Part shown: piece by piece, positions 1 to 64,000 of the stretch
How positions within the stretch are numbered: the first letter of the stretch is position 1
How the letters are laid out: every line of letters begins with the position of its first letter
Assembly: GCA_030920305.1 (NCBI GenBank)
Contig: JARLUB010000002.1
Coordinates: 1-64,000 of the forward strand
Reading direction: 5' to 3'
DNA length: 64,000 nucleotides
Source: Eubacteriales bacterium SKADARSKE-1
Lineage (GTDB): Bacteria; Bacillota; Clostridia; Oscillospirales; Acutalibacteraceae
Made by a program: the position numbers and the translations under genes
The notes under the pieces: model-generated
Database searches by the model: none
What the model was told of the DNA's origin: nothing
The model's input: the letters and a program-made list of their open reading frames with translations, nothing else

Positions 1-1
1 A

Positions 2-619
2 AATTTGACAATGGCAACAGCTTGTTGTGAATTATTATCACAAAATGGTGTTGAGGTAAAAATGTCGCGAACGGTCGATGAGGATGATCCTCTAACCGAT
101 GAGATTAAGGAGTGCAACGCTTTTAATCCAGATTTAGCAGTAGATGTTCACAATAACGCAGGCGGAGGAGACGGGTTTGAAGCTTACTGCCACTATAAAG
201 GAGGCACCAGTAAAATTCTAGCAGAGAATATTGAAGCCGAGATAATTAAGATCGGTCAAAATTCTCGTGGGTGCAAGGTAAAAACAAATTCTGCGGGGAA
301 AGATTATTTTGGATTTATCAGGCAGACTGCCGCGCCGGCTGTAATTGTTGAGGGAGTATTTGTTGACAATGCAACCGATGTACAAATTGCAGACACAATT
401 GATAAACAAAAAGAATTTGGAAAAGCGTACGCACGCGGCATTTTGAAGACACTTGGAATTTCTGTAAAAGAACAAAGTGCAAGCACTGAAACTTCTAATT
501 TATCAAACGCTACATATTATGTACAGGTGGGCGCTTACTCACAAAAAGAAAACGCCGAGGCTCAGCTTGAAAAGGCTAAGGCAGCAGGCTTTAGTGATGC
601 GTTCATTAAAACTTTTTAG
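2..619 (+). CDS. N-acetylmuramoyl-L-alanine amidase with SPOR segment (5' end cut off by window)
   Basis: Zinc-dependent amidase of the Amidase_3 family, which cuts the bond between muramic acid and the stem peptide of peptidoglycan. The frame is open to the left edge, so the N-terminus and first zinc ligand lie outside. Visible are the DVHNNAGG segment with a zinc-binding His and the VIVEGVFVDN segment with the catalytic Glu. A short half-length SPOR-like tail (YYVQVGAYS onward) follows and ends at FIKTF. The holin-like gene starts 11 bases downstream, so this is read as the endolysin of a phage lysis cassette rather than a host autolysin. Confidence is high for the family and moderate for the phage role. 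Confidence 0.88.
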   Translation, partial: NLTMATACCELLSQNGVEVKMSRTVDEDDPLTDEIKECNAFNPDLAVDVHNNAGGGDGFEAYCHYKGGTSKILAENIEAEIIKIGQNSRGCKVKTNSAGKDYFGFIRQTAAPAVIVEGVFVDNATDVQIADTIDKQKEFGKAYARGILKTLGISVKEQSASTETSNLSNATYYVQVGAYSQKENAEAQLEKAKAAGFSDAFIKTF

Positions 620-630
620 GAGGGGTAATT

Positions 631-909
631 TTGGAAAAGAAAACATTCGGTTTTATTTGTTTCGCAATTATAATTGAAGCGGTAATTACATATGCGAACC
701 AGTTTTTTGTAAGCGGCAGCTTTTCATGGGAGATGCTAGCCAGTATAATTTTAGGAATTTTAGTGGCTGTAGCATATAAACTGGATTTGCCGGAATATTT
801 TAATTTAAAATCAAATCTCCCCTATGTTGGTAACATTTTGACCGGAATTTTACTGTCTCGCGGATCAAATTATGTTTTTGATTTAATTAATAAAATTACT
901 AATTTATAA
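631..909 (+). CDS. small membrane protein, probable phage holin
   Basis: A 92-residue protein starting at TTG behind AGGAGGGG. It has two clear hydrophobic helices (about residues 7-27 and 34-52), a third weaker one around 66-83, and a short polar C-terminus. Size, topology and position directly after the amidase fit a holin, which permeabilises the membrane so that the endolysin reaches the wall. No specific holin family is assigned. It is followed at once by a rho-independent terminator, so the lysis genes end the late transcript here. Confidence 0.65.
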   Translation: MEKKTFGFICFAIIIEAVITYANQFFVSGSFSWEMLASIILGILVAVAYKLDLPEYFNLKSNLPYVGNILTGILLSRGSNYVFDLINKITNL

Positions 910-913
910 TATA

Positions 914-958
914 AAAAACCTGCTAAGAAAAGTACAAAACTTCTTTTAGCAGGTTTTT
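914..958 (+). terminator. rho-independent terminator of the lysis genes
   Basis: AAACCTGCTAA pairs with TTAGCAGGTTT around a short loop, and the stem runs into a T-rich end. It directly follows the holin-like stop codon. Confidence 0.8.
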
Positions 959-1080
959 AGTTTTATTGTAAACAACGACAGCTGTAGGGTTGTATTTGCA
1001 TTTGGGCTATGAATATTATATAGCCATTTGAAAAGTCCAAGAGACTTTTTTGTGATACTTATCACTGAAAGGACACGCCT

Positions 1081-2433
1081 TTAGCTAGCCAAATCTAGTG
1101 TATAAAATTGAGCTGCTTCTCCCAAAAATGGTGTAGGTATTGCTGTAGATACTGCTTCTGCTTCAAATTCTACCAGTTCAGTAATTACTGGTACCAAAGC
1201 TGCTCCGCCGCCTCTTCTAAGTGCATTCACAAACTTAGTAGGAGTGAGTCCTGCACGTTTACCTCCAAATATTGTTATTAAACCACCAAGAGTCCAAGCG
1301 GCTGCCTTTACTGGGCCTACGTACGTATATTTTGCAGCAGCATCATCAAAATCCCACATAGCATTCCATCCGTTTGAAGCTGTACTGGAAATACCGCCCC
1401 ATGCTTTAGAAACAGCATCCTTTAGGCTAGTTGCGACTTTTGAGCCAGTACTCTTAATTTTGCAACCAAAAAACTTATCCTGTGCGATGTCACATCTTTC
1501 TTTAGCTTCTTCGAGTTGTTTTTGTGTTAAAGGGTTTTGATTTATAATATCATTTTGAGCCTGCGCTCTATCGTGAATTTCACAAGCAGTTTTATATTCC
1601 TCTTCATACAAATCTTCACAACTCATTTGGGCTTCAGGGGTAACAACAGCTTGCTCTCCAGTTTGGCCTTCAGTTGGTGATTCAGCTTGTTTTCCAATTG
1701 GTGCTTCAGCAGGGCTTGCGGATGGAGCTGCAGCCGAAACATTAAGGTTTTTAGTTGAGTTTGCAAATAGATTTTGATTTGTGCTTATAGATAAATCTGC
1801 ATCATGTGAGTTTGGGATTTGCTGTGAGTTTGCAGATGGGTCTGCAGATACATCTGCAGTGTTTATTATATCTTTATCAACCGGTAAGCAGATGTTTTCT
1901 TCTTCTTGTAAACATACATCAGTGTTTACTGGAGCTTCTTTAGATTGTATACCTTCAACTTGTGGGGTTGGGGTTTGATCTGAGTTTGCAGCTGGATCTA
2001 CAGCCGGGTTTGCAGATGTGCCTGCAGCCGTAGCAGTAGGGTCTTGGCTTTGGACTGATTTTACAGCTGGGTCTTCAGTAGGGTTTCCTATTTGGTCTCC
2101 AGCTGGGTTTACTAGAGGTGTTCCATTAGCCCATAAATAATTGTATCCCAAATATAAGGCTGCTCCAGTTGCGGCGGCCGCTAACGCGCCACCAGTAACT
2201 TTTAAAATTGTGCCTTTATTTCTTTCCCAGAAAGATTTTACTTCTAATTTTTTTATGTTTTCTTTAAGCTTTCCTATAGCTTCACCTAATTCTGTTTCGG
2301 TAGAGCTAGCTTCGGAACTTGCTTTTTCAGTAGCTGAAACACTTGTTTCTGTTCCATCAGCAAAAATTGAGATGGCTCCCATGGAGCTAATTAACATGCT
2401 ACCAACTAAAATACTTGATAATACCTTTTTCAT
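1081..2433 (-). CDS. secreted protein of unknown family with low-complexity linker (prophage cargo)
   Basis: A 450-residue protein, start ATG behind AGGGGG. Signal peptide at residues 1-25, with cleavage after SIFA. A hydrophobic Gly/Ala-rich helix lies at about 79-100, then a Pro/Ala/Asn/Thr/Gln-rich linker (about 105-270) with degenerate repeats of DPxANS type, then a C-terminal region with several Cys. No family is recognised. The first 30 residues closely resemble those of the secreted protein at 16050-16781 (both SMGxISIFAD), and both also have a KQ/AQMS(F/C)E segment followed by a helical part. It is transcribed against the lysis genes and lies in the cargo zone of the prophage. A host-directed or surface role is inference. 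Confidence 0.72.
   Translation of the reverse strand: MKKVLSSILVGSMLISSMGAISIFADGTETSVSATEKASSEASSTETELGEAIGKLKENIKKLEVKSFWERNKGTILKVTGGALAAAATGAALYLGYNYLWANGTPLVNPAGDQIGNPTEDPAVKSVQSQDPTATAAGTSANPAVDPAANSDQTPTPQVEGIQSKEAPVNTDVCLQEEENICLPVDKDIINTADVSADPSANSQQIPNSHDADLSISTNQNLFANSTKNLNVSAAAPSASPAEAPIGKQAESPTEGQTGEQAVVTPEAQMSCEDLYEEEYKTACEIHDRAQAQNDIINQNPLTQKQLEEAKERCDIAQDKFFGCKIKSTGSKVATSLKDAVSKAWGGISSTASNGWNAMWDFDDAAAKYTYVGPVKAAAWTLGGLITIFGGKRAGLTPTKFVNALRRGGGAALVPVITELVEFEAEAVSTAIPTPFLGEAAQFYTLDLAS
1640..2110. repeat. degenerate tandem repeats encoding the Pro/Ala/Asn-rich linker
   Basis: Short units of the type GAGTTTGCAGNTGGNTCTNCAG recur irregularly and encode DPxANS-like stretches of the secreted protein on the minus strand. 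Such repeats are prone to length change by slippage. Confidence 0.5.
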
Positions 2434-2584
2434 TTTTGGTTCCCCCTTATTAAATGTAAAAATTTATAAAGACTTAACTATTTTATCACAAGGGGAACGA
2501 TTTATAATTCTAATTTAGAAATATGGTGAAAATTTGGTTGTTAGCAATACTTTTAACAAGAATTTACAATTAATTTATGAAATA

Positions 2585-2611
2585 TTGACAGCAAAAACTT
2601 TCACTTATAAA
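2585..2611 (+). promoter_or_regulatory. possible sigma-A type promoter
   Basis: A perfect TTGACA at 2585-2590 and TATAAA at 2606-2611, with a short 15-base spacer. It is the best promoter candidate for the transcript that the strong terminator at 2831-2868 must end, because no plus-strand gene lies between them. Confidence 0.3.
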
Positions 2612-2617
2612 AATACT

Positions 2618-2868
2618 AACATTAGAAAAGTAGTTTGAGATAAAAGTTGAAACACTTAAAATTTTTGTTGTGAACTACTCCAGCGTACTAAATTATCCAG
2701 CTATAGCATGGTACAAAGTCTATGATATCGATTTGACAGAGTTGTTCTAAAAAAGGAACAGCTACAGTTTGTTAGCTTTAATTGTTAAAAACTGAAATAC
2801 AAAAGTAAACTAAAATCTTAAGGTTTTATCGAGAGCAGCGCATGCGTTGTTCTCTTTTTTTCTTTTTG
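2618..2868 (+). ncRNA. candidate untranslated RNA between divergent cargo genes
   Basis: This stretch has no convincing reading frame. It begins near a TTGACA element and ends at a classical terminator. An internal GTTGTTC/GGAACAGC hairpin lies near 2745-2770. It could be a small RNA of the prophage or only a long leader. No known RNA family was recognised. Confidence 0.28.
2831..2868 (+). terminator. rho-independent terminator without an upstream gene
   Basis: GAGAGCAGCG and CGTTGTTCTC pair over ten positions (with G-U pairs) around the loop CATG, and the stem is followed by seven T, C and five T. The orientation is plus strand only. Confidence 0.65.
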
Positions 2869-2890
2869 TAATAATAAATTTTTATTTTCC

Positions 2891-2916
2891 TGAGCTGCTA
2901 CGCTGCGGTTCAGGGA
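2891..2916. other. strong GC-rich hairpin upstream of the secreted-protein operon
   Basis: CCTGAGCTGC pairs fully with GCGGTTCAGG (two G-U pairs) around loop TACGCT. It stands out in very AT-rich DNA and lies between the terminator at 2868 and the operon start at 3139. A third palindromic element is at 3041-3062 (CACGGAAAATTTTCCCTGTG). A regulatory role for the operon leader is possible. Confidence 0.4.
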
Positions 2917-3138
2917 GGTTTTTCGGGTTTAAACATCGGGAAGATAAATAATTTTTTTGGTAAATTAAGTATATTTTGTCGGAAAGGTAGAATTTTTCTT
3001 ATCCTCTTGCTTTTAGAAACTGTAAAATGATACTATTAACCCACGGAAAATTTTCCCTGTGAGCAAATAAAAAGGTATGTTAAATCTTACACAATTATAT
3101 TTTTATCTATAAATTTAATTTCGAAGGAGTTTGTAAAA

Positions 3139-4095
3139 ATGCTAAAAAAGTGTATTAGTTTAGTGTTAAGTTTAATTATGCTTTCTGGAATCGGAAGTAT
3201 GGGGGCCTCAGCTTTGAGCTGGCCGTGGGGCGAGAATGAAAAAGTTGATATTTGTGATCAAAGAAATGAAGCAGGGGGCTATTTGGATTTAGATTGTGCG
3301 AAAGCGAATGGAGTACTTACTATACGTTCAGATCCTTATGACATTTGGCAAAAAGAAAAGGTTGGTAAAGAAGCTGAATACACATTACAATTATGGCCAT
3401 ATAATATTTTATCTAACTTTGTTTCTTTTTTTAATGAGTTATTATTTAATGCACGAACAGAGCAAGAAATTGCATTAGCAAGACAGAAGGCAATTCAAGA
3501 AGTTATGTTTAGTTTTGGTTTGCGAAGAGAAATGGCAGAGGAAGTTGTTAAAGGAATCGTTGACAACTTAAAACTGGGAAAATTATCAAAAGAGAAATAT
3601 CTAAAAGATGTAACAGACAAAGTAAGAGAAGATACTTCTTCTATTAGCTCTTGGGGGGTTGTAGGTGTTTTAATTGCCGGCGGGATTGCTGCTGTAGTTT
3701 CCTTGGCCTGTCCTCCTGCAGCAGCAACAGTAGGGCTTTCTGTTGCTGCAAAGTCAGCTTTGTCTGCGAGTGCCGCTGTTGTAGGTGGGGTTGCTGGCAG
3801 TGCATTTTCTGCTTCATCGAAAGCATCTGATCAAGCAAAAATATCTCAAACAAAAAAAATTGAAGTTTCCAATTATATATCTGCTATAGAACAAATTTTA
3901 GCCTGTATAAAAAATGACTGTTGGAAAGATAGGAATACGATGTATATACGGTTTTGTTCTAATCCTGAGAAATATTATTCTTTTGTAAGTTTTTTAAAAC
4001 TAGACATGAAAGATGGCGATAATTATATGGAATATTCTAAATCTTTTACCAACTTAGGAAATCAACTACCTGATATCTTAAAAGAGTATAAATAG
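3139..4095 (+). CDS. secreted WPW-family protein, paralogue A (prophage cargo, unknown function)
   Basis: A 318-residue protein with RBS GAAGGAG. Signal peptide with ASA at 23-25. The mature part starts with a WPW motif (28-30) followed by KVDIC, GGYxDxDC and TxR, a pattern shared with the next gene. A Gly/Ala-rich hydrophobic segment (about 170-228) could insert in a membrane. The C-terminal region (about 240-318) has the shared pattern KIxxSNYxSxxEQI, a Cys-bounded KDCWK and FVxFLxL. No known family is recognised. First gene of a tight three-gene operon. The hydrophobic core recalls pore-forming or membrane-inserting effectors, but that is inference only. Confidence 0.78.
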   Translation: MLKKCISLVLSLIMLSGIGSMGASALSWPWGENEKVDICDQRNEAGGYLDLDCAKANGVLTIRSDPYDIWQKEKVGKEAEYTLQLWPYNILSNFVSFFNELLFNARTEQEIALARQKAIQEVMFSFGLRREMAEEVVKGIVDNLKLGKLSKEKYLKDVTDKVREDTSSISSWGVVGVLIAGGIAAVVSLACPPAAATVGLSVAAKSALSASAAVVGGVAGSAFSASSKASDQAKISQTKKIEVSNYISAIEQILACIKNDCWKDRNTMYIRFCSNPEKYYSFVSFLKLDMKDGDNYMEYSKSFTNLGNQLPDILKEYK

Positions 4096-4104
4096 AGGAG
4101 GAAG

Positions 4105-4995
4105 ATGATGATGAGAACCATAAACAAAGTTATATCGGTAATTTTAATTTCAACAATGTTGGTTTCAACTTGTTCAATAACAACCTTTGCTTGGAATTGG
4201 CCGTGGGAAGAAGTTGCGAAGGTTGATATCTGTGAATTGAAAAATGGAACTGGTGGGTACGAAGATTTTGATTGTGTAAATAGCAAAGGGAAAAAAACCG
4301 TTAGAGATGGTTCAGCTTATATATTTTTTGATAAAATTGGATATAACTCAGACCAAGAACTACATATTTTTGATTTTAGTAAGGCAAGCGAAGTAATTAA
4401 TAATTTAAAACCATTACCCAATGAATTGTCTTGGCAAGAGAGAAATAAAATTGATGATGCGAAAATAAATTTTTGGGCTAAAGTAACAGGGAGTACTAGC
4501 GCTGCTGTTTCGAGTTTTTTAGTGTACTTTTATAATACAAAAATTAAAGACTTGATAAATTTGGAGTTAGAGAAAAAAAGGGCTGAAGGTTTAAAAGTCA
4601 CAGATGAAGATATAGATGTAGGCTACAGACTCCTCTCTATTTGGGAATCAATTGGGATAATAGGCGCAGCTTCACTTGTTTGTACAACTCTTGCTAAGGT
4701 ATTTGTTGGTTTTTATTTTGCAAGTGAGCACTCAAAAGAGTCAAGTACAAAAAAGATTAATATTTCTAATTATGTTTCAGTATTAGAACAAATTTCAAAT
4801 TGCTTAGAAAAAGACTGTTGGAAAAATAGAGATTCTATATCCATAAGATTTAATAAAGACTCTAATAATTACTTCACTTTTGTCAATTTTTTAAACCTTG
4901 GACGCAACTATACCGACTCTGAAAAAGAATACTATATTTCAGAGTTAAAAACCAATGTAGAATCTTTATTAAAAACCTACGAGGAAGGAAAATAA
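4105..4995 (+). CDS. secreted WPW-family protein, paralogue B (prophage cargo, unknown function)
   Basis: A 296-residue protein starting nine bases after paralogue A, behind GAGGAGGAAG. Signal peptide cleaved near TFA (27-29), WPW at 32-34, then KVDIC, GGYEDFDC and TVRDG as in paralogue A. The C-terminal block KINISNYVSVLEQISNC, KDCWKNRDSISIRF, FVNFLNL is clearly homologous to A. The middle part has a shorter hydrophobic stretch than A and a charged coiled segment. The conserved Cys residues suggest disulphides outside the cytoplasm. The pair arose by gene duplication. Function unknown. Confidence 0.78.
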   Translation: MMMRTINKVISVILISTMLVSTCSITTFAWNWPWEEVAKVDICELKNGTGGYEDFDCVNSKGKKTVRDGSAYIFFDKIGYNSDQELHIFDFSKASEVINNLKPLPNELSWQERNKIDDAKINFWAKVTGSTSAAVSSFLVYFYNTKIKDLINLELEKKRAEGLKVTDEDIDVGYRLLSIWESIGIIGAASLVCTTLAKVFVGFYFASEHSKESSTKKINISNYVSVLEQISNCLEKDCWKNRDSISIRFNKDSNNYFTFVNFLNLGRNYTDSEKEYYISELKTNVESLLKTYEEGK

Positions 4996-5856
4996 ATGAA
5001 TAAAATGAAGAAAGTTATATCTAGCATTTTATTTTTGATGATTTTGGCTGGAAGTTTTTCAATGGAAGTTTTTGCTGACACTGATATTTCACACACAAGA
5101 CGAGAAGAGATGCTTTTATTGGACAATAGTTGGTATGAGACAACATGCGATAACAAAAAGCCGACCTGCAAAAAGTATTTAATTCGTTATGATGATGCTG
5201 AAAAAATAATAGATTACTTTACAAAATTAGCTAATAAGGCTGAAGATTTTGTTGTTGAAGATGGGTCTATTAAACAAGAGCTGGCCCTAGCTGTAGGCGG
5301 ACTTGCTGGATTGCTAGGAACGGGCGCTGTAATATATTTTAGCCCATTTGCAGCAATTCCAGCTTCCATAATGGCGTTGGGCTCAGCCGGCATTTGCGCT
5401 GCTCGAAACGGCATTATAGCCCCTATGGAAGAGACTGCAACTGGGGTATTCGGTTTTCCTGGACGTGCAGCCGGGTGGGTTAAGAGTTGGTTTGCAAAAA
5501 CCGAAGGTTTAAATAATCCAGACAAGGGAGTTGTTGGGGAGTTTTGGGATTTATTGTGCGGAGATAAATCTAAGGAAAGCAAAGACGCTGGTTATATTGA
5601 ATCACTTCGATTTAGGTTATTTGGCGACAAAATAGAAAAAGTTATACCTAAAGAGGAAATTGCAAAACCATTTAAGCAGGTAGTGGAAGACTTTTCTAAA
5701 ATGGTTAAAGAAAAGCAGTGGGAGCACAAAGATATAATAGTTGTGACGGTAGACACAGATCCAACAAGCCCCGGTGCTAAAGTAGCTTTTGATATGAGTG
5801 GTTTTCAAATTCCATACGATAAAGATAAATCTGAATATTTCAAAAATATAATATAA
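4996..5856 (+). CDS. secreted protein, third member of the cargo operon (unknown function)
   Basis: A 286-residue protein whose ATG follows the upstream stop codon directly, with the RBS (GAGGAAGG) inside the previous gene. Signal peptide 1-27. The mature N-terminus carries two close Cys (TTCDNKKPTCKK), then a strongly hydrophobic Gly/Ala segment (about 95-140), then a charged C-terminal half with a KEKQWEHKD stretch in the place of the KDCWK block of its neighbours. It shares the architecture of the two WPW proteins but only weak sequence similarity. Translational coupling suggests that the three products act together. It ends at a strong terminator. Confidence 0.76.
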   Translation: MNKMKKVISSILFLMILAGSFSMEVFADTDISHTRREEMLLLDNSWYETTCDNKKPTCKKYLIRYDDAEKIIDYFTKLANKAEDFVVEDGSIKQELALAVGGLAGLLGTGAVIYFSPFAAIPASIMALGSAGICAARNGIIAPMEETATGVFGFPGRAAGWVKSWFAKTEGLNNPDKGVVGEFWDLLCGDKSKESKDAGYIESLRFRLFGDKIEKVIPKEEIAKPFKQVVEDFSKMVKEKQWEHKDIIVVTVDTDPTSPGAKVAFDMSGFQIPYDKDKSEYFKNII

Positions 5857-5902
5857 ATAATAAGAGGTGCAAAGCTTTAAGCTAGCACCTCTTATTATTT
5901 GT
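5855..5902 (+). terminator. rho-independent terminator of the secreted-protein operon
   Basis: A 16-base stem pairs AAATAATAAGAGGTGC with GCACCTCTTATTATTT around a 14-base loop. It overlaps the stop codon of the third gene. Confidence 0.85.
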
Positions 5903-6021
5903 CCATAAAAATGTTTTAATTGAAAAAGTTGTCTAAATCAAATATATTTTAATATAAGTCTTTGTTCTTGTCAATACTAATCTTTAATTTACTTAATCTG
6001 TGGCAAAAAACCTTATATTCC

Positions 6022-6070
6022 CTGCTATATATAGCAGCCCCCTATTGTAGTTATTTTCTACAGTAGGGGG
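6022..6070. terminator. two stacked hairpins between the cargo operon and the regulator
   Basis: A perfect 16-base palindrome (CTGCTATATATAGCAG, 6022-6037) touches a second hairpin, CCCCCTATTGTAG with CTACAGTAGGGGG (6038-6070, one mismatch). It probably separates the convergent cargo and regulator transcripts. T-runs are weak, so a protein-binding role is also possible. Confidence 0.45.
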
Positions 6071-6108
6071 TTGTCTATTGTCTGTTTTTTGGACCTGGTC
6101 ATTCTACT

Positions 6109-6369
6109 TTATAGCTTTGAAGTTGTATATAAATCATTTGTTTCTCCTAAAAGCCAAGCTGCACTCGTTTTTAGCACTTTAGCTATAGCTACTAATTGTA
6201 TATCAGTAACTGGCCTAATACATAATTCGATTTTTCCAATAGAACTTTCACTAAGATAGATCCCATCTAATTCTAGGCGAGCACTTATATCTTTTTGAGT
6301 TGCTTTAGGTTTCTCTAAAAGTCGAGCTTCTCTCATTCTAGGCCCTATAATATTTCTGCCTTTATGCAT
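6109..6369 (-). CDS. XRE-family DNA-binding regulator (probable prophage repressor)
   Basis: An 86-residue protein made almost entirely of one helix-turn-helix domain: RMREARLLEKPKATQKDISARLELDGIYLS... followed by SIGKIELCIRPVTDIQLVAIAKVL and an AAWLLGE ending, typical of short XRE/Cro-CI regulators. It is transcribed away from the XRE gene at 6466, with a shared control region between them, the usual layout of a lysogeny switch. RBS AAAGGA lies about 12 bases from ATG. There is no dimerisation or peptidase domain, so it acts as a small operator-binding protein. Confidence 0.8.
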   Translation of the reverse strand: MHKGRNIIGPRMREARLLEKPKATQKDISARLELDGIYLSESSIGKIELCIRPVTDIQLVAIAKVLKTSAAWLLGETNDLYTTSKL

Positions 6370-6392
6370 AATTAAAATTTTTCCTTTTTTTA

Positions 6393-6422
6393 TTGATTAT
6401 ATAAAATAAAAAATGTTATAAT
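6393..6422 (+). promoter_or_regulatory. promoter of the plus-strand XRE gene
   Basis: TTGATT (6393-6398), an 18-base spacer and a perfect TATAAT (6417-6422), in the divergent control region. Confidence 0.55.
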
Positions 6423-6423
6423 C

Positions 6424-6436
6424 GGACTGTTAGTCC
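6424..6436. promoter_or_regulatory. inverted repeat at the promoter, candidate operator
   Basis: GGACT-GTT-AGTCC lies directly after the -10 box, covering the expected transcription start. This is where a repressor such as one of the flanking XRE proteins would bind. Confidence 0.4.
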
Positions 6437-6465
6437 TTTAAATTAATTAAAAAGGAGGTCTTACT

Positions 6466-6747
6466 ATATCCACTTACATCACTGATAAAGCCGATTTAGC
6501 AGAAAATATAAGAAATATTCGAGTAAGTTTTAGATTAACTCAAGAGGAAGTAGCTGAAATTCTGGTGGTAGAGCGCTCGACTTATGCGTATTATGAAACG
6601 GGAAAAGTACAGCCGAACGCTTTTCATTTAATAAAATTAGCAATGCATTTTAAAATTCCTTTGGAAACTTTTTACACAAAGGATGGCGGACTAAAACAGT
6701 TAAAAGAAATTTGCAAACAGGCACAACTAGGAGACAAATTATGGTAA
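6466..6747 (+). CDS. XRE-family regulator with an apparent ATA start codon
   Basis: The frame translates to a full HTH domain: NIRNIRVSFRLTQEEVAEILVVERSTYAYYETGKVQPNAFHLIKLAMHFKIPLETF. It is complete only if read from about 6466. No ATG, GTG or TTG precedes the HTH. A perfect AAGGAGGT at 6452-6459 sits seven bases before ATA (6466). The first in-frame GTG (6565) would remove half of the domain. So either AUA is used for weak initiation or the start codon has mutated. It resembles the regulator at 14886-15281 (ERSTYAYYETGK and DRSTYAYYETGK). It overlaps the next small gene by seven bases. Confidence 0.62.
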   Translation: MSTYITDKADLAENIRNIRVSFRLTQEEVAEILVVERSTYAYYETGKVQPNAFHLIKLAMHFKIPLETFYTKDGGLKQLKEICKQAQLGDKLW

Positions 6748-6893
6748 AGTTGATTTTATTGGCCCTTATTCTTATTTTAAACTTTTTTTACTTGTGGGAA
6801 AGCATAAAAAAACACAAAAAATGGGAGGTAGCGTTGTATGCAATTTTCTCTATTTCTTTATTTTTAACTATTTTTAATCATTTTGTTAAATAA
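6741..6893 (+). CDS. small membrane protein
   Basis: A 50-residue protein starting at the ATG that overlaps the stop of the XRE gene, so the two are translationally coupled. Two hydrophobic helices (about 2-18 and 29-47) are joined by WESIKKHKKWE. No family is recognised. In phages such genes behind a regulator can be superinfection or signalling proteins, but nothing here proves that. Confidence 0.5.
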   Translation: MVKLILLALILILNFFYLWESIKKHKKWEVALYAIFSISLFLTIFNHFVK

Positions 6894-7124
6894 AAACAAA
6901 TCAAGTAAATATTAATTCGCAGAAACTTTTTAGCCAAAAGAGAAAAACACGCACTTATTTTTATCTTTAAAATAACGTTGCTGACTTTAAAAAACACCGC
7001 AGACTTGCGTCTTAGAAAATATCCAACTTAACTTTGCAAAATCGTTCTAAACGTTTGGAAAACGTATGAAAGATGCCAGAGCAAGGGTGGTAGGATTATA
7101 TGGATAATCGCGTCATCAGTTAAG

Positions 7125-7164
7125 AGGTGAGACTTACTCATTTGAGTAGGCCTTGCCTTTTTTT
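7125..7164 (+). terminator. rho-independent terminator
   Basis: AGGTGAG pairs with CTTGCCT outside an inner TACTC/GAGTA hairpin, and the stem is followed by seven T. It ends transcription 230 bases after the small membrane protein. The stretch 6894-7124 holds no visible gene, so it is either a long 3' leader or part of a small RNA. Confidence 0.65.
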
Positions 7165-7208
7165 GCTTTGGTGCGAGGAATGCAAACTGTGAAACGCTGG
7201 ATTTTATA

Positions 7209-7274
7209 TTACGCACGATTTCCATAGAGCCGCTCTAGATCATTTTAAAAATTAATGATTTGGAGCGTGCGTAA
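7209..7274. promoter_or_regulatory. inverted repeat enclosing the RBS of the sigma-like gene
   Basis: TTACGCACG (7209-7217) and CGTGCGTAA (7266-7274) are perfect inverted copies 48 bases apart, the second ending just before the ATG at 7276. The space contains a small AGAG-CCG-CTCT hairpin. Folding would bury the start region. It could be an operator or a translational switch. Confidence 0.45.
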
Positions 7275-7275
7275 A

Positions 7276-7629
7276 ATGGAAAAAAGTAATGCTTACTACT
7301 ACAAGGTTGTTGAAAAGATGGATATTAAGGACTTTAACAAACAAACGAAGACAAAAAAGCATGAGTGCTTATTTGATGGGGACAAACATAGTGGGCACTT
7401 TGAAGAGGCTTATTTTGATAGAAGCTTAACAGGCTGGATTGAATTAATAGAAAATCCAAAGCTTTATAAAGCGGTCAAAGACTTACCGGTAGAAGACCAG
7501 ATTTTTATTAGCTACATAGTTAAGGAGGGAAAAACGCAGCGAGATTTAGCAAAAGTTTATAAAATGTCACAGGTTAAAGTGTGCAGAAATTTTGAAAAAA
7601 TTGTCGAAAAAATTCGGGTTAATTTATAA
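7276..7629 (+). CDS. sigma-70 region 4-like phage regulator
   Basis: A 117-residue protein from ATG 7276 (an upstream in-frame start at 7255 also exists). The C-terminal half, LPVEDQIFISYIVKEGKTQRDLAKVYKMSQVKVCRNFEKIVEKIR, matches the helix-turn-helix of sigma region 4. Such proteins in clostridial prophages act as late-gene activators or sigma-like factors. The N-terminal half has no recognisable domain. It stands alone between a terminator and a structured non-coding stretch, and its start lies in an inverted repeat. Confidence 0.68.
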   Translation: MEKSNAYYYKVVEKMDIKDFNKQTKTKKHECLFDGDKHSGHFEEAYFDRSLTGWIELIENPKLYKAVKDLPVEDQIFISYIVKEGKTQRDLAKVYKMSQVKVCRNFEKIVEKIRVNL

Positions 7630-7707
7630 AAAACAGAGAAATATCTTTAAAATGGTAATTTATAGCAAAAAAGTGAATCAAAAACATGTTGAATTTCCTT
7701 TATATAT

Positions 7708-7758
7708 ATAGAGGGTTTTTTAGAGTTTTAAAAAACTTAAACACATTTAACCCTCTAT
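7708..7758. other. nested inverted repeat after the sigma-like gene
   Basis: ATAGAGGGTT (7708-7717) pairs perfectly with AACCCTCTAT (7749-7758), with an inner AGTTTT/AAAACT hairpin. It is possibly the terminator of the sigma-like gene, although a clean T-run is missing. Confidence 0.4.
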
Positions 7759-7769
7759 TTAACAAAATG

Positions 7770-8040
7770 CGCGAACCTTGAAAATTTAATAGTCAACACT
7801 CAGCTACGTTAAACTGTTGGACAAGCGTCTTATCAAGTGCGCCCACTTAGATATAAAACTAATTGGTAATTAGTCCGCCAAGACTCCAGCAGCCCATAAT
7901 GATACTCCCGCACGCAGTCGAGATTAAGTTCCAGAGCGCGGTTCCAATGAGGGAAAGGTGAAATTCCTGTGTTACCGTTAACCAGCGGTAGGCTGAGAGG
8001 TTGAAAGTTTTAAATCTTAAGAAAGCATTTTCGTATAACC
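7770..8040 (+). ncRNA. candidate structured RNA upstream of the recombinase genes
   Basis: About 270 bases that are clearly more GC-rich than their surroundings, without an open frame, and dense in short perfect hairpins: AAGTG/CACTT (7835-7848), ACTAATT-GGT-AATTAGT (7858-7874), GGAA/TTCC (about 7952-7967) and TACCG/CGGTA (7973-7990). It is read in the same direction as the small gene at 8083 and the recombinase. It could be a riboregulator of the recombinase operon or a mobile-element RNA. It does not match the consensus I know for cobalamin, TPP, T-box or group II intron elements. Confidence 0.42.
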
Positions 8041-8082
8041 ATGGTAATAATTGCTAATTATATTTTATAGGGGGGCGAATTA

Positions 8083-8307
8083 ATGAAAATCGAAATAGAT
8101 GATGAGAATAAGATCTTAGCATTTTGGTTCGCCAATGGGGAAAACTCGAGCGACGAAATGCCCCAGATGATTTCTACTTTGATTGAAAAATACAGAAGAA
8201 AGAAATATATTATTGCTGTATATAAATCTGGCGACAAGAGCCTAAAAGATCTAACTACTGAGTTGGTTCTTGCAAACTATAGAAGTATAAATAATGCATT
8301 AGCCTAG
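8083..8307 (+). CDS. small protein upstream of the serine recombinase
   Basis: A 74-residue protein with strong RBS GGGGGG and ATG. It is acidic at the N-terminus (MKIEIDDENKILAFWFANGE) and then helical with a basic KYRRKKY patch. No family is recognised. It ends 77 bases before the recombinase start and is probably in its operon, so it may be an accessory factor such as a recombination directionality factor, judged only from size, charge and position. Confidence 0.55.
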   Translation: MKIEIDDENKILAFWFANGENSSDEMPQMISTLIEKYRRKKYIIAVYKSGDKSLKDLTTELVLANYRSINNALA

Positions 8308-8384
8308 AGAATAATTTGTTATTGAAAATAAAGGTAACAGATGTTACAATGTTATCTATAACATATTTTAAGAAGGTGAAAACA

Positions 8385-10196
8385 TTGGGCAAAGAAATAA
8401 AGAATACTATAGTTGGATATGTAAGGATCAGCTATGATGAGGACAAAGAAAATTATGAAAGCATTTTAAATCAAAAAAGTATTTTACGTGAATATGCAAA
8501 GAAAAACCTTGGTGTTGATGATATTTATATTTTTGAAGATGATAACTTTTCTGGATATTCTTTTAATCGTCCTGGTTTTTTGGCAATGCGAAAAGAAATT
8601 GAAAAAGGAAATATTAATGTTATACTTTCGAAGGATTTATCAAGATTAGGAAGACACAATGCCAAGACTTTATTGTTTATTGAAGATATGCAAGATATTA
8701 ATGTTCGTGTAGTTGCTATAAATGATGGAATTGACACGGCAGAAGATAATAATGATATAACGATGGGAGTAAAGACTTGGTATAATGAACTTTATGTTAA
8801 GGATATAAGTAAAAAGATAAGAAGTACTATTTCTAATAAACAGCGTGAAGGAAAATGGATTTGCGCTGTGCCATACGGGTATGAAATGATAGATCCGAAG
8901 CAGCAATTGTTTAAAGTTGATGAAATTTCAGCGGAAATTGTTAGGCGTATTTTCAAACTCTATACTGAAGATGGTTGGGGGTATAAAAAAATTGCTAATT
9001 ATTTAACTGATAACAATATTCCAACACCAAGAATGCGTGAAAAAGAGGTTAAAGAGTCACGCGGAGAATCTTTTAATAGGGGAATAAGAAAAGAGTGGAG
9101 TATAATTAGCATTTCAACTATAATTTCAAATGATTTTTATGTTGGTACACTGAGAACAGGGAAATATACTCGCAAAAAGATAAATGGTTGTGACATAAAA
9201 CTTAACAGTAAAGATCATAATGTGTTTGAAAATAATCATGAGGCAATAGTTGATAAAAAGACCTTTGACTTAGCTCAGAGATTTTTAAAAAGTAGATCAA
9301 CAAACAATTACCGTGGCATAAAAAAATACGATAATGTTTATTCGGGCTTGCTTTTTTGCGGTGATTGTGGGTCACCTATGTTTTCTATAAGTAATGCCAA
9401 AAGACCAGCGGCATATACTTGTGGATCTTATCATAGAAGAGGGCTAAAGGGGTGTACTTCACATCACATTTTGGAAAAAACATTAAATTTATTGCTTAAA
9501 AAATATTTAATTGGTTTAAGAGTTAATTCTGAAGAAATGATAAATGAAATTAGTAAAACATTAGAACAAGAAAAAAATAAAAATAAAAAGGTTAACAATA
9601 CAGTGGGTCTTTTGCAAAATCAAATAGAACAAGTAAAAAAAGAATTAAAAACCTTAAAGATGCAACGGATTAGGGAAATAACTAAAAAACCAGAACAAAT
9701 GGAGGACATAGAAAACCTTTACGATGAGCTTGAATTTGACGTCATAAATAAGTTAAAAGGATTTGAGAACCAACTTGTTCATTCAGAGAAGACAAAAAAG
9801 GATGTGACGCAACTTAAACAAGTAGCTTCAAACGCTTTATCTGTATTTGATAATATTATCGGGAAAGATACATTTAGCCGTGTAGACCTTGAATTAATAA
9901 TAGGAAAAATTATTGTTTATGAAAATAGGATAGAGGTTGAATTAAAGCCGGATATTTCTAATGTTTTTTCTATAGGAGAAACTGTTGTAAATTTTAATTC
10001 AGGAAACAAAAATATCTCAAAAGACCTAGTTATAATCCAAAGTGCGCCAAAGCACAAGGATAAGGTTTTTGTTTCCAATGTTATTAATAATGGATCACCC
10101 TCACGAATTCTTAAAGTCCTTCTTATTTCCTTTGGAATAACAACTCTTCCAAGGTCATCTATACGACGAACAATTCCTGTAGCTTTCACTTTTTAA
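8385..10196 (+). CDS. large serine recombinase (prophage integrase/excisionase)
   Basis: A 603-residue protein. TTG at 8385 is preferred because GAAGGTG precedes it and the resolvase domain begins at once. Order: catalytic domain with YVRIS nucleophile Ser (about residue 16) and the SKDLSRLGR motif, recombinase domain (VPYGYEM..., IFKLYTEDGWGYKKIANYL), zinc ribbon (FCGDCG ... YTCGSYH, GCTSHH), then a coiled coil. These enzymes recombine attP and attB. The last about 35 residues are encoded by DNA that belongs to spoVT read in antisense, so the stop codon lies beyond the element boundary. It sits at the right end of the prophage, next to the interrupted gene, as in skin-type elements. Confidence 0.93.
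   Translation: MGKEIKNTIVGYVRISYDEDKENYESILNQKSILREYAKKNLGVDDIYIFEDDNFSGYSFNRPGFLAMRKEIEKGNINVILSKDLSRLGRHNAKTLLFIEDMQDINVRVVAINDGIDTAEDNNDITMGVKTWYNELYVKDISKKIRSTISNKQREGKWICAVPYGYEMIDPKQQLFKVDEISAEIVRRIFKLYTEDGWGYKKIANYLTDNNIPTPRMREKEVKESRGESFNRGIRKEWSIISISTIISNDFYVGTLRTGKYTRKKINGCDIKLNSKDHNVFENNHEAIVDKKTFDLAQRFLKSRSTNNYRGIKKYDNVYSGLLFCGDCGSPMFSISNAKRPAAYTCGSYHRRGLKGCTSHHILEKTLNLLLKKYLIGLRVNSEEMINEISKTLEQEKNKNKKVNNTVGLLQNQIEQVKKELKTLKMQRIREITKKPEQMEDIENLYDELEFDVINKLKGFENQLVHSEKTKKDVTQLKQVASNALSVFDNIIGKDTFSRVDLELIIGKIIVYENRIEVELKPDISNVFSIGETVVNFNSGNKNISKDLVIIQSAPKHKDKVFVSNVINNGSPSRILKVLLISFGITTLPRSSIRRTIPVAFTF
10080..10100. other. right attachment junction of the prophage (inside spoVT)
   Basis: Read on the minus strand, the codons match SpoVT up to the GDPL motif (to about 10088) and then stop matching, while the recombinase frame runs on from the other side. 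The crossover therefore lies within or very near this interval. The exact core bases cannot be set without the left junction. Confidence 0.7.
10088..10189 (-). pseudogene. spoVT: spoVT, 5' fragment of 34 codons, interrupted by the prophage
   Basis: Start GTG behind GGGAGG. The residues MKATGIVRRIDDLGRVVIP, then KEIRRTLRIREGDPL, are the AbrB-type DNA-binding N-terminus of SpoVT, the forespore regulator acting with sigma-G. After GDPL the frame continues for 56 codons into element DNA without similarity. The AbrB swapped-hairpin domain is cut, so the fragment cannot work. The 3' part is not in the window and should lie left of base 1 on the same strand. If the prophage can excise, the gene is restored; otherwise it is dead. 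Confidence 0.9.
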
Positions 10197-10264
10197 TTTC
10201 CTCCCTTTATAACTCTTAAAATTTTATAATCATATTTTTATTTTGGGAAAACCTTTAAATAAGA

Positions 10265-10621
10265 CTAACTTTTATCTCCAGGTTTTGAAACTAAGGCAGC
10301 AATGTATCCAAAAAATACTGCTGCTGCAATTCCAGCAGAACTTGCAGAAATGCCACCAGTTAAAATGCCCATAAGCCCTTTATCTTTTACAAATTCCATT
10401 GTTCCTTTTGCCATGGTATAACCAAAACCTGTTAGAGGAACTGTTGCGCCAGCACCAGCAAACTCTACTATTGGTTCATAAATTCCAATGGCTGTTAAAA
10501 TAACTCCAAGTGTTACAAATAATACCAATATGCGAGCTGGAGTTAATTTTGTACGGTCTATTAAAACCTGACCTATAACACATATTATCCCACCAACAAC
10601 AAAAGCTTTTAAATATTCCAT
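10265..10621 (-). CDS. spoVAE: stage V sporulation protein AE
   Basis: A 118-residue integral membrane protein of the SpoVA complex, which moves dipicolinic acid across the inner forespore membrane. Motifs seen: AFVVGGIICVIGQVLID, LTPARILVLFV, then GAGATVPLTGFG, GLMGILTGG and FFGYIAAL, spanning most of the length. ATG 10621 is chosen because AAAGGGTTGG precedes it; an ATG six codons earlier is possible. It lies upstream of the spoVT fragment on the same strand. spoVAC and spoVAD are not next to it; spoVAD is at 46471. Confidence 0.93.
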   Translation of the reverse strand: MEYLKAFVVGGIICVIGQVLIDRTKLTPARILVLFVTLGVILTAIGIYEPIVEFAGAGATVPLTGFGYTMAKGTMEFVKDKGLMGILTGGISASSAGIAAAVFFGYIAALVSKPGDKS

Positions 10622-10833
10622 AAAAACCAACCCTTTCATAAATTATTATTCCTAAAAAAATTTGCTTTTATGTACTATTTATTGAAATTATATTTACAAT
10701 TTTTATGTATTTAATGAGCCTTTTTATAAAATTTAATTTTAAAACAGGGAAGCAAGGATTGAAGAAATATTAACAAATATAAATTTTATTGTAAAAATCA
10801 AGTACATGGAAAAATGATTTTTAAAATAAAGTA

Positions 10834-10862
10834 TTGACATTTATTCTGGGATATAGTATCAT
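10834..10862 (+). promoter_or_regulatory. promoter of the tRNA cluster
   Basis: TTGACA (10834-10839), 17 bases, TATCAT (10857-10862), about 45 bases before tRNA-Val. Confidence 0.65.
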
Positions 10863-10907
10863 AAATATCGTCGCCAATACATAAAATTAATTTGGCGTAG
10901 GTTGTGG

Positions 10908-10983
10908 GGGAGCATAGCTCAGCTGGAAGAGCACTTGCCTTACAAGCAAGGGGTCACAGGTTCGAGCCCTGTTGTTCCCACCA
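10908..10983 (+). tRNA. tRNA-Val (TAC)
   Basis: Full cloverleaf. Acceptor GGGAGCA pairs with TGTTCCC. Anticodon loop CTTACAA gives TAC. GGTTCGAGCC T-arm. CCA is encoded. Confidence 0.97.
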
Positions 10984-10992
10984 TCAAAATAT

Positions 10993-11069
10993 GGCCCGGT
11001 AGTTCAGTTGGTTAGAACGCTAGCCTGTCACGCTAGAGGTCGACGGTTCGAGCCCGTTTCGGGTCGCCA
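10993..11069 (+). tRNA. tRNA-Asp (GTC)
   Basis: Full cloverleaf with anticodon loop CTGTCAC, discriminator G and encoded CCA. Nine bases after tRNA-Val. Confidence 0.97.
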
Positions 11070-11074
11070 TATTT

Positions 11075-11150
<76 letters not shown>

Positions 11151-11280
11151 AGCAAACCTGCTATATTGGTAAGTAAATTTTATTGTTATCATAATTGAAA
11201 AAATTAGGGATAGGCAATCATTTATTGTATTAATGCATTAAATTAAAATGTGGTGTTTGTTAATCTTTGCGTTTTAGTGT

Positions 11281-11356
11281 GCGGATGTAGCTCATCTGGT
11301 AGAGCGCCACCTTGCCAAGGTGGAGGTAGCGAGTTCGAGCCTCGTCATCCGCTCCA
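11281..11356 (+). tRNA. tRNA-Gly (GCC)
   Basis: Full cloverleaf. Acceptor GCGGATG pairs with CATCCGC, anticodon GCC, CCA encoded. 130 bases of AT-rich spacer separate it from tRNA-Phe, so it may have its own promoter. Confidence 0.97.
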
Positions 11357-11374
11357 TTTTTTTAATTTAATGTT

Positions 11375-11448
11375 GGCGCCATAGCCAAGTGGTAAGGCAT
11401 GGGTCTGCAAAACCCTGATCCCCAGTTCAAATCTGGGTGGCGCCTCCA
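11375..11448 (+). tRNA. tRNA-Cys (GCA)
   Basis: Full cloverleaf. Acceptor GGCGCCA pairs with TGGCGCC, anticodon loop TTGCAAA/CTGCAAA type with GCA, CCA encoded. Last gene of the cluster, before the accessory region. I saw no second copy of its 3' end up to 20.3 kb, so there is no evidence that it served as an att site. Confidence 0.97.
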
Positions 11449-11460
11449 ATTCTAATAATA

Positions 11461-11508
11461 AATCGCTCCAATATCGTAAAATGTGATATTGGAGCGATTC
11501 GTTTTTTT
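11461..11508 (+). terminator. rho-independent terminator of the tRNA cluster
   Basis: AATCGCTCCAATATC pairs with GATATTGGAGCGATT and is followed by seven T. It also stands at the 3' end of the convergent membrane gene. Confidence 0.85.
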
Positions 11509-11509
11509 A

Positions 11510-11929
11510 TTACCTTCTAAAGCTCAAAGCATTAATAATACATGATATCAAACATATTATCGATATAATCATAAGAGCAAAAAATACTGCGCCAATTGAT
11601 AAAAGTATTGTTATAGAAACAAATACAGGTGTTAAAACAATAGATAATGCTGCTAAAGCTATGATTATTGTTCCAATTGTTCCCGCCAACAAACATTTTC
11701 CATTAATACAAAGACATTTTACTAAAGCACCATAACGCTCACTACTAGCCAAAAACGCTGCAACAATTAGTATAATTAAAGATAGAACTGCTAAACCAAA
11801 AGCAATCCAAACTGAAATTACTATATTGGGAATCAGACTAAACGCAAAAAGAACCCCAACAAGAGCTCCAAAAACTAAACTTGTTAATATGCCTATACAA
11901 CCACAGGCTCTACATTCTTTCTTATACAT
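11510..11929 (-). CDS. four-helix membrane protein with Cys-rich N-terminus
   Basis: A 139-residue protein. ATG 11929 is chosen because AGGGGGTG precedes it. It starts MYKKECRACGCIG (three Cys in seven residues, possible metal site) and has about four hydrophobic helices joined by a short loop with CLCINGKC. Function is unknown. Similar small membrane proteins of spore-forming Firmicutes come to mind, but no named family is certain. Confidence 0.65.
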   Translation of the reverse strand: MYKKECRACGCIGILTSLVFGALVGVLFAFSLIPNIVISVWIAFGLAVLSLIILIVAAFLASSERYGALVKCLCINGKCLLAGTIGTIIIALAALSIVLTPVFVSITILLSIGAVFFALMIISIICLISCIINALSFRR

Positions 11930-12719
11930 AAAAAATTCACCCCCTACCTTATTATCATAATATGCAATTATTACGATACCGCGTACAAGCTTTAAAAACA
12001 TGTTTTTAAATTTGTGCCATTAAGCTCTATAAAGATAAGCAAATATGAAGTAAAGAATATAAAAAATACGGGGAAATAAATCATTAGGCCCCTTTTAAGA
12101 TTACACAGATACTATAAAACAAAAAATAAAATAAGAAGTAATAAAAATTTAAGTGGCAAGAAATTTAGAACCTTGAATCATAATTAAGGTGTTTGACAGA
12201 TAAAGTCATAAAGTACACCTTTTCTCGTTGTAATAAACAAACATCAAAAGCAAAACATAAAATATTATAAAAATAAGAATAACAGGGAATAAATTTTCAC
12301 AAGTAAAGTTTTTAGAAAAGCCTAAAAACTTTTAAGGGTTTAAGTTTAAAAAGATAATTTGGTTTTTCTGTAAAGGTAAGCGTTGTCAATTTCCATTGTA
12401 CGGCTACATTGCAAAGTTATATCTATGTTTAACTTTAGGTAAAACTTTCAAACTTTTATAATACTACTCTAATACTATTTATGAAGAGTTGAGAAACTTG
12501 ATAAAATCCTTAAATTTTGAAATATAGATAAAATATTAGCGAAATATTCTTTAATATTGTCAGTATTATTAAGGAGGGATTTAATAAAGCCACACCGCAC
12601 TTGGCGAATTTTACATATAAAAATACAAAATATATGATTTTTTGAGGTTTTAATGCTTTAGATGTAAAAAAACACAATAGATATTGATTAACATGTATAT
12701 ATTTCTACTTTTATGTATA
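11930..12719. other. non-coding AT-rich stretch with one hairpin
   Basis: No supported gene. At 12186-12225 AAGGTGT pairs with ACACCTT, with TGAC/GTCA inside, followed by TTTTCTC, which resembles a weak terminator without an upstream gene. The rest is featureless A/T-rich sequence before the promoter of the AAA+ gene. Confidence 0.4.
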
Positions 12720-12748
12720 TTGGTTTTATCCAATTTCTGTGATATAAT
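12720..12748 (+). promoter_or_regulatory. promoter of the exported AAA+ ATPase gene
   Basis: TTGGTT (12720-12725), 17-base spacer, TATAAT (12743-12748), 33 bases before the TTG start. Confidence 0.65.
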
Positions 12749-12780
12749 TAAAGTATTCAAAGATTTAAGGAGGATTTACA

Positions 12781-14592
12781 TTGAATTATAAAAAAACAGT
12801 AAAAAGTGTCATGGCATCTGCATGCATTCTTTCACTTTCAGCAGGGCCGTTGGCATATTCCAATCAAGCACATGCATCCTTTTTGACAGGTTGGCTAAGT
12901 TCACATAGCCAAGAGCAAATAGATACCGTTAAGCGTGAGGATTTATCTTTGCTAGATGAATGCTCTGAAAAGGCTAAAAAAATTAATTCTGTGGAACAAG
13001 CAAAAAAATTTTTAGATGAGGTTTTGAAACTTAATGGCAAGGTGGAGAAGAACTCTAGTGATTATAGTGAATTAGAGTCTATTTCTAAAAAAGTGAAAGA
13101 ACTTTTAAAACAAATTAATTTAGAACTTGATTTACAATCAATAGTAGATAGGCAAAAATTAGAAGAGCAAAAACTTGCAAAAGATAATTTAGAAAAGGCT
13201 CAACAGCTTGAACAAGAAAGACTAGAGAGAGAAGTCAAGGAAAAAATTAATAGTGCAAAATCTGCTCTAAATGAAAGAATAGATTCTTTATTGCGTGATC
13301 TAAAAGAAAAACAAAAAATAGAGAGTACTTCTGAAATTGACAGAATTTATATTGAATCAGATAAAATACGTGATAAAATAGATGGCATGACAACTTTAGA
13401 TAGAACTGAAAGTTTAAAAATGCTAATAAATGAATTGCAAGATGATATAAACAAAGTTTCTGCTGCTGAAGCTAAAGCTAAAAGGGAAGCTTTTGAAAAT
13501 TTATTGAAAGAAACGAAAAATAATTTTACAGCGGCAATTGAAAATTTATCAGTTGAGTTTAATGCAGTTGATCTAGGAGATGGTCCTTATGATGAAATTC
13601 AAAATTCCATTAAAGAATTAAAAACCATGGTTTCTACTTTTTCTGATATGAATTCATCAAATAAAATAGAAGAGAATATAAATTCAATTGGTTTAAAAAT
13701 AAAAAAATCTATTGATGATCAGAAAAAATCAGAAGAGGAAAAGCTAGAACGTGCCGAGCGAAGAGCTAATATAGAAAACAACCGTAATTTTGATAAACAG
13801 TTAGAATTATTATCAGAAGGCAAGATTTCAATAAAGGATGTAATCGGTGGAAATCAAAAGGCAATAGATAAGGTAAATTCTTTGTTTAAGGCATTTGAAA
13901 AGTATAGAGAAGGCGGTAAAATAAAACCGTCATCTAAAGGTGTATTATTCTATGGACAACCAGGAACCGGTAAAACCACTCTAGCCAAAGCTTTTGCTGC
14001 TGAAAAAGGTGTAGAATGCATAATGCTTACTCCATCAATGGTTATGGAAGCTGATGGAGCACAAAAAATGTTACAGATAATTGAGCTTGCAAAAAAATCT
14101 GCCAAAATTACCGGAAAACTAGTTGTATTACTTATAGATGAAATAGATGCAATTGGACAAAAACGCTCAAGCAGTGGTAGTGATAAAGTTTTGGTATCTT
14201 TAATGAACTCTTTAGATTTACTTAGTCCAGAAGATGGAGTAATTGTACTTGCTACAACTAATCGTAGAGAAGCTATCGATGCAGCTTTAGTTAGATCAGG
14301 TAGACTTGATCAAAGTGTTGAGGTTAGCTATCCAAACCAAGAGGGTATATTGGAAATTCTTAAAATTCGTTTAAGATATCTCCAGTTGGATCCAAGTATA
14401 AAACTAGAAGGATTTTCTAGCAGAATGAAAAAATTCAATGGTGCAGATATTGGAAAAGTTGTAGATTTGGCATTAGGGAATGCAATGGAACGTAATAAAG
14501 TTACCGAATTGTCAGATGCTGTTATCTTAAACTCGGATTTAGAATATGGTATAGCAACAGTCACAGATGAAAAATCTGATTCACTCATTTAA
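12781..14592 (+). CDS. AAA+ ATPase with a Sec signal peptide and long coiled coil
   Basis: A 603-residue protein, TTG start behind AAGGAGG. Residues 1-32 form a typical signal peptide: basic NYKKTVKS, hydrophobic core, AHA just before position 33. Residues about 45-360 are charged and heptad-like (coiled coil). The C-terminal third is an AAA+ module of the FtsH/proteasomal ATPase type: Walker A GQPGTGKTT (392-400), Walker B LLIDEID (451-457), sensor-1 ATTN and arginine fingers RSGR (505-508). All key residues are present and no protease domain follows. An ATPase made for export is very unusual because ATP is normally absent outside. If the leader stays uncleaved, it would instead be an anchor. 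Single gene, with a terminator after it. Confidence 0.88.
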   Translation: MNYKKTVKSVMASACILSLSAGPLAYSNQAHASFLTGWLSSHSQEQIDTVKREDLSLLDECSEKAKKINSVEQAKKFLDEVLKLNGKVEKNSSDYSELESISKKVKELLKQINLELDLQSIVDRQKLEEQKLAKDNLEKAQQLEQERLEREVKEKINSAKSALNERIDSLLRDLKEKQKIESTSEIDRIYIESDKIRDKIDGMTTLDRTESLKMLINELQDDINKVSAAEAKAKREAFENLLKETKNNFTAAIENLSVEFNAVDLGDGPYDEIQNSIKELKTMVSTFSDMNSSNKIEENINSIGLKIKKSIDDQKKSEEEKLERAERRANIENNRNFDKQLELLSEGKISIKDVIGGNQKAIDKVNSLFKAFEKYREGGKIKPSSKGVLFYGQPGTGKTTLAKAFAAEKGVECIMLTPSMVMEADGAQKMLQIIELAKKSAKITGKLVVLLIDEIDAIGQKRSSSGSDKVLVSLMNSLDLLSPEDGVIVLATTNRREAIDAALVRSGRLDQSVEVSYPNQEGILEILKIRLRYLQLDPSIKLEGFSSRMKKFNGADIGKVVDLALGNAMERNKVTELSDAVILNSDLEYGIATVTDEKSDSLI

Positions 14593-14633
14593 GATATAAA
14601 CAGAACAAAAAAGCCTTCATTGTAGGGAAATAT

Positions 14634-14676
14634 TAAAAAAACTGATGTCATTTTTTAATGACGTCAGTTTTTTTTT
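14634..14676 (+). terminator. rho-independent terminator of the AAA+ gene
   Basis: AAAACTGATGTCATT pairs with AATGACGTCAGTTTT and is followed by T-rich sequence, about 45 bases after the stop codon. Confidence 0.85.
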
Positions 14677-14885
14677 CTAACTGGATTACTTTAGTTAGAA
14701 AAAAAAACTATTTGTACTCATTTATCATCTTTTTCCTTGGTATTATGTAATCGCTTTTTCCGTTTTAACAAAATATCTTTTAATTAAGTTTTTCATAAAA
14801 AGCTATACACCAAAACTAGCTATTTGGTTATCATACCGTATAACTAATTTTGGTGTAAAAATCACATATTTAGTGGATCTTTTAT

Positions 14886-15281
14886 TTATAAGAAACTTTT
14901 TTTAGAGAGGCTTGATACCTTGATTGAAAGATCTTTTATAATTGTTTCCTGAATTTCGTGCGGTAAAACCCTATAAAAGCCTACCAATGCCTTTTCCCTT
15001 TTAGAAAGCTCATATATATGATTTGATTCTTTAGTTAAAAAGTATCTATTATCTTCAACATCACTAAATTTTTGATTCTGGCACTGTTCCTCCTGCTCAA
15101 AAATATCAGTGTAAGAAACATTAAATATTTTTGATAATTTTATTATAGTATTTATATCAGGATTTGTTTTTCCTGTTTCATAATAAGCATAAGTTGACCG
15201 ATCTATACTAAGTGCATCTGCAACTTGCTGTTGTGTATAACCAATATTTTCTCTAAGCTTTTTAAGCGTTTTTGATAACAT
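14886..15281 (-). CDS. XRE-family transcriptional regulator
   Basis: A 131-residue protein. ATG 15281 is preferred because AAAAAGGTGAG precedes it. N-terminal HTH (LKKLRENIGYTQQQVADALSIDRSTYAYYETGKTNPDI in two parts of one domain) is followed by about 60 residues ending in a helix with LSKREKALVGFYRVLPHEIQETI, the usual C-terminal dimer helix of clostridial XRE regulators. Its recognition helix is very like that of the prophage regulator at 6466-6747, suggesting a common origin or related operators. It faces the AAA+ gene and may regulate this accessory region. Confidence 0.82.
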   Translation of the reverse strand: MLSKTLKKLRENIGYTQQQVADALSIDRSTYAYYETGKTNPDINTIIKLSKIFNVSYTDIFEQEEQCQNQKFSDVEDNRYFLTKESNHIYELSKREKALVGFYRVLPHEIQETIIKDLSIKVSSLSKKSFL

Positions 15282-15569
15282 AAAACTCACCTTTTTGCAA
15301 CAGCATTTTTCACATTCTTTTTTATATTAATACACTTTAATTATAATTGACTAAAAAATTTTTTTCATGCATATGTGGCATATGTTCACATTGCAATTAA
15401 TTTCCACTTTTTTCCTATTTTAACCTAAAAAAACAATAAACGACCAAATTAATTTCCATTTGTGATAATTATACTTATAGTTTTGTATAAATTCAACTCG
15501 AAACGTTTATCTTTTACTTTTGTTTTGGTTGTTATTATAGAAAAAGCAAGTATATTTACATCAAAGCAA

Positions 15570-15597
15570 TTGGATGATAACTAAAAAATGATAGAAT
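15570..15597 (+). promoter_or_regulatory. promoter of a candidate non-coding RNA
   Basis: TTGGAT (15570-15575), 16 bases, TAGAAT (15592-15597). The predicted start near 15604 falls exactly at the beginning of the rod-shaped fold described for 15604-15790. Confidence 0.45.
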
Positions 15598-15603
15598 AAA
15601 TGC

Positions 15604-15790
15604 CGTGGAAATACTTAATACTACTCAAACTTTACTGCTAAAAGGGTTTGATAAGTATGCCTGCTAGTTTCTTTCTTTTTAGTACTTAAAAAGAAAGAAA
15701 CTAGCAGAGTGTTATCATAAGAATGCCCTTTATTAGAAAAAGCTGCGGAGTATTGCTTACCCTCAATACTTTGCCCTTTTATTTTATTAT
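15604..15790 (+). ncRNA. candidate rod-shaped small RNA with a perfect 20-bp apical stem
   Basis: No frame is open. CTGCTAGTTTCTTTCTTTTT (15661-15680) pairs without mismatch with 15688-15707 around a seven-base loop. Below it come TGATAA/TTATCA, GGG/CCC and CTA/TAG, an unpaired internal region, and a closing AATACT/AGTATT helix, giving a long rod with a central bubble. AGTATTG (15749-15755) can instead pair with CAATACT (15764-15770) to make a terminator-like hairpin before a T-rich tail. A promoter sits at the right place. The shape recalls 6S RNA, but no conserved 6S sequence was verified. A transposon relic is the alternative. Confidence 0.42.
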
Positions 15791-15991
15791 ATGTTCATCT
15801 AACCTATACTTCACATAAAATCCTATGCTTTCTGCTTCTATCCTTTTATTGGTTGCCATTCAATTGCTTTGAATATAACTTTCATTCTACTGATTATTTG
15901 TCAATAGGGCATAAATTGTTTGTAATTTATTGTTAAAAATAGTGCCAATAGCAGAACCCACCTGTAGTTCTAAATAGGAAATATAAATAAT

Positions 15992-16019
15992 TTGCCTTGT
16001 ATTAAAGTAGTTATATAAT
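15992..16019 (+). promoter_or_regulatory. promoter of the secreted-protein gene at 16050
   Basis: TTGCCT (15992-15997), 16 bases, TATAAT (16014-16019). Confidence 0.55.
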
Positions 16020-16049
16020 TTTTAATTTTTACATTGAAGGAGAAATAAG

Positions 16050-16781
16050 ATGAAAAAAGTGTTGTCAATTATTTTGATTATAGTTATGTCAATTTGTTCA
16101 ATGGGAGTAATTTCAATTTTTGCCGATGAGTCCGAAACAAAGGTTTTAGCTACTGCAGTAGAAGAAATTTTTGAAAGCTCCACAGTAGGCAAATCTGCAG
16201 TAATTGCACCCGAAGAGGTTTCAATTACAGAAAAACTTATTAATGACATAAGTAAACTTAAAGGAAACATCACGGCTTTAAACGAACCAGCTGTTGTTGA
16301 TTTTAAAAGTTTGCAGCCAATTTCACCAGTCAAAGGTTTTAAGCCAAATTTTTGTTTAAATAATAGTACAGATACTTACTTAGGACTAAGCTCTGAATTT
16401 TCTGCCGCATCTGCTACACCTGAAAAGCAAATGAGTTTTGAAGAAAAACTTAATATTTTTAAAAAAAATTATAATATGGTTTTTGCCAAATCATCAAAAG
16501 TTCCAATAACTCTTTCAGTGCAAAAACAATATCAAGAAATTATGAATAGGTGTAAAGATCCATCCTTTAAATTCTATCAAAGGCATATTAATAAAGTTGC
16601 CGGTGCTGCAATATTTCTAGAGCATATTAATAAGTCTACAATATTGGGCGGTATTTCTCGTCTAATTTCAATGGTAAACAAGGAGATGAACAGTTATACT
16701 GTTGTGGATTCTTTTTTTATAAAAAATAAATTCGTAATTGAAGCAATAAAACAAATGATTTTTTTATTGGTGACGGAGTGA
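16050..16781 (+). CDS. secreted protein related to the prophage cargo protein at 1081-2433
   Basis: A 243-residue protein behind AAGGAG. Signal peptide 1-25 with SMGVISIFA before D26, nearly the same as in the 450-residue protein at 1081-2433. Both then have a Ser/Thr/Glu-rich stretch and a KLKxNI segment, and later KQMSFEEKL/AQMSCEDLY followed by a helical region (QKQYQEIMNRCKD and QKQLEEAKERCD). It lacks the membrane helix and the repeat linker of the longer protein. No known family. It lies outside the prophage, in the accessory region, so this family is present at two loci. Confidence 0.7.
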   Translation: MKKVLSIILIIVMSICSMGVISIFADESETKVLATAVEEIFESSTVGKSAVIAPEEVSITEKLINDISKLKGNITALNEPAVVDFKSLQPISPVKGFKPNFCLNNSTDTYLGLSSEFSAASATPEKQMSFEEKLNIFKKNYNMVFAKSSKVPITLSVQKQYQEIMNRCKDPSFKFYQRHINKVAGAAIFLEHINKSTILGGISRLISMVNKEMNSYTVVDSFFIKNKFVIEAIKQMIFLLVTE

Positions 16782-17111
16782 CAATATTTGAAAGTTAGCT
16801 TGTGGATTAATGCTAATTACTACTATTTTTGTGAATGTTATTTAGAAGCTGTGGTGCAGAAGCTTCTAATTTAGCAAATTCAGCAACTGCAGTCACTTGC
16901 TACGTTGTTCCTTAAGCGAAAAGGATTTTTCAGTAGCTATGTAAGACCTATGGAACAAACACAGACGGTCGGATGATTTTTGATTTTAAATCATTTTGAC
17001 TATAAAAGATATAAAGGGCTAAGCCCTTTGGAGCCCCCCTTTTAGTGGCAAAAAATTCTTTCTAAAAATTTCTCTATAAATAATTGAAAAACTTATTTTG
17101 TTGCACAAGAA
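16782..17111. other. non-coding stretch, possible gene debris
   Basis: No supported gene. A short palindrome AAAGGGCT/AGCCCTTT lies near 17013-17030. Frames are full of stops. It marks the left edge of the tail-fibre cassette, where holin and amidase genes would be expected in a complete phage. Confidence 0.4.
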
Positions 17112-17131
17112 AGGCTGCTTTTTTAGCAGCC
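17112..17131 (-). terminator. hairpin after the tail-fibre cassette
   Basis: GGCTGCT pairs with AGCAGCC across six T/A bases, directly after the last small phage gene. The T-run on the minus strand is weak. Confidence 0.5.
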
Positions 17132-17239
17132 CTAATTATCAGCATCTAATAAAGCTTGAACGGCGGCTCTCCACCGCTCCGGCACATCATCAATTGTTTT
17201 CAAGCCTTTTTTTATCAAGTCATAATAAATTTGCGCCAT
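17132..17239 (-). CDS. CD1375-like small phage protein
   Basis: A 35-residue protein, MAQIYYDLIKKGLKTIDDV then PERWRAAVQALLDADN, too short for usual gene finders. It matches what I recall of the CD1375/XkdX-type small proteins found just after tail-fibre genes of clostridial phages, whose function is unknown. One base separates it from the next gene upstream, in the usual phage order. Confidence 0.7.
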   Translation of the reverse strand: MAQIYYDLIKKGLKTIDDVPERWRAAVQALLDADN

Positions 17240-17240
17240 T

Positions 17241-17471
17241 TTAAACACCCCCTACAACTAGTTCGGCAAGCTCGGCAATTGCTAGCTGCAACTGAGTAAT
17301 ATCATCCAGCGGCGCAGTTGTAAAATCTCCACCTTCAACGGAAAACCCACTAAAATTTGAAATACCTAAAAATGCTGAAATTATATTGTTGTTATCGTAA
17401 ACATTTATAAAATCTGCACCTTTCTCAGCTTTTGTACATTCAATACGCTCGTTATTTGCAATTAAATACAT
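17241..17471 (-). CDS. small phage tail-region protein
   Basis: A 76-residue protein between the tail fibre and the CD1375-like gene. MYLIANNERIECTKAEKGADFINVY is beta-rich and ends in a helix LTQLQLAIAELAELVVGG (in part). Such proteins are common behind BppU-type genes in Firmicute phages; a role in fibre assembly or as a connector is inferred from position. ATG 17471 is preceded by AAAGGGGTG. Confidence 0.62.
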   Translation of the reverse strand: MYLIANNERIECTKAEKGADFINVYDNNNIISAFLGISNFSGFSVEGGDFTTAPLDDITQLQLAIAELAELVVGGV

Positions 17472-17486
17472 TTTTTCACCCCTTTG

Positions 17487-19421
17487 TTAGCTTATATATT
17501 TGCCCCCTGCTATAATAGAGCCTCCAGTATCGAGCAAATATGCTGTCGTTGCAACACTGGCACCTATTAGATCTATCAACATAACTAAGGACCCGTCCCC
17601 ACTTTTTACGCCATATGTATTTCCACTTCCAAGGTTCGAGCCTCTTATTCTAATAAAAGAGCCGCCGGTGACGCTGTACATATATAATTTGTTCGATGAC
17701 GAACAAACAAAAACTTCTCCTCTTGACCCTGCCAAAAATCCTATTCCAACATCTGCCGCACCAGCGACTGTACAGTAATATACCTGCACAAAATTTGATG
17801 TGTAAGTTTCTATAGCCCTAGTTGTAGTAGTAGACACGTTTAAGCCATTTAAAAATAATTTCATATGGCAATTTTCTATGTGTATTTGTCCAGTTATTGT
17901 ATAGCTTGTGCTAAGTGCGGAGGCAGTATTGCCGTATAAGGAAAACGACCCACCGCCAAAAAAACCTTTAATTGTAACAACCTCGGCATAAGTGCCCGTA
18001 GCTAGATAAATTTTTACATCATGGTTGATACATTTCGGTAAAACGTTGATTGCATGCTGGATGGTCTTGAACGGGTACGAAGATGAGCCCGCGTTAGTGT
18101 CACTTCCGGTTGACGCATTTATATAGTATGTAATATCCGCGCTTGTCTGTTCAACCCCGTGCAAGTTTGAAATAGCAGTTGTTGCAGTTGTTGCGCCGGT
18201 TCCGCCGTTTGAAATAGCTATTTGGCAGCTAGGGTTACTTGTAAAAATTTTATTCCACGTTATAGTGCTATTACTTGAATTGTATTCAGCCAAATAATAA
18301 TCAACACCATTTGTTCCAGAGCTTAATGATTTGTTAAATATTATTTTTATTTTACTAGAATTGACTTTTTCTATTTCCATAACCCCATAACTGCATGGTG
18401 CATCTGTAAGTGTATTTGACTGAACTTCTACATCTATTATAGTTCTTGAATTATTCGGCATAGCTTGAACAACCTGTACTGTAGTGCATGGATAAGACAA
18501 ACCTAAATCAGTTATGCTCGAATATGTTTTATATATCCCATCAAATTCTGAATCCAATTCATTTATAGCACCTACAACTGTTTTTGATGTTGTTGTTAAA
18601 CTTGACAAGCTTCCAATATTTCCTGTTATATTTGAGCATGTTGTAGATACCCCACTAATGTCTGAATCTAATTCATTTATAGCGCCTACAACTGTTTTTG
18701 CTGTTGTTGTTAAGTTTGAAGTACTTCCTACATCTGTAAAATTTATTGCATCAGTTATTCCATACCCTGAAAGAGTCGTTGGGGTATTTCCAATTTCAGA
18801 AAAAGCGTAGCTAGGCTTTAATTCTGCTTTTGCCCAACTTGGAACGGTTGGGTCTGTCTCTACAGATGTTAAAAGTTTACCTTTTGAATCTAGTGCTGCT
18901 ACTCCGTTGGCTGCGTTTTTTTCAGAACAAGGAATTGCATTTATTTGAGAGACCGTTAATTTATGGGGGTTAGAAGTATCATTTAAATGAGCTGTTATAG
19001 CATCCATGTTTTCTTCCATTTCATGATACACAGTACTTTCTGATAAACTTTCCTCAACAGCTTCCCCAAGCGACGGCATTATGTAAATATTAATACCACT
19101 TGCAACAAGAGTATAGCCAGCTTGGTCAATTATAACTATCTCACAATCTTTGAGTAACCCAGTAACAGCACTCATTTGAGATGTCAGTCCCACCTGAACA
19201 ATTCCCTCGGTTGCATCAATTATTGTAGCATTATTAAATATTAACTTGCCATCAGGTTTTTCGGCCTGAAATTTTACAGTTTTTCCAGTTAAATCAATAT
19301 TACCATTTTCATCAATTAACTTAATAGTTAAAAACCTGCTATTCACTTCTCCCTGTACCGCAGTAACTGTTTCACAACCTTTTTTCCAGACATCTAAAAT
19401 GATTTTTTTATTTGTCAACAT
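17487..19421 (-). CDS. phage baseplate upper protein / tail fibre (BppU N-terminus, beta-helix C-terminus)
   Basis: A 644-residue protein. ATG 19421 lies behind GGAGGTGTCA. Residues 1 to about 125 match the BppU/DUF2479 domain (KTVKFQAEKPDGKLIFNNAT, CEIVIIDQAGYTLVASG), which fixes receptor-binding fibres to the baseplate. Then NPHKLTVSQINA and KGKLLTS collar-like repeats, two copies of the TVVGAINELDS unit, GGTGATTA, and a C-terminal right-handed beta-helix (pectin-lyase fold: YYINASTGSDTNAGSSSYPF) likely to bind a surface glycan. No other morphogenesis gene is near, so this is an isolated cassette. Confidence 0.85.
   Translation of the reverse strand: MLTNKKIILDVWKKGCETVTAVQGEVNSRFLTIKLIDENGNIDLTGKTVKFQAEKPDGKLIFNNATIIDATEGIVQVGLTSQMSAVTGLLKDCEIVIIDQAGYTLVASGINIYIMPSLGEAVEESLSESTVYHEMEENMDAITAHLNDTSNPHKLTVSQINAIPCSEKNAANGVAALDSKGKLLTSVETDPTVPSWAKAELKPSYAFSEIGNTPTTLSGYGITDAINFTDVGSTSNLTTTAKTVVGAINELDSDISGVSTTCSNITGNIGSLSSLTTTSKTVVGAINELDSEFDGIYKTYSSITDLGLSYPCTTVQVVQAMPNNSRTIIDVEVQSNTLTDAPCSYGVMEIEKVNSSKIKIIFNKSLSSGTNGVDYYLAEYNSSNSTITWNKIFTSNPSCQIAISNGGTGATTATTAISNLHGVEQTSADITYYINASTGSDTNAGSSSYPFKTIQHAINVLPKCINHDVKIYLATGTYAEVVTIKGFFGGGSFSLYGNTASALSTSYTITGQIHIENCHMKLFLNGLNVSTTTTRAIETYTSNFVQVYYCTVAGAADVGIGFLAGSRGEVFVCSSSNKLYMYSVTGGSFIRIRGSNLGSGNTYGVKSGDGSLVMLIDLIGASVATTAYLLDTGGSIIAGGKYIS
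18547..18721 (-). repeat. two direct repeats within the tail-fibre gene
   Basis: Units starting at 18547 and 18661 (114 bases apart, about 60 bases each, near-identical) encode two copies of the TTxKTVVGAINELDS segment of the shaft. Confidence 0.75.
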
Positions 19422-19433
19422 TGACACCTCCAC

Positions 19434-20319
19434 TAAATAATCCCCTGATTTTAACTGATGAATTATAGTAACTAAAAGTTTAGGCTTTCTAATACAACAT
19501 TAAAAATCCTTAATTTTTGCTCTATAATAAACAACTTGACTAAAACTTTTATTAGACCATTTTTCAAACATTACAAACCATAAATTTAAAAGGATTACTT
19601 AGAAAGGAAATTTAGACTAGTTTAAGAAGTTTAATAATTATTATTTAGAACATAGATTACGGTAAATTAAAAACAAACTTAGCTAAATTTTTTATTACTA
19701 ACAACCTTAATAAAAGGTAGTGTCATATTAAAGCTATCCACTGCAACTCTAAAATATCAAATCCAAGATAGTCAGCATTAAAGCCACAGAAGAACTTGGT
19801 AACGCATCATGGTTATTCTAATTCCCCAAACCAAGATACTATTCACAGATTGATTTTTATGAACAGCATCTTTTTTACCTTTGGGTACATTTATTTGTAT
19901 CGCTGCAAGCATGTCTGTTTCCAACTTATTTTCTTTTTACGGCGTACTTAGGGGTACTTATTGCTTTTAAAATTAAACTTTAATACCTTGTTATGCAACA
20001 TACCAAAAAGTATAATTATATAATTCCTTTATGAAGTTTAAAGGAATATGTAACCCTTAAAAATGTAAGTGTAACAATATGTAAATTATTAGACATATAA
20101 TAATTTACATATTTACAAAAAAAGAAACTCTCAATATTATGAGAGTTTCTTCTTTATGCACTTTTATAAAATTCAATCGAACAAATATTTTCTAAACTTT
20201 TGTTAACCCTTCTTGTATTTGTATGCCAGTCTTTACAAACGTTCACCTTTCGTGTAATAGCATATGCCCGTTTAAAAGTGATGTATAAAATAAAAAGGTA
20301 TGAATATTAAAAAATAAGT
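19434..20319. other. non-coding stretch with possible degraded frame and a terminator
   Basis: No supported gene. Between about 19772 and 19980 one plus-strand frame is open apart from a single stop, which may be debris. At 20121-20156 a bidirectional hairpin (AGAAACTCTCA/TGAGAGTTTCT) with T-runs on both strands forms a likely terminator. Confidence 0.45.
20121..20156. terminator. bidirectional terminator
   Basis: AGAAACTCTCA pairs with TGAGAGTTTCT around ATATTA, with A-run before and T-run after. It may end the mpg transcript (minus strand). Confidence 0.6.
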
Positions 20320-20925
20320 TTATTTCATAATAAATCTCCACAATTTGTTTTTGTATTCATCAGTTGCATAATCTATACCAACTCGTTTTGCTAAACTGTA
20401 GTCGCACTTATAGTTATCATCTTCAATCCAAAGCTTATCAGAAGTAATTAAATTTTCTCCATTTAAAGATCTGTCAATATTTAAAGATTTAGTAAGTTTA
20501 CCAGGCCCATTTAATTTTTGATTAATTTTTATTTTAAAATTTTTTTCTATGCTTTGATCCTTAAGCACTAAATTACTTTTATTTTGAAAAAACTTAAAGT
20601 TAGCAGGAGATGATATAAATTCACAACCCTGAATTAAAACAGCCTCAGGTGAATTTTTTTTGCCGCTTACAATGTTTAGCATATTATGCATGCCATAACA
20701 AAGATATATATATGTAAATCCGCCAGCTTCGTACATTATTTTGTTTCTGTCAGTTTTTCCTTTGCTGGCATGGCATGCTGTATCAAATTTGCCAAAATAT
20801 GCTTCTGTTTCTGCAATTCGAACTTTTATAATGTTGCCGTCAATTTTTCTACAAAGAATCATTCCTAAAAGTTTTGGGGCTAGATCTAATGCATTTAAAC
20901 TATATATTTTTTTCTCAAGTCTCAT
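20320..20925 (-). CDS. 3-methyladenine DNA glycosylase (Aag/Mpg family)
   Basis: A 201-residue protein from ATG 20925 behind AGGAGA; an ATG eight codons earlier also has a weak RBS. It removes alkylated purines as the first step of base-excision repair. Family motifs: DLAPKLLGMILCRKIDG, RIAETEAYFGKFDTACHASKGKT with the catalytic Glu, TYIYLCYGMHNMLNIV, then GPGKLTKSLNI and the RVGIDYA ending. Length is normal. A thioredoxin gene lies directly upstream on the same strand. Confidence 0.93.
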   Translation of the reverse strand: MRLEKKIYSLNALDLAPKLLGMILCRKIDGNIIKVRIAETEAYFGKFDTACHASKGKTDRNKIMYEAGGFTYIYLCYGMHNMLNIVSGKKNSPEAVLIQGCEFISSPANFKFFQNKSNLVLKDQSIEKNFKIKINQKLNGPGKLTKSLNIDRSLNGENLITSDKLWIEDDNYKCDYSLAKRVGIDYATDEYKNKLWRFIMK

Positions 20926-20960
20926 ACTTTTAAGTCTCCTGAAATTCATTAAGTTCCTTC

Positions 20961-21290
20961 TTATTTTGCAGATGCAGTTGCATCCTTTAGCATATCTATT
21001 ATTTTTTCCTTTTTCAATACACCAACGGAACTATTGATAACTTTATTATTTTTTATTAAAACAAGAGTAGGGACGACGTCAATTTGAAAACTTTTTGCAA
21101 TATCACTTTCTTTGTCTATATCTAATTTACATATTTTCACATTGTCAACTTCATTTGCAATCATGTCAATAACTGGTGCCAACATTTTGCAGTGTCCACA
21201 CCAAGAGGCAAAAAAATCTATTAAGACAGGGATTTGTGATTTTTTAACTTCGCTTTCAAAATTATCTTTAGTTAATATTGTAATTGACAT
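20961..21290 (-). CDS. trxA: thioredoxin with a CGHC active site
   Basis: A 109-residue single-domain thioredoxin without signal peptide. The active site reads WCGHC (residues 30-34) rather than the usual WCGPC. The cis-Pro VVPTLVL and the GVLKKEKI end are as usual. CGHC is the motif of protein disulphide isomerases and raises the redox potential, favouring disulphide exchange. It probably reduces cytoplasmic protein disulphides. It is 12 bases past a ribosome binding site (AGGAGAA) and upstream of the glycosylase gene. Confidence 0.92.
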   Translation of the reverse strand: MSITILTKDNFESEVKKSQIPVLIDFFASWCGHCKMLAPVIDMIANEVDNVKICKLDIDKESDIAKSFQIDVVPTLVLIKNNKVINSSVGVLKKEKIIDMLKDATASAK

Positions 21291-21387
21291 ATAAATTTTC
21301 TCCTTTATTTTTTATTCTTTTATATTTTACACAAGTAAGAGTCTAAAATACATAAAGTTTATTTAATTCTAAACAAAAAGAAAATTA

Positions 21388-21424
21388 GAAAAAGAGCTTA
21401 AATAATAACTAAAAGCTCTTTTAA
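21388..21424 (-). terminator. terminator of the zinc-ribbon membrane gene
   Basis: AAAGAGCTT/AAGCTCTTT hairpin with T-rich sequence on the minus strand, just after the stop at 21433. Confidence 0.7.
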
Positions 21425-21432
21425 GTTGTAAT

Positions 21433-21924
21433 TTATTTTATGATTTTAAAATTTCCTATTAAAGGTAACTTTTTTGCTTTCCCTGAAACAGCATTAATGA
21501 TACCTATAATGGAAAGAATAAAAATTACTAAACTGAATAACATTAAAATTATTGAAAAAAATTCTGGTGTTGTTTTGTAGGCAATTCCGTATTCATATCT
21601 TGTAGTAGCAAATAAATTGGCTATTGCTGACAATATAAAATGTATAATTCCTAAAACTAACAAGTTTACACCTTGTACAACATGAAAATGAGCATATTTT
21701 GACTTTGGTGCTGCAAATATGGGGATTAAAACCAATATACTTAAGTAAGACAGAAGAGCAAAAAATTTATTTTTGTCAATATCTTCTTCATCAAAAGTAT
21801 CTACTTCTGGCTCCGAGTTGTTTTTTTGATTTTGGGTTGTATTTTCCTCTAAATTTGCACCACATTTAGGACATACTTTTTCTTCTTCTGTAAGATCAGC
21901 ACCACATTTTTGACATTTTGCCAT
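21433..21924 (-). CDS. zinc-ribbon plus DUF4870-type membrane protein
   Basis: A 163-residue protein. N-terminal zinc ribbon CQKCGADL...CPKCGANL (Cys pairs at 4/7 and 18/21), an acidic linker, then three to four hydrophobic helices with KYAHFHVVQGVNLLVLG, the hallmark of the DUF4870/Tic20-like family, and an end with NAVSGKAKKLPLIGNFKI. Its function in bacteria is not established. Own terminator and RBS (GGAGGG); single gene, divergent from pgk. Confidence 0.8.
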   Translation of the reverse strand: MAKCQKCGADLTEEEKVCPKCGANLEENTTQNQKNNSEPEVDTFDEEDIDKNKFFALLSYLSILVLIPIFAAPKSKYAHFHVVQGVNLLVLGIIHFILSAIANLFATTRYEYGIAYKTTPEFFSIILMLFSLVIFILSIIGIINAVSGKAKKLPLIGNFKIIK

Positions 21925-22117
21925 AAAAAGCCCTCCTTAAAAATTTTTAGAGTATAAATTAAGGTAGAGTATCACTTCCTTACAAAGTAAAGCTTATGTA
22001 TAAAAATAACTTAACTATATTATGCCAATAATTTTTATAAAAGTCCACATTTTTGTTAAATTTTTTAAAAATATTATCATAGTTTAATATTATCAATTAT
22101 AATTATCATTATTACTC

Positions 22118-22146
22118 TTGAAAAAAAAAACGTTTTGATATAAAAT
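22118..22146 (+). promoter_or_regulatory. promoter of the glycolytic operon
   Basis: TTGAAA (22118-22123) and TAAAAT (22141-22146) with 17 bases between, 40 bases before pgk. Confidence 0.45.
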
Positions 22147-22185
22147 ATACAAAGTTATATTCTAAAGATTGAGAGGAAAGTATAG

Positions 22186-23382
22186 ATGAGCTACTTAAAT
22201 AAAAAAACAGTTTCAGATATAAATGTTTCCGAAAAAACAGTTTTTATTCGGTGTGATTTTAATGTTCCTTTTGATGAGTTTGGCAATATAGCAGATACAA
22301 AACGTATTGATGAGTCTTTAACGACAATAAAATATTTGTTAAAACAAAATGCTAAGGTAATACTTTGTTCACATTTGGGTAGACCAAAAGGTGAATTTAA
22401 TAAAAAATATTCACTTCAGCCAGTTGCAAAATATCTTTCCAAAGTCTTAGGGCAAGAAGTGAAGATGGCAAATGATGTTATAGGGGTAAGTGCAAAAAGT
22501 TTAGCGGCCTCTTTGAAAAATGGAGAAATTTTGTTACTTGAAAATGTTAGATTTTCTCCCGAAGAAGAAAAAAATTCTCCTGAATTTGCAAAAGAACTGG
22601 CGTCACTTGCAGAAATTTATGTAAATGATGCTTTTGGGACAGCACATAGAAAGCATGCTTCAACAGTAGGTATAGCTTCTTATTTACCTGCAGTTAGCGG
22701 ATTTTTAATAGATAAAGAATTAAAAGTGATGGGCAAGGCGCTAACTGATCCTAAGCGGCCTTTTGTGGCAATATTGGGAGGAGCAAAGGTATCAGATAAA
22801 ATAGGTGTTATAAATAACCTTTTACAAAAAGTGGATACACTCATTATTGGTGGGGGTATGGCATATACTTTTATGAATGCCTTAGGTTATTCTATTGGTG
22901 AATCAATTTGTGAAGTTGATAAAATAACTTTAGCAAGAGATATTATGGTAAAAGCAAAAGAACAAGATGTTAAATTTTTAGTTCCAGTTGATAACAAAGT
23001 GGGTATAGAGTATAAATCCGATACGGAATATAAAGTAGTTGAGTCTGACAGTATTCCTGAAGGATGGATGGGACTTGATATTGGTCCGAAAACTGAAAAA
23101 TTGTTTGCTCAAGCATTGGAAGGGGCAGGGACGATCGTTTGGAATGGACCTATGGGTGTCTCTGAATGGGAAAATTTTGCAAGTGGAACATTAGCTGTTG
23201 CCAAAGCAGTGGCTGAAAGTGGTGCTATTTCTATTGTTGGAGGGGGAGACTCTGCTGCAGCTGTTGAAAAATTAGGTTACTCTGATAAAATGACTCACAT
23301 ATCCACCGGTGGGGGAGCCTCATTAATGTTTTTAGAAGGCAAAGAACTTCCAGGAATAGCTGTATTAGAAGACAAAGATTAA
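22186..23382 (+). CDS. pgk: phosphoglycerate kinase
   Basis: A 398-residue enzyme transferring phosphate from 1,3-bisphosphoglycerate to ADP in glycolysis. [73 protein letters not shown] and [18 protein letters not shown] are all in their usual order. RBS GAGAGG, ATG. It heads a pgk-tpiA-gpmI run; gap is not in the window. Confidence 0.98.
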
Positions 23383-23447
23383 GCTAATTATTACCTAAGT
23401 AGCGCAAGACATAATTTGGTCTATTTGCAACTAAAGGAGAAATTTCT

Positions 23448-24215
23448 ATGAACAAGCTTCTTAGAACCCCTGTGATAGCTGGAAATTGGAAAATGAATAA
23501 AAATTGTGAAGAAACAAAAAATTTAATTGAAGAGATTACTCCTCTTGTAAAAAAAGCTAATTGCAAAATAGTATTGTGTGTGCCATATACTGATTTGTTG
23601 CCGGCTTTAAGTGTAGCAGCTAACACTAATATAAAAATTGGTGCGCAAAATTGTCATTTTGAAGATCATGGAGCCTTTACCGGAGAAATTTCAGCAAAGA
23701 TGCTAAGTTCAATGGGAGTAGAATATGTTGTAATTGGGCATAGTGAGAGAAGAATGTATTTTTCTGAAACGGATATTACAGTAAATAAAAAAATAAAAGC
23801 TGCAATAAAAGAGAAGCTCAATGTAATATTGTGTGTTGGAGAATCCTTAGAACAGCGAGAACAGAACATTACTTTTGAGGTGATATCTACCCAGCTTAAA
23901 ATTGCATTTAAAGATATTATTAATGAAGATTTAGAAAAAATAATAGTAGCCTATGAGCCTATTTGGGCAATAGGAACTGGTAAAACAGCAACTTCTGAGC
24001 AAGCTGAGGAAGTTTGCTATTTTATTCGCGAAATTATAAAACAGCTGTATGATAAAAAAGGTGCAGATTCTATGAGCATTCTTTATGGTGGCTCAATGAA
24101 TGCTAAAAATGCAAAGGAACTTTTATTGCAGAATAATATTGATGGTGGGCTAATTGGTGGGGCATCACTTAAATCTGCTGATTTTTCAGAAATTGTTAAA
24201 GAAGCTGATGCATAA
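23448..24215 (+). CDS. tpiA: triosephosphate isomerase
   Basis: A 255-residue TIM barrel interconverting dihydroxyacetone phosphate and glyceraldehyde 3-phosphate. Catalytic Lys in GNWKMNK, His in VIGHSERR, Glu in AYEPIWAIGTGKTA, phosphate loop YGGSMNAKNA and GGLIGGASL. RBS AAAGGAGA, 65 bases after pgk. Confidence 0.98.
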   Translation: MNKLLRTPVIAGNWKMNKNCEETKNLIEEITPLVKKANCKIVLCVPYTDLLPALSVAANTNIKIGAQNCHFEDHGAFTGEISAKMLSSMGVEYVVIGHSERRMYFSETDITVNKKIKAAIKEKLNVILCVGESLEQREQNITFEVISTQLKIAFKDIINEDLEKIIVAYEPIWAIGTGKTATSEQAEEVCYFIREIIKQLYDKKGADSMSILYGGSMNAKNAKELLLQNNIDGGLIGGASLKSADFSEIVKEADA

Positions 24216-24306
24216 GGCAATTAAGCTATGGTGACTTGTTTTTTGCTTTTATAAGTGCTCTTAATATTTTGGTAGTTTATAAAGACTAAAGGGGATGTAG
24301 CAAAAT

Positions 24307-25824
24307 ATGAGGAAACCATTAATTTTAATTATTTTAGATGGATATGGAATAGGCCCAAAACATGACAACGCTATTGCTGCTGCGAAAAAACCTAATCTTG
24401 ATAAACTTTTTAATAATAATCCAGTCACTCAAATTTTAGCTTCCGGCATGGCGGTAGGACTTCCTGATGGCCAAATGGGCAACAGTGAAGTTGGCCACAC
24501 AAATATTGGTGCGGGAAGAGTTGTTTATCAAGATCTTACTAGAATTAGCAAGGCCATCGAAGACAAAATTTTTTTTGAAAATAAAGAGCTTTTGGGGGCT
24601 ATTGAAAATGCAAAGAAAAAAAGAACAAAACTTCATTTAATAGGGCTTTTATCAGATGGAGGAGTACATAGCCATAATAGCCACTTGTATGCTTTGCTTA
24701 AACTTGCTAAGAAAAGTGAGCTTGAAAATGTATATGTGCACGCTTTTTTAGATGGTAGGGATACTTTGCCAACATCTGGGAAAGGTTTTATTTTAGATTG
24801 CGAAGAAAAGATGAGAGAAATTGGCGTAGGAAAAATCGCTACTGTTTCTGGTCGGTATTATGCTATGGATAGAGATAATCGATGGGACAGGGTTGAAAAG
24901 GTTTATTCCAATATGGTTTACGGTGAAGGTATATTTTGTGGTGACCCAAAAGAAGTTATAGAAAGATCATATGAAACTGGAATTACGGATGAATTTGTAG
25001 TTCCAACGGTTTGTGATAAAAGTGGTTTAATTTGCGAAAACGATTCCGTTATATTTTTTAATTTTCGCCCCGATAGAGCACGAGAGATTACTCGGGCATT
25101 TGTTGATGATAACTTTGACAAATTTAAAAGAGAAAAAGGGTTCTTTAAAACTTTTTTTGTATGCATGACTCAGTATGAGATCACCATGCCAAATTCATAT
25201 GTGGCCTTTTCACCGCAATCTTTAAAAAATACATTCTCTGAGTATATTTCAAAGTTAGGCATGACACAATTAAAAATAGCTGAAACGGAAAAATATGCTC
25301 ACGTTACGTTCTTTTTTAATGGTGGAATTGAAAAAGCATATCCTGGTGAAGATAGAGTCCTTATTCCATCACCTAAGGTTGCAACTTATGACTTAAAACC
25401 AGAAATGAGTGCTTTTAAGATAGCAAAAACAGCGGTAGAAAAAGTAAGGTCAGGAAAATACGATGTAGTGGTTATAAATTTTGCCAACTGTGATATGGTA
25501 GGGCATACCGGTGTATTTGAAGCTACAGTTAAGGCCGTTCAAGCAGTAGATACTTGCGTTGGCGAAGTTGTAAAGGCAGTATGCGATATGTCAGGCTATT
25601 TAATTGTTACGGCCGATCACGGTAATGCTGAAAAAATGCGAGATGAAACTGGCAAAGTTTTTACAGCGCACACCACCAACCCTGTGCCATTTTGTGTTGT
25701 GTGTTATCCATGCAAATTTAAAAAAAGTGGCAGGCTTTCTGATATTGCTCCTACTATGCTTGATATTTTAAATATAGAAAAACCCAAAGAAATGACAGGA
25801 AAAAGTTTAATTGAACATGATTAA
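24307..25824 (+). CDS. gpmI: 2,3-bisphosphoglycerate-independent phosphoglycerate mutase
   Basis: A 505-residue manganese enzyme converting 3- to 2-phosphoglycerate. Metal and phospho-enzyme motifs: ILDGYGIG, GNSEVGHTNIGAG with the nucleophile Ser, LLSDGGVHSH, HAFLDGRDT, RYYAMDRDNRW, FFNFRPDRAR, NCDMVGHTG, TADHGNAEKM. Third gene of the glycolytic run. The pH-sensitive Mn-dependent type is the one used by spore formers, where it lets 3-PGA accumulate in spores. Confidence 0.98.
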   Translation: MRKPLILIILDGYGIGPKHDNAIAAAKKPNLDKLFNNNPVTQILASGMAVGLPDGQMGNSEVGHTNIGAGRVVYQDLTRISKAIEDKIFFENKELLGAIENAKKKRTKLHLIGLLSDGGVHSHNSHLYALLKLAKKSELENVYVHAFLDGRDTLPTSGKGFILDCEEKMREIGVGKIATVSGRYYAMDRDNRWDRVEKVYSNMVYGEGIFCGDPKEVIERSYETGITDEFVVPTVCDKSGLICENDSVIFFNFRPDRAREITRAFVDDNFDKFKREKGFFKTFFVCMTQYEITMPNSYVAFSPQSLKNTFSEYISKLGMTQLKIAETEKYAHVTFFFNGGIEKAYPGEDRVLIPSPKVATYDLKPEMSAFKIAKTAVEKVRSGKYDVVVINFANCDMVGHTGVFEATVKAVQAVDTCVGEVVKAVCDMSGYLIVTADHGNAEKMRDETGKVFTAHTTNPVPFCVVCYPCKFKKSGRLSDIAPTMLDILNIEKPKEMTGKSLIEHD

Positions 25825-25898
25825 TTGTAAATTTAATATAGATATTAAAGAATTTTAGTAATGGGGCTGAAAAATTTTGTGTATAAGTGGAGAATAAA

Positions 25899-26351
25899 AT
25901 GGAAAAGATTAAAAGCTTTGCAGTTGACCATACAAGATTAAAAAAGGGCATGTATATATCCCGAGTAGATGATGATATAATTACCTATGACCTTAGAATG
26001 GTTAAACCAAACGTGCCCCCATTTCTTGAAAATGCAGGTCTTCATACTTTTGAGCACTTATTTGCAACATATGTTAGAAACACAAAATATTCAAAAAATA
26101 TTATATATGTAGGACCTATGGGCTGCAGAACTGGATTTTATTTTCTAGCTCGAAATCTACCTGATGAATTAGCCATTCAGTTGGTAAAAGAAGCTTTGAT
26201 TTATATAAGTGAGTTTAATGGACAAATTCCAGGACAAAGCGCCAAAGAGTGCGGAAATTATCTGGATCATGATTTAAAAAAAGCTAAAGAATATGCATTT
26301 GATATGCTAGAAGTTTTAGAAAATTGGACAAGCGCAAAACTTATATATTAG
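25899..26351 (+). CDS. luxS: S-ribosylhomocysteine lyase
   Basis: A 150-residue iron enzyme that splits S-ribosylhomocysteine into homocysteine and the autoinducer-2 precursor. Metal site HTFEHLFATYVRN (His 49 and 53), GPMGCRTGFYF with the catalytic Cys, and the AKECGNYLDHDL metal Cys. ATG 25899 follows GTGGAG; a GTG four codons earlier is less likely. It could belong to the activated methyl cycle only, or give AI-2 signalling. Confidence 0.97.
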   Translation: MEKIKSFAVDHTRLKKGMYISRVDDDIITYDLRMVKPNVPPFLENAGLHTFEHLFATYVRNTKYSKNIIYVGPMGCRTGFYFLARNLPDELAIQLVKEALIYISEFNGQIPGQSAKECGNYLDHDLKKAKEYAFDMLEVLENWTSAKLIY

Positions 26352-26416
26352 AAAATAAATATTTACACCATATATAGAGAATACTAAAAGTAAACTCTTT
26401 GTATGGATGTGGATAT

Positions 26417-27112
26417 ATGGAATTGTTAACGGTCTTTTTAACCTCATTAGGGTCTCTTATAGCTTTGTTTTTATTAACCGAATTAATGGGCAAGAAGCAA
26501 ATGGCTGAACTTAGTATGTTTGATTATATAATTGGAATTACAATTGGCTCTATTGCTGCAGAAATGGCTACATCACTTGAAGATGACTTTTTAAAACCAC
26601 TTCTTGCAATGGTTGTTTATGCACTTGCGGCAATATTAATTTCTTATGTTAGTTGTAAGTCTATAAAATTAAGAAAGATTTTTACAGGTGAGCCATTAAT
26701 TCTTTTTGAAAACAAAAAGCTATACAAAGATAATTTAAAAAAGGCTAAACTTGATTTGAGTGAATTTTTAACTCAGTGCAGAACTAATGGATATTTTGAT
26801 ATTAGTAACTTAGATACTGTAATTTTAGAATCAAATGGTAAACTTAGCTTCTTGCCAGTAAGCAGTCAAAGACCAGCGACCCCAACAGATCTAAACGTGG
26901 ATGTAACTCAAGAAAAAATGCCTACTAATGTTGTATTTGACGGTGTGCTTTTAAAAGATAACCTTAAATACACGGGCAATGATGAAATTTGGTTAAAAAA
27001 ACAACTTAAGGAACAGGGTGCTTCAAGAATGGAAGATGTTTTTTTGGCAATTTGCGATAATAACAATAAATTAACAGTATACTTAATAACAAATAAGAAA
27101 AACCATAATTAA
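26417..27112 (+). CDS. DUF421 (YetF-type) membrane protein
   Basis: A 231-residue protein, ATG 26417 after GGATGTGGA. Three N-terminal helices with LTELMGKKQMAELSMFDYIIGITIGSIAAEMA are followed by the DUF421 cytosolic domain: EPLILFENKKLYKDNLKKAKL, FLTQCRTNGYFDISNLDTVILESNGKLSF. Family members in Bacillus occur in the spore or vegetative membrane and their activity is poorly known. Followed by a hairpin at 27117. Confidence 0.88.
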   Translation: MELLTVFLTSLGSLIALFLLTELMGKKQMAELSMFDYIIGITIGSIAAEMATSLEDDFLKPLLAMVVYALAAILISYVSCKSIKLRKIFTGEPLILFENKKLYKDNLKKAKLDLSEFLTQCRTNGYFDISNLDTVILESNGKLSFLPVSSQRPATPTDLNVDVTQEKMPTNVVFDGVLLKDNLKYTGNDEIWLKKQLKEQGASRMEDVFLAICDNNNKLTVYLITNKKNHN

Positions 27113-27116
27113 AAAG

Positions 27117-27145
27117 TCGTGGGAAAGAAAAAATCTTTCCCACGA
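27117..27145 (+). terminator. hairpin after the DUF421 gene
   Basis: TCGTGGGAAAGA pairs with TCTTTCCCACGA around AAAAA. The T-run is poor. Confidence 0.6.
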
Positions 27146-27324
27146 AATCTATATTAAGCGGTTTTGGCTGACAGCTTCCGCATTAACTATATTATGGTAC
27201 ATAAAATTTTTTGTGATATGGGAAAAGAACACATTTAGTAGTGTACAAGAGTTTAAAATGGGCTTAAAGTCTAGGCTTTTCAAACTATATTAAAATAAAT
27301 TTGCTGCTAAGTTTATAGATAAAA

Positions 27325-27352
27325 TTGAAAAATTGTTTTTTTGTGTTAAAAT
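27325..27352 (+). promoter_or_regulatory. promoter of the acpS operon
   Basis: TTGAAA (27325-27330), 16 bases, extended -10 TGTTAAAAT ending at 27352. Confidence 0.5.
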
Positions 27353-27405
27353 GAGGAAAAGAGAAAAATAGTTAAGAAGCTCATAAGGCGGAAAGGACGG
27401 TAGTT

Positions 27406-27780
27406 TTGATTTCAGTAGGGACGGATTTAATTGAAATAAAACGCATAGAAAAATCAATAAAAAGAGCTGGATTTTTAAAACGAATCTTAGGTAATGCCGA
27501 ATATTTAGAGCTGAAAAATCGTAATTTTCCTATTCAAAGTGTTGCAGCCAATTTTTGTGCCAAAGAGGCATTTTTAAAGTCGGTTGGGAAAGGTCTTGGC
27601 GAAGTTGATTTAAGAAGTATAGAAGTTTTAAGAGAAAAGTCTGGCAAGCCTTACTTTAAATTAACAAATATAAATTGGTTAGATAAGAGTATTAACTTTT
27701 CAGTTAGCATAACTCATACGAAGGAATATGCTTTAGCCTTTGTAGTTGCTGAGCATGGTAATAAAAATGAAGAAGATTGA
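27406..27780 (+). CDS. acpS: holo-[acyl-carrier-protein] synthase
   Basis: A 124-residue enzyme that moves 4'-phosphopantetheine from CoA to acyl carrier protein. SVGTDLIEIKRIEKSI carries the Mg-binding Asp, and AANFCAKEAFLKSVGKG the second conserved block. TTG start (27406), GGAAAGGA before it. It overlaps nnrD by 14 bases, a pairing common in Firmicutes. Confidence 0.95.
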   Translation: MISVGTDLIEIKRIEKSIKRAGFLKRILGNAEYLELKNRNFPIQSVAANFCAKEAFLKSVGKGLGEVDLRSIEVLREKSGKPYFKLTNINWLDKSINFSVSITHTKEYALAFVVAEHGNKNEED

Positions 27781-28633
27781 TTTTGAACAAGTAAAAAAGA
27801 ACTTTCCAAAAAGAGAAAAAACTGCGCATAAAGGAACTTTTGGCACCCTTGCTTGTGTTTGCGGAAGTCGAGGTTTTGCGGGAGCTGCTGTTATGTCAGC
27901 TGAAGCTGCTATAAAAAGCGGAGTTGGCCTTGTAAACGTTTTGCTGCCAGAATCTATTTATAATGTTACGGCTTCATTTTTAAAAGAGCCTATATTTACG
28001 CTGCTAAAAGAAACTAAAGATGGTACGTTATCAGTTGAATGCCGAAAGGAACTTTTTTTAGCTCTTGAAAAATCAACAGTTTGTCTTATTGGCTGTGGAT
28101 TAGGAAACAATGAGGATACAAGGACTTTAGTTTTTGATATTATAAAAAATTATGACAGACCAATTGTAATTGATGCAGATGGCATAAATGCTGTTTCAAC
28201 GAATATAAATATATTACGGGCAGCAAAAGGACCTGTAATTTTAACTCCGCATCCTGGAGAAATGGCAAGGTTATTGAAAAAAGATGTAACCTTTGTAACT
28301 GAAAATAGAGAATCTTGCGCTAAAAAATTTGCAATAGAAAATGATGTAATAATTGTTTTAAAAGGTTACGGAACAATAATTGCTGATAAAAGTGGAGACA
28401 CATTTATAAATTTTACTGGAAATCCTGGAATGGCATCAGCTGGAATGGGTGATGTTTTAGCTGGGATGATAGCATCTTTTTTAGCACAGGGTATGTCACC
28501 TTTGAATGCGGCTATTAGCGGGGTATATTTGCATGGCGCATCTGGAGATATTTGTGCTGAAAAGTTTTCACAAATCAGTATGAGTGCGACAGATGTTATA
28601 AATGAACTGCCTTCATTATTTTTAAAGTTTTAA
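27767..28633 (+). CDS. nnrD: ADP-dependent (S)-NAD(P)H-hydrate dehydratase
   Basis: A 288-residue repair enzyme of the ribokinase-like YjeF C-terminal family; it dehydrates damaged NAD(P)H hydrates using ADP (or ATP). Motifs: HKGTFGTLACVCGSRGFAGAAVMSAEAA, PIVIDADGINAV, ILTPHPGEMARLL, VLKGYGTIIAD, GNPGMASAGMGDVLAGMIA. There is no epimerase (NnrE) domain fused, which in many bacteria it is. ATG 27767 lies inside acpS. Confidence 0.94.
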   Translation: MKKIDFEQVKKNFPKREKTAHKGTFGTLACVCGSRGFAGAAVMSAEAAIKSGVGLVNVLLPESIYNVTASFLKEPIFTLLKETKDGTLSVECRKELFLALEKSTVCLIGCGLGNNEDTRTLVFDIIKNYDRPIVIDADGINAVSTNINILRAAKGPVILTPHPGEMARLLKKDVTFVTENRESCAKKFAIENDVIIVLKGYGTIIADKSGDTFINFTGNPGMASAGMGDVLAGMIASFLAQGMSPLNAAISGVYLHGASGDICAEKFSQISMSATDVINELPSLFLKF

Positions 28634-28648
28634 TTTTGAGGTGATAGG

Positions 28649-29176
28649 GTGAAACTAAAAAGGATTTTTATCGGCATGCTTTTGCCGGTATTTTTTTTAT
28701 CATCTTGTAGTGAAACGACTATGTACGTTAAAACTGACCCGGTTTTAGTTTTTTCTTGTAAAGCATATACTGCAATTAATGGATATATTATTGAATATCT
28801 TTTATCAAGAAACGAAAATAAGGAGACACAAATAAAAATATTAGTACCTGAACAAGTGAAGGGGCTTTGCTTTACTAAGTTGCAAGATGAGATGTTAGTG
28901 GATTATAACGGCCTTTCTATTAAAAAAGATACTTTGTTTATGCCGATTGACTCTTTTGTGTTGGCAGTAATAAATATTTTTGAGTATCTAGATAAGGGTG
29001 CAGAATTAAAACATATTTCGTCTGAAAATGGTGTTTCGACATATTTTTGTTCAGTCGGAAACTTTGAATTTGATGTGTATAATTCTAGTGGTTTTATAAG
29101 AGAAATAAGGGATTTAAAAAACAGTTTGGTAGTTACTATGTCAGAACATAGCGAGAATTTTATGGAGAAAAATTAG
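28649..29176 (+). CDS. lipoprotein of unknown function
   Basis: A 175-residue protein with GTG start. Residues 1-20 are a lipoprotein signal with lipobox LSSC (Cys 20). The rest is mixed alpha/beta with ILVPEQVKGLCFTKLQDEMLVDYNGLSI and an FEFDVYNSSGFIREI segment, a fold resembling small outer-leaflet LolA/LppX-like lipoproteins of Firmicutes, but this is only an impression. It lies 15 bases after nnrD, in the same run as acpS. Confidence 0.7.
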   Translation: MKLKRIFIGMLLPVFFLSSCSETTMYVKTDPVLVFSCKAYTAINGYIIEYLLSRNENKETQIKILVPEQVKGLCFTKLQDEMLVDYNGLSIKKDTLFMPIDSFVLAVINIFEYLDKGAELKHISSENGVSTYFCSVGNFEFDVYNSSGFIREIRDLKNSLVVTMSEHSENFMEKN

Positions 29177-29285
29177 GTTATATAAGATACTAAAAAATAA
29201 AGTTAAAACTCTAATATATACTGATTATCTATTTTTGTCTAATTTTTAACTAGCGATTATTAATTTAAGAGAGGTGTAGTTTAAT

Positions 29286-30083
29286 TTGATAATAGTTTTA
29301 AAGAAAAAACAAATTATAGTATCAACAATTTGTACGGTAGCCGTAATCGCGATTTTTGTTATGTACAGCATTTTTGCTCCTCAAATGGTAACAACCTCAG
29401 CTTCAGCAAATACAAATTGGGGATTAAGTTTTACAGAAAAAGGGCAATCACCAAAAGGTAATGCAACAAGTGAATTTTTAAAGCAATGCAATTCTTATTA
29501 TATTGGTGATACCAACGAAAAAAAGATTTATTTAACTTTTGATGCAGGTTTTGAAAATGGATATACTCCCAATATTTTAGATGTCCTAAAAAAGCATAAA
29601 ATTAAGGCCACATTTTTTTTGGTTGGCAATTACATAAAAACAAGCCCAGAGTTGGTGAAGAGAATGGTAGAAGAAGGCCATTCGGTTGGAAATCATACAT
29701 TTAATCATCCTGATATGTCAAAAATAGCAGATATGGAATCGTTTAAAAAAGAAATGTGTTCACTTGAAGACCTTTATAAAAAAACTACAGGTAAAGATTT
29801 AGAAAAGTTATATCGTCCGCCACAAGGTAAATATAGTGAGGAAAATTTAAAGATGGCAAATGAGTTGGGTTACAAAACCTTTTTCTGGAGTTTAGCTTAT
29901 GTTGATTGGTTTACAGACAAACAGCCAACAAGAGAATATGCCTTTGAAAAGTTAGAACGAATTCATTCAGGTGCAATTGTACTTTTGCACAGTACGTCAA
30001 AAACAAACTCTGAGATACTTGATGATTTGCTGAAAAAGTGGGAAGGTGAGGGTTATTTGTTTGGAGATTTAAGTGCATTATAA
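29286..30083 (+). CDS. polysaccharide deacetylase, PdaA-like (spore cortex)
   Basis: A 265-residue protein anchored by one N-terminal helix (about 7-28). The NodB domain has TFDAGFENGYT (catalytic Asp and metal Asp), HSVGNHTFNHPDMS (metal His pair), RPPQGKYS, and an end with GAIVLLHS. The DAG instead of DDG and the gap to the HTFNHP motif fit PdaA, which removes the acetyl group from muramic acid so that cortex delta-lactam can form, needed for germination. TTG start behind AGAGGTG. Confidence 0.88.
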   Translation: MIIVLKKKQIIVSTICTVAVIAIFVMYSIFAPQMVTTSASANTNWGLSFTEKGQSPKGNATSEFLKQCNSYYIGDTNEKKIYLTFDAGFENGYTPNILDVLKKHKIKATFFLVGNYIKTSPELVKRMVEEGHSVGNHTFNHPDMSKIADMESFKKEMCSLEDLYKKTTGKDLEKLYRPPQGKYSEENLKMANELGYKTFFWSLAYVDWFTDKQPTREYAFEKLERIHSGAIVLLHSTSKTNSEILDDLLKKWEGEGYLFGDLSAL

Positions 30084-30122
30084 AAAATCTGCAAAAAAAC
30101 AATATTTTTTCAGAAAATAATA

Positions 30123-30151
30123 TTGACTAATTACAAAACAAGGTGTATAAT
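30123..30151 (+). promoter_or_regulatory. strong promoter of the leader-peptide/small Cys protein unit
   Basis: TTGACT (30123-30128), 17 bases, TATAAT (30146-30151). Confidence 0.75.
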
Positions 30152-30183
30152 TTGTTTTACAATTTGAAAAAGGAGTTAGGCGG

Positions 30184-30210
30184 ATGGAACAAATAAACAA
30201 TCATTTTTAA
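30184..30210 (+). CDS. short leader peptide MEQINNHF
   Basis: An eight-codon frame with its own GGAG eight bases before ATG, between a strong promoter and the GTG gene at 30274. In the same leader ACTTCC (30244-30249) can pair with the downstream RBS GGAGGT (30261-30266). A leader peptide plus a sequestered RBS is the layout of translational attenuation. No experimental support; the short frame may be chance. Confidence 0.4.
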   Translation: MEQINNHF

Positions 30211-30273
30211 TTTATTAACAGATATTTTCATATCCAGGACCTGACTTCCTGCAGTGCGAAGGAGGTTGTTTAC

Positions 30274-30504
30274 GTGTCAATATATAATGATGAGTTTAAA
30301 AAGATTAATCTAGGTTTTGATGAAATTGAAAATGTTTCTAGTGGTGTTGCAAGTGTTAATTTAAGCGATGCGTGTCACAAAGAAAGTGGTGTTTTTTCAC
30401 TTATTGAAAATAAGGCTAATAAATGGAAGCAATCAGGGTGTCCTAAAACTTGTGAGTTTTGTTGGAATTTAAAATATGATAACGGCTTTTTTTGTGATGC
30501 ATAA
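30274..30504 (+). CDS. small Cys-rich protein, unknown function
   Basis: A 76-residue cytoplasmic protein, GTG start behind AAGGAGG. The C-terminus holds SGCPKTCEFCWNLKYDNGFFCDA (quoted from two adjoining parts), a CxxxCxxC cluster plus a further Cys, suited to bind zinc or an iron-sulphur cluster. The N-terminal 50 residues are polar without known domain. It is expressed from a strong promoter with a leader peptide, and ends in a terminator, so it forms its own unit. Confidence 0.62.
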   Translation: MSIYNDEFKKINLGFDEIENVSSGVASVNLSDACHKESGVFSLIENKANKWKQSGCPKTCEFCWNLKYDNGFFCDA

Positions 30505-30524
30505 AAAGTAGGTTATTTGAGCAT

Positions 30525-30566
30525 AAAAATTGACATCATTTTTTTAAAATGATGTCAGTTTTTATG
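30525..30566 (+). terminator. terminator of the small Cys protein gene
   Basis: AATTGACATCATTTT pairs with AAAATGATGTCAGTTT around a T-rich loop and is followed by T. Confidence 0.8.
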
Positions 30567-30674
30567 ATATAATTAAAAAGGTAAAAAACCATTATAATGA
30601 TAACTTGCACACCATGAAAAAAAAATTTATACTTATTATAAACAGAGCTATAACAATTTCAAAGGAGTTTTAAT

Positions 30675-31367
30675 ATGGAATATTCATCTGAAATTGAAAA
30701 AATGTGTGTTGTAAAAAAAGGGCCTAATCATGGCCCGGCACCAATACCTGAGGAAGGCAAGTGGGTAAAATCTTATGAAATAAAAGATATATCAGGACTA
30801 TCTCACGGAGTAGGATGGTGTGCACCGCAACAGGGGGCATGCAAGCTTACACTAAATGTAAAAAACGGAATAGTTGAAGAGGCACTTGTTGAAACTGTTG
30901 GTTGTTCTGGAATGACCCATTCTGCAGCTATGGCTGCCGAAATTTTGCCAAAGAAGACTCTTTTAGAGTGCTTGAATACTGACCTTGTGTGCGACGCAAT
31001 TAACACGGCGATGAGAGAAATATTTAAACAGTTGGCATATGGACGAAGCCAAACAGCTTTCTCTGAAGGTGGGCTGCCAATCGGCGCAGGGCTTGAAGAC
31101 TTAGGCAAGGGCCTTCGTTCGCAAACTGGAACTATGTATAGCACTAGTGCTAAAGGCGTTAGATACCTGGAAATGGCTGAGGGTTATGTTTTGTCTCTTG
31201 CTCTTGATGGAAATGATGAAGTTATAGGGTATGAATTTGTAAACCTTGGTAAAATGTTAAAAGATATTCGTCAGGGGGTAAACCCAGATAAGGCCTACAA
31301 AGACAATATTGGAACATATGGTCGCTATGATGACGCAGTTAAATACATTGATCCAAGGGAAGAATAA
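30675..31367 (+). CDS. NifU-like iron-sulphur assembly scaffold homologue
   Basis: A 230-residue protein of the IscU/NifU-like type that in clostridia precedes the GGGtGRT gene. GWCAPQQGACKLTLNVKNGIVEEALVETVGCSGMTHSAAMAAEIL carries the Cys positions (GWCAPQ, VGCSGM), but the third Cys of classical IscU is not at its usual place. It may hold a metal cluster. Spacing to the next gene is 13 bases, so the two are one operon. Confidence 0.78.
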   Translation: MEYSSEIEKMCVVKKGPNHGPAPIPEEGKWVKSYEIKDISGLSHGVGWCAPQQGACKLTLNVKNGIVEEALVETVGCSGMTHSAAMAAEILPKKTLLECLNTDLVCDAINTAMREIFKQLAYGRSQTAFSEGGLPIGAGLEDLGKGLRSQTGTMYSTSAKGVRYLEMAEGYVLSLALDGNDEVIGYEFVNLGKMLKDIRQGVNPDKAYKDNIGTYGRYDDAVKYIDPREE

Positions 31368-31380
31368 TAGGAGGCAAGTT

Positions 31381-32388
31381 ATGAACGATGTCATTTTTGA
31401 AAGCAAAGAAAGAAGAATAGCAAAAATTGAAAAATGCTTATCTGAGCATAATATTTTATCTCTTGAAAATGCGAAAAAGATTTGTCTGGACTGTGGGATT
31501 AACCCTTTTGAAATAGTAAAAAGTGTTCAGCCAATAGCGTTTGAAGATGCCTTTTGGGCATACACTTTGGGTTGCGCTATTGCTATAAAGACCGGTGTTA
31601 AAGAAGCTTCGAAAGTAGCCAAGGTTATTGGTATAGGGCTAGAAGCTTTTTGTATCCCGGGTTCGGTTGCAGAACAAAGAAAAGTTGGGCTTGGGCACGG
31701 TAATTTAGCGGCTATGCTATTACATGACGAGACTAAATGTTTTGCTTTTGTAGCAGGTCATGAGTCCTTTGCTGCTGCGGAAGGTGCTATTGGGATTGTA
31801 AAAACTGCTAATAAAGTTAGAAAAGAACCACTTAAAGTAATTTTAAATGGTTTAGGAAAAGATGCGGCATATATTATTTCGCGAGTAAATGGGTTTACAT
31901 ATGTGAAAACAGATTATGATTTTTACACAGGAAAACTTAAAATAATAGAAGAGAAGACTTTTGGGCAAGGCGAAAGGGCTCAAATTAGATGTTATGGATC
32001 AAATGACGTACATGAAGGTGTTGCAATTATGCAACAAGAAGGTGTTGATGTTTCTATTACCGGCAATTCTACTAATCCTACTAGGTTTCAACATTTAGTT
32101 GCAGGAATTTATAAAAAATGGGCAGTTGACAACAACAAAAAATATTTTTCAGTGGCATCGGGCGGAGGAACGGGCAGAACTTTGCACCCTGATAATATGG
32201 CAGCAGGACCTGCATCATATGGACTAACTGATTCAATGGGGCGCATGCACGGCGATGCTCAATTTGCAGGGTCCTCTTCAGTGCCGGCACACGTTGAAAT
32301 GATGGGCTTTATTGGCATGGGGAATAATCCGATGGTTGGAGCAACGGTTGCCTGTGCTGTGGCTGTAACTAATGCTACTAAAAACTAG
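31381..32388 (+). CDS. GGGtGRT protein
   Basis: A 335-residue conserved protein named after its SGGGTGRTLHPDNMAAGP motif. ATG 31381 follows AGGAGG. Other conserved stretches are GVGLGHGNLAAMLLHDETKCFAFVAGHESFAA (two adjoining parts) and GMGNNPMVGATVACAVAV. It is restricted mainly to anaerobes and always near the NifU-like gene. Its function is not known to me; the pairing suggests metal-cluster or cofactor handling. Confidence 0.88.
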   Translation: MNDVIFESKERRIAKIEKCLSEHNILSLENAKKICLDCGINPFEIVKSVQPIAFEDAFWAYTLGCAIAIKTGVKEASKVAKVIGIGLEAFCIPGSVAEQRKVGLGHGNLAAMLLHDETKCFAFVAGHESFAAAEGAIGIVKTANKVRKEPLKVILNGLGKDAAYIISRVNGFTYVKTDYDFYTGKLKIIEEKTFGQGERAQIRCYGSNDVHEGVAIMQQEGVDVSITGNSTNPTRFQHLVAGIYKKWAVDNNKKYFSVASGGGTGRTLHPDNMAAGPASYGLTDSMGRMHGDAQFAGSSSVPAHVEMMGFIGMGNNPMVGATVACAVAVTNATKN

Positions 32389-32421
32389 TCGTTAATAACT
32401 TAACTATCAGGGGGTAAATTT

Positions 32422-33204
32422 TTGAAAAGATTATCTATTAACAACAATATAAAAAATAAAATACCAGCCCTGATAGTTTTTATGGTTATATTTTTATTAT
32501 GGCAGATGGCGTCTTCGTTTGAGTTTATTCCTAAATTTATGTTGCCTTCACCAATTTCTGTTTTATATGTTTTTACTTCAGATTATAATTTGCTGATAAC
32601 AAATCTAACTACTACACTTTTTGAAGCTATAGCTGGGCTTCTTGTAGGCATATTTTTAGGCTTTTTAATAGCCTTTTTAATGGACAAGTTTAAAATTATA
32701 TATAAAGCTTTTTATCCAATATTAATAATAAGCCAAACTGTTCCTACAATTGCAATAGCGCCAATTTTAGTGTTGTTTTTAGGATATGGATTGTTTCCTA
32801 AAATAACACTTGTTGCACTTTGCTGCTTTTTCCCTATTGCTATTAGTTTTTTATCTGGATTTGAGTCTCCGTCAATTGATTACATGAATCTATTGAAAAC
32901 AATGGGCGCCAACAAAAATCAAATTTTTATATATATAAAGTTGCCGTTTTCTTTAAAGTTTTTTTGTTCTGGCCTAAAAATATCAGTTTCATATGCGTTT
33001 GTTGCTGCTGTGGTTTCTGAATGGTTAGGCGGAATTTCAGGTTTAGGTGTGTATATGATACGAGCTAAAAAGTCATATGCTTTTGATAAAATGTTTGCGG
33101 TGCTTTTACTAATTTGTATTGTTAGTTTTATATTTATAAAGATTGCTGAACTATTTGAAAAATGTGTTATACCGTGGGAGAGGAAAAGGCAGGATGATGA
33201 ATAA
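32422..33204 (+). CDS. ABC transporter permease, ThiX-type
   Basis: A 260-residue permease of the SsuC/TauC family with about six helices and the EAA loop around LLKTMGANKNQIFIYIKLP. TTG start behind AGGGGG. With the next two genes it forms a complete importer whose binding protein resembles ThiY, so the substrate is probably a thiamine pyrimidine precursor. No TPP riboswitch precedes it: only 33 bases separate it from the GGGtGRT gene. Confidence 0.87.
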   Translation: MKRLSINNNIKNKIPALIVFMVIFLLWQMASSFEFIPKFMLPSPISVLYVFTSDYNLLITNLTTTLFEAIAGLLVGIFLGFLIAFLMDKFKIIYKAFYPILIISQTVPTIAIAPILVLFLGYGLFPKITLVALCCFFPIAISFLSGFESPSIDYMNLLKTMGANKNQIFIYIKLPFSLKFFCSGLKISVSYAFVAAVVSEWLGGISGLGVYMIRAKKSYAFDKMFAVLLLICIVSFIFIKIAELFEKCVIPWERKRQDDE

Positions 33205-34204
33205 AACTTCTTGTGGTATTACTTTTTTGATAATTTCTGTGCTGGCTTTTTTTTTGCTTTTCAGCATTTATTTTAAAAGTAATGAAGAGCCAATAAATCC
33301 TGATTTAATTCCGGTAACGATAGCTCTTGACTGGACACCAAACACAAATCATACGGGCCTTTATGTTGCAAAGGAACTTAAATATTTTGAAGAAGAAGGA
33401 TTATCGGTTAACATTTTACAACCTCCTGAAGGCAGTGCTACGTCCCTTGTGGCATCTGGAAAAATTCAATTTGGAATAGATTTTCAGGACTTTTTAGCTC
33501 CGGCATTAGCATCAAAGGCACCACTTCCGGTTAAAGCGGTTGCAGCTATTGTTCAGCATAATACTTCCGGAATAATTTCAAAAAAAGAAAAAAATATATT
33601 GTCAATGAAAGAGCTTGAATTTAAGACTTATGCGACTTGGGACAACCCAATGGAGCATTCTTTTTTAAAATATTTAATGAAAAAAAATGGAGCAAATTTT
33701 AACAACATAAAATTAATTCACGCTACTATTGACAATGTTCCTGCTGCGTTAAAATATGATATAGATTGTGCTTGGGGGTATTTTGGATCTGATGCTATTG
33801 CAGCAAAACTCTATGGGGTAGACTATAATTTTTTGCCTTTTAAAGATTTGGATAATGTATTAGATTATTATGCTCCAATAATTATTGCAAACAATGAGTA
33901 TTTAAAGAATGAACCGGAAACTGCCAAAAAGTTTTTAAGAGCTGTATCAAAAGGTTATGAATATGCATCAGAAAACCCTGAAAACTCAGCTAACATTTTA
34001 ATAAAAACTGTACCGGGGCTAAACAAAGAGTTAATTAAAGAAAGTCAAATGTGGGTGTCGACAAAGTACATAGATGATGCACAAAGTTGGGGACACATTG
34101 ATGAAAATCGTTGGGAAAGTTTTTTTGATTGGTTATATGAAGAGAATGTTATAGACTTTAAAATTCCAAGAGGGCAGGGTTTTACAAATGAGTTTTTGAT
34201 GTAA
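33194..34204 (+). CDS. NMT1/THI5-type substrate-binding protein, ThiY-like
   Basis: A 336-residue protein that overlaps the permease end by 11 bases. One N-terminal helix (about residues 9-28) without lipobox Cys serves as signal or anchor. IALDWTPNTNHTGLYVAKELKYFEEEGL is the ThiY/THI5 signature (pyrimidine-binding; residues quoted from adjoining parts). The later DYYAPIIIANNEYL block and hinge fit type-2 binding proteins. Most such proteins are lipoproteins; here an uncleaved anchor is the likely alternative. Confidence 0.88.
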   Translation: MMNKTSCGITFLIISVLAFFLLFSIYFKSNEEPINPDLIPVTIALDWTPNTNHTGLYVAKELKYFEEEGLSVNILQPPEGSATSLVASGKIQFGIDFQDFLAPALASKAPLPVKAVAAIVQHNTSGIISKKEKNILSMKELEFKTYATWDNPMEHSFLKYLMKKNGANFNNIKLIHATIDNVPAALKYDIDCAWGYFGSDAIAAKLYGVDYNFLPFKDLDNVLDYYAPIIIANNEYLKNEPETAKKFLRAVSKGYEYASENPENSANILIKTVPGLNKELIKESQMWVSTKYIDDAQSWGHIDENRWESFFDWLYEENVIDFKIPRGQGFTNEFLM

Positions 34205-34254
34205 AATTAGCATAGAAAAAATTTGATTTAATAGGCGGGAGGAGTACTTTTATT

Positions 34255-34992
34255 ATGGAAAATTTAGTTATTGAAAATTTGACAAAAACCTACAATAAAA
34301 GTTTATTAATAAAAGATATTTCTATGTCTGTTAAAGAAAATGAGATTGTTTCGTTGCTTGGTGTAAGCGGTGTCGGTAAAACTACCATTTTTAATATTGT
34401 TGCTGGAGTTGACAAACCAGATTCGGGGAAGATCCTTTTAAATGGCAAAGACATAACAAATAAACCAGGTTATATAAGTTATATGCCTCAGAATAATTTA
34501 CTATTGCCTTATAAAAATATAATTGATAATGTATCACTGCCGTTAATTATAAGAGGAGAAAGAAAAGAGGAAGCAAGACAAAAGGCATTGCCATATTTTG
34601 AGCTGTTTAAGTTAGCTAGTGCAGAAAAAAAATACCCCCACGAAATATCGGGGGGGATGAAACAAAGAGCAGCATTATTTAGAACATATATGTATTCTAA
34701 ACCAATAATGCTTTTGGATGAACCTTTTTGCGCACTTGACGCGATAACTAAACTTAGTATGTATGAATGGTTTTCTAAGGTTAGTAAAGAGCTTAAATTA
34801 TCAGTTCTTTTTATAACACATGATATTGATGAAGCTTTGGTTTTATCAGATAAAATATATGTAATAAGTAAATTTCCAGGTCAAATAGTAGATGTTTTAA
34901 CACCGGATAAAACGAAAAAGGAAGAGTTTTTACTTTCAAGTAAATTCATGCAGTATAAAAAACAAATTTTAGAAAATCTCAGAATATTATAA
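34255..34992 (+). CDS. ABC transporter ATP-binding protein, ThiZ-type
   Basis: A 245-residue ATPase. Walker A GVSGVGKTT, Q-loop MPQNN, signature ISGGMKQRA, Walker B MLLDEPF, switch His FITHDIDEA. RBS GGGAGGAG. Third gene of the thiamine-precursor-type importer; it energises uptake by the permease at 32422. Confidence 0.93.
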   Translation: MENLVIENLTKTYNKSLLIKDISMSVKENEIVSLLGVSGVGKTTIFNIVAGVDKPDSGKILLNGKDITNKPGYISYMPQNNLLLPYKNIIDNVSLPLIIRGERKEEARQKALPYFELFKLASAEKKYPHEISGGMKQRAALFRTYMYSKPIMLLDEPFCALDAITKLSMYEWFSKVSKELKLSVLFITHDIDEALVLSDKIYVISKFPGQIVDVLTPDKTKKEEFLLSSKFMQYKKQILENLRIL

Positions 34993-35015
34993 AAGCTTTT
35001 TTAAATCAATATAAC

Positions 35016-35342
35016 TTATTCACCTAAATTAGCTATTAACCTGTCTTTTATTGAGAGGTCTACAAGCTGTTTGGAAGTAGCACAAAAATTCGGAATACCA
35101 ACCCATTTATCAATTGTATTATATATTTCATAATTGGTCCCATTTCCCCAACATTGTGCACATAAATACCATGCTGCATTCTCTTGCCAATCTGGGTTAT
35201 CGTGTACTTTTACACTTGCAATTTCATTTTTATTATCATCAAGCAAAGCAACAAGATAACTCCCATGAGGAGTTACACTAACTCCAATAAATACTCCACC
35301 ATAAATCATATTAAGTTCCGACAAAGTAAGTTTTCTTATCAT
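35016..35342 (-). CDS. protein with a double-glycine leader (bacteriocin-like export signal)
   Basis: A 108-residue protein behind GAGG. MIRKLTLSELNMIYGG (1-16) has the LSxxELxxIxGG pattern of leaders cut by C39-peptidase ABC exporters. The remaining 92 residues are not strongly hydrophobic and have a CAQC pair, a third Cys (PNFCATS) and a Trp-rich middle. Mature length is longer than most class II bacteriocins. There is no exporter, immunity or modification gene nearby, so function is open. A chance match of the leader is possible. Confidence 0.55.
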   Translation of the reverse strand: MIRKLTLSELNMIYGGVFIGVSVTPHGSYLVALLDDNKNEIASVKVHDNPDWQENAAWYLCAQCWGNGTNYEIYNTIDKWVGIPNFCATSKQLVDLSIKDRLIANLGE

Positions 35343-35584
35343 TTTTTTACCTCATTCTATTAATTTTATTTTATAACAAACAGTACAAAAAGCTTAGGTA
35401 CATAACAAGAATAAATTTTAATTTCTTATCACGTAAGAATAGTTTATTTTGTGTTCTTTTTAAAATTCTGAAATTGTCTACATTTCTCATTCTCTTTGTT
35501 TCAATAGTTAATATTATACATAAATTAAATTAAAAAGTCAATAATTTTGTTAAAATATAAGTCAATTTTATGAAATTAGTTTAA

Positions 35585-35621
35585 AAAGATCATCCAAATT
35601 TAATAAATTTGGATGATCTTT
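35585..35621 (-). terminator. terminator of spoIVA
   Basis: AAAGATCATCCAAATTT pairs with AAATTTGGATGATCTTT around AATA, next to the spoIVA stop codon. Confidence 0.8.
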
Positions 35622-35622
35622 A

Positions 35623-37101
35623 CTATAGAATTATACATACAAGGCCATTACAACCTTCATTTATGATTTTTTCTATTGTTTCGGCAACTTTAGTTCTTGC
35701 ATCTGTTGGCATTCGATAAAGCTTGTTGTGAAGACCTTCATTTACTAATTCATGCAAAGACTTTCCTAAGATGTTTGAGTCCCAGATTTTGCTAGGGTTT
35801 TCTTCAAACTCTTTTAATAAGTAATTTACAAGCTCTTCGGATTGTTGCTCAGAACCTACTATAGGGGTAACTTCTGTAGCTATGTTGGTTTTTAGCATAT
35901 GTATAGAAGGGGCAGTAGCTCTGAGGCGAATACCATATTTTCCACCTTGTTTTATTATTTCGGGTTCTTCAAGTGTAAGTTCATCAGTAGATGGCATAAC
36001 TATTCCATATCCTGTTTCTGAAACATCTTCATAGGCTGAGCTTATCTTATCATATCTTTCTTTTATTTTTGAAAGCTCTAAAATAGAATCTAGTAACATT
36101 CCTTCATTTGTAATATCAAGATTAGTTTTTTCACTTAGGACTTTATAAAACAAACTGTCTTTAAGGTTTAGCAGTATCCTAGTTGTACCTACACCTAAAT
36201 CTATGGAAGTAGCTTGAGCTTTATTTACGTGTTCACATGAGAGAACTCCATCAATTATAGATTGAACTTCTCTTATTTTTTCTATACTTTTTGCTGATTC
36301 TTTTATTGTGCGGTAAATAGATGATCGAAGCCAATGGTCTTTTTCAAGGGAAGTAAGCCATCTTGGCATATCAATTTTTACTTCTTTTATTGGGAATTCA
36401 AATAAAATACCGGCTAAAATTCTTTTTATTTCATCTACAGATAATTCAAGACAGTTTACAGGGATTACAGCTACTTGATGTTTTTTATTCAATTCTTTGG
36501 CTAATGTTTGAGTAGAATTAGAGGTAGGGTAAGCACTGTTTAAAAGGATAATAAATGGTTTATTAATTCCCCTTAATTCATCAATAACTCTTTCCTCTGC
36601 TTCCTCATATTCTTCTCTAGGAATATCATTTATGCTGCCGTCAGTTGTTATTACAAGTCCTATGGTAGAATGATCGGTTATTACTTTTTTAGTGCCAAGT
36701 TCAGCTGCCATATTAAAAGGAATGGGCTCATCATACCATGGAGTCATAACCATTCGGGGCTGTTCATCTTCAATATAACCTAAAGCACTAGGGACTATAT
36801 AGCCTACACAATCTATTAGTCGAACTTTAAAATTAGCAGCAGAATTGATATTTACGTCAACTGCAGTTTCAGGAATGAATTTAGGCTCGGTTGTCATTAT
36901 AGTTCGGCCAGCTGCAGATTGTGGCATTTCATCGGTTGCTCTATCTCTTTTAAAGTTTGTATCCATGTTTGGTATAACAAGAGTTTCCATAAATCGTTTT
37001 ATAAACGTTGATTTTCCGGATCGAACAGGCCCGACAACGCCAATATATATATCTCCGCCTGTTCTTCTTGCTATATCTTTATAAATATTTCTCTCCTCCA
37101 A
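35623..37101 (-). CDS. spoIVA: stage IV sporulation protein A
   Basis: A 492-residue ATPase that polymerises on the forespore to form the coat basement. N-terminal P-loop GPVRSGKSTFIKRF, RATDEMPQSAAGRTIMTTEP, LIDCVGYIVP, then the long middle and C-terminal domains ending NEGCNGLVCIIL. TTG start; AAGGAGG lies 11 bases before it. Length is normal. It lies 51 bases after the SPOCS/LysM gene on the same strand. Confidence 0.97.
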   Translation of the reverse strand: MEERNIYKDIARRTGGDIYIGVVGPVRSGKSTFIKRFMETLVIPNMDTNFKRDRATDEMPQSAAGRTIMTTEPKFIPETAVDVNINSAANFKVRLIDCVGYIVPSALGYIEDEQPRMVMTPWYDEPIPFNMAAELGTKKVITDHSTIGLVITTDGSINDIPREEYEEAEERVIDELRGINKPFIILLNSAYPTSNSTQTLAKELNKKHQVAVIPVNCLELSVDEIKRILAGILFEFPIKEVKIDMPRWLTSLEKDHWLRSSIYRTIKESAKSIEKIREVQSIIDGVLSCEHVNKAQATSIDLGVGTTRILLNLKDSLFYKVLSEKTNLDITNEGMLLDSILELSKIKERYDKISSAYEDVSETGYGIVMPSTDELTLEEPEIIKQGGKYGIRLRATAPSIHMLKTNIATEVTPIVGSEQQSEELVNYLLKEFEENPSKIWDSNILGKSLHELVNEGLHNKLYRMPTDARTKVAETIEKIINEGCNGLVCIIL

Positions 37102-37152
37102 AAAAACATCAGCCTCCTTTAGTAGTTAGTTTGAATTTTTATTTACTGTTAT

Positions 37153-38697
37153 TTATATAGGAATGAGAATCATTTGTCTGTCTTTTAAAATATCTTCCTC
37201 CATCTCATTTTCTATTTTTATTGCATTTATTGATGTGTTATAACTTTTAGCGATGTCCCAGATGTTTTCATCTTTGTTCGCATAATAAACTATAAGTGCG
37301 GCAGAAGTATCTTTTACAATAGGTTTTTCTTCATCGATAGTTATTGATGTGATAGATTTAAAGATACTTCTTGTATGTATTGTTGCTGGTATTTTTAAAT
37401 TTAAAGCAACTTCTATGTTTTGATTATTCATGATTTTGCAATCAATAGATTTTACGAGAATATTGGTATCAATATTAATGTCTTCAGGTTTATCTTGCCA
37501 ATTATGTATATGCTCAAATTCTATAGGTCTTTCAGAATATACTGGTTCTTGCTCATTATTTAAAGCCAATATACAAACATTTAATTTACATTTAGAAACT
37601 ATATTGCCATCAGTTAAAGTTGCATTAACAGTTGGCACTTCAACCCAGGTATCCATTACTTCTAAGATTTTTGGAACATTTAATTCAATTGTGCTTTTTT
37701 CAGTGTGATTAATATCTATATTTTCAAAAAATTTTGTAAGGGAAACATTTTCGTATACTGGTTCATACTCATATTCAGTGGAGTAGGTATCTGCTAATAC
37801 TTTTATTTCTTTGTTTTCATAAGCTGATGCAATGATAGCAACTTTCATATCTAATGCCAATAAATTCCCATTGCCACTACCGTCAACCTTAACTTGCAAG
37901 TCGTGACTTAAAACATCTAATATGATGTGGCAATCAGAATCATCTTCTATACCATCCATATCAATTATTTGGCTAATTGGCACACTATATTGGGAAGCTT
38001 TTGTTTGGCCAGACTCAATGTCACTTATGTAAAATATATTTAAAAGTGCTGTAGCGTTTATAATTAGTTTATTAGTAATAGTTCTGTAATCATTCATAAA
38101 TACAGCTACATTGCTACGAATAATTGATTCTATAGCAGGTGAATCACTTGTTAATTCAATTGTTTCGTTAACGGAAAATTGTTGTTGGCCAAGACCAACT
38201 AAGTTACTTATGTTTGCTGTAATTTTCTTCTGTTCTATAGATTCTCCGGAAACACCACAGATAATATTTTTGCTATTTTTTTGCTTTACTTTAACACAAA
38301 CTGAGAAGGCACCATGAATATCAAGCCGCCTTGGACTAGTTGCTCGGCAATTTATATACTCTACTTTTGTGTTAGTTATAATAATGGCGTTTTCTATGTT
38401 TTCTTTGAGATTAAACGATGCTGAAAAAGGACTTGAATGTTCACAATACCTGATGACTTTTTTTTCTGAGTCTAAATACATAAGACTAACAGTAGAAATT
38501 CCTTCTACGTTTAATCTATCATTTACTATAGTTCTGGCAGATATTTTGGGGCACACGTGGCACTTTAGTATGCGCTGAATGTCTGGGCAGTAATCTGGCA
38601 AATTAAAGTCTAAATCAATACTTTGTTCAGAACAGCCTTCAAAGGCAACTTTGCATACTCCAAGTTCCTCCTTATTAATGTTGTATTCCATAAGCAT
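37153..38697 (-). CDS. SPOCS (DUF3794) protein with C-terminal LysM
   Basis: A 514-residue spore-type protein. It has two to three DUF3794/SPOCS-like domains (NLPDYCPDIQRILKC near the N-terminus, then LEVMDTWVEVPTVNATLTDG) and a C-terminal LysM domain (ENIWDIAKSYNTSINAIKIEN), which binds peptidoglycan. The family occurs with spoIVA in clostridia and is thought to be a coat or cortex-binding protein. ATG 38697 behind AAAGGAGAG. Not assigned to a named gene. Confidence 0.88.
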   Translation of the reverse strand: MLMEYNINKEELGVCKVAFEGCSEQSIDLDFNLPDYCPDIQRILKCHVCPKISARTIVNDRLNVEGISTVSLMYLDSEKKVIRYCEHSSPFSASFNLKENIENAIIITNTKVEYINCRATSPRRLDIHGAFSVCVKVKQKNSKNIICGVSGESIEQKKITANISNLVGLGQQQFSVNETIELTSDSPAIESIIRSNVAVFMNDYRTITNKLIINATALLNIFYISDIESGQTKASQYSVPISQIIDMDGIEDDSDCHIILDVLSHDLQVKVDGSGNGNLLALDMKVAIIASAYENKEIKVLADTYSTEYEYEPVYENVSLTKFFENIDINHTEKSTIELNVPKILEVMDTWVEVPTVNATLTDGNIVSKCKLNVCILALNNEQEPVYSERPIEFEHIHNWQDKPEDINIDTNILVKSIDCKIMNNQNIEVALNLKIPATIHTRSIFKSITSITIDEEKPIVKDTSAALIVYYANKDENIWDIAKSYNTSINAIKIENEMEEDILKDRQMILIPI

Positions 38698-38819
38698 TAA
38701 TCTCTCCTTTTACAGTTATATAGCAATTATATTCTTGTCATGTCCTATTTATGCCGAAAATAATAAACCTTAAATTTGCCAGATTTGGCTATAAACGATA
38801 TTTGATATAGGTAGACTCT

Positions 38820-38847
38820 TTTAACAAATTATTTGCTATGATATAAT
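38820..38847 (+). promoter_or_regulatory. promoter of fhs
   Basis: TTTAAC (38820-38825), 16 bases, extended -10 TGATATAAT ending at 38847. Confidence 0.5.
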
Positions 38848-38880
38848 TATTTAGAAGTTTTAAAAAAGGAGCTTTTAAAT

Positions 38881-40551
38881 ATGCTAAAAGATATTGAAAT
38901 TTCCCAGAAAACTAAAATGATACATATTAGTGAAATCGCAAAAGAATTAAATGTAGAGGAATCTGATCTTGAATTTTATGGAAAATATAAAGCAAAGTTT
39001 AATGAAGAAATTTTTGCAAAGGTTAAAAATAATAAGGATGGTAAACTTATATTAGTTACAGCTATTAACCCAACACCAGCGGGAGAAGGCAAGACTACCA
39101 CGACTATTGGTTTAGGGCAAGCTATGAAAAAAATAGGCAAAAATGCCATAATTGCATTGAGAGAACCTTCGTTAGGGCCTGTTTTTGGAATGAAAGGTGG
39201 AGCTGCTGGTGGCGGCTATTCTCAGGTTGTTCCGATGGAAGATATAAACCTTCATTTTACAGGCGATATGCATGCTATAACTGCTGCTAATAACTTGTTG
39301 TGTGCTCTTCTTGACAACCATTTGCAACAAGGTAACCCTTTGAAAATTGATCAGAGAAGAGTTTTAATAAAAAGATGTCTTGATATGAACGACAGATCTT
39401 TAAGGGATATAGTAGTTGGTCTTGGCGGAAAAATAAACGGTGTTCCACGAGAAGATGGATTCATAATAACTGTTGCAAGTGAAGTTATGGCAATTTTATG
39501 TTTGGCAACTGATATTAATGACTTAAAAAATCGGCTTGGAAAGATTTTAGTGGCTTATTCTGTATCTGGTGAACCTGTTTTTGCTAAAGATTTAAACGTA
39601 GACGGCGCTATGACAGCTTTATTAAAAGATGCGTTTAAGCCGAATCTCATACAAACATTAGAGGGAACGCCTGCTGTTATGCATGGAGGGCCATTTGCAA
39701 ATATTGCTCATGGGTGTAACTCGGTTAGGGCGACGAAACTGTCTTTAAAACTAGCCGAATATTGTATTACTGAAGCAGGATTTGGCTCAGACCTTGGAGC
39801 CGAAAAATTTTTCGATATAAAGTGTAGAACTGCTGGGTTAGTTCCATCAGCTGTTGTATTGGTAGCAACTACGCGTGCTTTAAAATACAATGGCGGCGTA
39901 AAAAAAGAAGATGTTGGTTTGCCAAATTTAGAAGCTTTAAAATTGGGTATTGTAAATCTTGGTGCACATATTGAAAACATGAAAAAGTTCGGAGTGCCTG
40001 TTATTGTTGCTATAAACAAATTTGAAAGTGATGTTGATAAAGAGCTTGACTTTATAAAAAATTACTGCATTGAAAAAAATGCTGATTTTGCATTGTCAGA
40101 TGTCTTTGTCAATGGAGGAAATGGAGGAATTGAGCTTGCCAATGCTGTTTGCAGAGCAATAGAACAAAAGGAATCTAAATTTGCTCCAATTTATCCGCTT
40201 GATATAACAATAAAAGAAAAAATAGAAAGAGTGGGCAAAGAAATTTATGGTGCGGACAAAGTAGTATATACTGATGCAGCAAATAAAGCGATAGATGCCA
40301 TTAATTTATTGGGTGGAGACAAACTTCCAATTTGCATTGCAAAAACACAATATTCATTTTCTGATGATAAAAACCTTTTAGGGGCGCCCAAAGGGTTCAC
40401 AATAACAGTTAGAGATGTAAAAATTTCAAATGGAGCAGGTTTTGTGGTGGTGCTTACCGGCGATATCATGACAATGCCTGGATTGCCTAAAATTCCAGCT
40501 GCTAACAATATTGATGTAGATGAAGCTGGAACAATTTCAGGTTTATTTTAG
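38881..40551 (+). CDS. fhs: formate--tetrahydrofolate ligase
   Basis: A 556-residue ATP-dependent enzyme making 10-formyl-tetrahydrofolate, the entry of formate into one-carbon metabolism (methyl branch of the Wood-Ljungdahl path in acetogens). Motifs: [18 protein letters not shown]-loop, [22 protein letters not shown] in two parts, [39 protein letters not shown]. Complete length. No other Wood-Ljungdahl gene is in the window. Confidence 0.98.
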
Positions 40552-40663
40552 TTTAAATACAGAAAGTAATGGCATTAGAAGTGTGCTGCTTACAGATTTT
40601 AGTCAAATGGGGGTTAATATTTAACTTAAAATTTCTAGTTTCTGGTGGAGGGGAGAATGTGTA

Positions 40664-41089
40664 ATGTTAAAAATAAAGAGTCATTCGCCTGATGAGACTG
40701 AAGATATAGCAAAGCGTTTTGCCAAAAAACTTTACGGAACGGAGATAATTGCTCTTTATGGAGATTTAGGTGCTGGGAAGACTTGTTTTGTTAGGGGTTT
40801 GTGTTGTGGACTTGGTATGGATGATAATGTATCCAGCCCAACTTTTGCAATAATAAATGAATATAACGGCATTTTTAATGTGTATCATTTTGATATGTAT
40901 CGTATAACTAGCGAGGAAGATCTGTATTCTACTGGCTTTTTTGATTATATTAATGATGGAATAATAGTAACCGAGTGGAGTGAAAATATTGAAGAATTTT
41001 TACCCCAAGGTACGATTAAGGTGCATATAGGGTATGGAAAAAATGAAAATGAGCGGGAACTGACTTTTGAAGGGATAAACGAATTATGA
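40664..41089 (+). CDS. tsaE: tRNA threonylcarbamoyladenosine synthesis ATPase TsaE
   Basis: A 141-residue ATPase, partner of TsaB-TsaD in making t6A37 in tRNA. Walker A LYGDLGAGKTCFVRGL, NYxFAIINEY with SSPTFAIINEYNG, VYHFDMYRI, and VTEWSENI. It overlaps tsaB by four bases. Confidence 0.95.
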   Translation: MLKIKSHSPDETEDIAKRFAKKLYGTEIIALYGDLGAGKTCFVRGLCCGLGMDDNVSSPTFAIINEYNGIFNVYHFDMYRITSEEDLYSTGFFDYINDGIIVTEWSENIEEFLPQGTIKVHIGYGKNENERELTFEGINEL

Positions 41090-41790
41090 GAATACTGGCA
41101 CTAGATTCTTCTGCTAAATCGGCATCAGTTGCAATTTTGGAAGATAAGAAAGTTTTAGGTGAATTTTATATTAACGTAGGGCTAACCCACAGTCAAACGT
41201 TATTGCCAATGGTAAAAAGTTTATTGGAAAACACAAAAATAGATTTATATACCATAGATTGTTTTGCAGTATCAGCAGGCCCTGGATCTTTCACAGGTGT
41301 TAGAATAGGTGTTTCTGCTGTAAAGGGAATGGCCTTAGCATTAAAAAAACCATGTGTTTCTGTATCTACACTGGAATCTTTAGCTTATAATGTTATAAAT
41401 GAAAATTGTATAGTTTGCGCAGTTATGGATGCTAGGTGTAATCAAGTTTATAACGCTATATTTAAAATAGAGAATGGAAAAATAACAAGATTGACGCCAG
41501 ACAGAGCGATTTCAATTGATGAGTTATATATAGAATTGTCAAAATACAATGAAAAGATAATTCTTGTTGGAGATGGAGCGGATTTATGTTATAATAAAAA
41601 AGTATGTAATTTAAGTCTATGTGTTGCAAATGAAAGCTTTAAGTGTCAAACAGCTAAAAGCGTAGCTTATGTTGGTAGAGATCTGTTTTTAAATGGCGAA
41701 GCTGTTCCTGCAGCTAACTTAGTGCCAACTTATCTTAGACGTCCACAAGCTGAAAGAGTGCTATGTGAAAAGAGAGGTATAAGTTTATGA
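41086..41790 (+). CDS. tsaB: tRNA threonylcarbamoyladenosine synthesis protein TsaB
   Basis: A 234-residue ASKHA-fold partner of TsaD. ILALDSSAKSASVAI, LTHSQTLLPMV, VSAGPGSFTGVRIG and the internal CAVMDARCNQVYNAI are as expected. It overlaps tsaE and rpiB by four bases each. RimI, often next, is missing; rpiB takes its place. Confidence 0.95.
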   Translation: MRILALDSSAKSASVAILEDKKVLGEFYINVGLTHSQTLLPMVKSLLENTKIDLYTIDCFAVSAGPGSFTGVRIGVSAVKGMALALKKPCVSVSTLESLAYNVINENCIVCAVMDARCNQVYNAIFKIENGKITRLTPDRAISIDELYIELSKYNEKIILVGDGADLCYNKKVCNLSLCVANESFKCQTAKSVAYVGRDLFLNGEAVPAANLVPTYLRRPQAERVLCEKRGISL

Positions 41791-42248
41791 AAAAAAAGAT
41801 AATAGCATTAGGTGCTGATCATGGAGGGTATTTACTAAAAGAAGCTATAAAATCTTATTTTAATGCAAATGATATAAGCTTTATTGATTTTGGGACTGCT
41901 AGCGAAAGCTCTGTTGATTATCCTGCTTATGCATTGGCAGTTTCAAAAGCTGTTGTAAAGGGCGAATGTTATTGTGGAATTCTTTGCTGTGGAACAGGAA
42001 TCGGAGTATCAATTGCAGCAAATAAAGTTCATGGAATTAGAGCAGCGGTTTGCACGGACGAATTTTGCACAGAAATGTCAAGGCGCCATAATAATGCCAA
42101 TGTTTTGTGTCTTGGCGGCAGAGTTATTGATAAGGACAAGGCTGTGTTGCTATCTAAGATATTTTTAGAGACGCCTTTTGATGGCGGGAGGCACCAGAAA
42201 AGATTAGAACAAATACAAGAAATAGAGAATAATGAAAAAATCCTGTAA
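41787..42248 (+). CDS. rpiB: ribose-5-phosphate isomerase B
   Basis: A 153-residue RpiB/LacAB-type enzyme interconverting ribose and ribulose 5-phosphates. IALGADHGGYLLKEAIK, DFGTASESSVDYPAYA, LCCGTGIGVSIAANK with the catalytic Cys, RRHNNANVLCLGGRVI. ATG overlaps the tsaB stop by four bases. Confidence 0.95.
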   Translation: MKKKIIALGADHGGYLLKEAIKSYFNANDISFIDFGTASESSVDYPAYALAVSKAVVKGECYCGILCCGTGIGVSIAANKVHGIRAAVCTDEFCTEMSRRHNNANVLCLGGRVIDKDKAVLLSKIFLETPFDGGRHQKRLEQIQEIENNEKIL

Positions 42249-42296
42249 TTGCAGGTTTTTATAAACTCAAAATTATTAAAAGGGGTAATAAAAATT

Positions 42297-42929
42297 ATGG
42301 AAAATCAAGTGTATATAATGGATCATCCATTAATACAGCATAAGTTATCTTTGTTGCGAGATAAAACCACTGGTTCTAAAGAGTTTCGTGAATTAATATC
42401 AGAAGTTGCCATGCTTATGTGCTATGAAGCAACAAGAGATTTGCCATTAAAAGAAATAGAAGTTGAGACTCCTGTTGCAATTGCAAAAACCAAAGTTATT
42501 GCTGGCAGAAAACTTGCGTTTGTACCTATTTTAAGAGCCGGTATTGGTATGGTTGATGGAGTTACCACATTAGTGCCAGCTGCCAAGGTTGGACATATTG
42601 GTTTATATAGAGACCCTGAAACGCTAAAACCTAAAGAATATTATAGTAAACTACCAAGTGACATTAATGAAAGAGAAGTTATAATTTTAGACCCGATGCT
42701 AGCAACGGGTGGCTCAGCAATTGCTGCTGTTTCAACAATAAAAAAACATAACCCCAAAAGTGTTAAATTTATGTGTATCATAGCTTCACCTGAAGGCATG
42801 AAAGCTTTGGAAGAAGCTCATCCAGATGTACCAATTTATTGTGCGGCAATGGACGAAAGGCTCAATGAACACGGTTATATAGTTCCAGGTCTTGGTGATG
42901 CAGGAGATAGAGTTTTTGGAACAAAATAG
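42297..42929 (+). CDS. upp: uracil phosphoribosyltransferase
   Basis: A 210-residue salvage enzyme making UMP from uracil and [28 protein letters not shown] in two parts, [26 protein letters not shown] loop, [20 protein letters not shown] 42297 follows AAAAGGGG. It closes the tsaE-tsaB-rpiB-upp run. Confidence 0.97.
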
Positions 42930-42977
42930 AAGATAACATGACTTTATTTTAAAAAAGCTTCTTTTTGGAGGTTTTGC

Positions 42978-43667
42978 ATGAAAAGGTTGCAAAGAAGACC
43001 TGATATAGTGGTTAAGCCCAAAAGAAATGGTTTTGCTCAAGAGTTAGGTTTTTATAAACTTTTTTGGGTTTTTTTTATTGGTAGTATAGCAGGTGTTTTA
43101 ATAGAAACAGCATATTGCCTGATTTGGGGAAATACTTTTGAGATAAGATGGGGAGTTATATACGGTCCATTTAATCCTGTTTATGGATTTGGTGCTGTAG
43201 TTATAACGTTTGTGTTAAGTAAATTAACAAAAGTTCGAGATCTTTGGATTTTTTTGATATGTATGTTCGTAGGAGGAACTTATGAATACCTATGTAGTTT
43301 AATGCAAGAGCTTGTATTTGGTACAATTTCTTGGGACTATAATAATACGCAGTTTAATTTTTCAGGAAGAACAAATCTTTTATATGCAATGTGCTGGGGG
43401 CTATTGGGACTTGCGTGGGTAAGGTATATTTACCCTAAATTATCAGGGCTGATTGAAAAGATTCCTTTAGACATTGGTAAAGTTCTTACTTGGACTTTTT
43501 TTGTATTTATGATTTTAAATATGACAATTTCAGGTTTTGCTATTTGGAGACAAGTTGACAGAAAAGCTGGTGTGCCTTCAAGCAATTGGTTAACGCAGTT
43601 TTTAGATGAAACATATCCAGATGAATTTTTGAAACATATATATCCGAATATGAAGTGTGTTAAATAA
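42978..43667 (+). CDS. putative ABC-transporter type IV (PF06541) membrane protein
   Basis: A 229-residue protein with about five to six helices. GVLIETAYCLIWGNTFEIRWGVIYGPFNPVYGFGAV (two adjoining parts) and VGGTYEYLCSLMQELVFGTISWDYNN match the PF06541 family, common in Clostridia, often beside folate or wall genes. The name ABC-transporter is only a family label; no transport role is shown. ATG behind TTGGAGG. Confidence 0.82.
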   Translation: MKRLQRRPDIVVKPKRNGFAQELGFYKLFWVFFIGSIAGVLIETAYCLIWGNTFEIRWGVIYGPFNPVYGFGAVVITFVLSKLTKVRDLWIFLICMFVGGTYEYLCSLMQELVFGTISWDYNNTQFNFSGRTNLLYAMCWGLLGLAWVRYIYPKLSGLIEKIPLDIGKVLTWTFFVFMILNMTISGFAIWRQVDRKAGVPSSNWLTQFLDETYPDEFLKHIYPNMKCVK

Positions 43668-43721
43668 GACTTTTAAATTTAGTTGTGCTTATTAATTAAG
43701 TTTAATTTGAAGGAGAATAAC

Positions 43722-44975
43722 TTGATATCTGAAAAAAAGATTTTAGTTATAGGAGCTGGAGCTGCCGGTATGATGGCAGCAATTACGGCTGCAAAAAATA
43801 ATAGTGAAGTTATATTATTTGAAAAAAATAAAATAGTTGGAAAAAAGATAAGAATCACGGGGAAAGGTCGTTGTAATTTAACTAATAATTGCACAGAGCA
43901 AAACTTTATATCTTCTATTCCTTCAAATGGGAAATTTTTATATAGTGCGATAAATGAATTTACTCCGCAAGATACTATGAATTTTTTTAAAGATAATAAT
44001 TTGGAATTAAAAGTAGAGAGAGGAAATAGGGTTTTTCCTGTTTCGGATAATGCTACTGATGTTGCAGAGACATTAAAAAAAGTGCTTAACTCAAGTAATT
44101 GCAAGATAATAAACCAACAGGTAAAAAAGTTATTAATTGAAGACTCAGTTTGCAAAGGAGTAGAAACAGATTCAGGAGAAAAATTTTTATCAGATGCTAC
44201 TATTATAGCAACGGGCGGGCTGTCTTATCCTGGAACTGGTTCAACAGGTGATGGATATAAATTTGCTAAACAAGCAGGGCATACTTTAAATGAACTTATA
44301 CCATCGCTTGTGCCGTTAATATCAAATCAAAAATTTTGTAAAAAACTTCAAGGGCTTTCTTTAAAGAATGTTGGCATTCAAGTTTTAGATAAAATAAAAG
44401 AAAAGATTATTTATAAAGATTTTGGAGAAATGTTATTCACTCATTTTGGTGTATCAGGTCCTATTATTTTAAGTGCTAGTTCACATATGAAAAATATGAT
44501 GCCAAATAGGTATTCTATAATAATTGACTTAAAACCAGCTCTTGACGAAATGAAGCTTGATAAGAGACTCCAAAGGGATTTTGAGATGAATATTAATAGA
44601 GATTTTATAAATTCATTAAAAGATTTACTGCCTAAAAAACTTATTCCAGTCATTGTTGGCCTTTCAAAAATAGAGTCAAACACGAAGTGCAATCAAATTA
44701 CTAAGGATATGAGGTATAATTTAGTAAAGCTTTTGAAAAATTTTACTATAGATATTGAAGGATTTAGACCCATTGAAGAGGCAGTTGTGACTTCTGGAGG
44801 AGTTTCAGTTTTAGAAATTAACCCTAAAACAATGGAATCAAAAGTAGTAAAATCTTTATATTTTGCAGGTGAAGTTATTGATGTTGATGCTTATACTGGT
44901 GGATATAATTTACAAATAGCTTTCTCTACTGGAGTTTTAGCAGGCAAATCTGCCTCAAGCAAGGGAAGTGTTTAA
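43722..44975 (+). CDS. HI0933-like FAD-dependent oxidoreductase (YhiN family)
   Basis: A 417-residue flavoprotein. FAD site VIGAGAAGMMAAITAAKN, then GRCNLTNNC, ATGGLSYPGTGSTGDGY and an end with FAGEVIDVDAYTGGYNLQIAFSTG. TTG 43722 is chosen because GAAGGAG precedes it; it is directly upstream of cmk and plsC, an order typical of Clostridia. Substrate unknown. Confidence 0.92.
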   Translation: MISEKKILVIGAGAAGMMAAITAAKNNSEVILFEKNKIVGKKIRITGKGRCNLTNNCTEQNFISSIPSNGKFLYSAINEFTPQDTMNFFKDNNLELKVERGNRVFPVSDNATDVAETLKKVLNSSNCKIINQQVKKLLIEDSVCKGVETDSGEKFLSDATIIATGGLSYPGTGSTGDGYKFAKQAGHTLNELIPSLVPLISNQKFCKKLQGLSLKNVGIQVLDKIKEKIIYKDFGEMLFTHFGVSGPIILSASSHMKNMMPNRYSIIIDLKPALDEMKLDKRLQRDFEMNINRDFINSLKDLLPKKLIPVIVGLSKIESNTKCNQITKDMRYNLVKLLKNFTIDIEGFRPIEEAVVTSGGVSVLEINPKTMESKVVKSLYFAGEVIDVDAYTGGYNLQIAFSTGVLAGKSASSKGSV

Positions 44976-44978
44976 TTT

Positions 44979-45656
44979 ATGATTTCCATAGCCATTGATG
45001 GCCCAGCAGGGGTTGGTAAGAGTACAGTTTCAAAAGCAATTGCAAAAAAGTTGGGCTTTATTTATGTAGATACAGGTGCATTTTATAGGGCAATTGCTTT
45101 GTTTGCAGTAAAAAATAATATAGACGAAGATAACATAAGGCTTTATCTTCAACAAATAAGTATAGAGCCTAAATTTGAAAATAATTTGCAAAGCCTATAC
45201 TTAAATGGTGAAGATATAACTAATCAATTAAGGTTTGAAAAAATTTCAATTATGGCGTCAAGAATTTCAGCAGTTCCAGAAGTTAGAGATTTTTTGCTGA
45301 ATTTACAAAGAAATATCGCCTTAACAAATAACGTTGTGATGGATGGACGCGATATTGGTACAGTTGTATTGCCGCATGCAGCTGTCAAAATCTTTTTAAC
45401 GGCTACTACCGAAAAAAGAGCAAAGCGACGCTACAATGAAATGATTGATAAAGGCGAACCAGCTGATTATAATGAAATTTTACATAATATTATAAAAAGA
45501 GATAGCAGTGACTCAATAAGAAAAGTTGCGCCACTCAAGCCAGCCGATGACTCTGTTATTATTGACACCAGTGAATATAATTTAAAAGAATCTATAGAAT
45601 GTGTGTTAAGTATAATAAATAAAAAGTTAAAAACATCCGCTAAATTTAATTTGTAA
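44979..45656 (+). CDS. cmk: cytidylate kinase
   Basis: A 225-residue kinase making CDP/dCDP from CMP/dCMP. IDGPAGVGKSTVSKAIAKKLG P-loop, YVDTGAFYRAIAL, VVMDGRDIGTVVLPHA, KRRYNEM. It starts three bases after the flavoprotein stop. Confidence 0.97.
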   Translation: MISIAIDGPAGVGKSTVSKAIAKKLGFIYVDTGAFYRAIALFAVKNNIDEDNIRLYLQQISIEPKFENNLQSLYLNGEDITNQLRFEKISIMASRISAVPEVRDFLLNLQRNIALTNNVVMDGRDIGTVVLPHAAVKIFLTATTEKRAKRRYNEMIDKGEPADYNEILHNIIKRDSSDSIRKVAPLKPADDSVIIDTSEYNLKESIECVLSIINKKLKTSAKFNL

Positions 45657-45685
45657 TTTAATATCGAAGAAAGGAAGACATTTTT

Positions 45686-46291
45686 GTGAAAAAATCAAGA
45701 TTATATCACGCAATAGTTTTTATTTTTAAACCAATAATTAAATTAATATACCGTGTAGAAATAACAGGACAAGATAATATTCCCAAAAGTGGACGAGTTA
45801 TTTTGTGCCCAAATCATACGTCGTTAGCTGATCCCTTAATATTAGCTATATCAGTAAATAGGCAAATTTTTTATATGGGTAAAGAAGAACTTTTTAGAAA
45901 TAAAATTTTTGCAAGACTTTTAAGTGCGCTTGGAGCTTTTCCAGTAAGTAGGGGAAAAGGAGATAAGGCTGCGATAAATTCAGCTAAAAGCATATTAAGG
46001 AAAGGCAATGTTTTAGGACTTTTTTTAGAAGGCACTCGCTCTAAAACTGGTGACTTTTTAAGGCCAAAAACAGGTGCTGCGTTAATAGCTTTTGATACAT
46101 ATACTAAAATTGTTCCAATTTGTATCTGTGGAAAAAAGGAATTTAAAATAAAAGCTTTTAGAAGGAACCTAATTTCAATAGGTAAACCACTTGATATAAA
46201 GGACTTAGGAATAAATGAAGGGACAGGAAAAGAATTTAGAGATGCTAGCCGATTAATTATGGAGAAGATAAGAGAGTTAAAGACAGTTTGA
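45686..46291 (+). CDS. plsC: 1-acyl-sn-glycerol-3-phosphate acyltransferase
   Basis: A 201-residue membrane-bound enzyme making phosphatidic acid. The NHTSLADP block (H-x4-D catalytic motif), LFLEGTRSKTG and VPICICG are typical. GTG start behind AAAGGAAG. ispH, often next, is missing. A weak hairpin (CAGTAAA/TTTACTG, about 46320-46356) follows. Confidence 0.93.
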   Translation: MKKSRLYHAIVFIFKPIIKLIYRVEITGQDNIPKSGRVILCPNHTSLADPLILAISVNRQIFYMGKEELFRNKIFARLLSALGAFPVSRGKGDKAAINSAKSILRKGNVLGLFLEGTRSKTGDFLRPKTGAALIAFDTYTKIVPICICGKKEFKIKAFRRNLISIGKPLDIKDLGINEGTGKEFRDASRLIMEKIRELKTV

Positions 46292-46470
46292 AAAATTAAA
46301 TAAGGTGCATTTTATATGGTCAGTAAACTCAAGTAAATGAAACTTGTTTTTTACTGGCTTTGTTTTATTGTCTTTTATAGTTGTTATTGCTTATGGACAA
46401 ACTTTTGAGTAAATCTTTTAATGCCTGTCAATACTAATTTTACAGACTATTATGAAATGAGGAATTTATA

Positions 46471-47481
46471 ATGGCTAAAAGAGTTGGAAGATATACAATT
46501 CAGATGGAAAAAATGCCATCCATTAATGGATTTGCAGCAGTTTGTGGTAAAAAAGAGGCAGAAGGACCGCTTGGTCAATATTTTGATTATACGTTTGATG
46601 ATACAACTTTGGGCGAAGATTCCTGGGAAAAAGCAGAAAGTCAGCTTCAGACTGAAAGCGTAAACAAAGCTTTAGAAAAAGCAGGAATTATTGCCTCAGA
46701 GGTTGATTATATTTTTGCAGGAGACCTTTTAAACCAATGCATTTCTTCAACATTTGGGCTTAGAAGTTTAGACATACCTTTTCTTGGACAATATGGAGCA
46801 TGCTCTACGATGGCTCAGACTTTAGCCCTTTCTTCAATTATGGTTGAAACAGGAGTGGCAAATAACTGTATAGCAGTTACATCATCACACTTTTGTTCAG
46901 CCGAACGGCAATTTAGATTTCCCCTAGAATATGGTGGTCAAAGGACTCCAACGGCTCAATGGACTGTTACTGGGTCAGGTGCAATTGTAGTTGGCAGTGG
47001 AAAAGGACCATTTGTTTCGGCAGTTACCATAGGCAGGATGATTGATCTTGGAATAAAGGACGCTAACAATATGGGTGCTGCAATGGCACCGGCTGCAGCT
47101 TCTACTTTGATGGATTTTTTTAATGATACATCAACTGGTCCTGAAAATTATGACCTTATTTTAACTGGTGATTTAGGAGAAGTTGGTAGCAAATTATTAT
47201 TAGAATTATTAGAAAGAGAAAACATAGATATTGCAGGTAAGCATTCTGATTGCGGCCTTTTAATATACCATCAAAAGGAACAGGATGTTCATGCAGGTGG
47301 TTCTGGCTGTGGTTGTTCAGCTTCAGTTTTATGCTCTGTTATATTAAATAAATTAAGACAAGGGGAATTGGAGAATGTGTTGTTTATGGCAACAGGAGCT
47401 TTAATGTCACCTACTTCATCGCAGCAAGGAGAAAGTATACCATCAGTTGCCCACCTTATTTATTTAAAACGTAATATGTAG
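46471..47481 (+). CDS. spoVAD: stage V sporulation protein AD
   Basis: A 336-residue thiolase-fold protein of the SpoVA dipicolinate channel; it binds dipicolinic acid. YGACSTMAQTLALSSIMVETG, TSSHFCSAERQFRFPLEYGGQRTPTAQWTVTGSGA (adjoining parts), ILTGDLGEVG and HAGGSGCGCSASV are typical. It stands alone with its own RBS (TGAGGAAT) and terminator, without spoVAC and spoVAE, which are usually adjacent; spoVAE is at 10265. Confidence 0.96.
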   Translation: MAKRVGRYTIQMEKMPSINGFAAVCGKKEAEGPLGQYFDYTFDDTTLGEDSWEKAESQLQTESVNKALEKAGIIASEVDYIFAGDLLNQCISSTFGLRSLDIPFLGQYGACSTMAQTLALSSIMVETGVANNCIAVTSSHFCSAERQFRFPLEYGGQRTPTAQWTVTGSGAIVVGSGKGPFVSAVTIGRMIDLGIKDANNMGAAMAPAAASTLMDFFNDTSTGPENYDLILTGDLGEVGSKLLLELLERENIDIAGKHSDCGLLIYHQKEQDVHAGGSGCGCSASVLCSVILNKLRQGELENVLFMATGALMSPTSSQQGESIPSVAHLIYLKRNM

Positions 47482-47505
47482 TGTTAGATTTTTAAATTTT
47501 ACAAT

Positions 47506-47542
47506 CTCAAAAAGGACCTGGTAAGTACAGGTCCTTTTTGAG
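47506..47542. terminator. bidirectional terminator between spoVAD and the sugar transferase
   Basis: CTCAAAAAGGACCTG pairs with CAGGTCCTTTTTGAG around GTAAGTA. Confidence 0.85.
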
Positions 47543-47554
47543 AATTTTATTAAT

Positions 47555-48235
47555 TTATGATTTTTTATTTTCAGAAAGGTCAGAATGACTAAAGACAACA
47601 ATTATAGATTTTAAAATTAGATATAGATCCATTTTTAATGAAAGCGAGTGTAAATAAGCAGTGTCGAATTCAACTTTTTTTTCTATATCTAAAAAATCCC
47701 TGCCATTAACTTGCGCTAAACCGGTTATTCCTGGTCGAATAAGATAAACTCCATTTTGAAGTCGCTTTTCATGAGCTTTTACTTCATTGAGGATAAGAGG
47801 ACGAGGACCAATCAAACTCATTTCACCCTTAAAAACATTAAATAATTGAGGGATTTCATCAATACTTGTAATTCTTAAAATTTTTCCAATCTTAGTTATA
47901 TATGCATGAGGGGATTCTAGATCTCCTGTTGGTACATTTTTAGGAGAATTTTCTACCATCGTTCTAAACTTATATATTTTTATTACTTTTCCATGCAGGC
48001 CAACTCGTTCTTGTGAAAACACAACAGGCCCCTTAGATGTAGCTTTAATTAATATTGATACAGTGATTAATAAAGGAGATAACAAACAAATTGTAATAAA
48101 TGAAATTATAATGTCAAATAAACATTTAATTGGTAAATACATTCTTTGGGATAGTGTAAACTTATAGTTTTTGCCGGAGTATTTATGTGACGTATTAAAA
48201 AAATTTTTATTATACGTACGGCTTTTATCTTCCAT
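47555..48235 (-). CDS. undecaprenyl-phosphate sugar phosphotransferase (bacterial sugar transferase family)
   Basis: A 226-residue enzyme of PF02397 that starts surface polysaccharide synthesis by placing a sugar phosphate on the lipid carrier. One helix (about 38-60), then VVFSQERVGLHGKVIKIYKFRTMV, RITSIDEIPQLFNVFKGEMSLIGPRPL and RPGITGLAQVNGRD in order. ATG 48235 is chosen because CGGGAGAC precedes it. No other polysaccharide gene is near. Confidence 0.92.
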   Translation of the reverse strand: MEDKSRTYNKNFFNTSHKYSGKNYKFTLSQRMYLPIKCLFDIIISFITICLLSPLLITVSILIKATSKGPVVFSQERVGLHGKVIKIYKFRTMVENSPKNVPTGDLESPHAYITKIGKILRITSIDEIPQLFNVFKGEMSLIGPRPLILNEVKAHEKRLQNGVYLIRPGITGLAQVNGRDFLDIEKKVEFDTAYLHSLSLKMDLYLILKSIIVVFSHSDLSENKKS

Positions 48236-48256
48236 TAATATTGTCTCCCGAAACAA

Positions 48257-48862
48257 AATAAAAAATAGACTATGATCTTTAATTTAAAACTGCACTTAAT
48301 TGTACAGCAAGATACCATAAAAGTCAAGACGTGACACCTTTTGTAAGTACTCAAAAACATAAGATGTAATAAAAAGCATAAAAAATAAAAGTAAGAAAAC
48401 TAGCCGAATATGATGAAGACACTAAAAAAAAAGTATTTTGAACATATTTTATAATCAAAGTAGTTGAAAAAAGCTGAAAGGGGGCCCAATAAATGAAAAA
48501 GATAAATTACGTTTATTTATCTTTATAAAAAACATGTGATTGAAGGACTTTACGATTATTTAAAGGATGCATAGTTAAGACATAAAAACTTGGTGAAATA
48601 ATTATTACAAGTGAAAAATAAAATATGAAATTGAGGATAGTAATTTAATTTTGTCAAGTATCAGGCTATACCAAGCGGTTGTTATCCTTTAAAAAAATAA
48701 AATTATCTCAATTTATCTCGTTTGTATATGATAAAGTGTTGTATAGAAATTTAAATATTGGAAAAGGTGGCGTCCCAACTTTTCTTGTTCTAATAATTTT
48801 ATTTTGACGAATATAATGTTATATAATAAAAGCATAATTACATATTTTGGAGGATATCTAAA
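48257..48862. other. non-coding AT-rich stretch
   Basis: No supported gene and no hairpin of note. It holds the divergent starts of the sugar transferase and of the LD-carboxypeptidase; TATAAT boxes at 48812 and 48822 could serve the latter, but -35 matches at good distance are poor. Confidence 0.4.
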
Positions 48863-49897
48863 ATGAATAAACTTTCTAAATTTCTTTTATTTTGTTTCAC
48901 TATGGTTTTTATGGCTTTTGGTAGTATCAAATTAAATGTTTTAGCATTCGAAGGGGAGCTTTTGACACCCTCTGCTTTAAAAGCTGGAGATACTATATGC
49001 ATTTTAGAGCCATCAAGAACAACGGTCTCTCGTAAAGATATACTACAAGAAAGGATTCCTTATGTAATAAAAAAACTAGAAGAACGGGGTTTTAAGGTAA
49101 TTGTCGCAAATGAAAGTTTTAAACCCACAGAATTAGAACTTGGCGATGGCACAGAACAAATAAGAGCAGATGCTTTTAATAATGCAGTTAGAAAGCCTGA
49201 AGTTAAGGCTATATTTGCCTTTTGGGGTGGGTATGGTGCTATGCACATTTTAGACAAAATAGACTACGAAGCCTTTAGAAAAAATAAGCCTATATTTGTA
49301 GGATTTAGTGACGAAACTGCTTTATTAATTCCAATTTTTGAAAAGGCTGGGGTTGTAAGTTTTCATGGCCCAATGGTGGGTGCTTCATTTAACTGTCAAG
49401 AAACTAAAACATTTGACTGTTTATTTGATATGTTAATGAATCCTAAAGATTTAACTGAGCTTAAAAATATTGATGATGATTCGCCTTTTAAAGTGTATAA
49501 AGATGGAACCTGTGAGGGCAATATCATTGGAGGCAATCTATGTTTGACTCAATGCTTAATGGGTACACCATATCAAATTGATTTTAAAGATAAAATTTTA
49601 TTCTTTGAAGAAGTAGAAGAAAGTGCTTACAGGTTACATCGTTTACTTTGGCAGCTTAAATTATCAGGTAATTTAGAAAAGCTTTCAGGAATAGTAGTAG
49701 GTACTTTGACACCAGTCAAAGGGGAATCGGAACAAAAACTATTAAATGCAGCGTTTGATGTACTTAAGGAATTAAATATCCCAATAATTTATAATATACA
49801 TGCGGGACACTTGAAAAATCCTTTAACTATTCCAGTTGGTGCAAAGGCGAAAATTGAAGGAAATAAATTATTTATTACTCAACAGGTTGTAGAATAG
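48863..49897 (+). CDS. S66-family LD-carboxypeptidase with a signal peptide
   Basis: A 344-residue peptidase that removes the terminal D-Ala (or Dap-linked residue) from muropeptides, or a MccF-like peptidase. Motifs: LKAGDTICILEPS, FWGGYGAMHILDKIDYE, VGFSDETAL with the nucleophile Ser, ILFFEEVEES, then NIHAGHLKNPLTIPVG with the catalytic His. Residues 1-28 are a clear signal peptide (VLA before F29). S66 enzymes are usually cytoplasmic, so export is odd and places wall-peptide trimming outside the cell. ATG behind TGGAGG; terminator after it. Confidence 0.88.
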   Translation: MNKLSKFLLFCFTMVFMAFGSIKLNVLAFEGELLTPSALKAGDTICILEPSRTTVSRKDILQERIPYVIKKLEERGFKVIVANESFKPTELELGDGTEQIRADAFNNAVRKPEVKAIFAFWGGYGAMHILDKIDYEAFRKNKPIFVGFSDETALLIPIFEKAGVVSFHGPMVGASFNCQETKTFDCLFDMLMNPKDLTELKNIDDDSPFKVYKDGTCEGNIIGGNLCLTQCLMGTPYQIDFKDKILFFEEVEESAYRLHRLLWQLKLSGNLEKLSGIVVGTLTPVKGESEQKLLNAAFDVLKELNIPIIYNIHAGHLKNPLTIPVGAKAKIEGNKLFITQQVVE

Positions 49898-49911
49898 ATG
49901 AAATACACCTA

Positions 49912-49946
49912 AAAAGTTAGAAAAAGTATAATATCTAACTTTTTCT
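49912..49946 (+). terminator. terminator of the LD-carboxypeptidase gene
   Basis: AAAAAGTTAGA pairs with TCTAACTTTTT and ends in T-rich sequence. Confidence 0.8.
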
Positions 49947-50077
49947 TAATTCGTCTGTTTAATGTGATAAAATGCCTATATGAGATGTTTTTTTAGTGGG
50001 GGCCAGATATCTAAAAGTTTTTTAGGAGTTTAATTTAGATGTGGTATAAGATAGGGTTTATATTTAAATGTTAATAT

Positions 50078-50110
50078 AAAAAGCCACCGGAATAACCGGT
50101 GGCTTTTTTA
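50078..50110 (-). terminator. terminator of the ATP/ADP translocase gene
   Basis: AAAAAGCCACCGG pairs with CCGGTGGCTTTTT around AATAA, directly after the translocase stop (minus strand). Confidence 0.9.
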
Positions 50111-50116
50111 TTAAAA

Positions 50117-51655
50117 TTAATTTTCAGTTACTGCAACTTTTTCATCATTTTCATTCATTTCCTCTACAGCCTTTTCATACTTCGGGCTGAGACGGAATAC
50201 GGAGGCAATCCAAGCAATAACTGTTACTACAAATATAGCAACGATTGTTACTACGTGATTCATAAGGCCAGGAATGATACCAAACATAATTTGTTGAATA
50301 AGAGAAGCACCAGCTTTACCGGCACGTCCGCCAATGACTTCAACGGCGGCTTGTCCCTTGGTTTTAGTGTCTTCGTCAAGTGGAATATATGCCATGCTCT
50401 TTGTTGAATCAAACAAGCAATACTTAACACTTTTAACCATAGCATCTTGTATAATTCCAAACCAAATTGCAAGTGTGAGAGCAGAAAAACCAAAGAATGT
50501 TGGACTTACAAATTTATTATAAAGTGTAAGAGCAAAGAAAATTGTTCCGAGAATTAAAAATATAGCAGGAGTTACAGCGGCAGAAATCTTCCATTTGCAA
50601 CGTCTTAAAACATTAGCTGCAAATAAAGTTATAACAATTGTAAAAACACCGGTGAATATTGACAAGTTACCCTGCATGGAGGCATATTCAGTTTTATCGA
50701 AAGCTGCCTTCATTTGAGTTTTTAAAACAACTTCAGCAAAATTGACAGCAATACCATAACCCATAACTAAAACAGCAACTAAAAGCAAGTAAGTGTTGGT
50801 AAATAGGAATTTGATTCCATCCATAACGCTGACTTTTTCTTTTGATTTTTTCTTCTTTTCTTTAATTTGAGACGGATCAAACAAACTTGCATCCGTTAAG
50901 ACTTTCTTATTAATATAAGCGTAAGTAGCTAAAACGAAAGCACCACAAAGCAAAACAGATAGCATTAGTATCATAACATTATGAATAGAATAATCTTTTA
51001 AGGCATTTTTGATGGTTACACCGGCAATAACAACACCTGCGTTTCCAATTAATGAAAACAAACCAAAAAATCTTTTGGTTTCATCTTTCATTGTGGTAGC
51101 ATTTGCAAACTGCCAAAACAAAGAAGATATAGCCATTGTTCCCCAAATTTCAGAGAAAATATAAAATAAAGTTATTGGCCAATTGCCAGCACAAGTAACT
51201 AAAGTTTTAAAAAAACCTGGAACTCCAGCAACCATGCTAGTAATTTGTTCTGAAGACATCATTAAATGGTCAAGGTTTGGATACAAAAAAAATCCAAATA
51301 AAGCATAAAAGACCATAAACGAAGATACTATTATATAAAACGTTTTTTTGGAACCAAATTTATTCATTAAAACAGTAAATAGCATAACGGCTAAGAACGC
51401 AAATGGCAAAACATACCAAAGTTTAAGTGCACTTATAAGTTGAGATGAAGCAGAGCTATCGGGAACGCCATCTTTTAACCAAACATGAGTTTGATATTGA
51501 ACAAATACATCTTTAAGGTCACGAACTAAAGTGTAAACAAAAAGAATAAAAAATAGCAGAAAGCTCATGGGTAAAAATTTCCTAAGCTCAAACTTATGAA
51601 TAGGAAAAACGATAGCCTGAAATTTGCTAAACTCTTTAGGCTTGGTTGTGGTCAT
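50117..51655 (-). CDS. ATP/ADP translocase (NTT/Tlc nucleotide transporter)
   Basis: A 512-residue membrane protein with about 12 helices of the NTT family, which exchanges host ATP for bacterial ADP, or imports nucleotides. Diagnostic stretches: FPIHKFELRKFLPMSFLLFF, LRDLKDVFV, FWQFANATTMKDETKRFFGLFSLIGN (two parts), NKKVLTDASLFDP, KYCLFDSTKSMAYIPLD, KGQAAVEVIGGRAGKAGASLIQQ (two parts). No fused CBS or HEAT domain. Known members sit in Rickettsia, Chlamydia, other intracellular bacteria and plastids, not in free-living Firmicutes. Gene layout and codon use look like the neighbours, so transfer, if any, is old. Own promoter and terminator. ATG 51655 behind GAGGAG. Confidence 0.95.
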   Translation of the reverse strand: MTTTKPKEFSKFQAIVFPIHKFELRKFLPMSFLLFFILFVYTLVRDLKDVFVQYQTHVWLKDGVPDSSASSQLISALKLWYVLPFAFLAVMLFTVLMNKFGSKKTFYIIVSSFMVFYALFGFFLYPNLDHLMMSSEQITSMVAGVPGFFKTLVTCAGNWPITLFYIFSEIWGTMAISSLFWQFANATTMKDETKRFFGLFSLIGNAGVVIAGVTIKNALKDYSIHNVMILMLSVLLCGAFVLATYAYINKKVLTDASLFDPSQIKEKKKKSKEKVSVMDGIKFLFTNTYLLLVAVLVMGYGIAVNFAEVVLKTQMKAAFDKTEYASMQGNLSIFTGVFTIVITLFAANVLRRCKWKISAAVTPAIFLILGTIFFALTLYNKFVSPTFFGFSALTLAIWFGIIQDAMVKSVKYCLFDSTKSMAYIPLDEDTKTKGQAAVEVIGGRAGKAGASLIQQIMFGIIPGLMNHVVTIVAIFVVTVIAWIASVFRLSPKYEKAVEEMNENDEKVAVTEN

Positions 51656-51847
51656 TTTTACATTCTCCTCGATAAAAATTTAAAACTTTTTCTGATCGCG
51701 ACTAATTAAGAGCTGTAAGTCAAAAATGTATGCCAATTGCTTTTCTGAAAAAAACAATTATTCTCCAGGTGAAAAAGTCTAAGTCCTCCCTTTTGCAATA
51801 CTAAGTTTCGACAACATTTTCTTAATCGCTTAAACAGAAACAGAGTT

Positions 51848-51876
51848 ATTATACCAGAAAAAAATCTTTTTTACAA
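51848..51876 (-). promoter_or_regulatory. promoter of the ATP/ADP translocase gene
   Basis: On the minus strand TTGTAA (51876-51871), 17 bases, TATAAT (51853-51848). This leaves a leader of about 185 bases before the ATG. Confidence 0.7.
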
Positions 51877-51910
51877 GTGTTTTTCTGGTTTATGTAAAAA
51901 ATTTATAAAG

Positions 51911-51940
51911 TTGACAATAGATTTTATGCTATAATATAAT
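51911..51940 (+). promoter_or_regulatory. promoter of the TSCPD gene
   Basis: TTGACA (51911-51916), 18 bases, TATAAT (51935-51940), divergent from the translocase promoter. Confidence 0.7.
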
Positions 51941-51974
51941 TTAAAGTAGTTTAAATTATTATGGAGGTTTTTTT

Positions 51975-52223
51975 ATGCAATATTCTTATAAAACGCAAGG
52001 AACCTGTTCTAAAGAAATTATAATTAAAACTGATGGAGATAAAATACAGGGGGTTGAATTTGTAGGTGGTTGCAGTGGAAACACTCAGGCAATTTCATCC
52101 TTGGTTAATGGTATGAAAATAAAGGATGTAATAGAAAAATGTAAAAATATTGATTGTGGAGGAAGAGGGACTTCTTGCCCAGATCAACTAGCTAAGGCAC
52201 TTGAGGAGATAACAAATAAGTAA
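51975..52223 (+). CDS. TSCPD-domain protein (TIGR03905 type)
   Basis: An 82-residue protein with the TSCPD motif (GGRGTSCPDQLAKAL) and GGCSGNTQAISSLVNGM, found alone in many anaerobes and as a C-terminal part of class II ribonucleotide reductase. Possibly metal binding. RBS GGAGG; 50 bases before rimP. Confidence 0.9.
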   Translation: MQYSYKTQGTCSKEIIIKTDGDKIQGVEFVGGCSGNTQAISSLVNGMKIKDVIEKCKNIDCGGRGTSCPDQLAKALEEITNK

Positions 52224-52273
52224 TAAAGTGGCATGATGCCGCTTTTTTGTTATGGTAAAGAGGAGAATAAATA

Positions 52274-52750
52274 ATGAAAAAAAGTAATACAGTGTCTCAA
52301 GTTGAAAGTTTAGCCATAAAATTAGCAGGTGATTTAGGACTTTCTATTTGGGATGTAAAATTTTTAAAGGAGGGGTCATCTTGGTATCTTAGGATATTTA
52401 TAGACAGGCCAAATGGTGTTACAATAGATGACTGTGAAAAAATGAGTCGAGCAATAGACTCACCACTAGATCAATTGGACACAATATCAATTCCATATTG
52501 TTTAGAAGTTTGCTCGCCAGGAATAGAAAGGGAGCTTACTAAAAAAGAACACTTTGAAAAATGTTCCGGGAAAAATATTATTATTCACCTAATAAGACCT
52601 CAAAGCGATGGACAAAAAGATATAAAAGGTATACTTTTAAGTTTTTGTGATGATATAATTGAAATTGCAAAAGATGATGGATTAAAAATTGGAATAAATA
52701 AAAAAGATACGGCGTGGGTTAAATTATATGATTTTTCGCAGGGTATTTAA
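52274..52750 (+). CDS. rimP: ribosome maturation factor RimP
   Basis: A 158-residue factor for 30S assembly. WDVKFLKEGSSWYLRIFIDRPNGVTIDDCEKMSRAI in adjoining parts, YCLEVCSPGIERELTKKEHFEKCSGK. RBS AGGAG. In most Firmicutes nusA follows; here a dnaC/dnaI homologue follows instead. Confidence 0.94.
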   Translation: MKKSNTVSQVESLAIKLAGDLGLSIWDVKFLKEGSSWYLRIFIDRPNGVTIDDCEKMSRAIDSPLDQLDTISIPYCLEVCSPGIERELTKKEHFEKCSGKNIIIHLIRPQSDGQKDIKGILLSFCDDIIEIAKDDGLKIGINKKDTAWVKLYDFSQGI

Positions 52751-52797
52751 GTTTTCACGTTTTAAGCAGATGTTAATTGTGGGGGTTAGTTTAAAAA

Positions 52798-53808
52798 ATG
52801 GGTTATAGTTATGAGACTTATGAACTAGCAAATAAAATTCTTGAAAGTGTAAGAGCTAAAAACGTACGTGAGAATGAAAAGAAAAAACGATTGTTTTATA
52901 TGCGTTTTAATAGAGCTCGAGAAATTGAAACGCTTTTATCTCAAACAGCAGTTTCAGTAGCCAAATCAGTTTTGAATGGCAATGATACAAAGGAACAATT
53001 AAAAAAGCTAAAGAATTTTAACTTATCTTTGCAAAACGAACTAAATGAAATTTTAACTAATGCAAATTTACCTCTTAATTATCTTGAGGTGAGCTATGAT
53101 TGCAATAAATGTAAAGATACGGGCTATGTAGATGGTAAGATGTGTGAATGTTTTAAGAAACTTTTGCGATCTGAAACCTATAAAAGATTAAATAATTTAT
53201 CTCCGCTTTCTCTTTCTACTTTTGATTCTTTTAATCTAGAATATTACTCATCAGAAGAAACAGGAACAGGTGTTTCCAACAGAAGGAAGATGGAAAGAAT
53301 ATTAAACCACTGCATTAATTATGCTGATAAATTTAATCTAGATTCTGAAAATCTTTTTATGAATGGTGCTACTGGCCTTGGAAAAACTCATTTATCTTTA
53401 GCTATAGCTAATACTGCTATAAATAAAGGGTTTGGTGTTATTTATGCTTCAACACCAGCTATAGTATCTAAGCTTGAAAAAGAAAGGTTTCGCCGTACTG
53501 AAGACAATGAAGATAGTGAAATACATTTAATCAATTGTGACCTTTTGATTTTAGATGATCTGGGTACAGAGTTTCAGACTACTTTTTCCAATTCCACAAT
53601 ATATAACATTATAAATTCCAGAATTCTTTACAATAAACCAACCATAATAAGTACTAATATTCCGCCTAAAAAAATTCAGACCAGTTATTCAGAACGCTTG
53701 GTTTCACGTCTTTGGGGGCACTATAAATTACTTAACTTTTGTGGACAAGATGTAAGAACAAAACTAGGTGCACAAAAGGCTAAAAAATCAATGAGTGCTG
53801 AGTGCTAA
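52798..53808 (+). CDS. DnaC/DnaI-type helicase loader ATPase
   Basis: A 336-residue protein. N-terminal region with zinc-like CNKCKDTGYVDGKMCECFKK, then an AAA+ ATPase with Walker A GATGLGKTHLSLAIA, Walker B LLILDDLGTEF and RLVSRLWGHYKLLNF sensor/arginine region. These load the replicative helicase at the origin. Its place after rimP is uncommon. ATG 48 bases after rimP; terminator after the gene. Confidence 0.92.
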   Translation: MGYSYETYELANKILESVRAKNVRENEKKKRLFYMRFNRAREIETLLSQTAVSVAKSVLNGNDTKEQLKKLKNFNLSLQNELNEILTNANLPLNYLEVSYDCNKCKDTGYVDGKMCECFKKLLRSETYKRLNNLSPLSLSTFDSFNLEYYSSEETGTGVSNRRKMERILNHCINYADKFNLDSENLFMNGATGLGKTHLSLAIANTAINKGFGVIYASTPAIVSKLEKERFRRTEDNEDSEIHLINCDLLILDDLGTEFQTTFSNSTIYNIINSRILYNKPTIISTNIPPKKIQTSYSERLVSRLWGHYKLLNFCGQDVRTKLGAQKAKKSMSAEC

Positions 53809-53832
53809 CTTTATTCACTTAAATAAAAATAA

Positions 53833-53877
53833 AAACCTACGTATTATCTAATGTAACAGATAATGTGTAGGTTTTTA
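53833..53877. terminator. bidirectional terminator between the dnaC-like gene and argS
   Basis: AAAACCTACgTATTATCT pairs with AGATAATgTGTAGGTTTT (positions 53833-53877), T-runs on both strands. Confidence 0.85.
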
Positions 53878-53883
53878 ATAATT

Positions 53884-55587
53884 TTACTCATTTGCCATTG
53901 TTTCAGGAACACTTATTTTAAACATGGTTAAAATGTTTTTAATAACGGTTTTAACAGCAATACAAAGTGATAACCTTGCCATCATAAGATTTTCATTATC
54001 TGTCTTAACACGGCAAATAGTATAAAATTTATGAAAATGTGTTGCAAGGTCTACCACATATCGAGTAATTCGAGCAGGATCATAATTTTTAGCAGCTTCA
54101 GTGAGCTCGTTTGTGTAGTTAGAAAGATGTCGGATCAAATCTTTTTCTTCTGGTGTGGTAAGTTTTAAAAGTTTATCAAGCGTGCATTTGCAGGGAGTAA
54201 TGCTATCATTTTTTAAAGTTCTTAAAATGCTGCATATTCTAGCATGAGCATATTGTACATAATAAACTGGATTTTGCGAGTCCTGTTTTTTTGCAAGATC
54301 TAAATCAAAGTCCATTTGCGAGTTAGCTTCTTTCATATTAAAAATGAACCTAGCTGCGTCAACAGGCACTTCATCTAAAAGATCTGAAAGTTGAATAGCT
54401 CGTCCAGTTCGCTTGCTCATTTTTACAACTTCATTATTTTTAACAAGCCGTACCAACTGAAATAACAAAACATTTAATCTTGAACCATCAATTCCAAGAT
54501 CATACATAATGCTTTTCATTCGCTGAACATGCCCATGATGGTCAGCTCCTAAAAGATCTATACACAGGTCAAATTTTCTCGTTACAAATTTGTTATAGTG
54601 GTAGGCTACATCTACTATAAAATATGTGTATGTGCCATTTCTTCTAATAATAACTTCATCTTTTTCAAGACTATGACTTTTTGCTTTATACCACAAGGCC
54701 CCATCGTTTTCATAAGTTAATCCTTGGTTTTTGAGAATGTCAATCACTTCTTCAATTTCACCACTTTTATGAAGAGAACTTTCATAAAACCATTCATCAT
54801 ACTTAATTCTGTATTTAGTTAAATCTGATTTCATTTTTTCAATGTTTTTGGGTAAAGCAAAATCAACTAAAGCTTTTCTTCTTACTTTTTCATCTACATT
54901 TAGGTATTTGTCACCATTAACTAAAGAAAACTTACGAGCCAAATCAATAATGTCTTCACCGTGATAACTATCTTCAGGTAATTCTATATTTGAATCAGAA
55001 TTAAACAATTGCTGATATCTTATATCAAGAGACATAGCAAATTTGTCGATTTGATTACCAGCGTCATTTACGTAAAATTCCCTATGTACGTTGTACCCGC
55101 AAGCTTCTAATACCGAAGCTAAACAGTCACCTAAAGCACCGCCTCTAGCATTTCCCATATGCATTGGGCCGGTAGGGTTGGCAGATACAAACTCTACCAT
55201 AACACGTTTATTTTTCCCAAAATCGGAGTGGCCGTAATTGTCACTTTTTTCTAAAATGTCGTTTAAAATTTTAGCGTAAAACATATCATTTAAAAAGAAA
55301 TTAATGAATCCTGCACCAGCTATTTCAACACGGTCAAATAAGGAATTAGTTAAATCAAGGTTTTGTTTGATTATTTCTGCAATTTTTATTGGTGCCATTT
55401 TAAAAATTTTTGCGGATATCATAGCAACATTAGTCGAGAAATCGCCATTATCTTTATTTGCAGGCACCTCTATTATAAACTCAGGTAATTCGGTTTCGGG
55501 TAATAATTTTTCCGATTTGGCAAAATTTATTGTTGCAATTATTCGCTTTTTTAAGTTTTCTATAGTTTCATTTACAATTTGAGACAT
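53884..55587 (-). CDS. argS: arginyl-tRNA synthetase
   Basis: A 567-residue class I synthetase. HIGH-type GPMHMGNARGGALGD, KMSKS-type VVKMSKRTGRAIQL, EFVSANPTGP, C-terminal DALR domain with PVYYVQYAHARICSIL. RBS AAAGGAG. It overlaps the DUF1934 gene by 20 bases; the pair is common in clostridia. Confidence 0.98.
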   Translation of the reverse strand: MSQIVNETIENLKKRIIATINFAKSEKLLPETELPEFIIEVPANKDNGDFSTNVAMISAKIFKMAPIKIAEIIKQNLDLTNSLFDRVEIAGAGFINFFLNDMFYAKILNDILEKSDNYGHSDFGKNKRVMVEFVSANPTGPMHMGNARGGALGDCLASVLEACGYNVHREFYVNDAGNQIDKFAMSLDIRYQQLFNSDSNIELPEDSYHGEDIIDLARKFSLVNGDKYLNVDEKVRRKALVDFALPKNIEKMKSDLTKYRIKYDEWFYESSLHKSGEIEEVIDILKNQGLTYENDGALWYKAKSHSLEKDEVIIRRNGTYTYFIVDVAYHYNKFVTRKFDLCIDLLGADHHGHVQRMKSIMYDLGIDGSRLNVLLFQLVRLVKNNEVVKMSKRTGRAIQLSDLLDEVPVDAARFIFNMKEANSQMDFDLDLAKKQDSQNPVYYVQYAHARICSILRTLKNDSITPCKCTLDKLLKLTTPEEKDLIRHLSNYTNELTEAAKNYDPARITRYVVDLATHFHKFYTICRVKTDNENLMMARLSLCIAVKTVIKNILTMFKISVPETMANE

Positions 55588-56020
55588 TTTTATTTTCTCC
55601 TTTTTTAATTCTTATAAGAACCAAATTTGTACTTAAAAATTCCGTATTTACATCAAGCGAATATAAAAGCTCTATAAACCCGCCATTTTCATTTAAATCA
55701 TAATTTATTTCTTTAGCAAAAGCACCTATCATAATTGTACCAAAATCTGTATTATAACTGCAAAGATGCCTTTTGCCTTTTTCAAGAGTAAGTTTTGATT
55801 TTTGAGTGCCATCTCGTATTAAAGTGACCATATTGTTTTCATCTATTTCTAAAGTTGATTTTATTTCACTATTATCATTATTTTTATCAAATTCACTATA
55901 GTTTAAATATACCGTGTTTTCTGTTTTACGATAAGAACAAGGCACTAAAAGTTGAACTTCTTCTGCTTGTTCGCCGGTTATTTGAGTTCCTATAATTGAA
56001 ACAATATAATCTTTTCCCAT
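55568..56020 (-). CDS. DUF1934 (YwiB-like, calycin-fold) protein
   Basis: A 150-residue beta-barrel-type protein (YIVSIIGTQITGEQAEEVQLLVPCSY, LTLEKGKRHLCSYNTDFGTIMIGA in parts) that is nearly always encoded before argS in Firmicutes. Function unknown; the conserved linkage to argS suggests a translation-related role. The RBS GGAG is rather far (about 17 bases) from ATG 56020. Confidence 0.88.
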   Translation of the reverse strand: MGKDYIVSIIGTQITGEQAEEVQLLVPCSYRKTENTVYLNYSEFDKNNDNSEIKSTLEIDENNMVTLIRDGTQKSKLTLEKGKRHLCSYNTDFGTIMIGAFAKEINYDLNENGGFIELLYSLDVNTEFLSTNLVLIRIKKGENKNVSNCK

Positions 56021-56042
56021 GTTAATTTAAGCTGCACTCCTT

Positions 56043-56879
56043 TTATTTTAAAGTAACATCAGTTTCAAAAGTTTGCATATCTATGTTTATCTTTTTTACA
56101 GTTTGGTTCAATGTTTTACCAAGAAATAAATTAGCTGTTTTTGAAAATGATTCTATAGTATCACTAACGTAAAATGAGCAGTTTCCTGGGTTTGTTTTGC
56201 CATTCAAAAGATTATTTGCTTTTAATTTTTTAAAAGCAAATGAAGCCGTTTCTTTGCCAGAGTCAATAATTTTAACATGCGACCCAACAACTTTTGAAAT
56301 GGTAGAGCTTATAATTGGGTAGTGTGTACATCCAAGGATAAGTGTATCAATACCTTTCTCTTTGAAAAGAGAAAGGTACCTTTTAGCAACTTCCAAAGTA
56401 ATAGGGTCATTATCTAAAAATCCGTTTTCAACAAGTGGAACAAATAGAGGACAATCCTGTGAAAATACTTCTATTTTATTGTTTATTCTTTTGATTTCAT
56501 TCTGATAAGCTGCAGCTTTTATTGTTGCGGTAGTTCCTATAATTCCAATCTTACCATTTTTTGTAGCTACGGCTGCAGCTTTAGCGGTTGGCTTAACTAC
56601 GCCTGTAAATGGTATGTTAAGGTTTTCCCCAAGATCAGAAACTACAGAGCTTACAGTTCCACATGCAGCAATTATCATTTTAACATCGAACGATAAAAGA
56701 AAAGATACATCTTCTTGTGCATATTTAGTTATGGTCTCACGGCTTCTGTTTCCGTATGGGACACGACCGGTATCGCCAAAATAAATAATGTCTTCATGTG
56801 GCAAAATTTTTAAAAGTTCTTTAACCGCAGTAAGTCCACCAAGGCCAGAATCAAAAACGCCTATAGGTTTATTTTTCAT
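56043..56879 (-). CDS. murI: glutamate racemase
   Basis: A 278-residue enzyme making D-glutamate for peptidoglycan. VFDSGLGGLTAVKELL, YFGDTGRVPYGNRS, IIAACGTVSS and LILGCTHYPII supply the two catalytic Cys. The Asn usual in ACNTxS is Gly here (ACGTVS), a variation seen in some members. It overlaps ddl by 11 bases. Confidence 0.96.
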   Translation of the reverse strand: MKNKPIGVFDSGLGGLTAVKELLKILPHEDIIYFGDTGRVPYGNRSRETITKYAQEDVSFLLSFDVKMIIAACGTVSSVVSDLGENLNIPFTGVVKPTAKAAAVATKNGKIGIIGTTATIKAAAYQNEIKRINNKIEVFSQDCPLFVPLVENGFLDNDPITLEVAKRYLSLFKEKGIDTLILGCTHYPIISSTISKVVGSHVKIIDSGKETASFAFKKLKANNLLNGKTNPGNCSFYVSDTIESFSKTANLFLGKTLNQTVKKINIDMQTFETDVTLK

Positions 56880-57951
56880 TCTTTAAAAATCTCTCCAATG
56901 CTAAATCGATTAACTTGTCTAACAATTCTGGTGTTGGGATACCAGAGTTTTCAAATAGTTTTGGATACATGCTAATTGATGTAAAGCCAGGTAAAGTGTT
57001 TATTTCGTTTAATAAAATTTCTTTTGTACTTTCCCTTACAAAAAAGTCCACTCTTGATAATCCACGGCAGCCCATAGCTAAATAAGCTTTTTTTGCTATT
57101 TCTTGCATTAAAGCTGAAGTTTCATCATCTATGTGTGCTGGTATGTAGAGATTTGAATCAGATACATATTTTGCTTCGTAGTCATAAAATTCATTTGCAG
57201 GGGCAATTTCTCCTATAATTGAAGCAATTGGTTCAGAGTTACCAAGTACAGCGCACTCAACTTCTTGGCCAACTATGGTTTCTTCTATTAGTATTCTATG
57301 GTCATGTTCAGCGGCAATTTTTATGGCCTTTATGAGTTCTTCACGACTTGAAGCTTTGCTAATACCAACTGATGATCCTGCATTTGAAGGTTTAACGAAA
57401 ACTGGATATGAGCCTAGAGATTTTTCAATGTGATCCAAACTCTTTTCAGGGTCTTTATCAAAATCATAGGTGTAAATAAAGCAAAACCTAGCTTTTTTAA
57501 CACCGGCAGCAGTTAAAATTATATTAGCAAAAATTTTATCCATACAGGCACTAGAGGCTAATACTCCGCAGCCAACATAAGGCAATTTTGCAAGCTCAAA
57601 TAAGCCTTGTACAGTTCCGTCTTCACCATTTCTTCCATGGAGTACCGGAAAAACAACGTCTATATTAATAGTTTCACAATTACCGTTATTTACCACTAAC
57701 ATACCGTGAACAGAAGAGTCAGGGGAGATGAAAGCTTCTTTTTTGTTAGCGGTATCGGTTTCCCAAGAGCCGTCAGGAATGTTTTCAATGTTTCCACAGT
57801 ACCAATACCACTTGCCAAGTTTTGTTATGCCAATAGGGAATATTTCATATTTATCTTTATTCAAGTTATCTATAATTGATACGACAGATCTTCTTGATAC
57901 TTCATGTTCTGACGAAACTCCACCAAATAAAACTGCGATATTTTTTTTCAT
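56869..57951 (-). CDS. ddl: D-alanine--D-alanine ligase
   Basis: A 360-residue ATP-grasp enzyme for the D-Ala-D-Ala end of the peptidoglycan stem. NIAVLFGGVSSEHEVS, FPVLHGRNGEDGTVQGLFEL, VKPSNAGSSVGISK, EVECAVLGN, LNEINTLPGFTSISMYPK. The Tyr/Phe specificity residues look like the D-Ala type. ATG 57951 behind GGAGG. First gene of ddl-murI-DUF1934-argS. Confidence 0.96.
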   Translation of the reverse strand: MKKNIAVLFGGVSSEHEVSRRSVVSIIDNLNKDKYEIFPIGITKLGKWYWYCGNIENIPDGSWETDTANKKEAFISPDSSVHGMLVVNNGNCETINIDVVFPVLHGRNGEDGTVQGLFELAKLPYVGCGVLASSACMDKIFANIILTAAGVKKARFCFIYTYDFDKDPEKSLDHIEKSLGSYPVFVKPSNAGSSVGISKASSREELIKAIKIAAEHDHRILIEETIVGQEVECAVLGNSEPIASIIGEIAPANEFYDYEAKYVSDSNLYIPAHIDDETSALMQEIAKKAYLAMGCRGLSRVDFFVRESTKEILLNEINTLPGFTSISMYPKLFENSGIPTPELLDKLIDLALERFLKNEK

Positions 57952-58114
57952 AATTATTCCTCCAAACAAAAAATAATACTTGCTATAAAAATTAGTTTAT
58001 AGTGGTATTTGATTTATCTTTACTTAATTGCAAAGAGTATAAACCACCATAATAATGTATATTATCATATTAAACATAAAAGTTGCAAATTTTATAAAAT
58101 TTCATTGAAAATAA

Positions 58115-58142
58115 AAAACAGAGAAGGTTAATTCCTTCTCCA
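58115..58142 (-). terminator. terminator of rpmF
   Basis: GGAGAAGG/CCTTCTC hairpin with T-run on the minus strand, directly after rpmF. Confidence 0.75.
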
Positions 58143-58158
58143 TCAAAAAAATAGGCTA

Positions 58159-58341
58159 TTATGCTTCTATTTTTAAAACTTCTCGGCCATTGTAAGTGCC
58201 ACAAACTTTGCAAACTTTATGAGAAACTTTAAATTCGCCACATTTTGGACATTTAACAAGGGTTGGAGCCTCTAATTTCCAAACTGTAGAACGCCTTTTA
58301 TCACGTCGAGCTTTTGAAACTTTACGTTTTGGTACTGCCAT
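58159..58341 (-). CDS. rpmF: 50S ribosomal protein L32
   Basis: A 60-residue zinc-type L32: [19 protein letters not shown], then CPKCG and CKVCG (zinc ligands). RBS AAGGAGG. The DUF177 (YceD) gene, usual upstream partner, is missing. Confidence 0.98.
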
Positions 58342-58705
58342 TTATATAACCTCCTTAAAAAGACAATGCATAAGTAAATTTAAAATTTTGAAAAAGGCTG
58401 AACTTAGTTAAGTATACAGTGCCAAATACAACCCTTAACATTACAATAAATAATTATATGTTTTTATTCCTTATTTGTCAATATCTTTTTATAAACCTTG
58501 TTTATTACTAATGTAATACATTTTGAAAAATAAGTCAAAGTACATTTTAAGGTCCTAAATTTTTTAGTATTGAGAGTCAGGCAGCATTAGTACTTGAATT
58601 TTTTGTTATTCGACAGGCTGTTTGTGTTAAAATTTTCTTATTGTTTTAAATTTAGATTTTTAACGAGAATAATATTATCTGTGGTGCAAAAAATACAAAA
58701 AACAG
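58342..58705. other. non-coding stretch
   Basis: No supported gene. It is the divergent leader of rpmF and glgB; no hairpin or known riboswitch was seen. Confidence 0.4.
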
Positions 58706-58733
58706 TTGAAAATTTTTTAAATTTTGATATAAT
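58706..58733 (+). promoter_or_regulatory. promoter of the glycogen operon
   Basis: TTGAAA (58706-58711), 16 bases, TATAAT (58728-58733). Confidence 0.65.
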
Positions 58734-58777
58734 TGTAGTTGGTAAATACTTAAAAAATATTAAAGGAGTATTATTGT

Positions 58778-60685
58778 ATGCACTTAAAAAATGATGTAAA
58801 TTTAGATTTATTTTTTTCTGGAAAAAACTATAAGGCATATGAATATTTTGGTGCACACAATATATGTGTAAAGGGACAAGCATGTACAGTTTTTAGATTA
58901 TGGGCAAAAAATGCTAAGTTTGTTTCGGTGGTGGGTGACTTTAATTCTTGGAACACTTCACAAAACCCTATGACGAAAATTAATAAGGATGGGATTTGGG
59001 AGTGCTTTGTTACACCAGCATTAAAAGAATTTTCTGCATATAAATTTAGCATAACAGGACCAGATGGAAAAACTGTTTTAAAAATAGATCCATATGCTTA
59101 TCATTTTGAGATGCGTCCTGGAACCGCTTCTAAAATTTTTGATATAGATAAATATAAGTGGAATGATTCAAGCTGGATAAAAAATAAGATTAATCAAGGA
59201 GTTTTAAATATTCCAGTAAATGTTTATGAAGTGCACTTAGGTTCTTGGAAAAGATATAAGAATGGAAGTACATTTTCCTATAAAACTTTGGCAGAAGAAC
59301 TTATACCATATGTTAAAGAGATGGGATATACACATATAGAATTAATGCCAATAACAGAATATCCATACGATGCGTCATGGGGGTATCAGGTCCTAGGGTA
59401 TTTTGCGCCAACTTCACGTTTTGGAACGCCAACTGATTTTATGTTTTTTGTGGACAAGTGCCATCAAGAAAATGTTGGCGTAATTATAGATTGGGTGCCG
59501 GCACATTTTCCGAAGGATATCCATGGCTTAGCTAAGTTTGATGGTACCCCAAGTTATGAATATTCAGACACTAGAAAAGGTGAGCATAAAGATTGGGGTA
59601 CCTTAATCTTTGATTATGAGAAGAACGAAGTTGTAAGCTTTTTAATTTCAAATGCTATGTTTTGGCTTGACAAATATCACATAGATGGCATAAGAGCTGA
59701 TGCAGTAGCGTCTATGTTGTATCTTGATTATAGTAGAAAACGAGGAGAATGGCTTCCCAATAAATTTGGTGGAAATGAAAATTTAGAAGCTGTTGAATTT
59801 TTGAAAAAGCTTAATCAAGCAATATTTTTTGAGTTTCCTAACACCATGATGATAGCCGAAGAATCTACAGCTTGGCCAATGGTTTCGAGGCCAACTGAAA
59901 GTGGGGGTCTTGGGTTTAATTATAAATGGAATATGGGCTGGATGAATGATACGCTAAGGTATATTTCAACAGATCCCTATTTTAGGCCAGATAACCATAA
60001 AGATATAACTTTTTCATTTGATTATGCCCTTTCGGAAAATTTTATACTTCCAATATCACATGACGAAGTAGTATATGGAAAAGGCTCTTTAATAAACAAA
60101 ATGCATGGCGAGTACGAGATGAAGTTTTCAGGAGTTAGGGCTTTCATAGCGTATATGATGGCACATCCGGGTAAAAAACTAATTTTTATGGGTACTGAAT
60201 TTGGACAATTTAAAGAATGGAATTTTGAGGCCGAATTAGACTGGTTACTTCTTGATTTTCCTAAACATAGACAATTACATGATTTTTTTAAATCAATAAA
60301 TTATTTTTATATAAAAACACCGCAACTTTGGGAAAAAGATTTTTCCTGTGAAGGGTTTTCTTGGATTGCCAATGATGATTATCGAAAAAGTATAATAAGC
60401 TTTAGGCGAATAGATAAAAAAGGTGAGGAATTAATAGCCGTATGTAACTTTCAACCCATGGGGAGAGAAAGCTATAGTGTAGGGGTTCCAAATGAAGGAA
60501 CCTATACTGAAGTGTTTACAACAGATGCTGTAGAGTGGGGTGGGCATGGCTTAGTTAATGGGAAGGTCCAGTCACAAAAAATTTCTATGCATGGTTTTGA
60601 GAATTCAATTTTATTAAAAATAGCTCCTTTGTCTGTAAGTTTTTTTATAAAAGAGCACATAAGTTTGAACAAGAAAGTGAAATGA
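58778..60685 (+). CDS. glgB: 1,4-alpha-glucan branching enzyme
   Basis: A 635-residue GH13 enzyme that adds alpha-1,6 branches to glycogen. CBM48 domain (VVGDFNSWNTSQNPM), then (beta/alpha)8 barrel with DWVPAHFPKD, DGIRADAVASMLYLDY (catalytic Asp), MIAEESTAWP (catalytic Glu) and SHDEVVYGKGSL (transition-state Asp). RBS AAAGGAG. First of glgB-glgC-glgD-glgA. Confidence 0.97.
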   Translation: MHLKNDVNLDLFFSGKNYKAYEYFGAHNICVKGQACTVFRLWAKNAKFVSVVGDFNSWNTSQNPMTKINKDGIWECFVTPALKEFSAYKFSITGPDGKTVLKIDPYAYHFEMRPGTASKIFDIDKYKWNDSSWIKNKINQGVLNIPVNVYEVHLGSWKRYKNGSTFSYKTLAEELIPYVKEMGYTHIELMPITEYPYDASWGYQVLGYFAPTSRFGTPTDFMFFVDKCHQENVGVIIDWVPAHFPKDIHGLAKFDGTPSYEYSDTRKGEHKDWGTLIFDYEKNEVVSFLISNAMFWLDKYHIDGIRADAVASMLYLDYSRKRGEWLPNKFGGNENLEAVEFLKKLNQAIFFEFPNTMMIAEESTAWPMVSRPTESGGLGFNYKWNMGWMNDTLRYISTDPYFRPDNHKDITFSFDYALSENFILPISHDEVVYGKGSLINKMHGEYEMKFSGVRAFIAYMMAHPGKKLIFMGTEFGQFKEWNFEAELDWLLLDFPKHRQLHDFFKSINYFYIKTPQLWEKDFSCEGFSWIANDDYRKSIISFRRIDKKGEELIAVCNFQPMGRESYSVGVPNEGTYTEVFTTDAVEWGGHGLVNGKVQSQKISMHGFENSILLKIAPLSVSFFIKEHISLNKKVK

Positions 60686-60789
60686 ATCACTGTTTTTTGA
60701 TAGTTACTAAGACTATTAATTAAGAGGATGTAGCGGAAGGTGGTTCATTATTACTCATAAATTAATATAGGAGGAGGGGCAAGAACTGT

Positions 60790-62001
60790 ATGTATCCGAA
60801 ACAAAGCGTGGTTGCGATGTTGTTAGCAGGAGGTCAGGGGAGTCGGCTTGGAGTTCTTACAAAAAAACTTGCCAAGCCAGCTATACCATATGGCGGGAGG
60901 TATAGAATAATAGATTTTCCATTATCAAACTGTGTAAATTCAGGAATAGAGGCAGTTGGGGTATTAACTCAATATCAACCTTTAGTCCTTAATGAATATA
61001 TAGGAAATGGGCAGCCATGGGATTTAGATTTAATGAATGGTGGTGTGCAGGTTTTGCCGCCTTATCAAAGAAATCGTGGTGCAGACTGGTATAAGGGAAC
61101 TGCAAATGCAATATATCAAAATATAGATTATATAGAGAGATATAACCCTGATTTTGTTGTTATATTGTCAGGAGATCATATATACAAAATGGACTATTCT
61201 AAGATGGTTGCATTTCACAAAGAAAATAATGCATCATGTACTATAGCGGCTATAAATGTGCCAATAAATGAAGCTTCGCGTTATGGTATATTAAACACAA
61301 ATCCAGATGGCTCAATTTATGAGTTTGAAGAAAAGCCTAAAAAACCTAAAAGTACAAAAGCTTCTATGGGAATTTATGTGTTTACTTGGCCCAAACTTTT
61401 AAAGTACTTAAAAAAAAATGAAGAGGACCCAAAATCCAGTAAAGATTTTGGGAAAAATATTTTACCATCAATGTTAAAGTCTGGAGAAAAACTTTTTGCA
61501 TATGATTTTAAAGGTTATTGGAAAGATGTTGGAACGATTGAAAGCCTTTGGGGATCAAATATGGATTTATTAAACCCTAATGTAGAGCTAAATCTAAGTG
61601 ACGAATCATGGAAAATATATTCTAGAAATCCAGTTTTACCTCCGCACTATATTGCAAAAGGCGCAAGGGTTCAAAATTCTTTAATATCTGATGGTTGCAA
61701 CATACATGGAGAAATAGACTTTTCTGTGTTGTTCCCAGGAGTGCAGGTAGGCCACAAAGCGATTATTAAAGATTCTATTATTATGCCTGGTACAATAATA
61801 GGTGATGGGGCTAAAGTTCAATATACAGTGATCTCAGAAGGTGCTGTTATAGGTGACAATGCTGTTATTGGAGCTAGGCCAGAGGAAATGTTAAATAAAA
61901 AAGATTGGGGAATAACAGTTATTGGAGATAATATAAGTATAAGTGCGAACACCATAGTTAAGCCAAAATCAATGGTGGAGCATAATATATTTGGAGGATG
62001 A
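60790..62001 (+). CDS. glgC: glucose-1-phosphate adenylyltransferase
   Basis: A 403-residue catalytic subunit making ADP-glucose. Substrate loop [26 protein letters not shown] in parts, [50 protein letters not shown]-terminal left-handed beta-helix (hexapeptide repeats). It lies 104 bases after glgB. Confidence 0.97.
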
Positions 62002-62005
62002 TGGG

Positions 62006-63121
62006 ATGAGGGGAAATAGTGTTCTAGGGGTTATTTTTTCAAATGTTGGAGATGATTTAATAAGAGAATTTACAGATAAAAGGGCATTTGGGTCTGTTCC
62101 TTTTGGTGGAAGGTATAGAATGATAGATTTTCCTCTTTCCAATATGGTCAACTCTGGTATAAATAAAGTTGCTGTTATTACAAAAAGAAATTATGGATCG
62201 CTAATGGATCATTTAGGTTCAGGAAAGTCTTGGGATCTATCAAGGCGCAGAGATGGACTTTCTGTGTTTCCACCGTTTGGAAGCAATAAAGGTGATTTTA
62301 ATAATAGAATGGAAATGATCTATTCTATAGCAAAGTTTATTAAAGATTCAAATAAAGAATATGTCCTTTTATCTGATTGTGATGTGGTTTGTAGCATTAA
62401 TTACGCAGATGTATTAAATACGCATATACAAAATGAGGCTGATATAACTTTAGTGTACAAAAGAGGAGTTTTCCCCCAAAAAGCGACGAGAATGATGGTG
62501 TTTTCCCTTGAGCATGATGGCAGGATACGACAAATTAGAATAGACCCAAAGTTGAAAGGAGAATGTAATTTTGGCATTAACATGACAATTATTAAAAAAC
62601 AGCTTTTACTGGATTTAGTATATGGGTGCATTAGCAACAGTAAAATTGATTTTGATAAAGATATTCTTCAAAAAAATGTAACAAAATGTAGAGTTTATAG
62701 CTACGAGTGCACGGGGTTTAATCAAGTAATAACTTCTATGGATTCTTATTTTGAAGCTAATATGAAAATAATAGATAAAGAATCAAGGAATGAGTTATTT
62801 CATAGCAAAGCTCCTATATATACAAAAATTCGTGACGATATGCCAGCTCATTATGGACTTAGTGCAAATGTAAAAAATTCTTTAGTGGGAAATGGCTGCA
62901 GAATTGATGGTGAAGTAGAAAGCAGTATTATCTTTAAGGGAGTTAAAATTGGACGAGGTTCTAAGGTTTCGAACTGTGTGATAATGCAGGACACAATTAT
63001 AGGGAGAAATTGCAATTTAAATTATATTATTACTGATAAAGATGTTACAGTAAAAGACGAACGAGTTTTAATGGGGTTTAGATCTTATCCTGTATACATA
63101 AGAAAGTCTAGCTTAGTATAA
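62006..63121 (+). CDS. glgD: GlgD, regulatory paralogue of ADP-glucose pyrophosphorylase
   Basis: A 371-residue homologue of GlgC without its catalytic N-terminal loop: GVIFSNVGDDLIREFTDKRAFGSVPFGGRYRMIDFPLSNMVNSGI in parts; the Gly-rich GGxGxRL loop is missing. Forms GlgC-GlgD hetero-oligomers in Firmicutes. ATG 62006 lies eight bases after GGAGG, five bases after the glgC stop. Confidence 0.95.
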   Translation: MRGNSVLGVIFSNVGDDLIREFTDKRAFGSVPFGGRYRMIDFPLSNMVNSGINKVAVITKRNYGSLMDHLGSGKSWDLSRRRDGLSVFPPFGSNKGDFNNRMEMIYSIAKFIKDSNKEYVLLSDCDVVCSINYADVLNTHIQNEADITLVYKRGVFPQKATRMMVFSLEHDGRIRQIRIDPKLKGECNFGINMTIIKKQLLLDLVYGCISNSKIDFDKDILQKNVTKCRVYSYECTGFNQVITSMDSYFEANMKIIDKESRNELFHSKAPIYTKIRDDMPAHYGLSANVKNSLVGNGCRIDGEVESSIIFKGVKIGRGSKVSNCVIMQDTIIGRNCNLNYIITDKDVTVKDERVLMGFRSYPVYIRKSSLV

Positions 63122-63261
63122 TTTTAGAAAAAGAAGATTTAAATAATGGTCTAATTTCCACACAGGAAATTATTCGGTTACTTCTTTAGTACCACCAAAT
63201 ATTTTTAAAATAGGGTAAGCTATTATAAAAGTTAAAAGGTTTAAAGGAGAGTTTAAAAAGT

Positions 63262-64000
63262 TTGAAATGTTTATTTTGTGCGAGCGAGGCTTTTCCATTT
63301 ATGTCATCGGGGGGGTTAGCTGATGTAGCATACTCTTTGCCTTGTGCGCTTAGAAGTAAGGCCATAGATTGCCGCATAGTGATGCCTTTATATGAGGGTA
63401 TACCAGAAGAGTTTAAAAGCAAAATGAAATTAAGTACATATTTTTATGTACCTGTTTCATGGAGAAGTCAGTATTGCGGATTATTTGAAATTAACTACAA
63501 AGGAATTATATATTATTTTATTGATAATGAATATTATTTTAAAAGGCCAGAAATCTATGGGCATTTTGACGATGCTGAAAGGTTTGCTTTTTTTTCAAGG
63601 GCAATTCTTGAAATGCTTCCTAAAATAGATTTTAAACCAGATATTATACATGCAAATGATTGGCAGACAGCACTTGTTCCAGTTTATCAAAGGCTTATTT
63701 ATTCTCATTATGAATATTATTCTAAAATGAAAACAGTTTTTACAATCCATAATATACATTATCAGGGGAAATTTGATAAGTCAGTAATAAAAGATATTGT
63801 TGGGGTTGAAGAAAAAGATAGTTTCATTGTTCACTATGATGGTTGCACAAATTTTATGAAGGGAGCTGTAGAGACAGCTGACCAAATTATAACTGTTAGT
63901 CCAACATATGCTAAAGAAATATTAAACTCATGGTTTTCTTACGGCCTTCACCATGTGCTGCAAAAAAGTGAGTGGAAAATAGTTGGAATTTTAAATGGGA
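63262..64000 (+). CDS. glgA: glycogen synthase (3' end cut off by window)
   Basis: GT5 glycogen/starch synthase, first 246 codons. TTG 63262 lies behind AAAGGAGA. CLFCASEAFPFMSSGGLADVAYSLP matches the N-terminal ADP-glucose loop but has SS where the family has the Lys-Thr of KTGGL. PDIIHANDWQTAL, TIHNIHYQGKF and ITVSPTYAKEIL follow as usual. The Lys contacts the phosphate of ADP-glucose in known enzymes, so either this copy has another nucleotide preference or works less well. Fourth gene of the glycogen operon. Confidence 0.92.
   Translation, partial: MKCLFCASEAFPFMSSGGLADVAYSLPCALRSKAIDCRIVMPLYEGIPEEFKSKMKLSTYFYVPVSWRSQYCGLFEINYKGIIYYFIDNEYYFKRPEIYGHFDDAERFAFFSRAILEMLPKIDFKPDIIHANDWQTALVPVYQRLIYSHYEYYSKMKTVFTIHNIHYQGKFDKSVIKDIVGVEEKDSFIVHYDGCTNFMKGAVETADQIITVSPTYAKEILNSWFSYGLHHVLQKSEWKIVGILNG

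What the first reader, a model, noticed from the sequence alone, without database searches (positions are those of the whole stretch)
50117..51655. Rickettsia/Chlamydia-type ATP/ADP translocase in a spore-forming Gram-positive
The protein carries the signature stretches of NTT/Tlc transporters (FWQFANATT, NKKVLTDASLFDP, AYIPLD, GQAAVEVIGGRAGK). Characterised members occur in obligate intracellular bacteria and plastids, where they take ATP from the host cell or stroma. A Clostridia-type chromosome with sporulation genes is not where the family is expected. It implies an intracellular energy-parasitic or symbiotic stage. The gene has its own promoter and terminator and is flanked by core genes, so it is settled in the genome.
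Basis: partly seen in the sequence, partly recalled or inferred. Interest (0 to 1): 0.92.

Follow-up and report, generated by a model that had tools for sequence, protein, structure and literature searches.

The report
ATP-type nucleotide transporter in reduced Clostridia
A bacterium with sporulation genes and a shrunken genome carries a gene of the kind used to take ATP from a host cell; the gene is real, but a group of Clostridia with it was already proposed in 2023 to be energy parasites, and the unusual point is that this member still seems able to make its own ATP.

Summary
Window 50117-51655, on the minus strand, encodes a full-length 512-aa NTT/Tlc transporter (Pfam TLC 440.8 bits; its two solved relatives are ADP,ATP carriers). 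Four charged residues needed in NTT1 are conserved. The contig is 289,673 bases long, so a chimera is very unlikely.

The surprise does not hold. Takahashi et al. 2023 (PMC10579323) described a 'small genome clade' of Clostridia with this gene, small genomes and endospores. The window's genome (1.38 Mb, 98% complete) fits: full-length TLC occurs in 22 of 399 sampled genomes of its family and 1 of 398 across the phylum (itself). 21 of 22 tested rows with any TLC match, plus one TLC-free genome, form one RpoB clade (100/100). Identity with the published clade is inferred; none of its named genomes was compared.

Less ordinary: this genome has all seven glycolytic enzymes looked for. Enolase with pyruvate kinase is found in only 3 of 23 full-length TLC genomes, itself included; PurH is missing in 22 of 23, itself included. 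So loss of ATP generation does not fit this member. A probably exported Cdc48-type ATPase in the window supports life inside a host cell.

The parts
50117..51655 (-). NTT/Tlc-type nucleotide transporter gene (tlc), 512 aa
   Evidence: K78, E169, E308, K447 align with AtNTT1 K155, E245, E385, K527 (K155, E245, K527 documented, E385 recalled)
50078..50108 (-). intrinsic terminator of tlc, 13-pair hairpin with an A/T base
   Evidence: sequence; fold -22.1 kcal/mol, z -6.07
51848..51876 (-). candidate tlc promoter TTGTAA-17-TATAAT with TG before the -10, about 190 bases upstream of the ATG
   Evidence: number of promoter-like sites not above shuffles
51975..52223 (+). TSCPD-domain gene (TIGR03905) divergent from tlc
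52274..52750 (+). rimP (ribosome maturation factor)
48863..49897 (+). LD-carboxypeptidase (S66), convergent with tlc
22186..25824 (+). glycolysis cluster pgk-tpiA-gpmI
   Evidence: PGK; TPI and GpmI
58778..63121 (+). glycogen synthesis glgB-glgC-glgD
35623..37101 (-). spoIVA, sporulation
46471..47481 (+). spoVAD, sporulation
10265..10639 (-). spoVAE, sporulation
12781..14592 (+). protein with signal-peptide-like N-terminus and a Cdc48-type AAA ATPase domain, candidate exported protein
   Evidence: signal peptide judged by eye

Best explanation
The gene encodes an NTT-family transporter in the plasma membrane that exchanges external ATP for internal ADP (probably with phosphate), as its two closest solved relatives do. 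The organism is a reduced-genome member, with sporulation genes, of the clade of Clostridia that Takahashi et al. called the small genome clade, most likely living part of its life inside a eukaryotic cell such as a gut protist. Because this member keeps every glycolytic enzyme looked for, the carrier most likely supplements ATP inside the host rather than replacing all ATP production. Shown: family, full length, conserved charged residues, clade-restricted distribution in the samples, reduced genome, presence and absence of the tested genes. Inferred: substrate, direction, host, intracellular location, identity with the published clade.
For: Pfam TLC 440.8 bits over the whole model. The only two solved relatives at E <= 0.001 are 9j3n and 9j3j, ADP,ATP carrier proteins, E 4.3e-94 and 7.7e-80 over nearly the whole protein; 36.2% and 34.4% identity. 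Four charged residues kept in the window protein; the K155 and K527 columns are the same in 31 of 31 rows, E245 and E385 in 30 of 31; K155, E245, K527 roles from PMC3306366 passages. Full-length TLC in 22 of 399 family genomes, any TLC in 1 of 398 of a phylum sample. RpoB: 21 of the 22 rows with any TLC match that were put in, plus TLC-free G016, form a 100/100 clade. Genome 1,383,341 bases, 98.32% complete; window G+C 32.6%. PurH absent in 22 of 23 full-length TLC genomes, this one included, present in 10 of 12 others. Ras-like matches above 60 bits in 5 of 25 genomes with any TLC match and 0 of 10 without. Takahashi 2023 (text parts 1-5 of 7 read): small genomes, low G+C, this gene, and endospores in protist endosymbionts.
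Against: No transport assay. TIGR00769 is under its cut-off. Enolase and pyruvate kinase are retained, so dependence on host ATP is not forced. G000 itself has no strong Ras-like match (best 29.8 bits; 13 of 14 ordinary control genomes also give some match). One TLC-free genome, G016, lies inside the clade and one genome with a weak 24-bit TLC match, G326, lies outside. The published genomes could not be compared directly, and no call named the family as Acutalibacteraceae. Habitat unknown.
Confidence: 0.75

Rival explanations
1. The carrier imports nucleotides net (as a proton-driven NTP importer or a broad exchanger) to feed a purine auxotroph, and energy supply is secondary.
For: G000 lacks PurH, as do 22 of 23 full-length TLC genomes counting it, while it keeps the tested glycolytic enzymes. 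Characterised NTTs have diverse substrate specificities and transport modes (PMC5381601 passage).
Against: The two solved relatives are named ADP,ATP carriers and the charged residues studied in the exchanger NTT1 are all present. Strict exchange gives no net purine, so an exchanger would need another purine route beside it; purine salvage genes were not surveyed genome-wide.
Confidence: 0.3
2. A non-parasitic use in a free-living fermenter, as in other free-living NTT carriers.
For: Glycolysis, glycogen-synthesis and sporulation genes are present; NTTs occur in free-living bacteria (PMC5381601, passages).
Against: In the family sample full-length TLC is confined to small genomes (0.8-1.8 Mb), those put on the RpoB tree lie in one clade, and it is absent from the other 397 genomes of the phylum sample; PurH lost; published genomes of this kind were seen inside protists.
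Confidence: 0.08
3. The contig is a chimera or contamination from an intracellular bacterium.
For: None beyond the rarity of the gene in the phylum.
Against: Contig of 289,673 bases with pyruvate kinase and a pair of ATPase subunits further along it; relatives at 63-68% identity in six other genomes of the family; gene G+C 33.8% against 32.6% for the window; contamination 0.52%.
Confidence: 0.01

Closest known systems
Clostridia ATP/ADP translocase (TlcC) of the Acutalibacteraceae small genome clade, Takahashi et al. 2023, PMC10579323
   Same: NTT gene in a reduced (0.86-1.4 Mb, one 1.9 Mb), low G+C Clostridia lineage; no de novo purine synthesis in the endosymbionts so described; Rab-like GTPases in some members; endospores seen in two of the three endosymbionts
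   Different: The three published endosymbionts lack enolase and any known net ATP generation; this genome has enolase and pyruvate kinase, five more glycolytic enzymes and glycogen-synthesis genes. Whether it is TlcC type I or II could not be told without their sequences. The paper's supplements, which cover the MAGs, were not read.
ADP,ATP carrier protein 1, PDB 9j3n (organism recalled as Chlamydia pneumoniae)
   Same: Full-length homologue, 36.2% identity, same four charged residues
   Different: Host recalled to be a Gram-negative obligate intracellular bacterium; substrate of the window protein untested
Chloroplast ADP,ATP carrier protein 1, PDB 9j3j (taken to be AtNTT1)
   Same: Full-length homologue, 34.4% identity; K155, E245, E385, K527 equivalents present, and one numbering offset of 84 fits all four
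   Different: A plastid protein of a plant
Rickettsiales NTT on a Candidatus Megaera polyxenophila plasmid (AP017965.1)
   Same: NTT family, 32.3% identity
   Different: Outside the group of the 28 Clostridia rows (100/99 branch)

Membership tests
NTT/TLC transporter family (PF03219) | Full-length profile match above the gathering score | tested here: met
   440.8 bits against 21, positions 4-491 of 491
NTT/TLC transporter family (TIGR00769) | NCBI's NTP/NDP exchange transporter cut-off | tested here: not met
   372.5 bits against 387.2, over 1-471 of 472 positions; a near miss, so 'NTP/NDP exchanger' is held as likely, not as shown
ATP/ADP exchangers of the NTT1 kind | Charged residues K155, E245, E385, K527 of AtNTT1 | tested here: met
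   K78, E169, E308, K447; K155, E245, K527 documented in PMC3306366, E385 recalled
ATP/ADP exchangers of the NTT1 kind | ATP/ADP counter-exchange activity | not testable with these tools
   needs an uptake assay
ATP/ADP exchangers of the NTT1 kind | Same fold as the solved carriers | tested here: inconclusive
   model mean pLDDT 38.7 from a 3-row alignment; sequence homology over nearly the full length stands in for it
Small genome clade of Acutalibacteraceae (Takahashi 2023) | Genome 0.86-1.4 Mb, G+C 30-39% | tested here: met
   1,383,341 bases; window G+C 32.6%; whole-genome G+C not computed
Small genome clade of Acutalibacteraceae (Takahashi 2023) | TLC-bearing genomes form one clade within one family | tested here: met
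   22-row RpoB clade at 100/100 holding 21 of the 22 rows with any TLC match plus TLC-free G016; the row outside is G326 with a 24-bit match; three full-length TLC genomes were not put in
Small genome clade of Acutalibacteraceae (Takahashi 2023) | Groups with the named published genomes | not tested
Energy parasite in the sense of the published endosymbionts | Disrupted glycolysis, no known net ATP generation | tested here: not met
   PFK, TPI, GAPDH, PGK, GpmI, enolase, PK all found; aldolase, glucose-phosphate isomerase and sugar uptake were not looked for

The most novel reading that the evidence does not exclude
This lineage records the middle of the road to energy parasitism: a bacterium with sporulation genes that has gained the ATP carrier and lost purine synthesis while glycolysis and glycogen storage still work, so that the carrier was gained first and ATP generation was lost later and several times in sister lineages. 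In the same cell a Cdc48-type ATPase is exported, which would have ATP to use only in the host's cytosol, so the bacterium both imports host ATP and drives an exported machine with it.
Probability: 0.35. Interest if true: 0.55.

Novelty: new member of a known kind. Interest (0 to 1): 0.33.

Why it matters
It adds a near-complete genome that fits a little-known clade of presumed intracellular Clostridia and shows that having the ATP carrier need not mean having lost ATP production. The clade then offers a graded series (carrier, purine loss, enolase loss, pyruvate kinase loss) in which the order of steps toward energy parasitism can be tested. Enolase absence, part of the published case for broken glycolysis, is also common in TLC-free relatives (4 of 10 controls lack it), so alone it is a weak marker of parasitism here.

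Tried and rejected
Structure prediction of the carrier from a 3-row alignment gave mean pLDDT 38.7 and was not used; no fold search was run. Rfam found no RNA element in 51600-52280 at E up to 1. No NTT in the phage collection, one in plasmids. Synteny as support for vertical inheritance: rejected; in loci of six relatives (11-21 kb each) none of 17 window neighbours of tlc is found except fhs in G069. TlcC type I versus II: not decidable without the published sequences. F-type ATP synthase: the four PF00006 matches in G000 sit in two pairs of frames of 594/465 and 596/477 aa, taken by size for V-type A and B subunits; not tested further. Ras-like proteins in G000: only weak matches. Paper searches for structure or residue work found nothing useful; led to PMC3306366 and PMC5381601. 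That the clade is in print rests; in the text read (PMC10579323 parts 1-5 of 7) I saw no member described as having intact glycolysis, but no supplement was read.

The first count of changes on the RpoB tree scored G037 as lacking genes that had not been searched in it; it was repeated without G037, and the numbers are used.

Full report
1. The observation. The window holds a complete 512-codon gene at 50117-51655 on the minus strand. Pfam's TLC model matches it end to end at 440.8 bits; the NCBIfam NTP/NDP exchange model matches at 372.5 bits, under its cut-off of 387.2. Among solved structures its only two relatives at E <= 0.001 are ADP,ATP carrier protein 1 (9j3n, E 4.3e-94) and the chloroplast ADP,ATP carrier (9j3j, E 7.7e-80). 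On a 31-row alignment the charged residues K155, E245, E385 and K527 of AtNTT1 correspond to K78, E169, E308 and K447 of the window protein; the first and last are the same in 31 of 31 rows, the other two in 30 of 31. Left out of that alignment were L016 (the same gene as L004), L005 (cut by its contig end), L025 (divergent, shorter) and L026 (no tblastn match). K155, E245 and K527 are documented as needed for binding or transport in PMC3306366 (passages); E385 is recalled. The gene ends in a strong hairpin terminator, has a ribosome-binding-site-like GAGGAGA and a candidate promoter that by count is no better than chance.

2. A chimera is very unlikely. The window is the first 64,000 bases of a 289,673-base contig of a genome of 1,383,341 bases in 23 contigs, 98.32% complete, 0.52% contaminated. 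The gene is flanked by an S66 LD-carboxypeptidase and by a TSCPD gene and rimP, then a dnaC-like gene and argS (by eye). Its G+C is 33.8% against 32.6% for the window. Six other genomes of the family have relatives 63-68% identical to it (L004/L016, L015, L018, L019, L022, L023). The surroundings are not conserved in the loci of six relatives that were examined, so gene order around it has changed within the clade.

3. Distribution. A TLC match is found in 3 of 60 nearest genomes counting the own one, in 24 of 399 genomes of the family and in 1 of 398 genomes drawn across the phylum, which is the window's own. Of the 24, two have no full-length gene: G326 (24 bits) and G090 (52.6 bits); 22 do, with genomes of 0.8-1.8 Mb. 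Nine of the 24 have more than one match, some full length, some short and divergent. On an RpoB tree of 30 genomes, 21 of the 22 rows with any TLC match plus TLC-free G016 form a clade with 100/100 support; G326 falls outside. Holding the 21 together without G016 costs 3.05 log units, p-AU 0.38, so G016 may or may not lie truly inside. G322, G346 and G413 have the full-length gene but were not put into the RpoB search (30-locus limit). In the protein tree the 28 Clostridia rows are separated from the three outside rows by a 100/99 branch, and the window protein lies in a 9-row 100/100 group with G064, G069, G139, G188, G234, G301 and further copies from G204 and G383.

4. Prior knowledge. Takahashi et al. 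2023 (PMC10579323; parts 1-5 of 7 of the text read, the part 5 end and the rest being references; supplements not read) report three endosymbionts of termite-gut protists and 23 gut MAGs forming a 'small genome clade' in GTDB Acutalibacteraceae: 0.86-1.4 Mb with one exception, G+C 30-39%, ATP/ADP translocase in all but one, endospores seen by TEM in two of the endosymbionts, eukaryotic-like proteins including Rab GTPases. Endomicrobia work (PMC11257099; [quoted passage not shown] Major et al. 2017 (PMC5381601, passages) list 1 Clostridia and 5 Bacilli sequences among their NTTs. The window's genome has the published features that I could test except the loss of glycolysis, and its 1.38 Mb lies at the upper edge of the range.

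5. What is different here. Seven glycolytic enzymes were looked for in G000 and all were found: PFK, TPI and GpmI, GAPDH, PGK, enolase and pyruvate kinase. Over the 23 genomes with a full-length TLC (22 of the family sample plus G423 behind L005), enolase is in 4, pyruvate kinase in 12, GAPDH in 17 and PurH in 1; enolase and pyruvate kinase together are in 3 (G000, G069, G234). Among the 12 others in the table (10 controls, G090, G326) the numbers are 6, 10, 12 and 10. PFK is in 21 of 23 and 12 of 12. G422, the same genome as G234 by identical coordinates, was dropped from the counts. Within the 22-row RpoB clade enolase changes at least 5 times, pyruvate kinase 3 times and PurH once; this fits repeated loss but cannot tell loss from gain. 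Enolase is also missing in 4 of the 10 TLC-free controls, so it is a poor marker of parasitism in this family. The genomes are incomplete to differing degrees, so single absences are weak; the pattern for PurH is strong.

6. How it most likely works. Residue conservation and the nearest characterised relatives point to exchange of outside ATP for inside ADP. That pays only where ATP is outside the cell, that is in a host cytosol (inference). Three further points fit: the small genome, the loss of PurH, and in the same window a protein (12781-14592) with a signal-peptide-like N-terminus and an AAA domain closest among solved proteins to Cdc48/p97 and archaeal VCP-like ATPases (185.2 and 184 bits), an enzyme that would need external ATP if exported. 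Export was judged by eye only. Strong Ras-like matches (over 60 bits), a published trait of the clade, are in 5 of 25 genomes with any TLC match and 0 of 10 without, but not in G000 (best 29.8 bits). Against strict energy parasitism stands the retained glycolysis, with glgB, glgC and glgD. I therefore favour a supplementing role in a host cell, with net purine-nucleotide import as the main alternative.

7. Verdict. The gene and its family are right; the claim of an unexpected place was right before 2023 and is not now. The value left is in the retained glycolysis and the graded series of losses across the clade.

Noticed in passing
window 12781-14592 (+): 603-aa protein, TTG start behind AAGGAGG, signal-peptide-like N-terminus, then a Cdc48/p97-type AAA domain (E 1.9e-53 to Cdc48). 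An exported AAA ATPase would be unusual and would need ATP outside the cell.
   Followed up: partly
window 1081-5856 and G000 contig C1 574-5045 (L074): A cluster of four genes for predicted secreted proteins with no Pfam match is present again at the start of contig C1 in the same order, 31-88% identical gene by gene. Both copies sit at contig ends.
   Followed up: partly
window 16050-16781 (+) and 1081-2433 (-): Two otherwise different predicted secreted proteins share an N-terminal stretch (78 aligned columns, 47% identity), as if a common export segment were reused.
   Followed up: no
L002 (G005:C7): Two strong Ras-like matches (125 and 97 bits) lie just downstream of tlc in G005, whose genome has 34 Ras matches in all.
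   Followed up: no
window 7896-7972 (+): pemK RNA motif above its gathering score (48.1 bits against 34.8), just before a serine recombinase gene at 8316-10196.
   Followed up: no
window 17487-19433 (-): Protein with a BppU_N domain, a name known to me from phage baseplate proteins; neighbours were not checked for phage genes.
   Followed up: no
L025 (G090) and further matches in G204, G338, G122, G278, G346: A second, very divergent NTT-like group in frames of 452-470 aa scoring only 50.7-64.3 bits against TLC, different from the main carriers.
   Followed up: no
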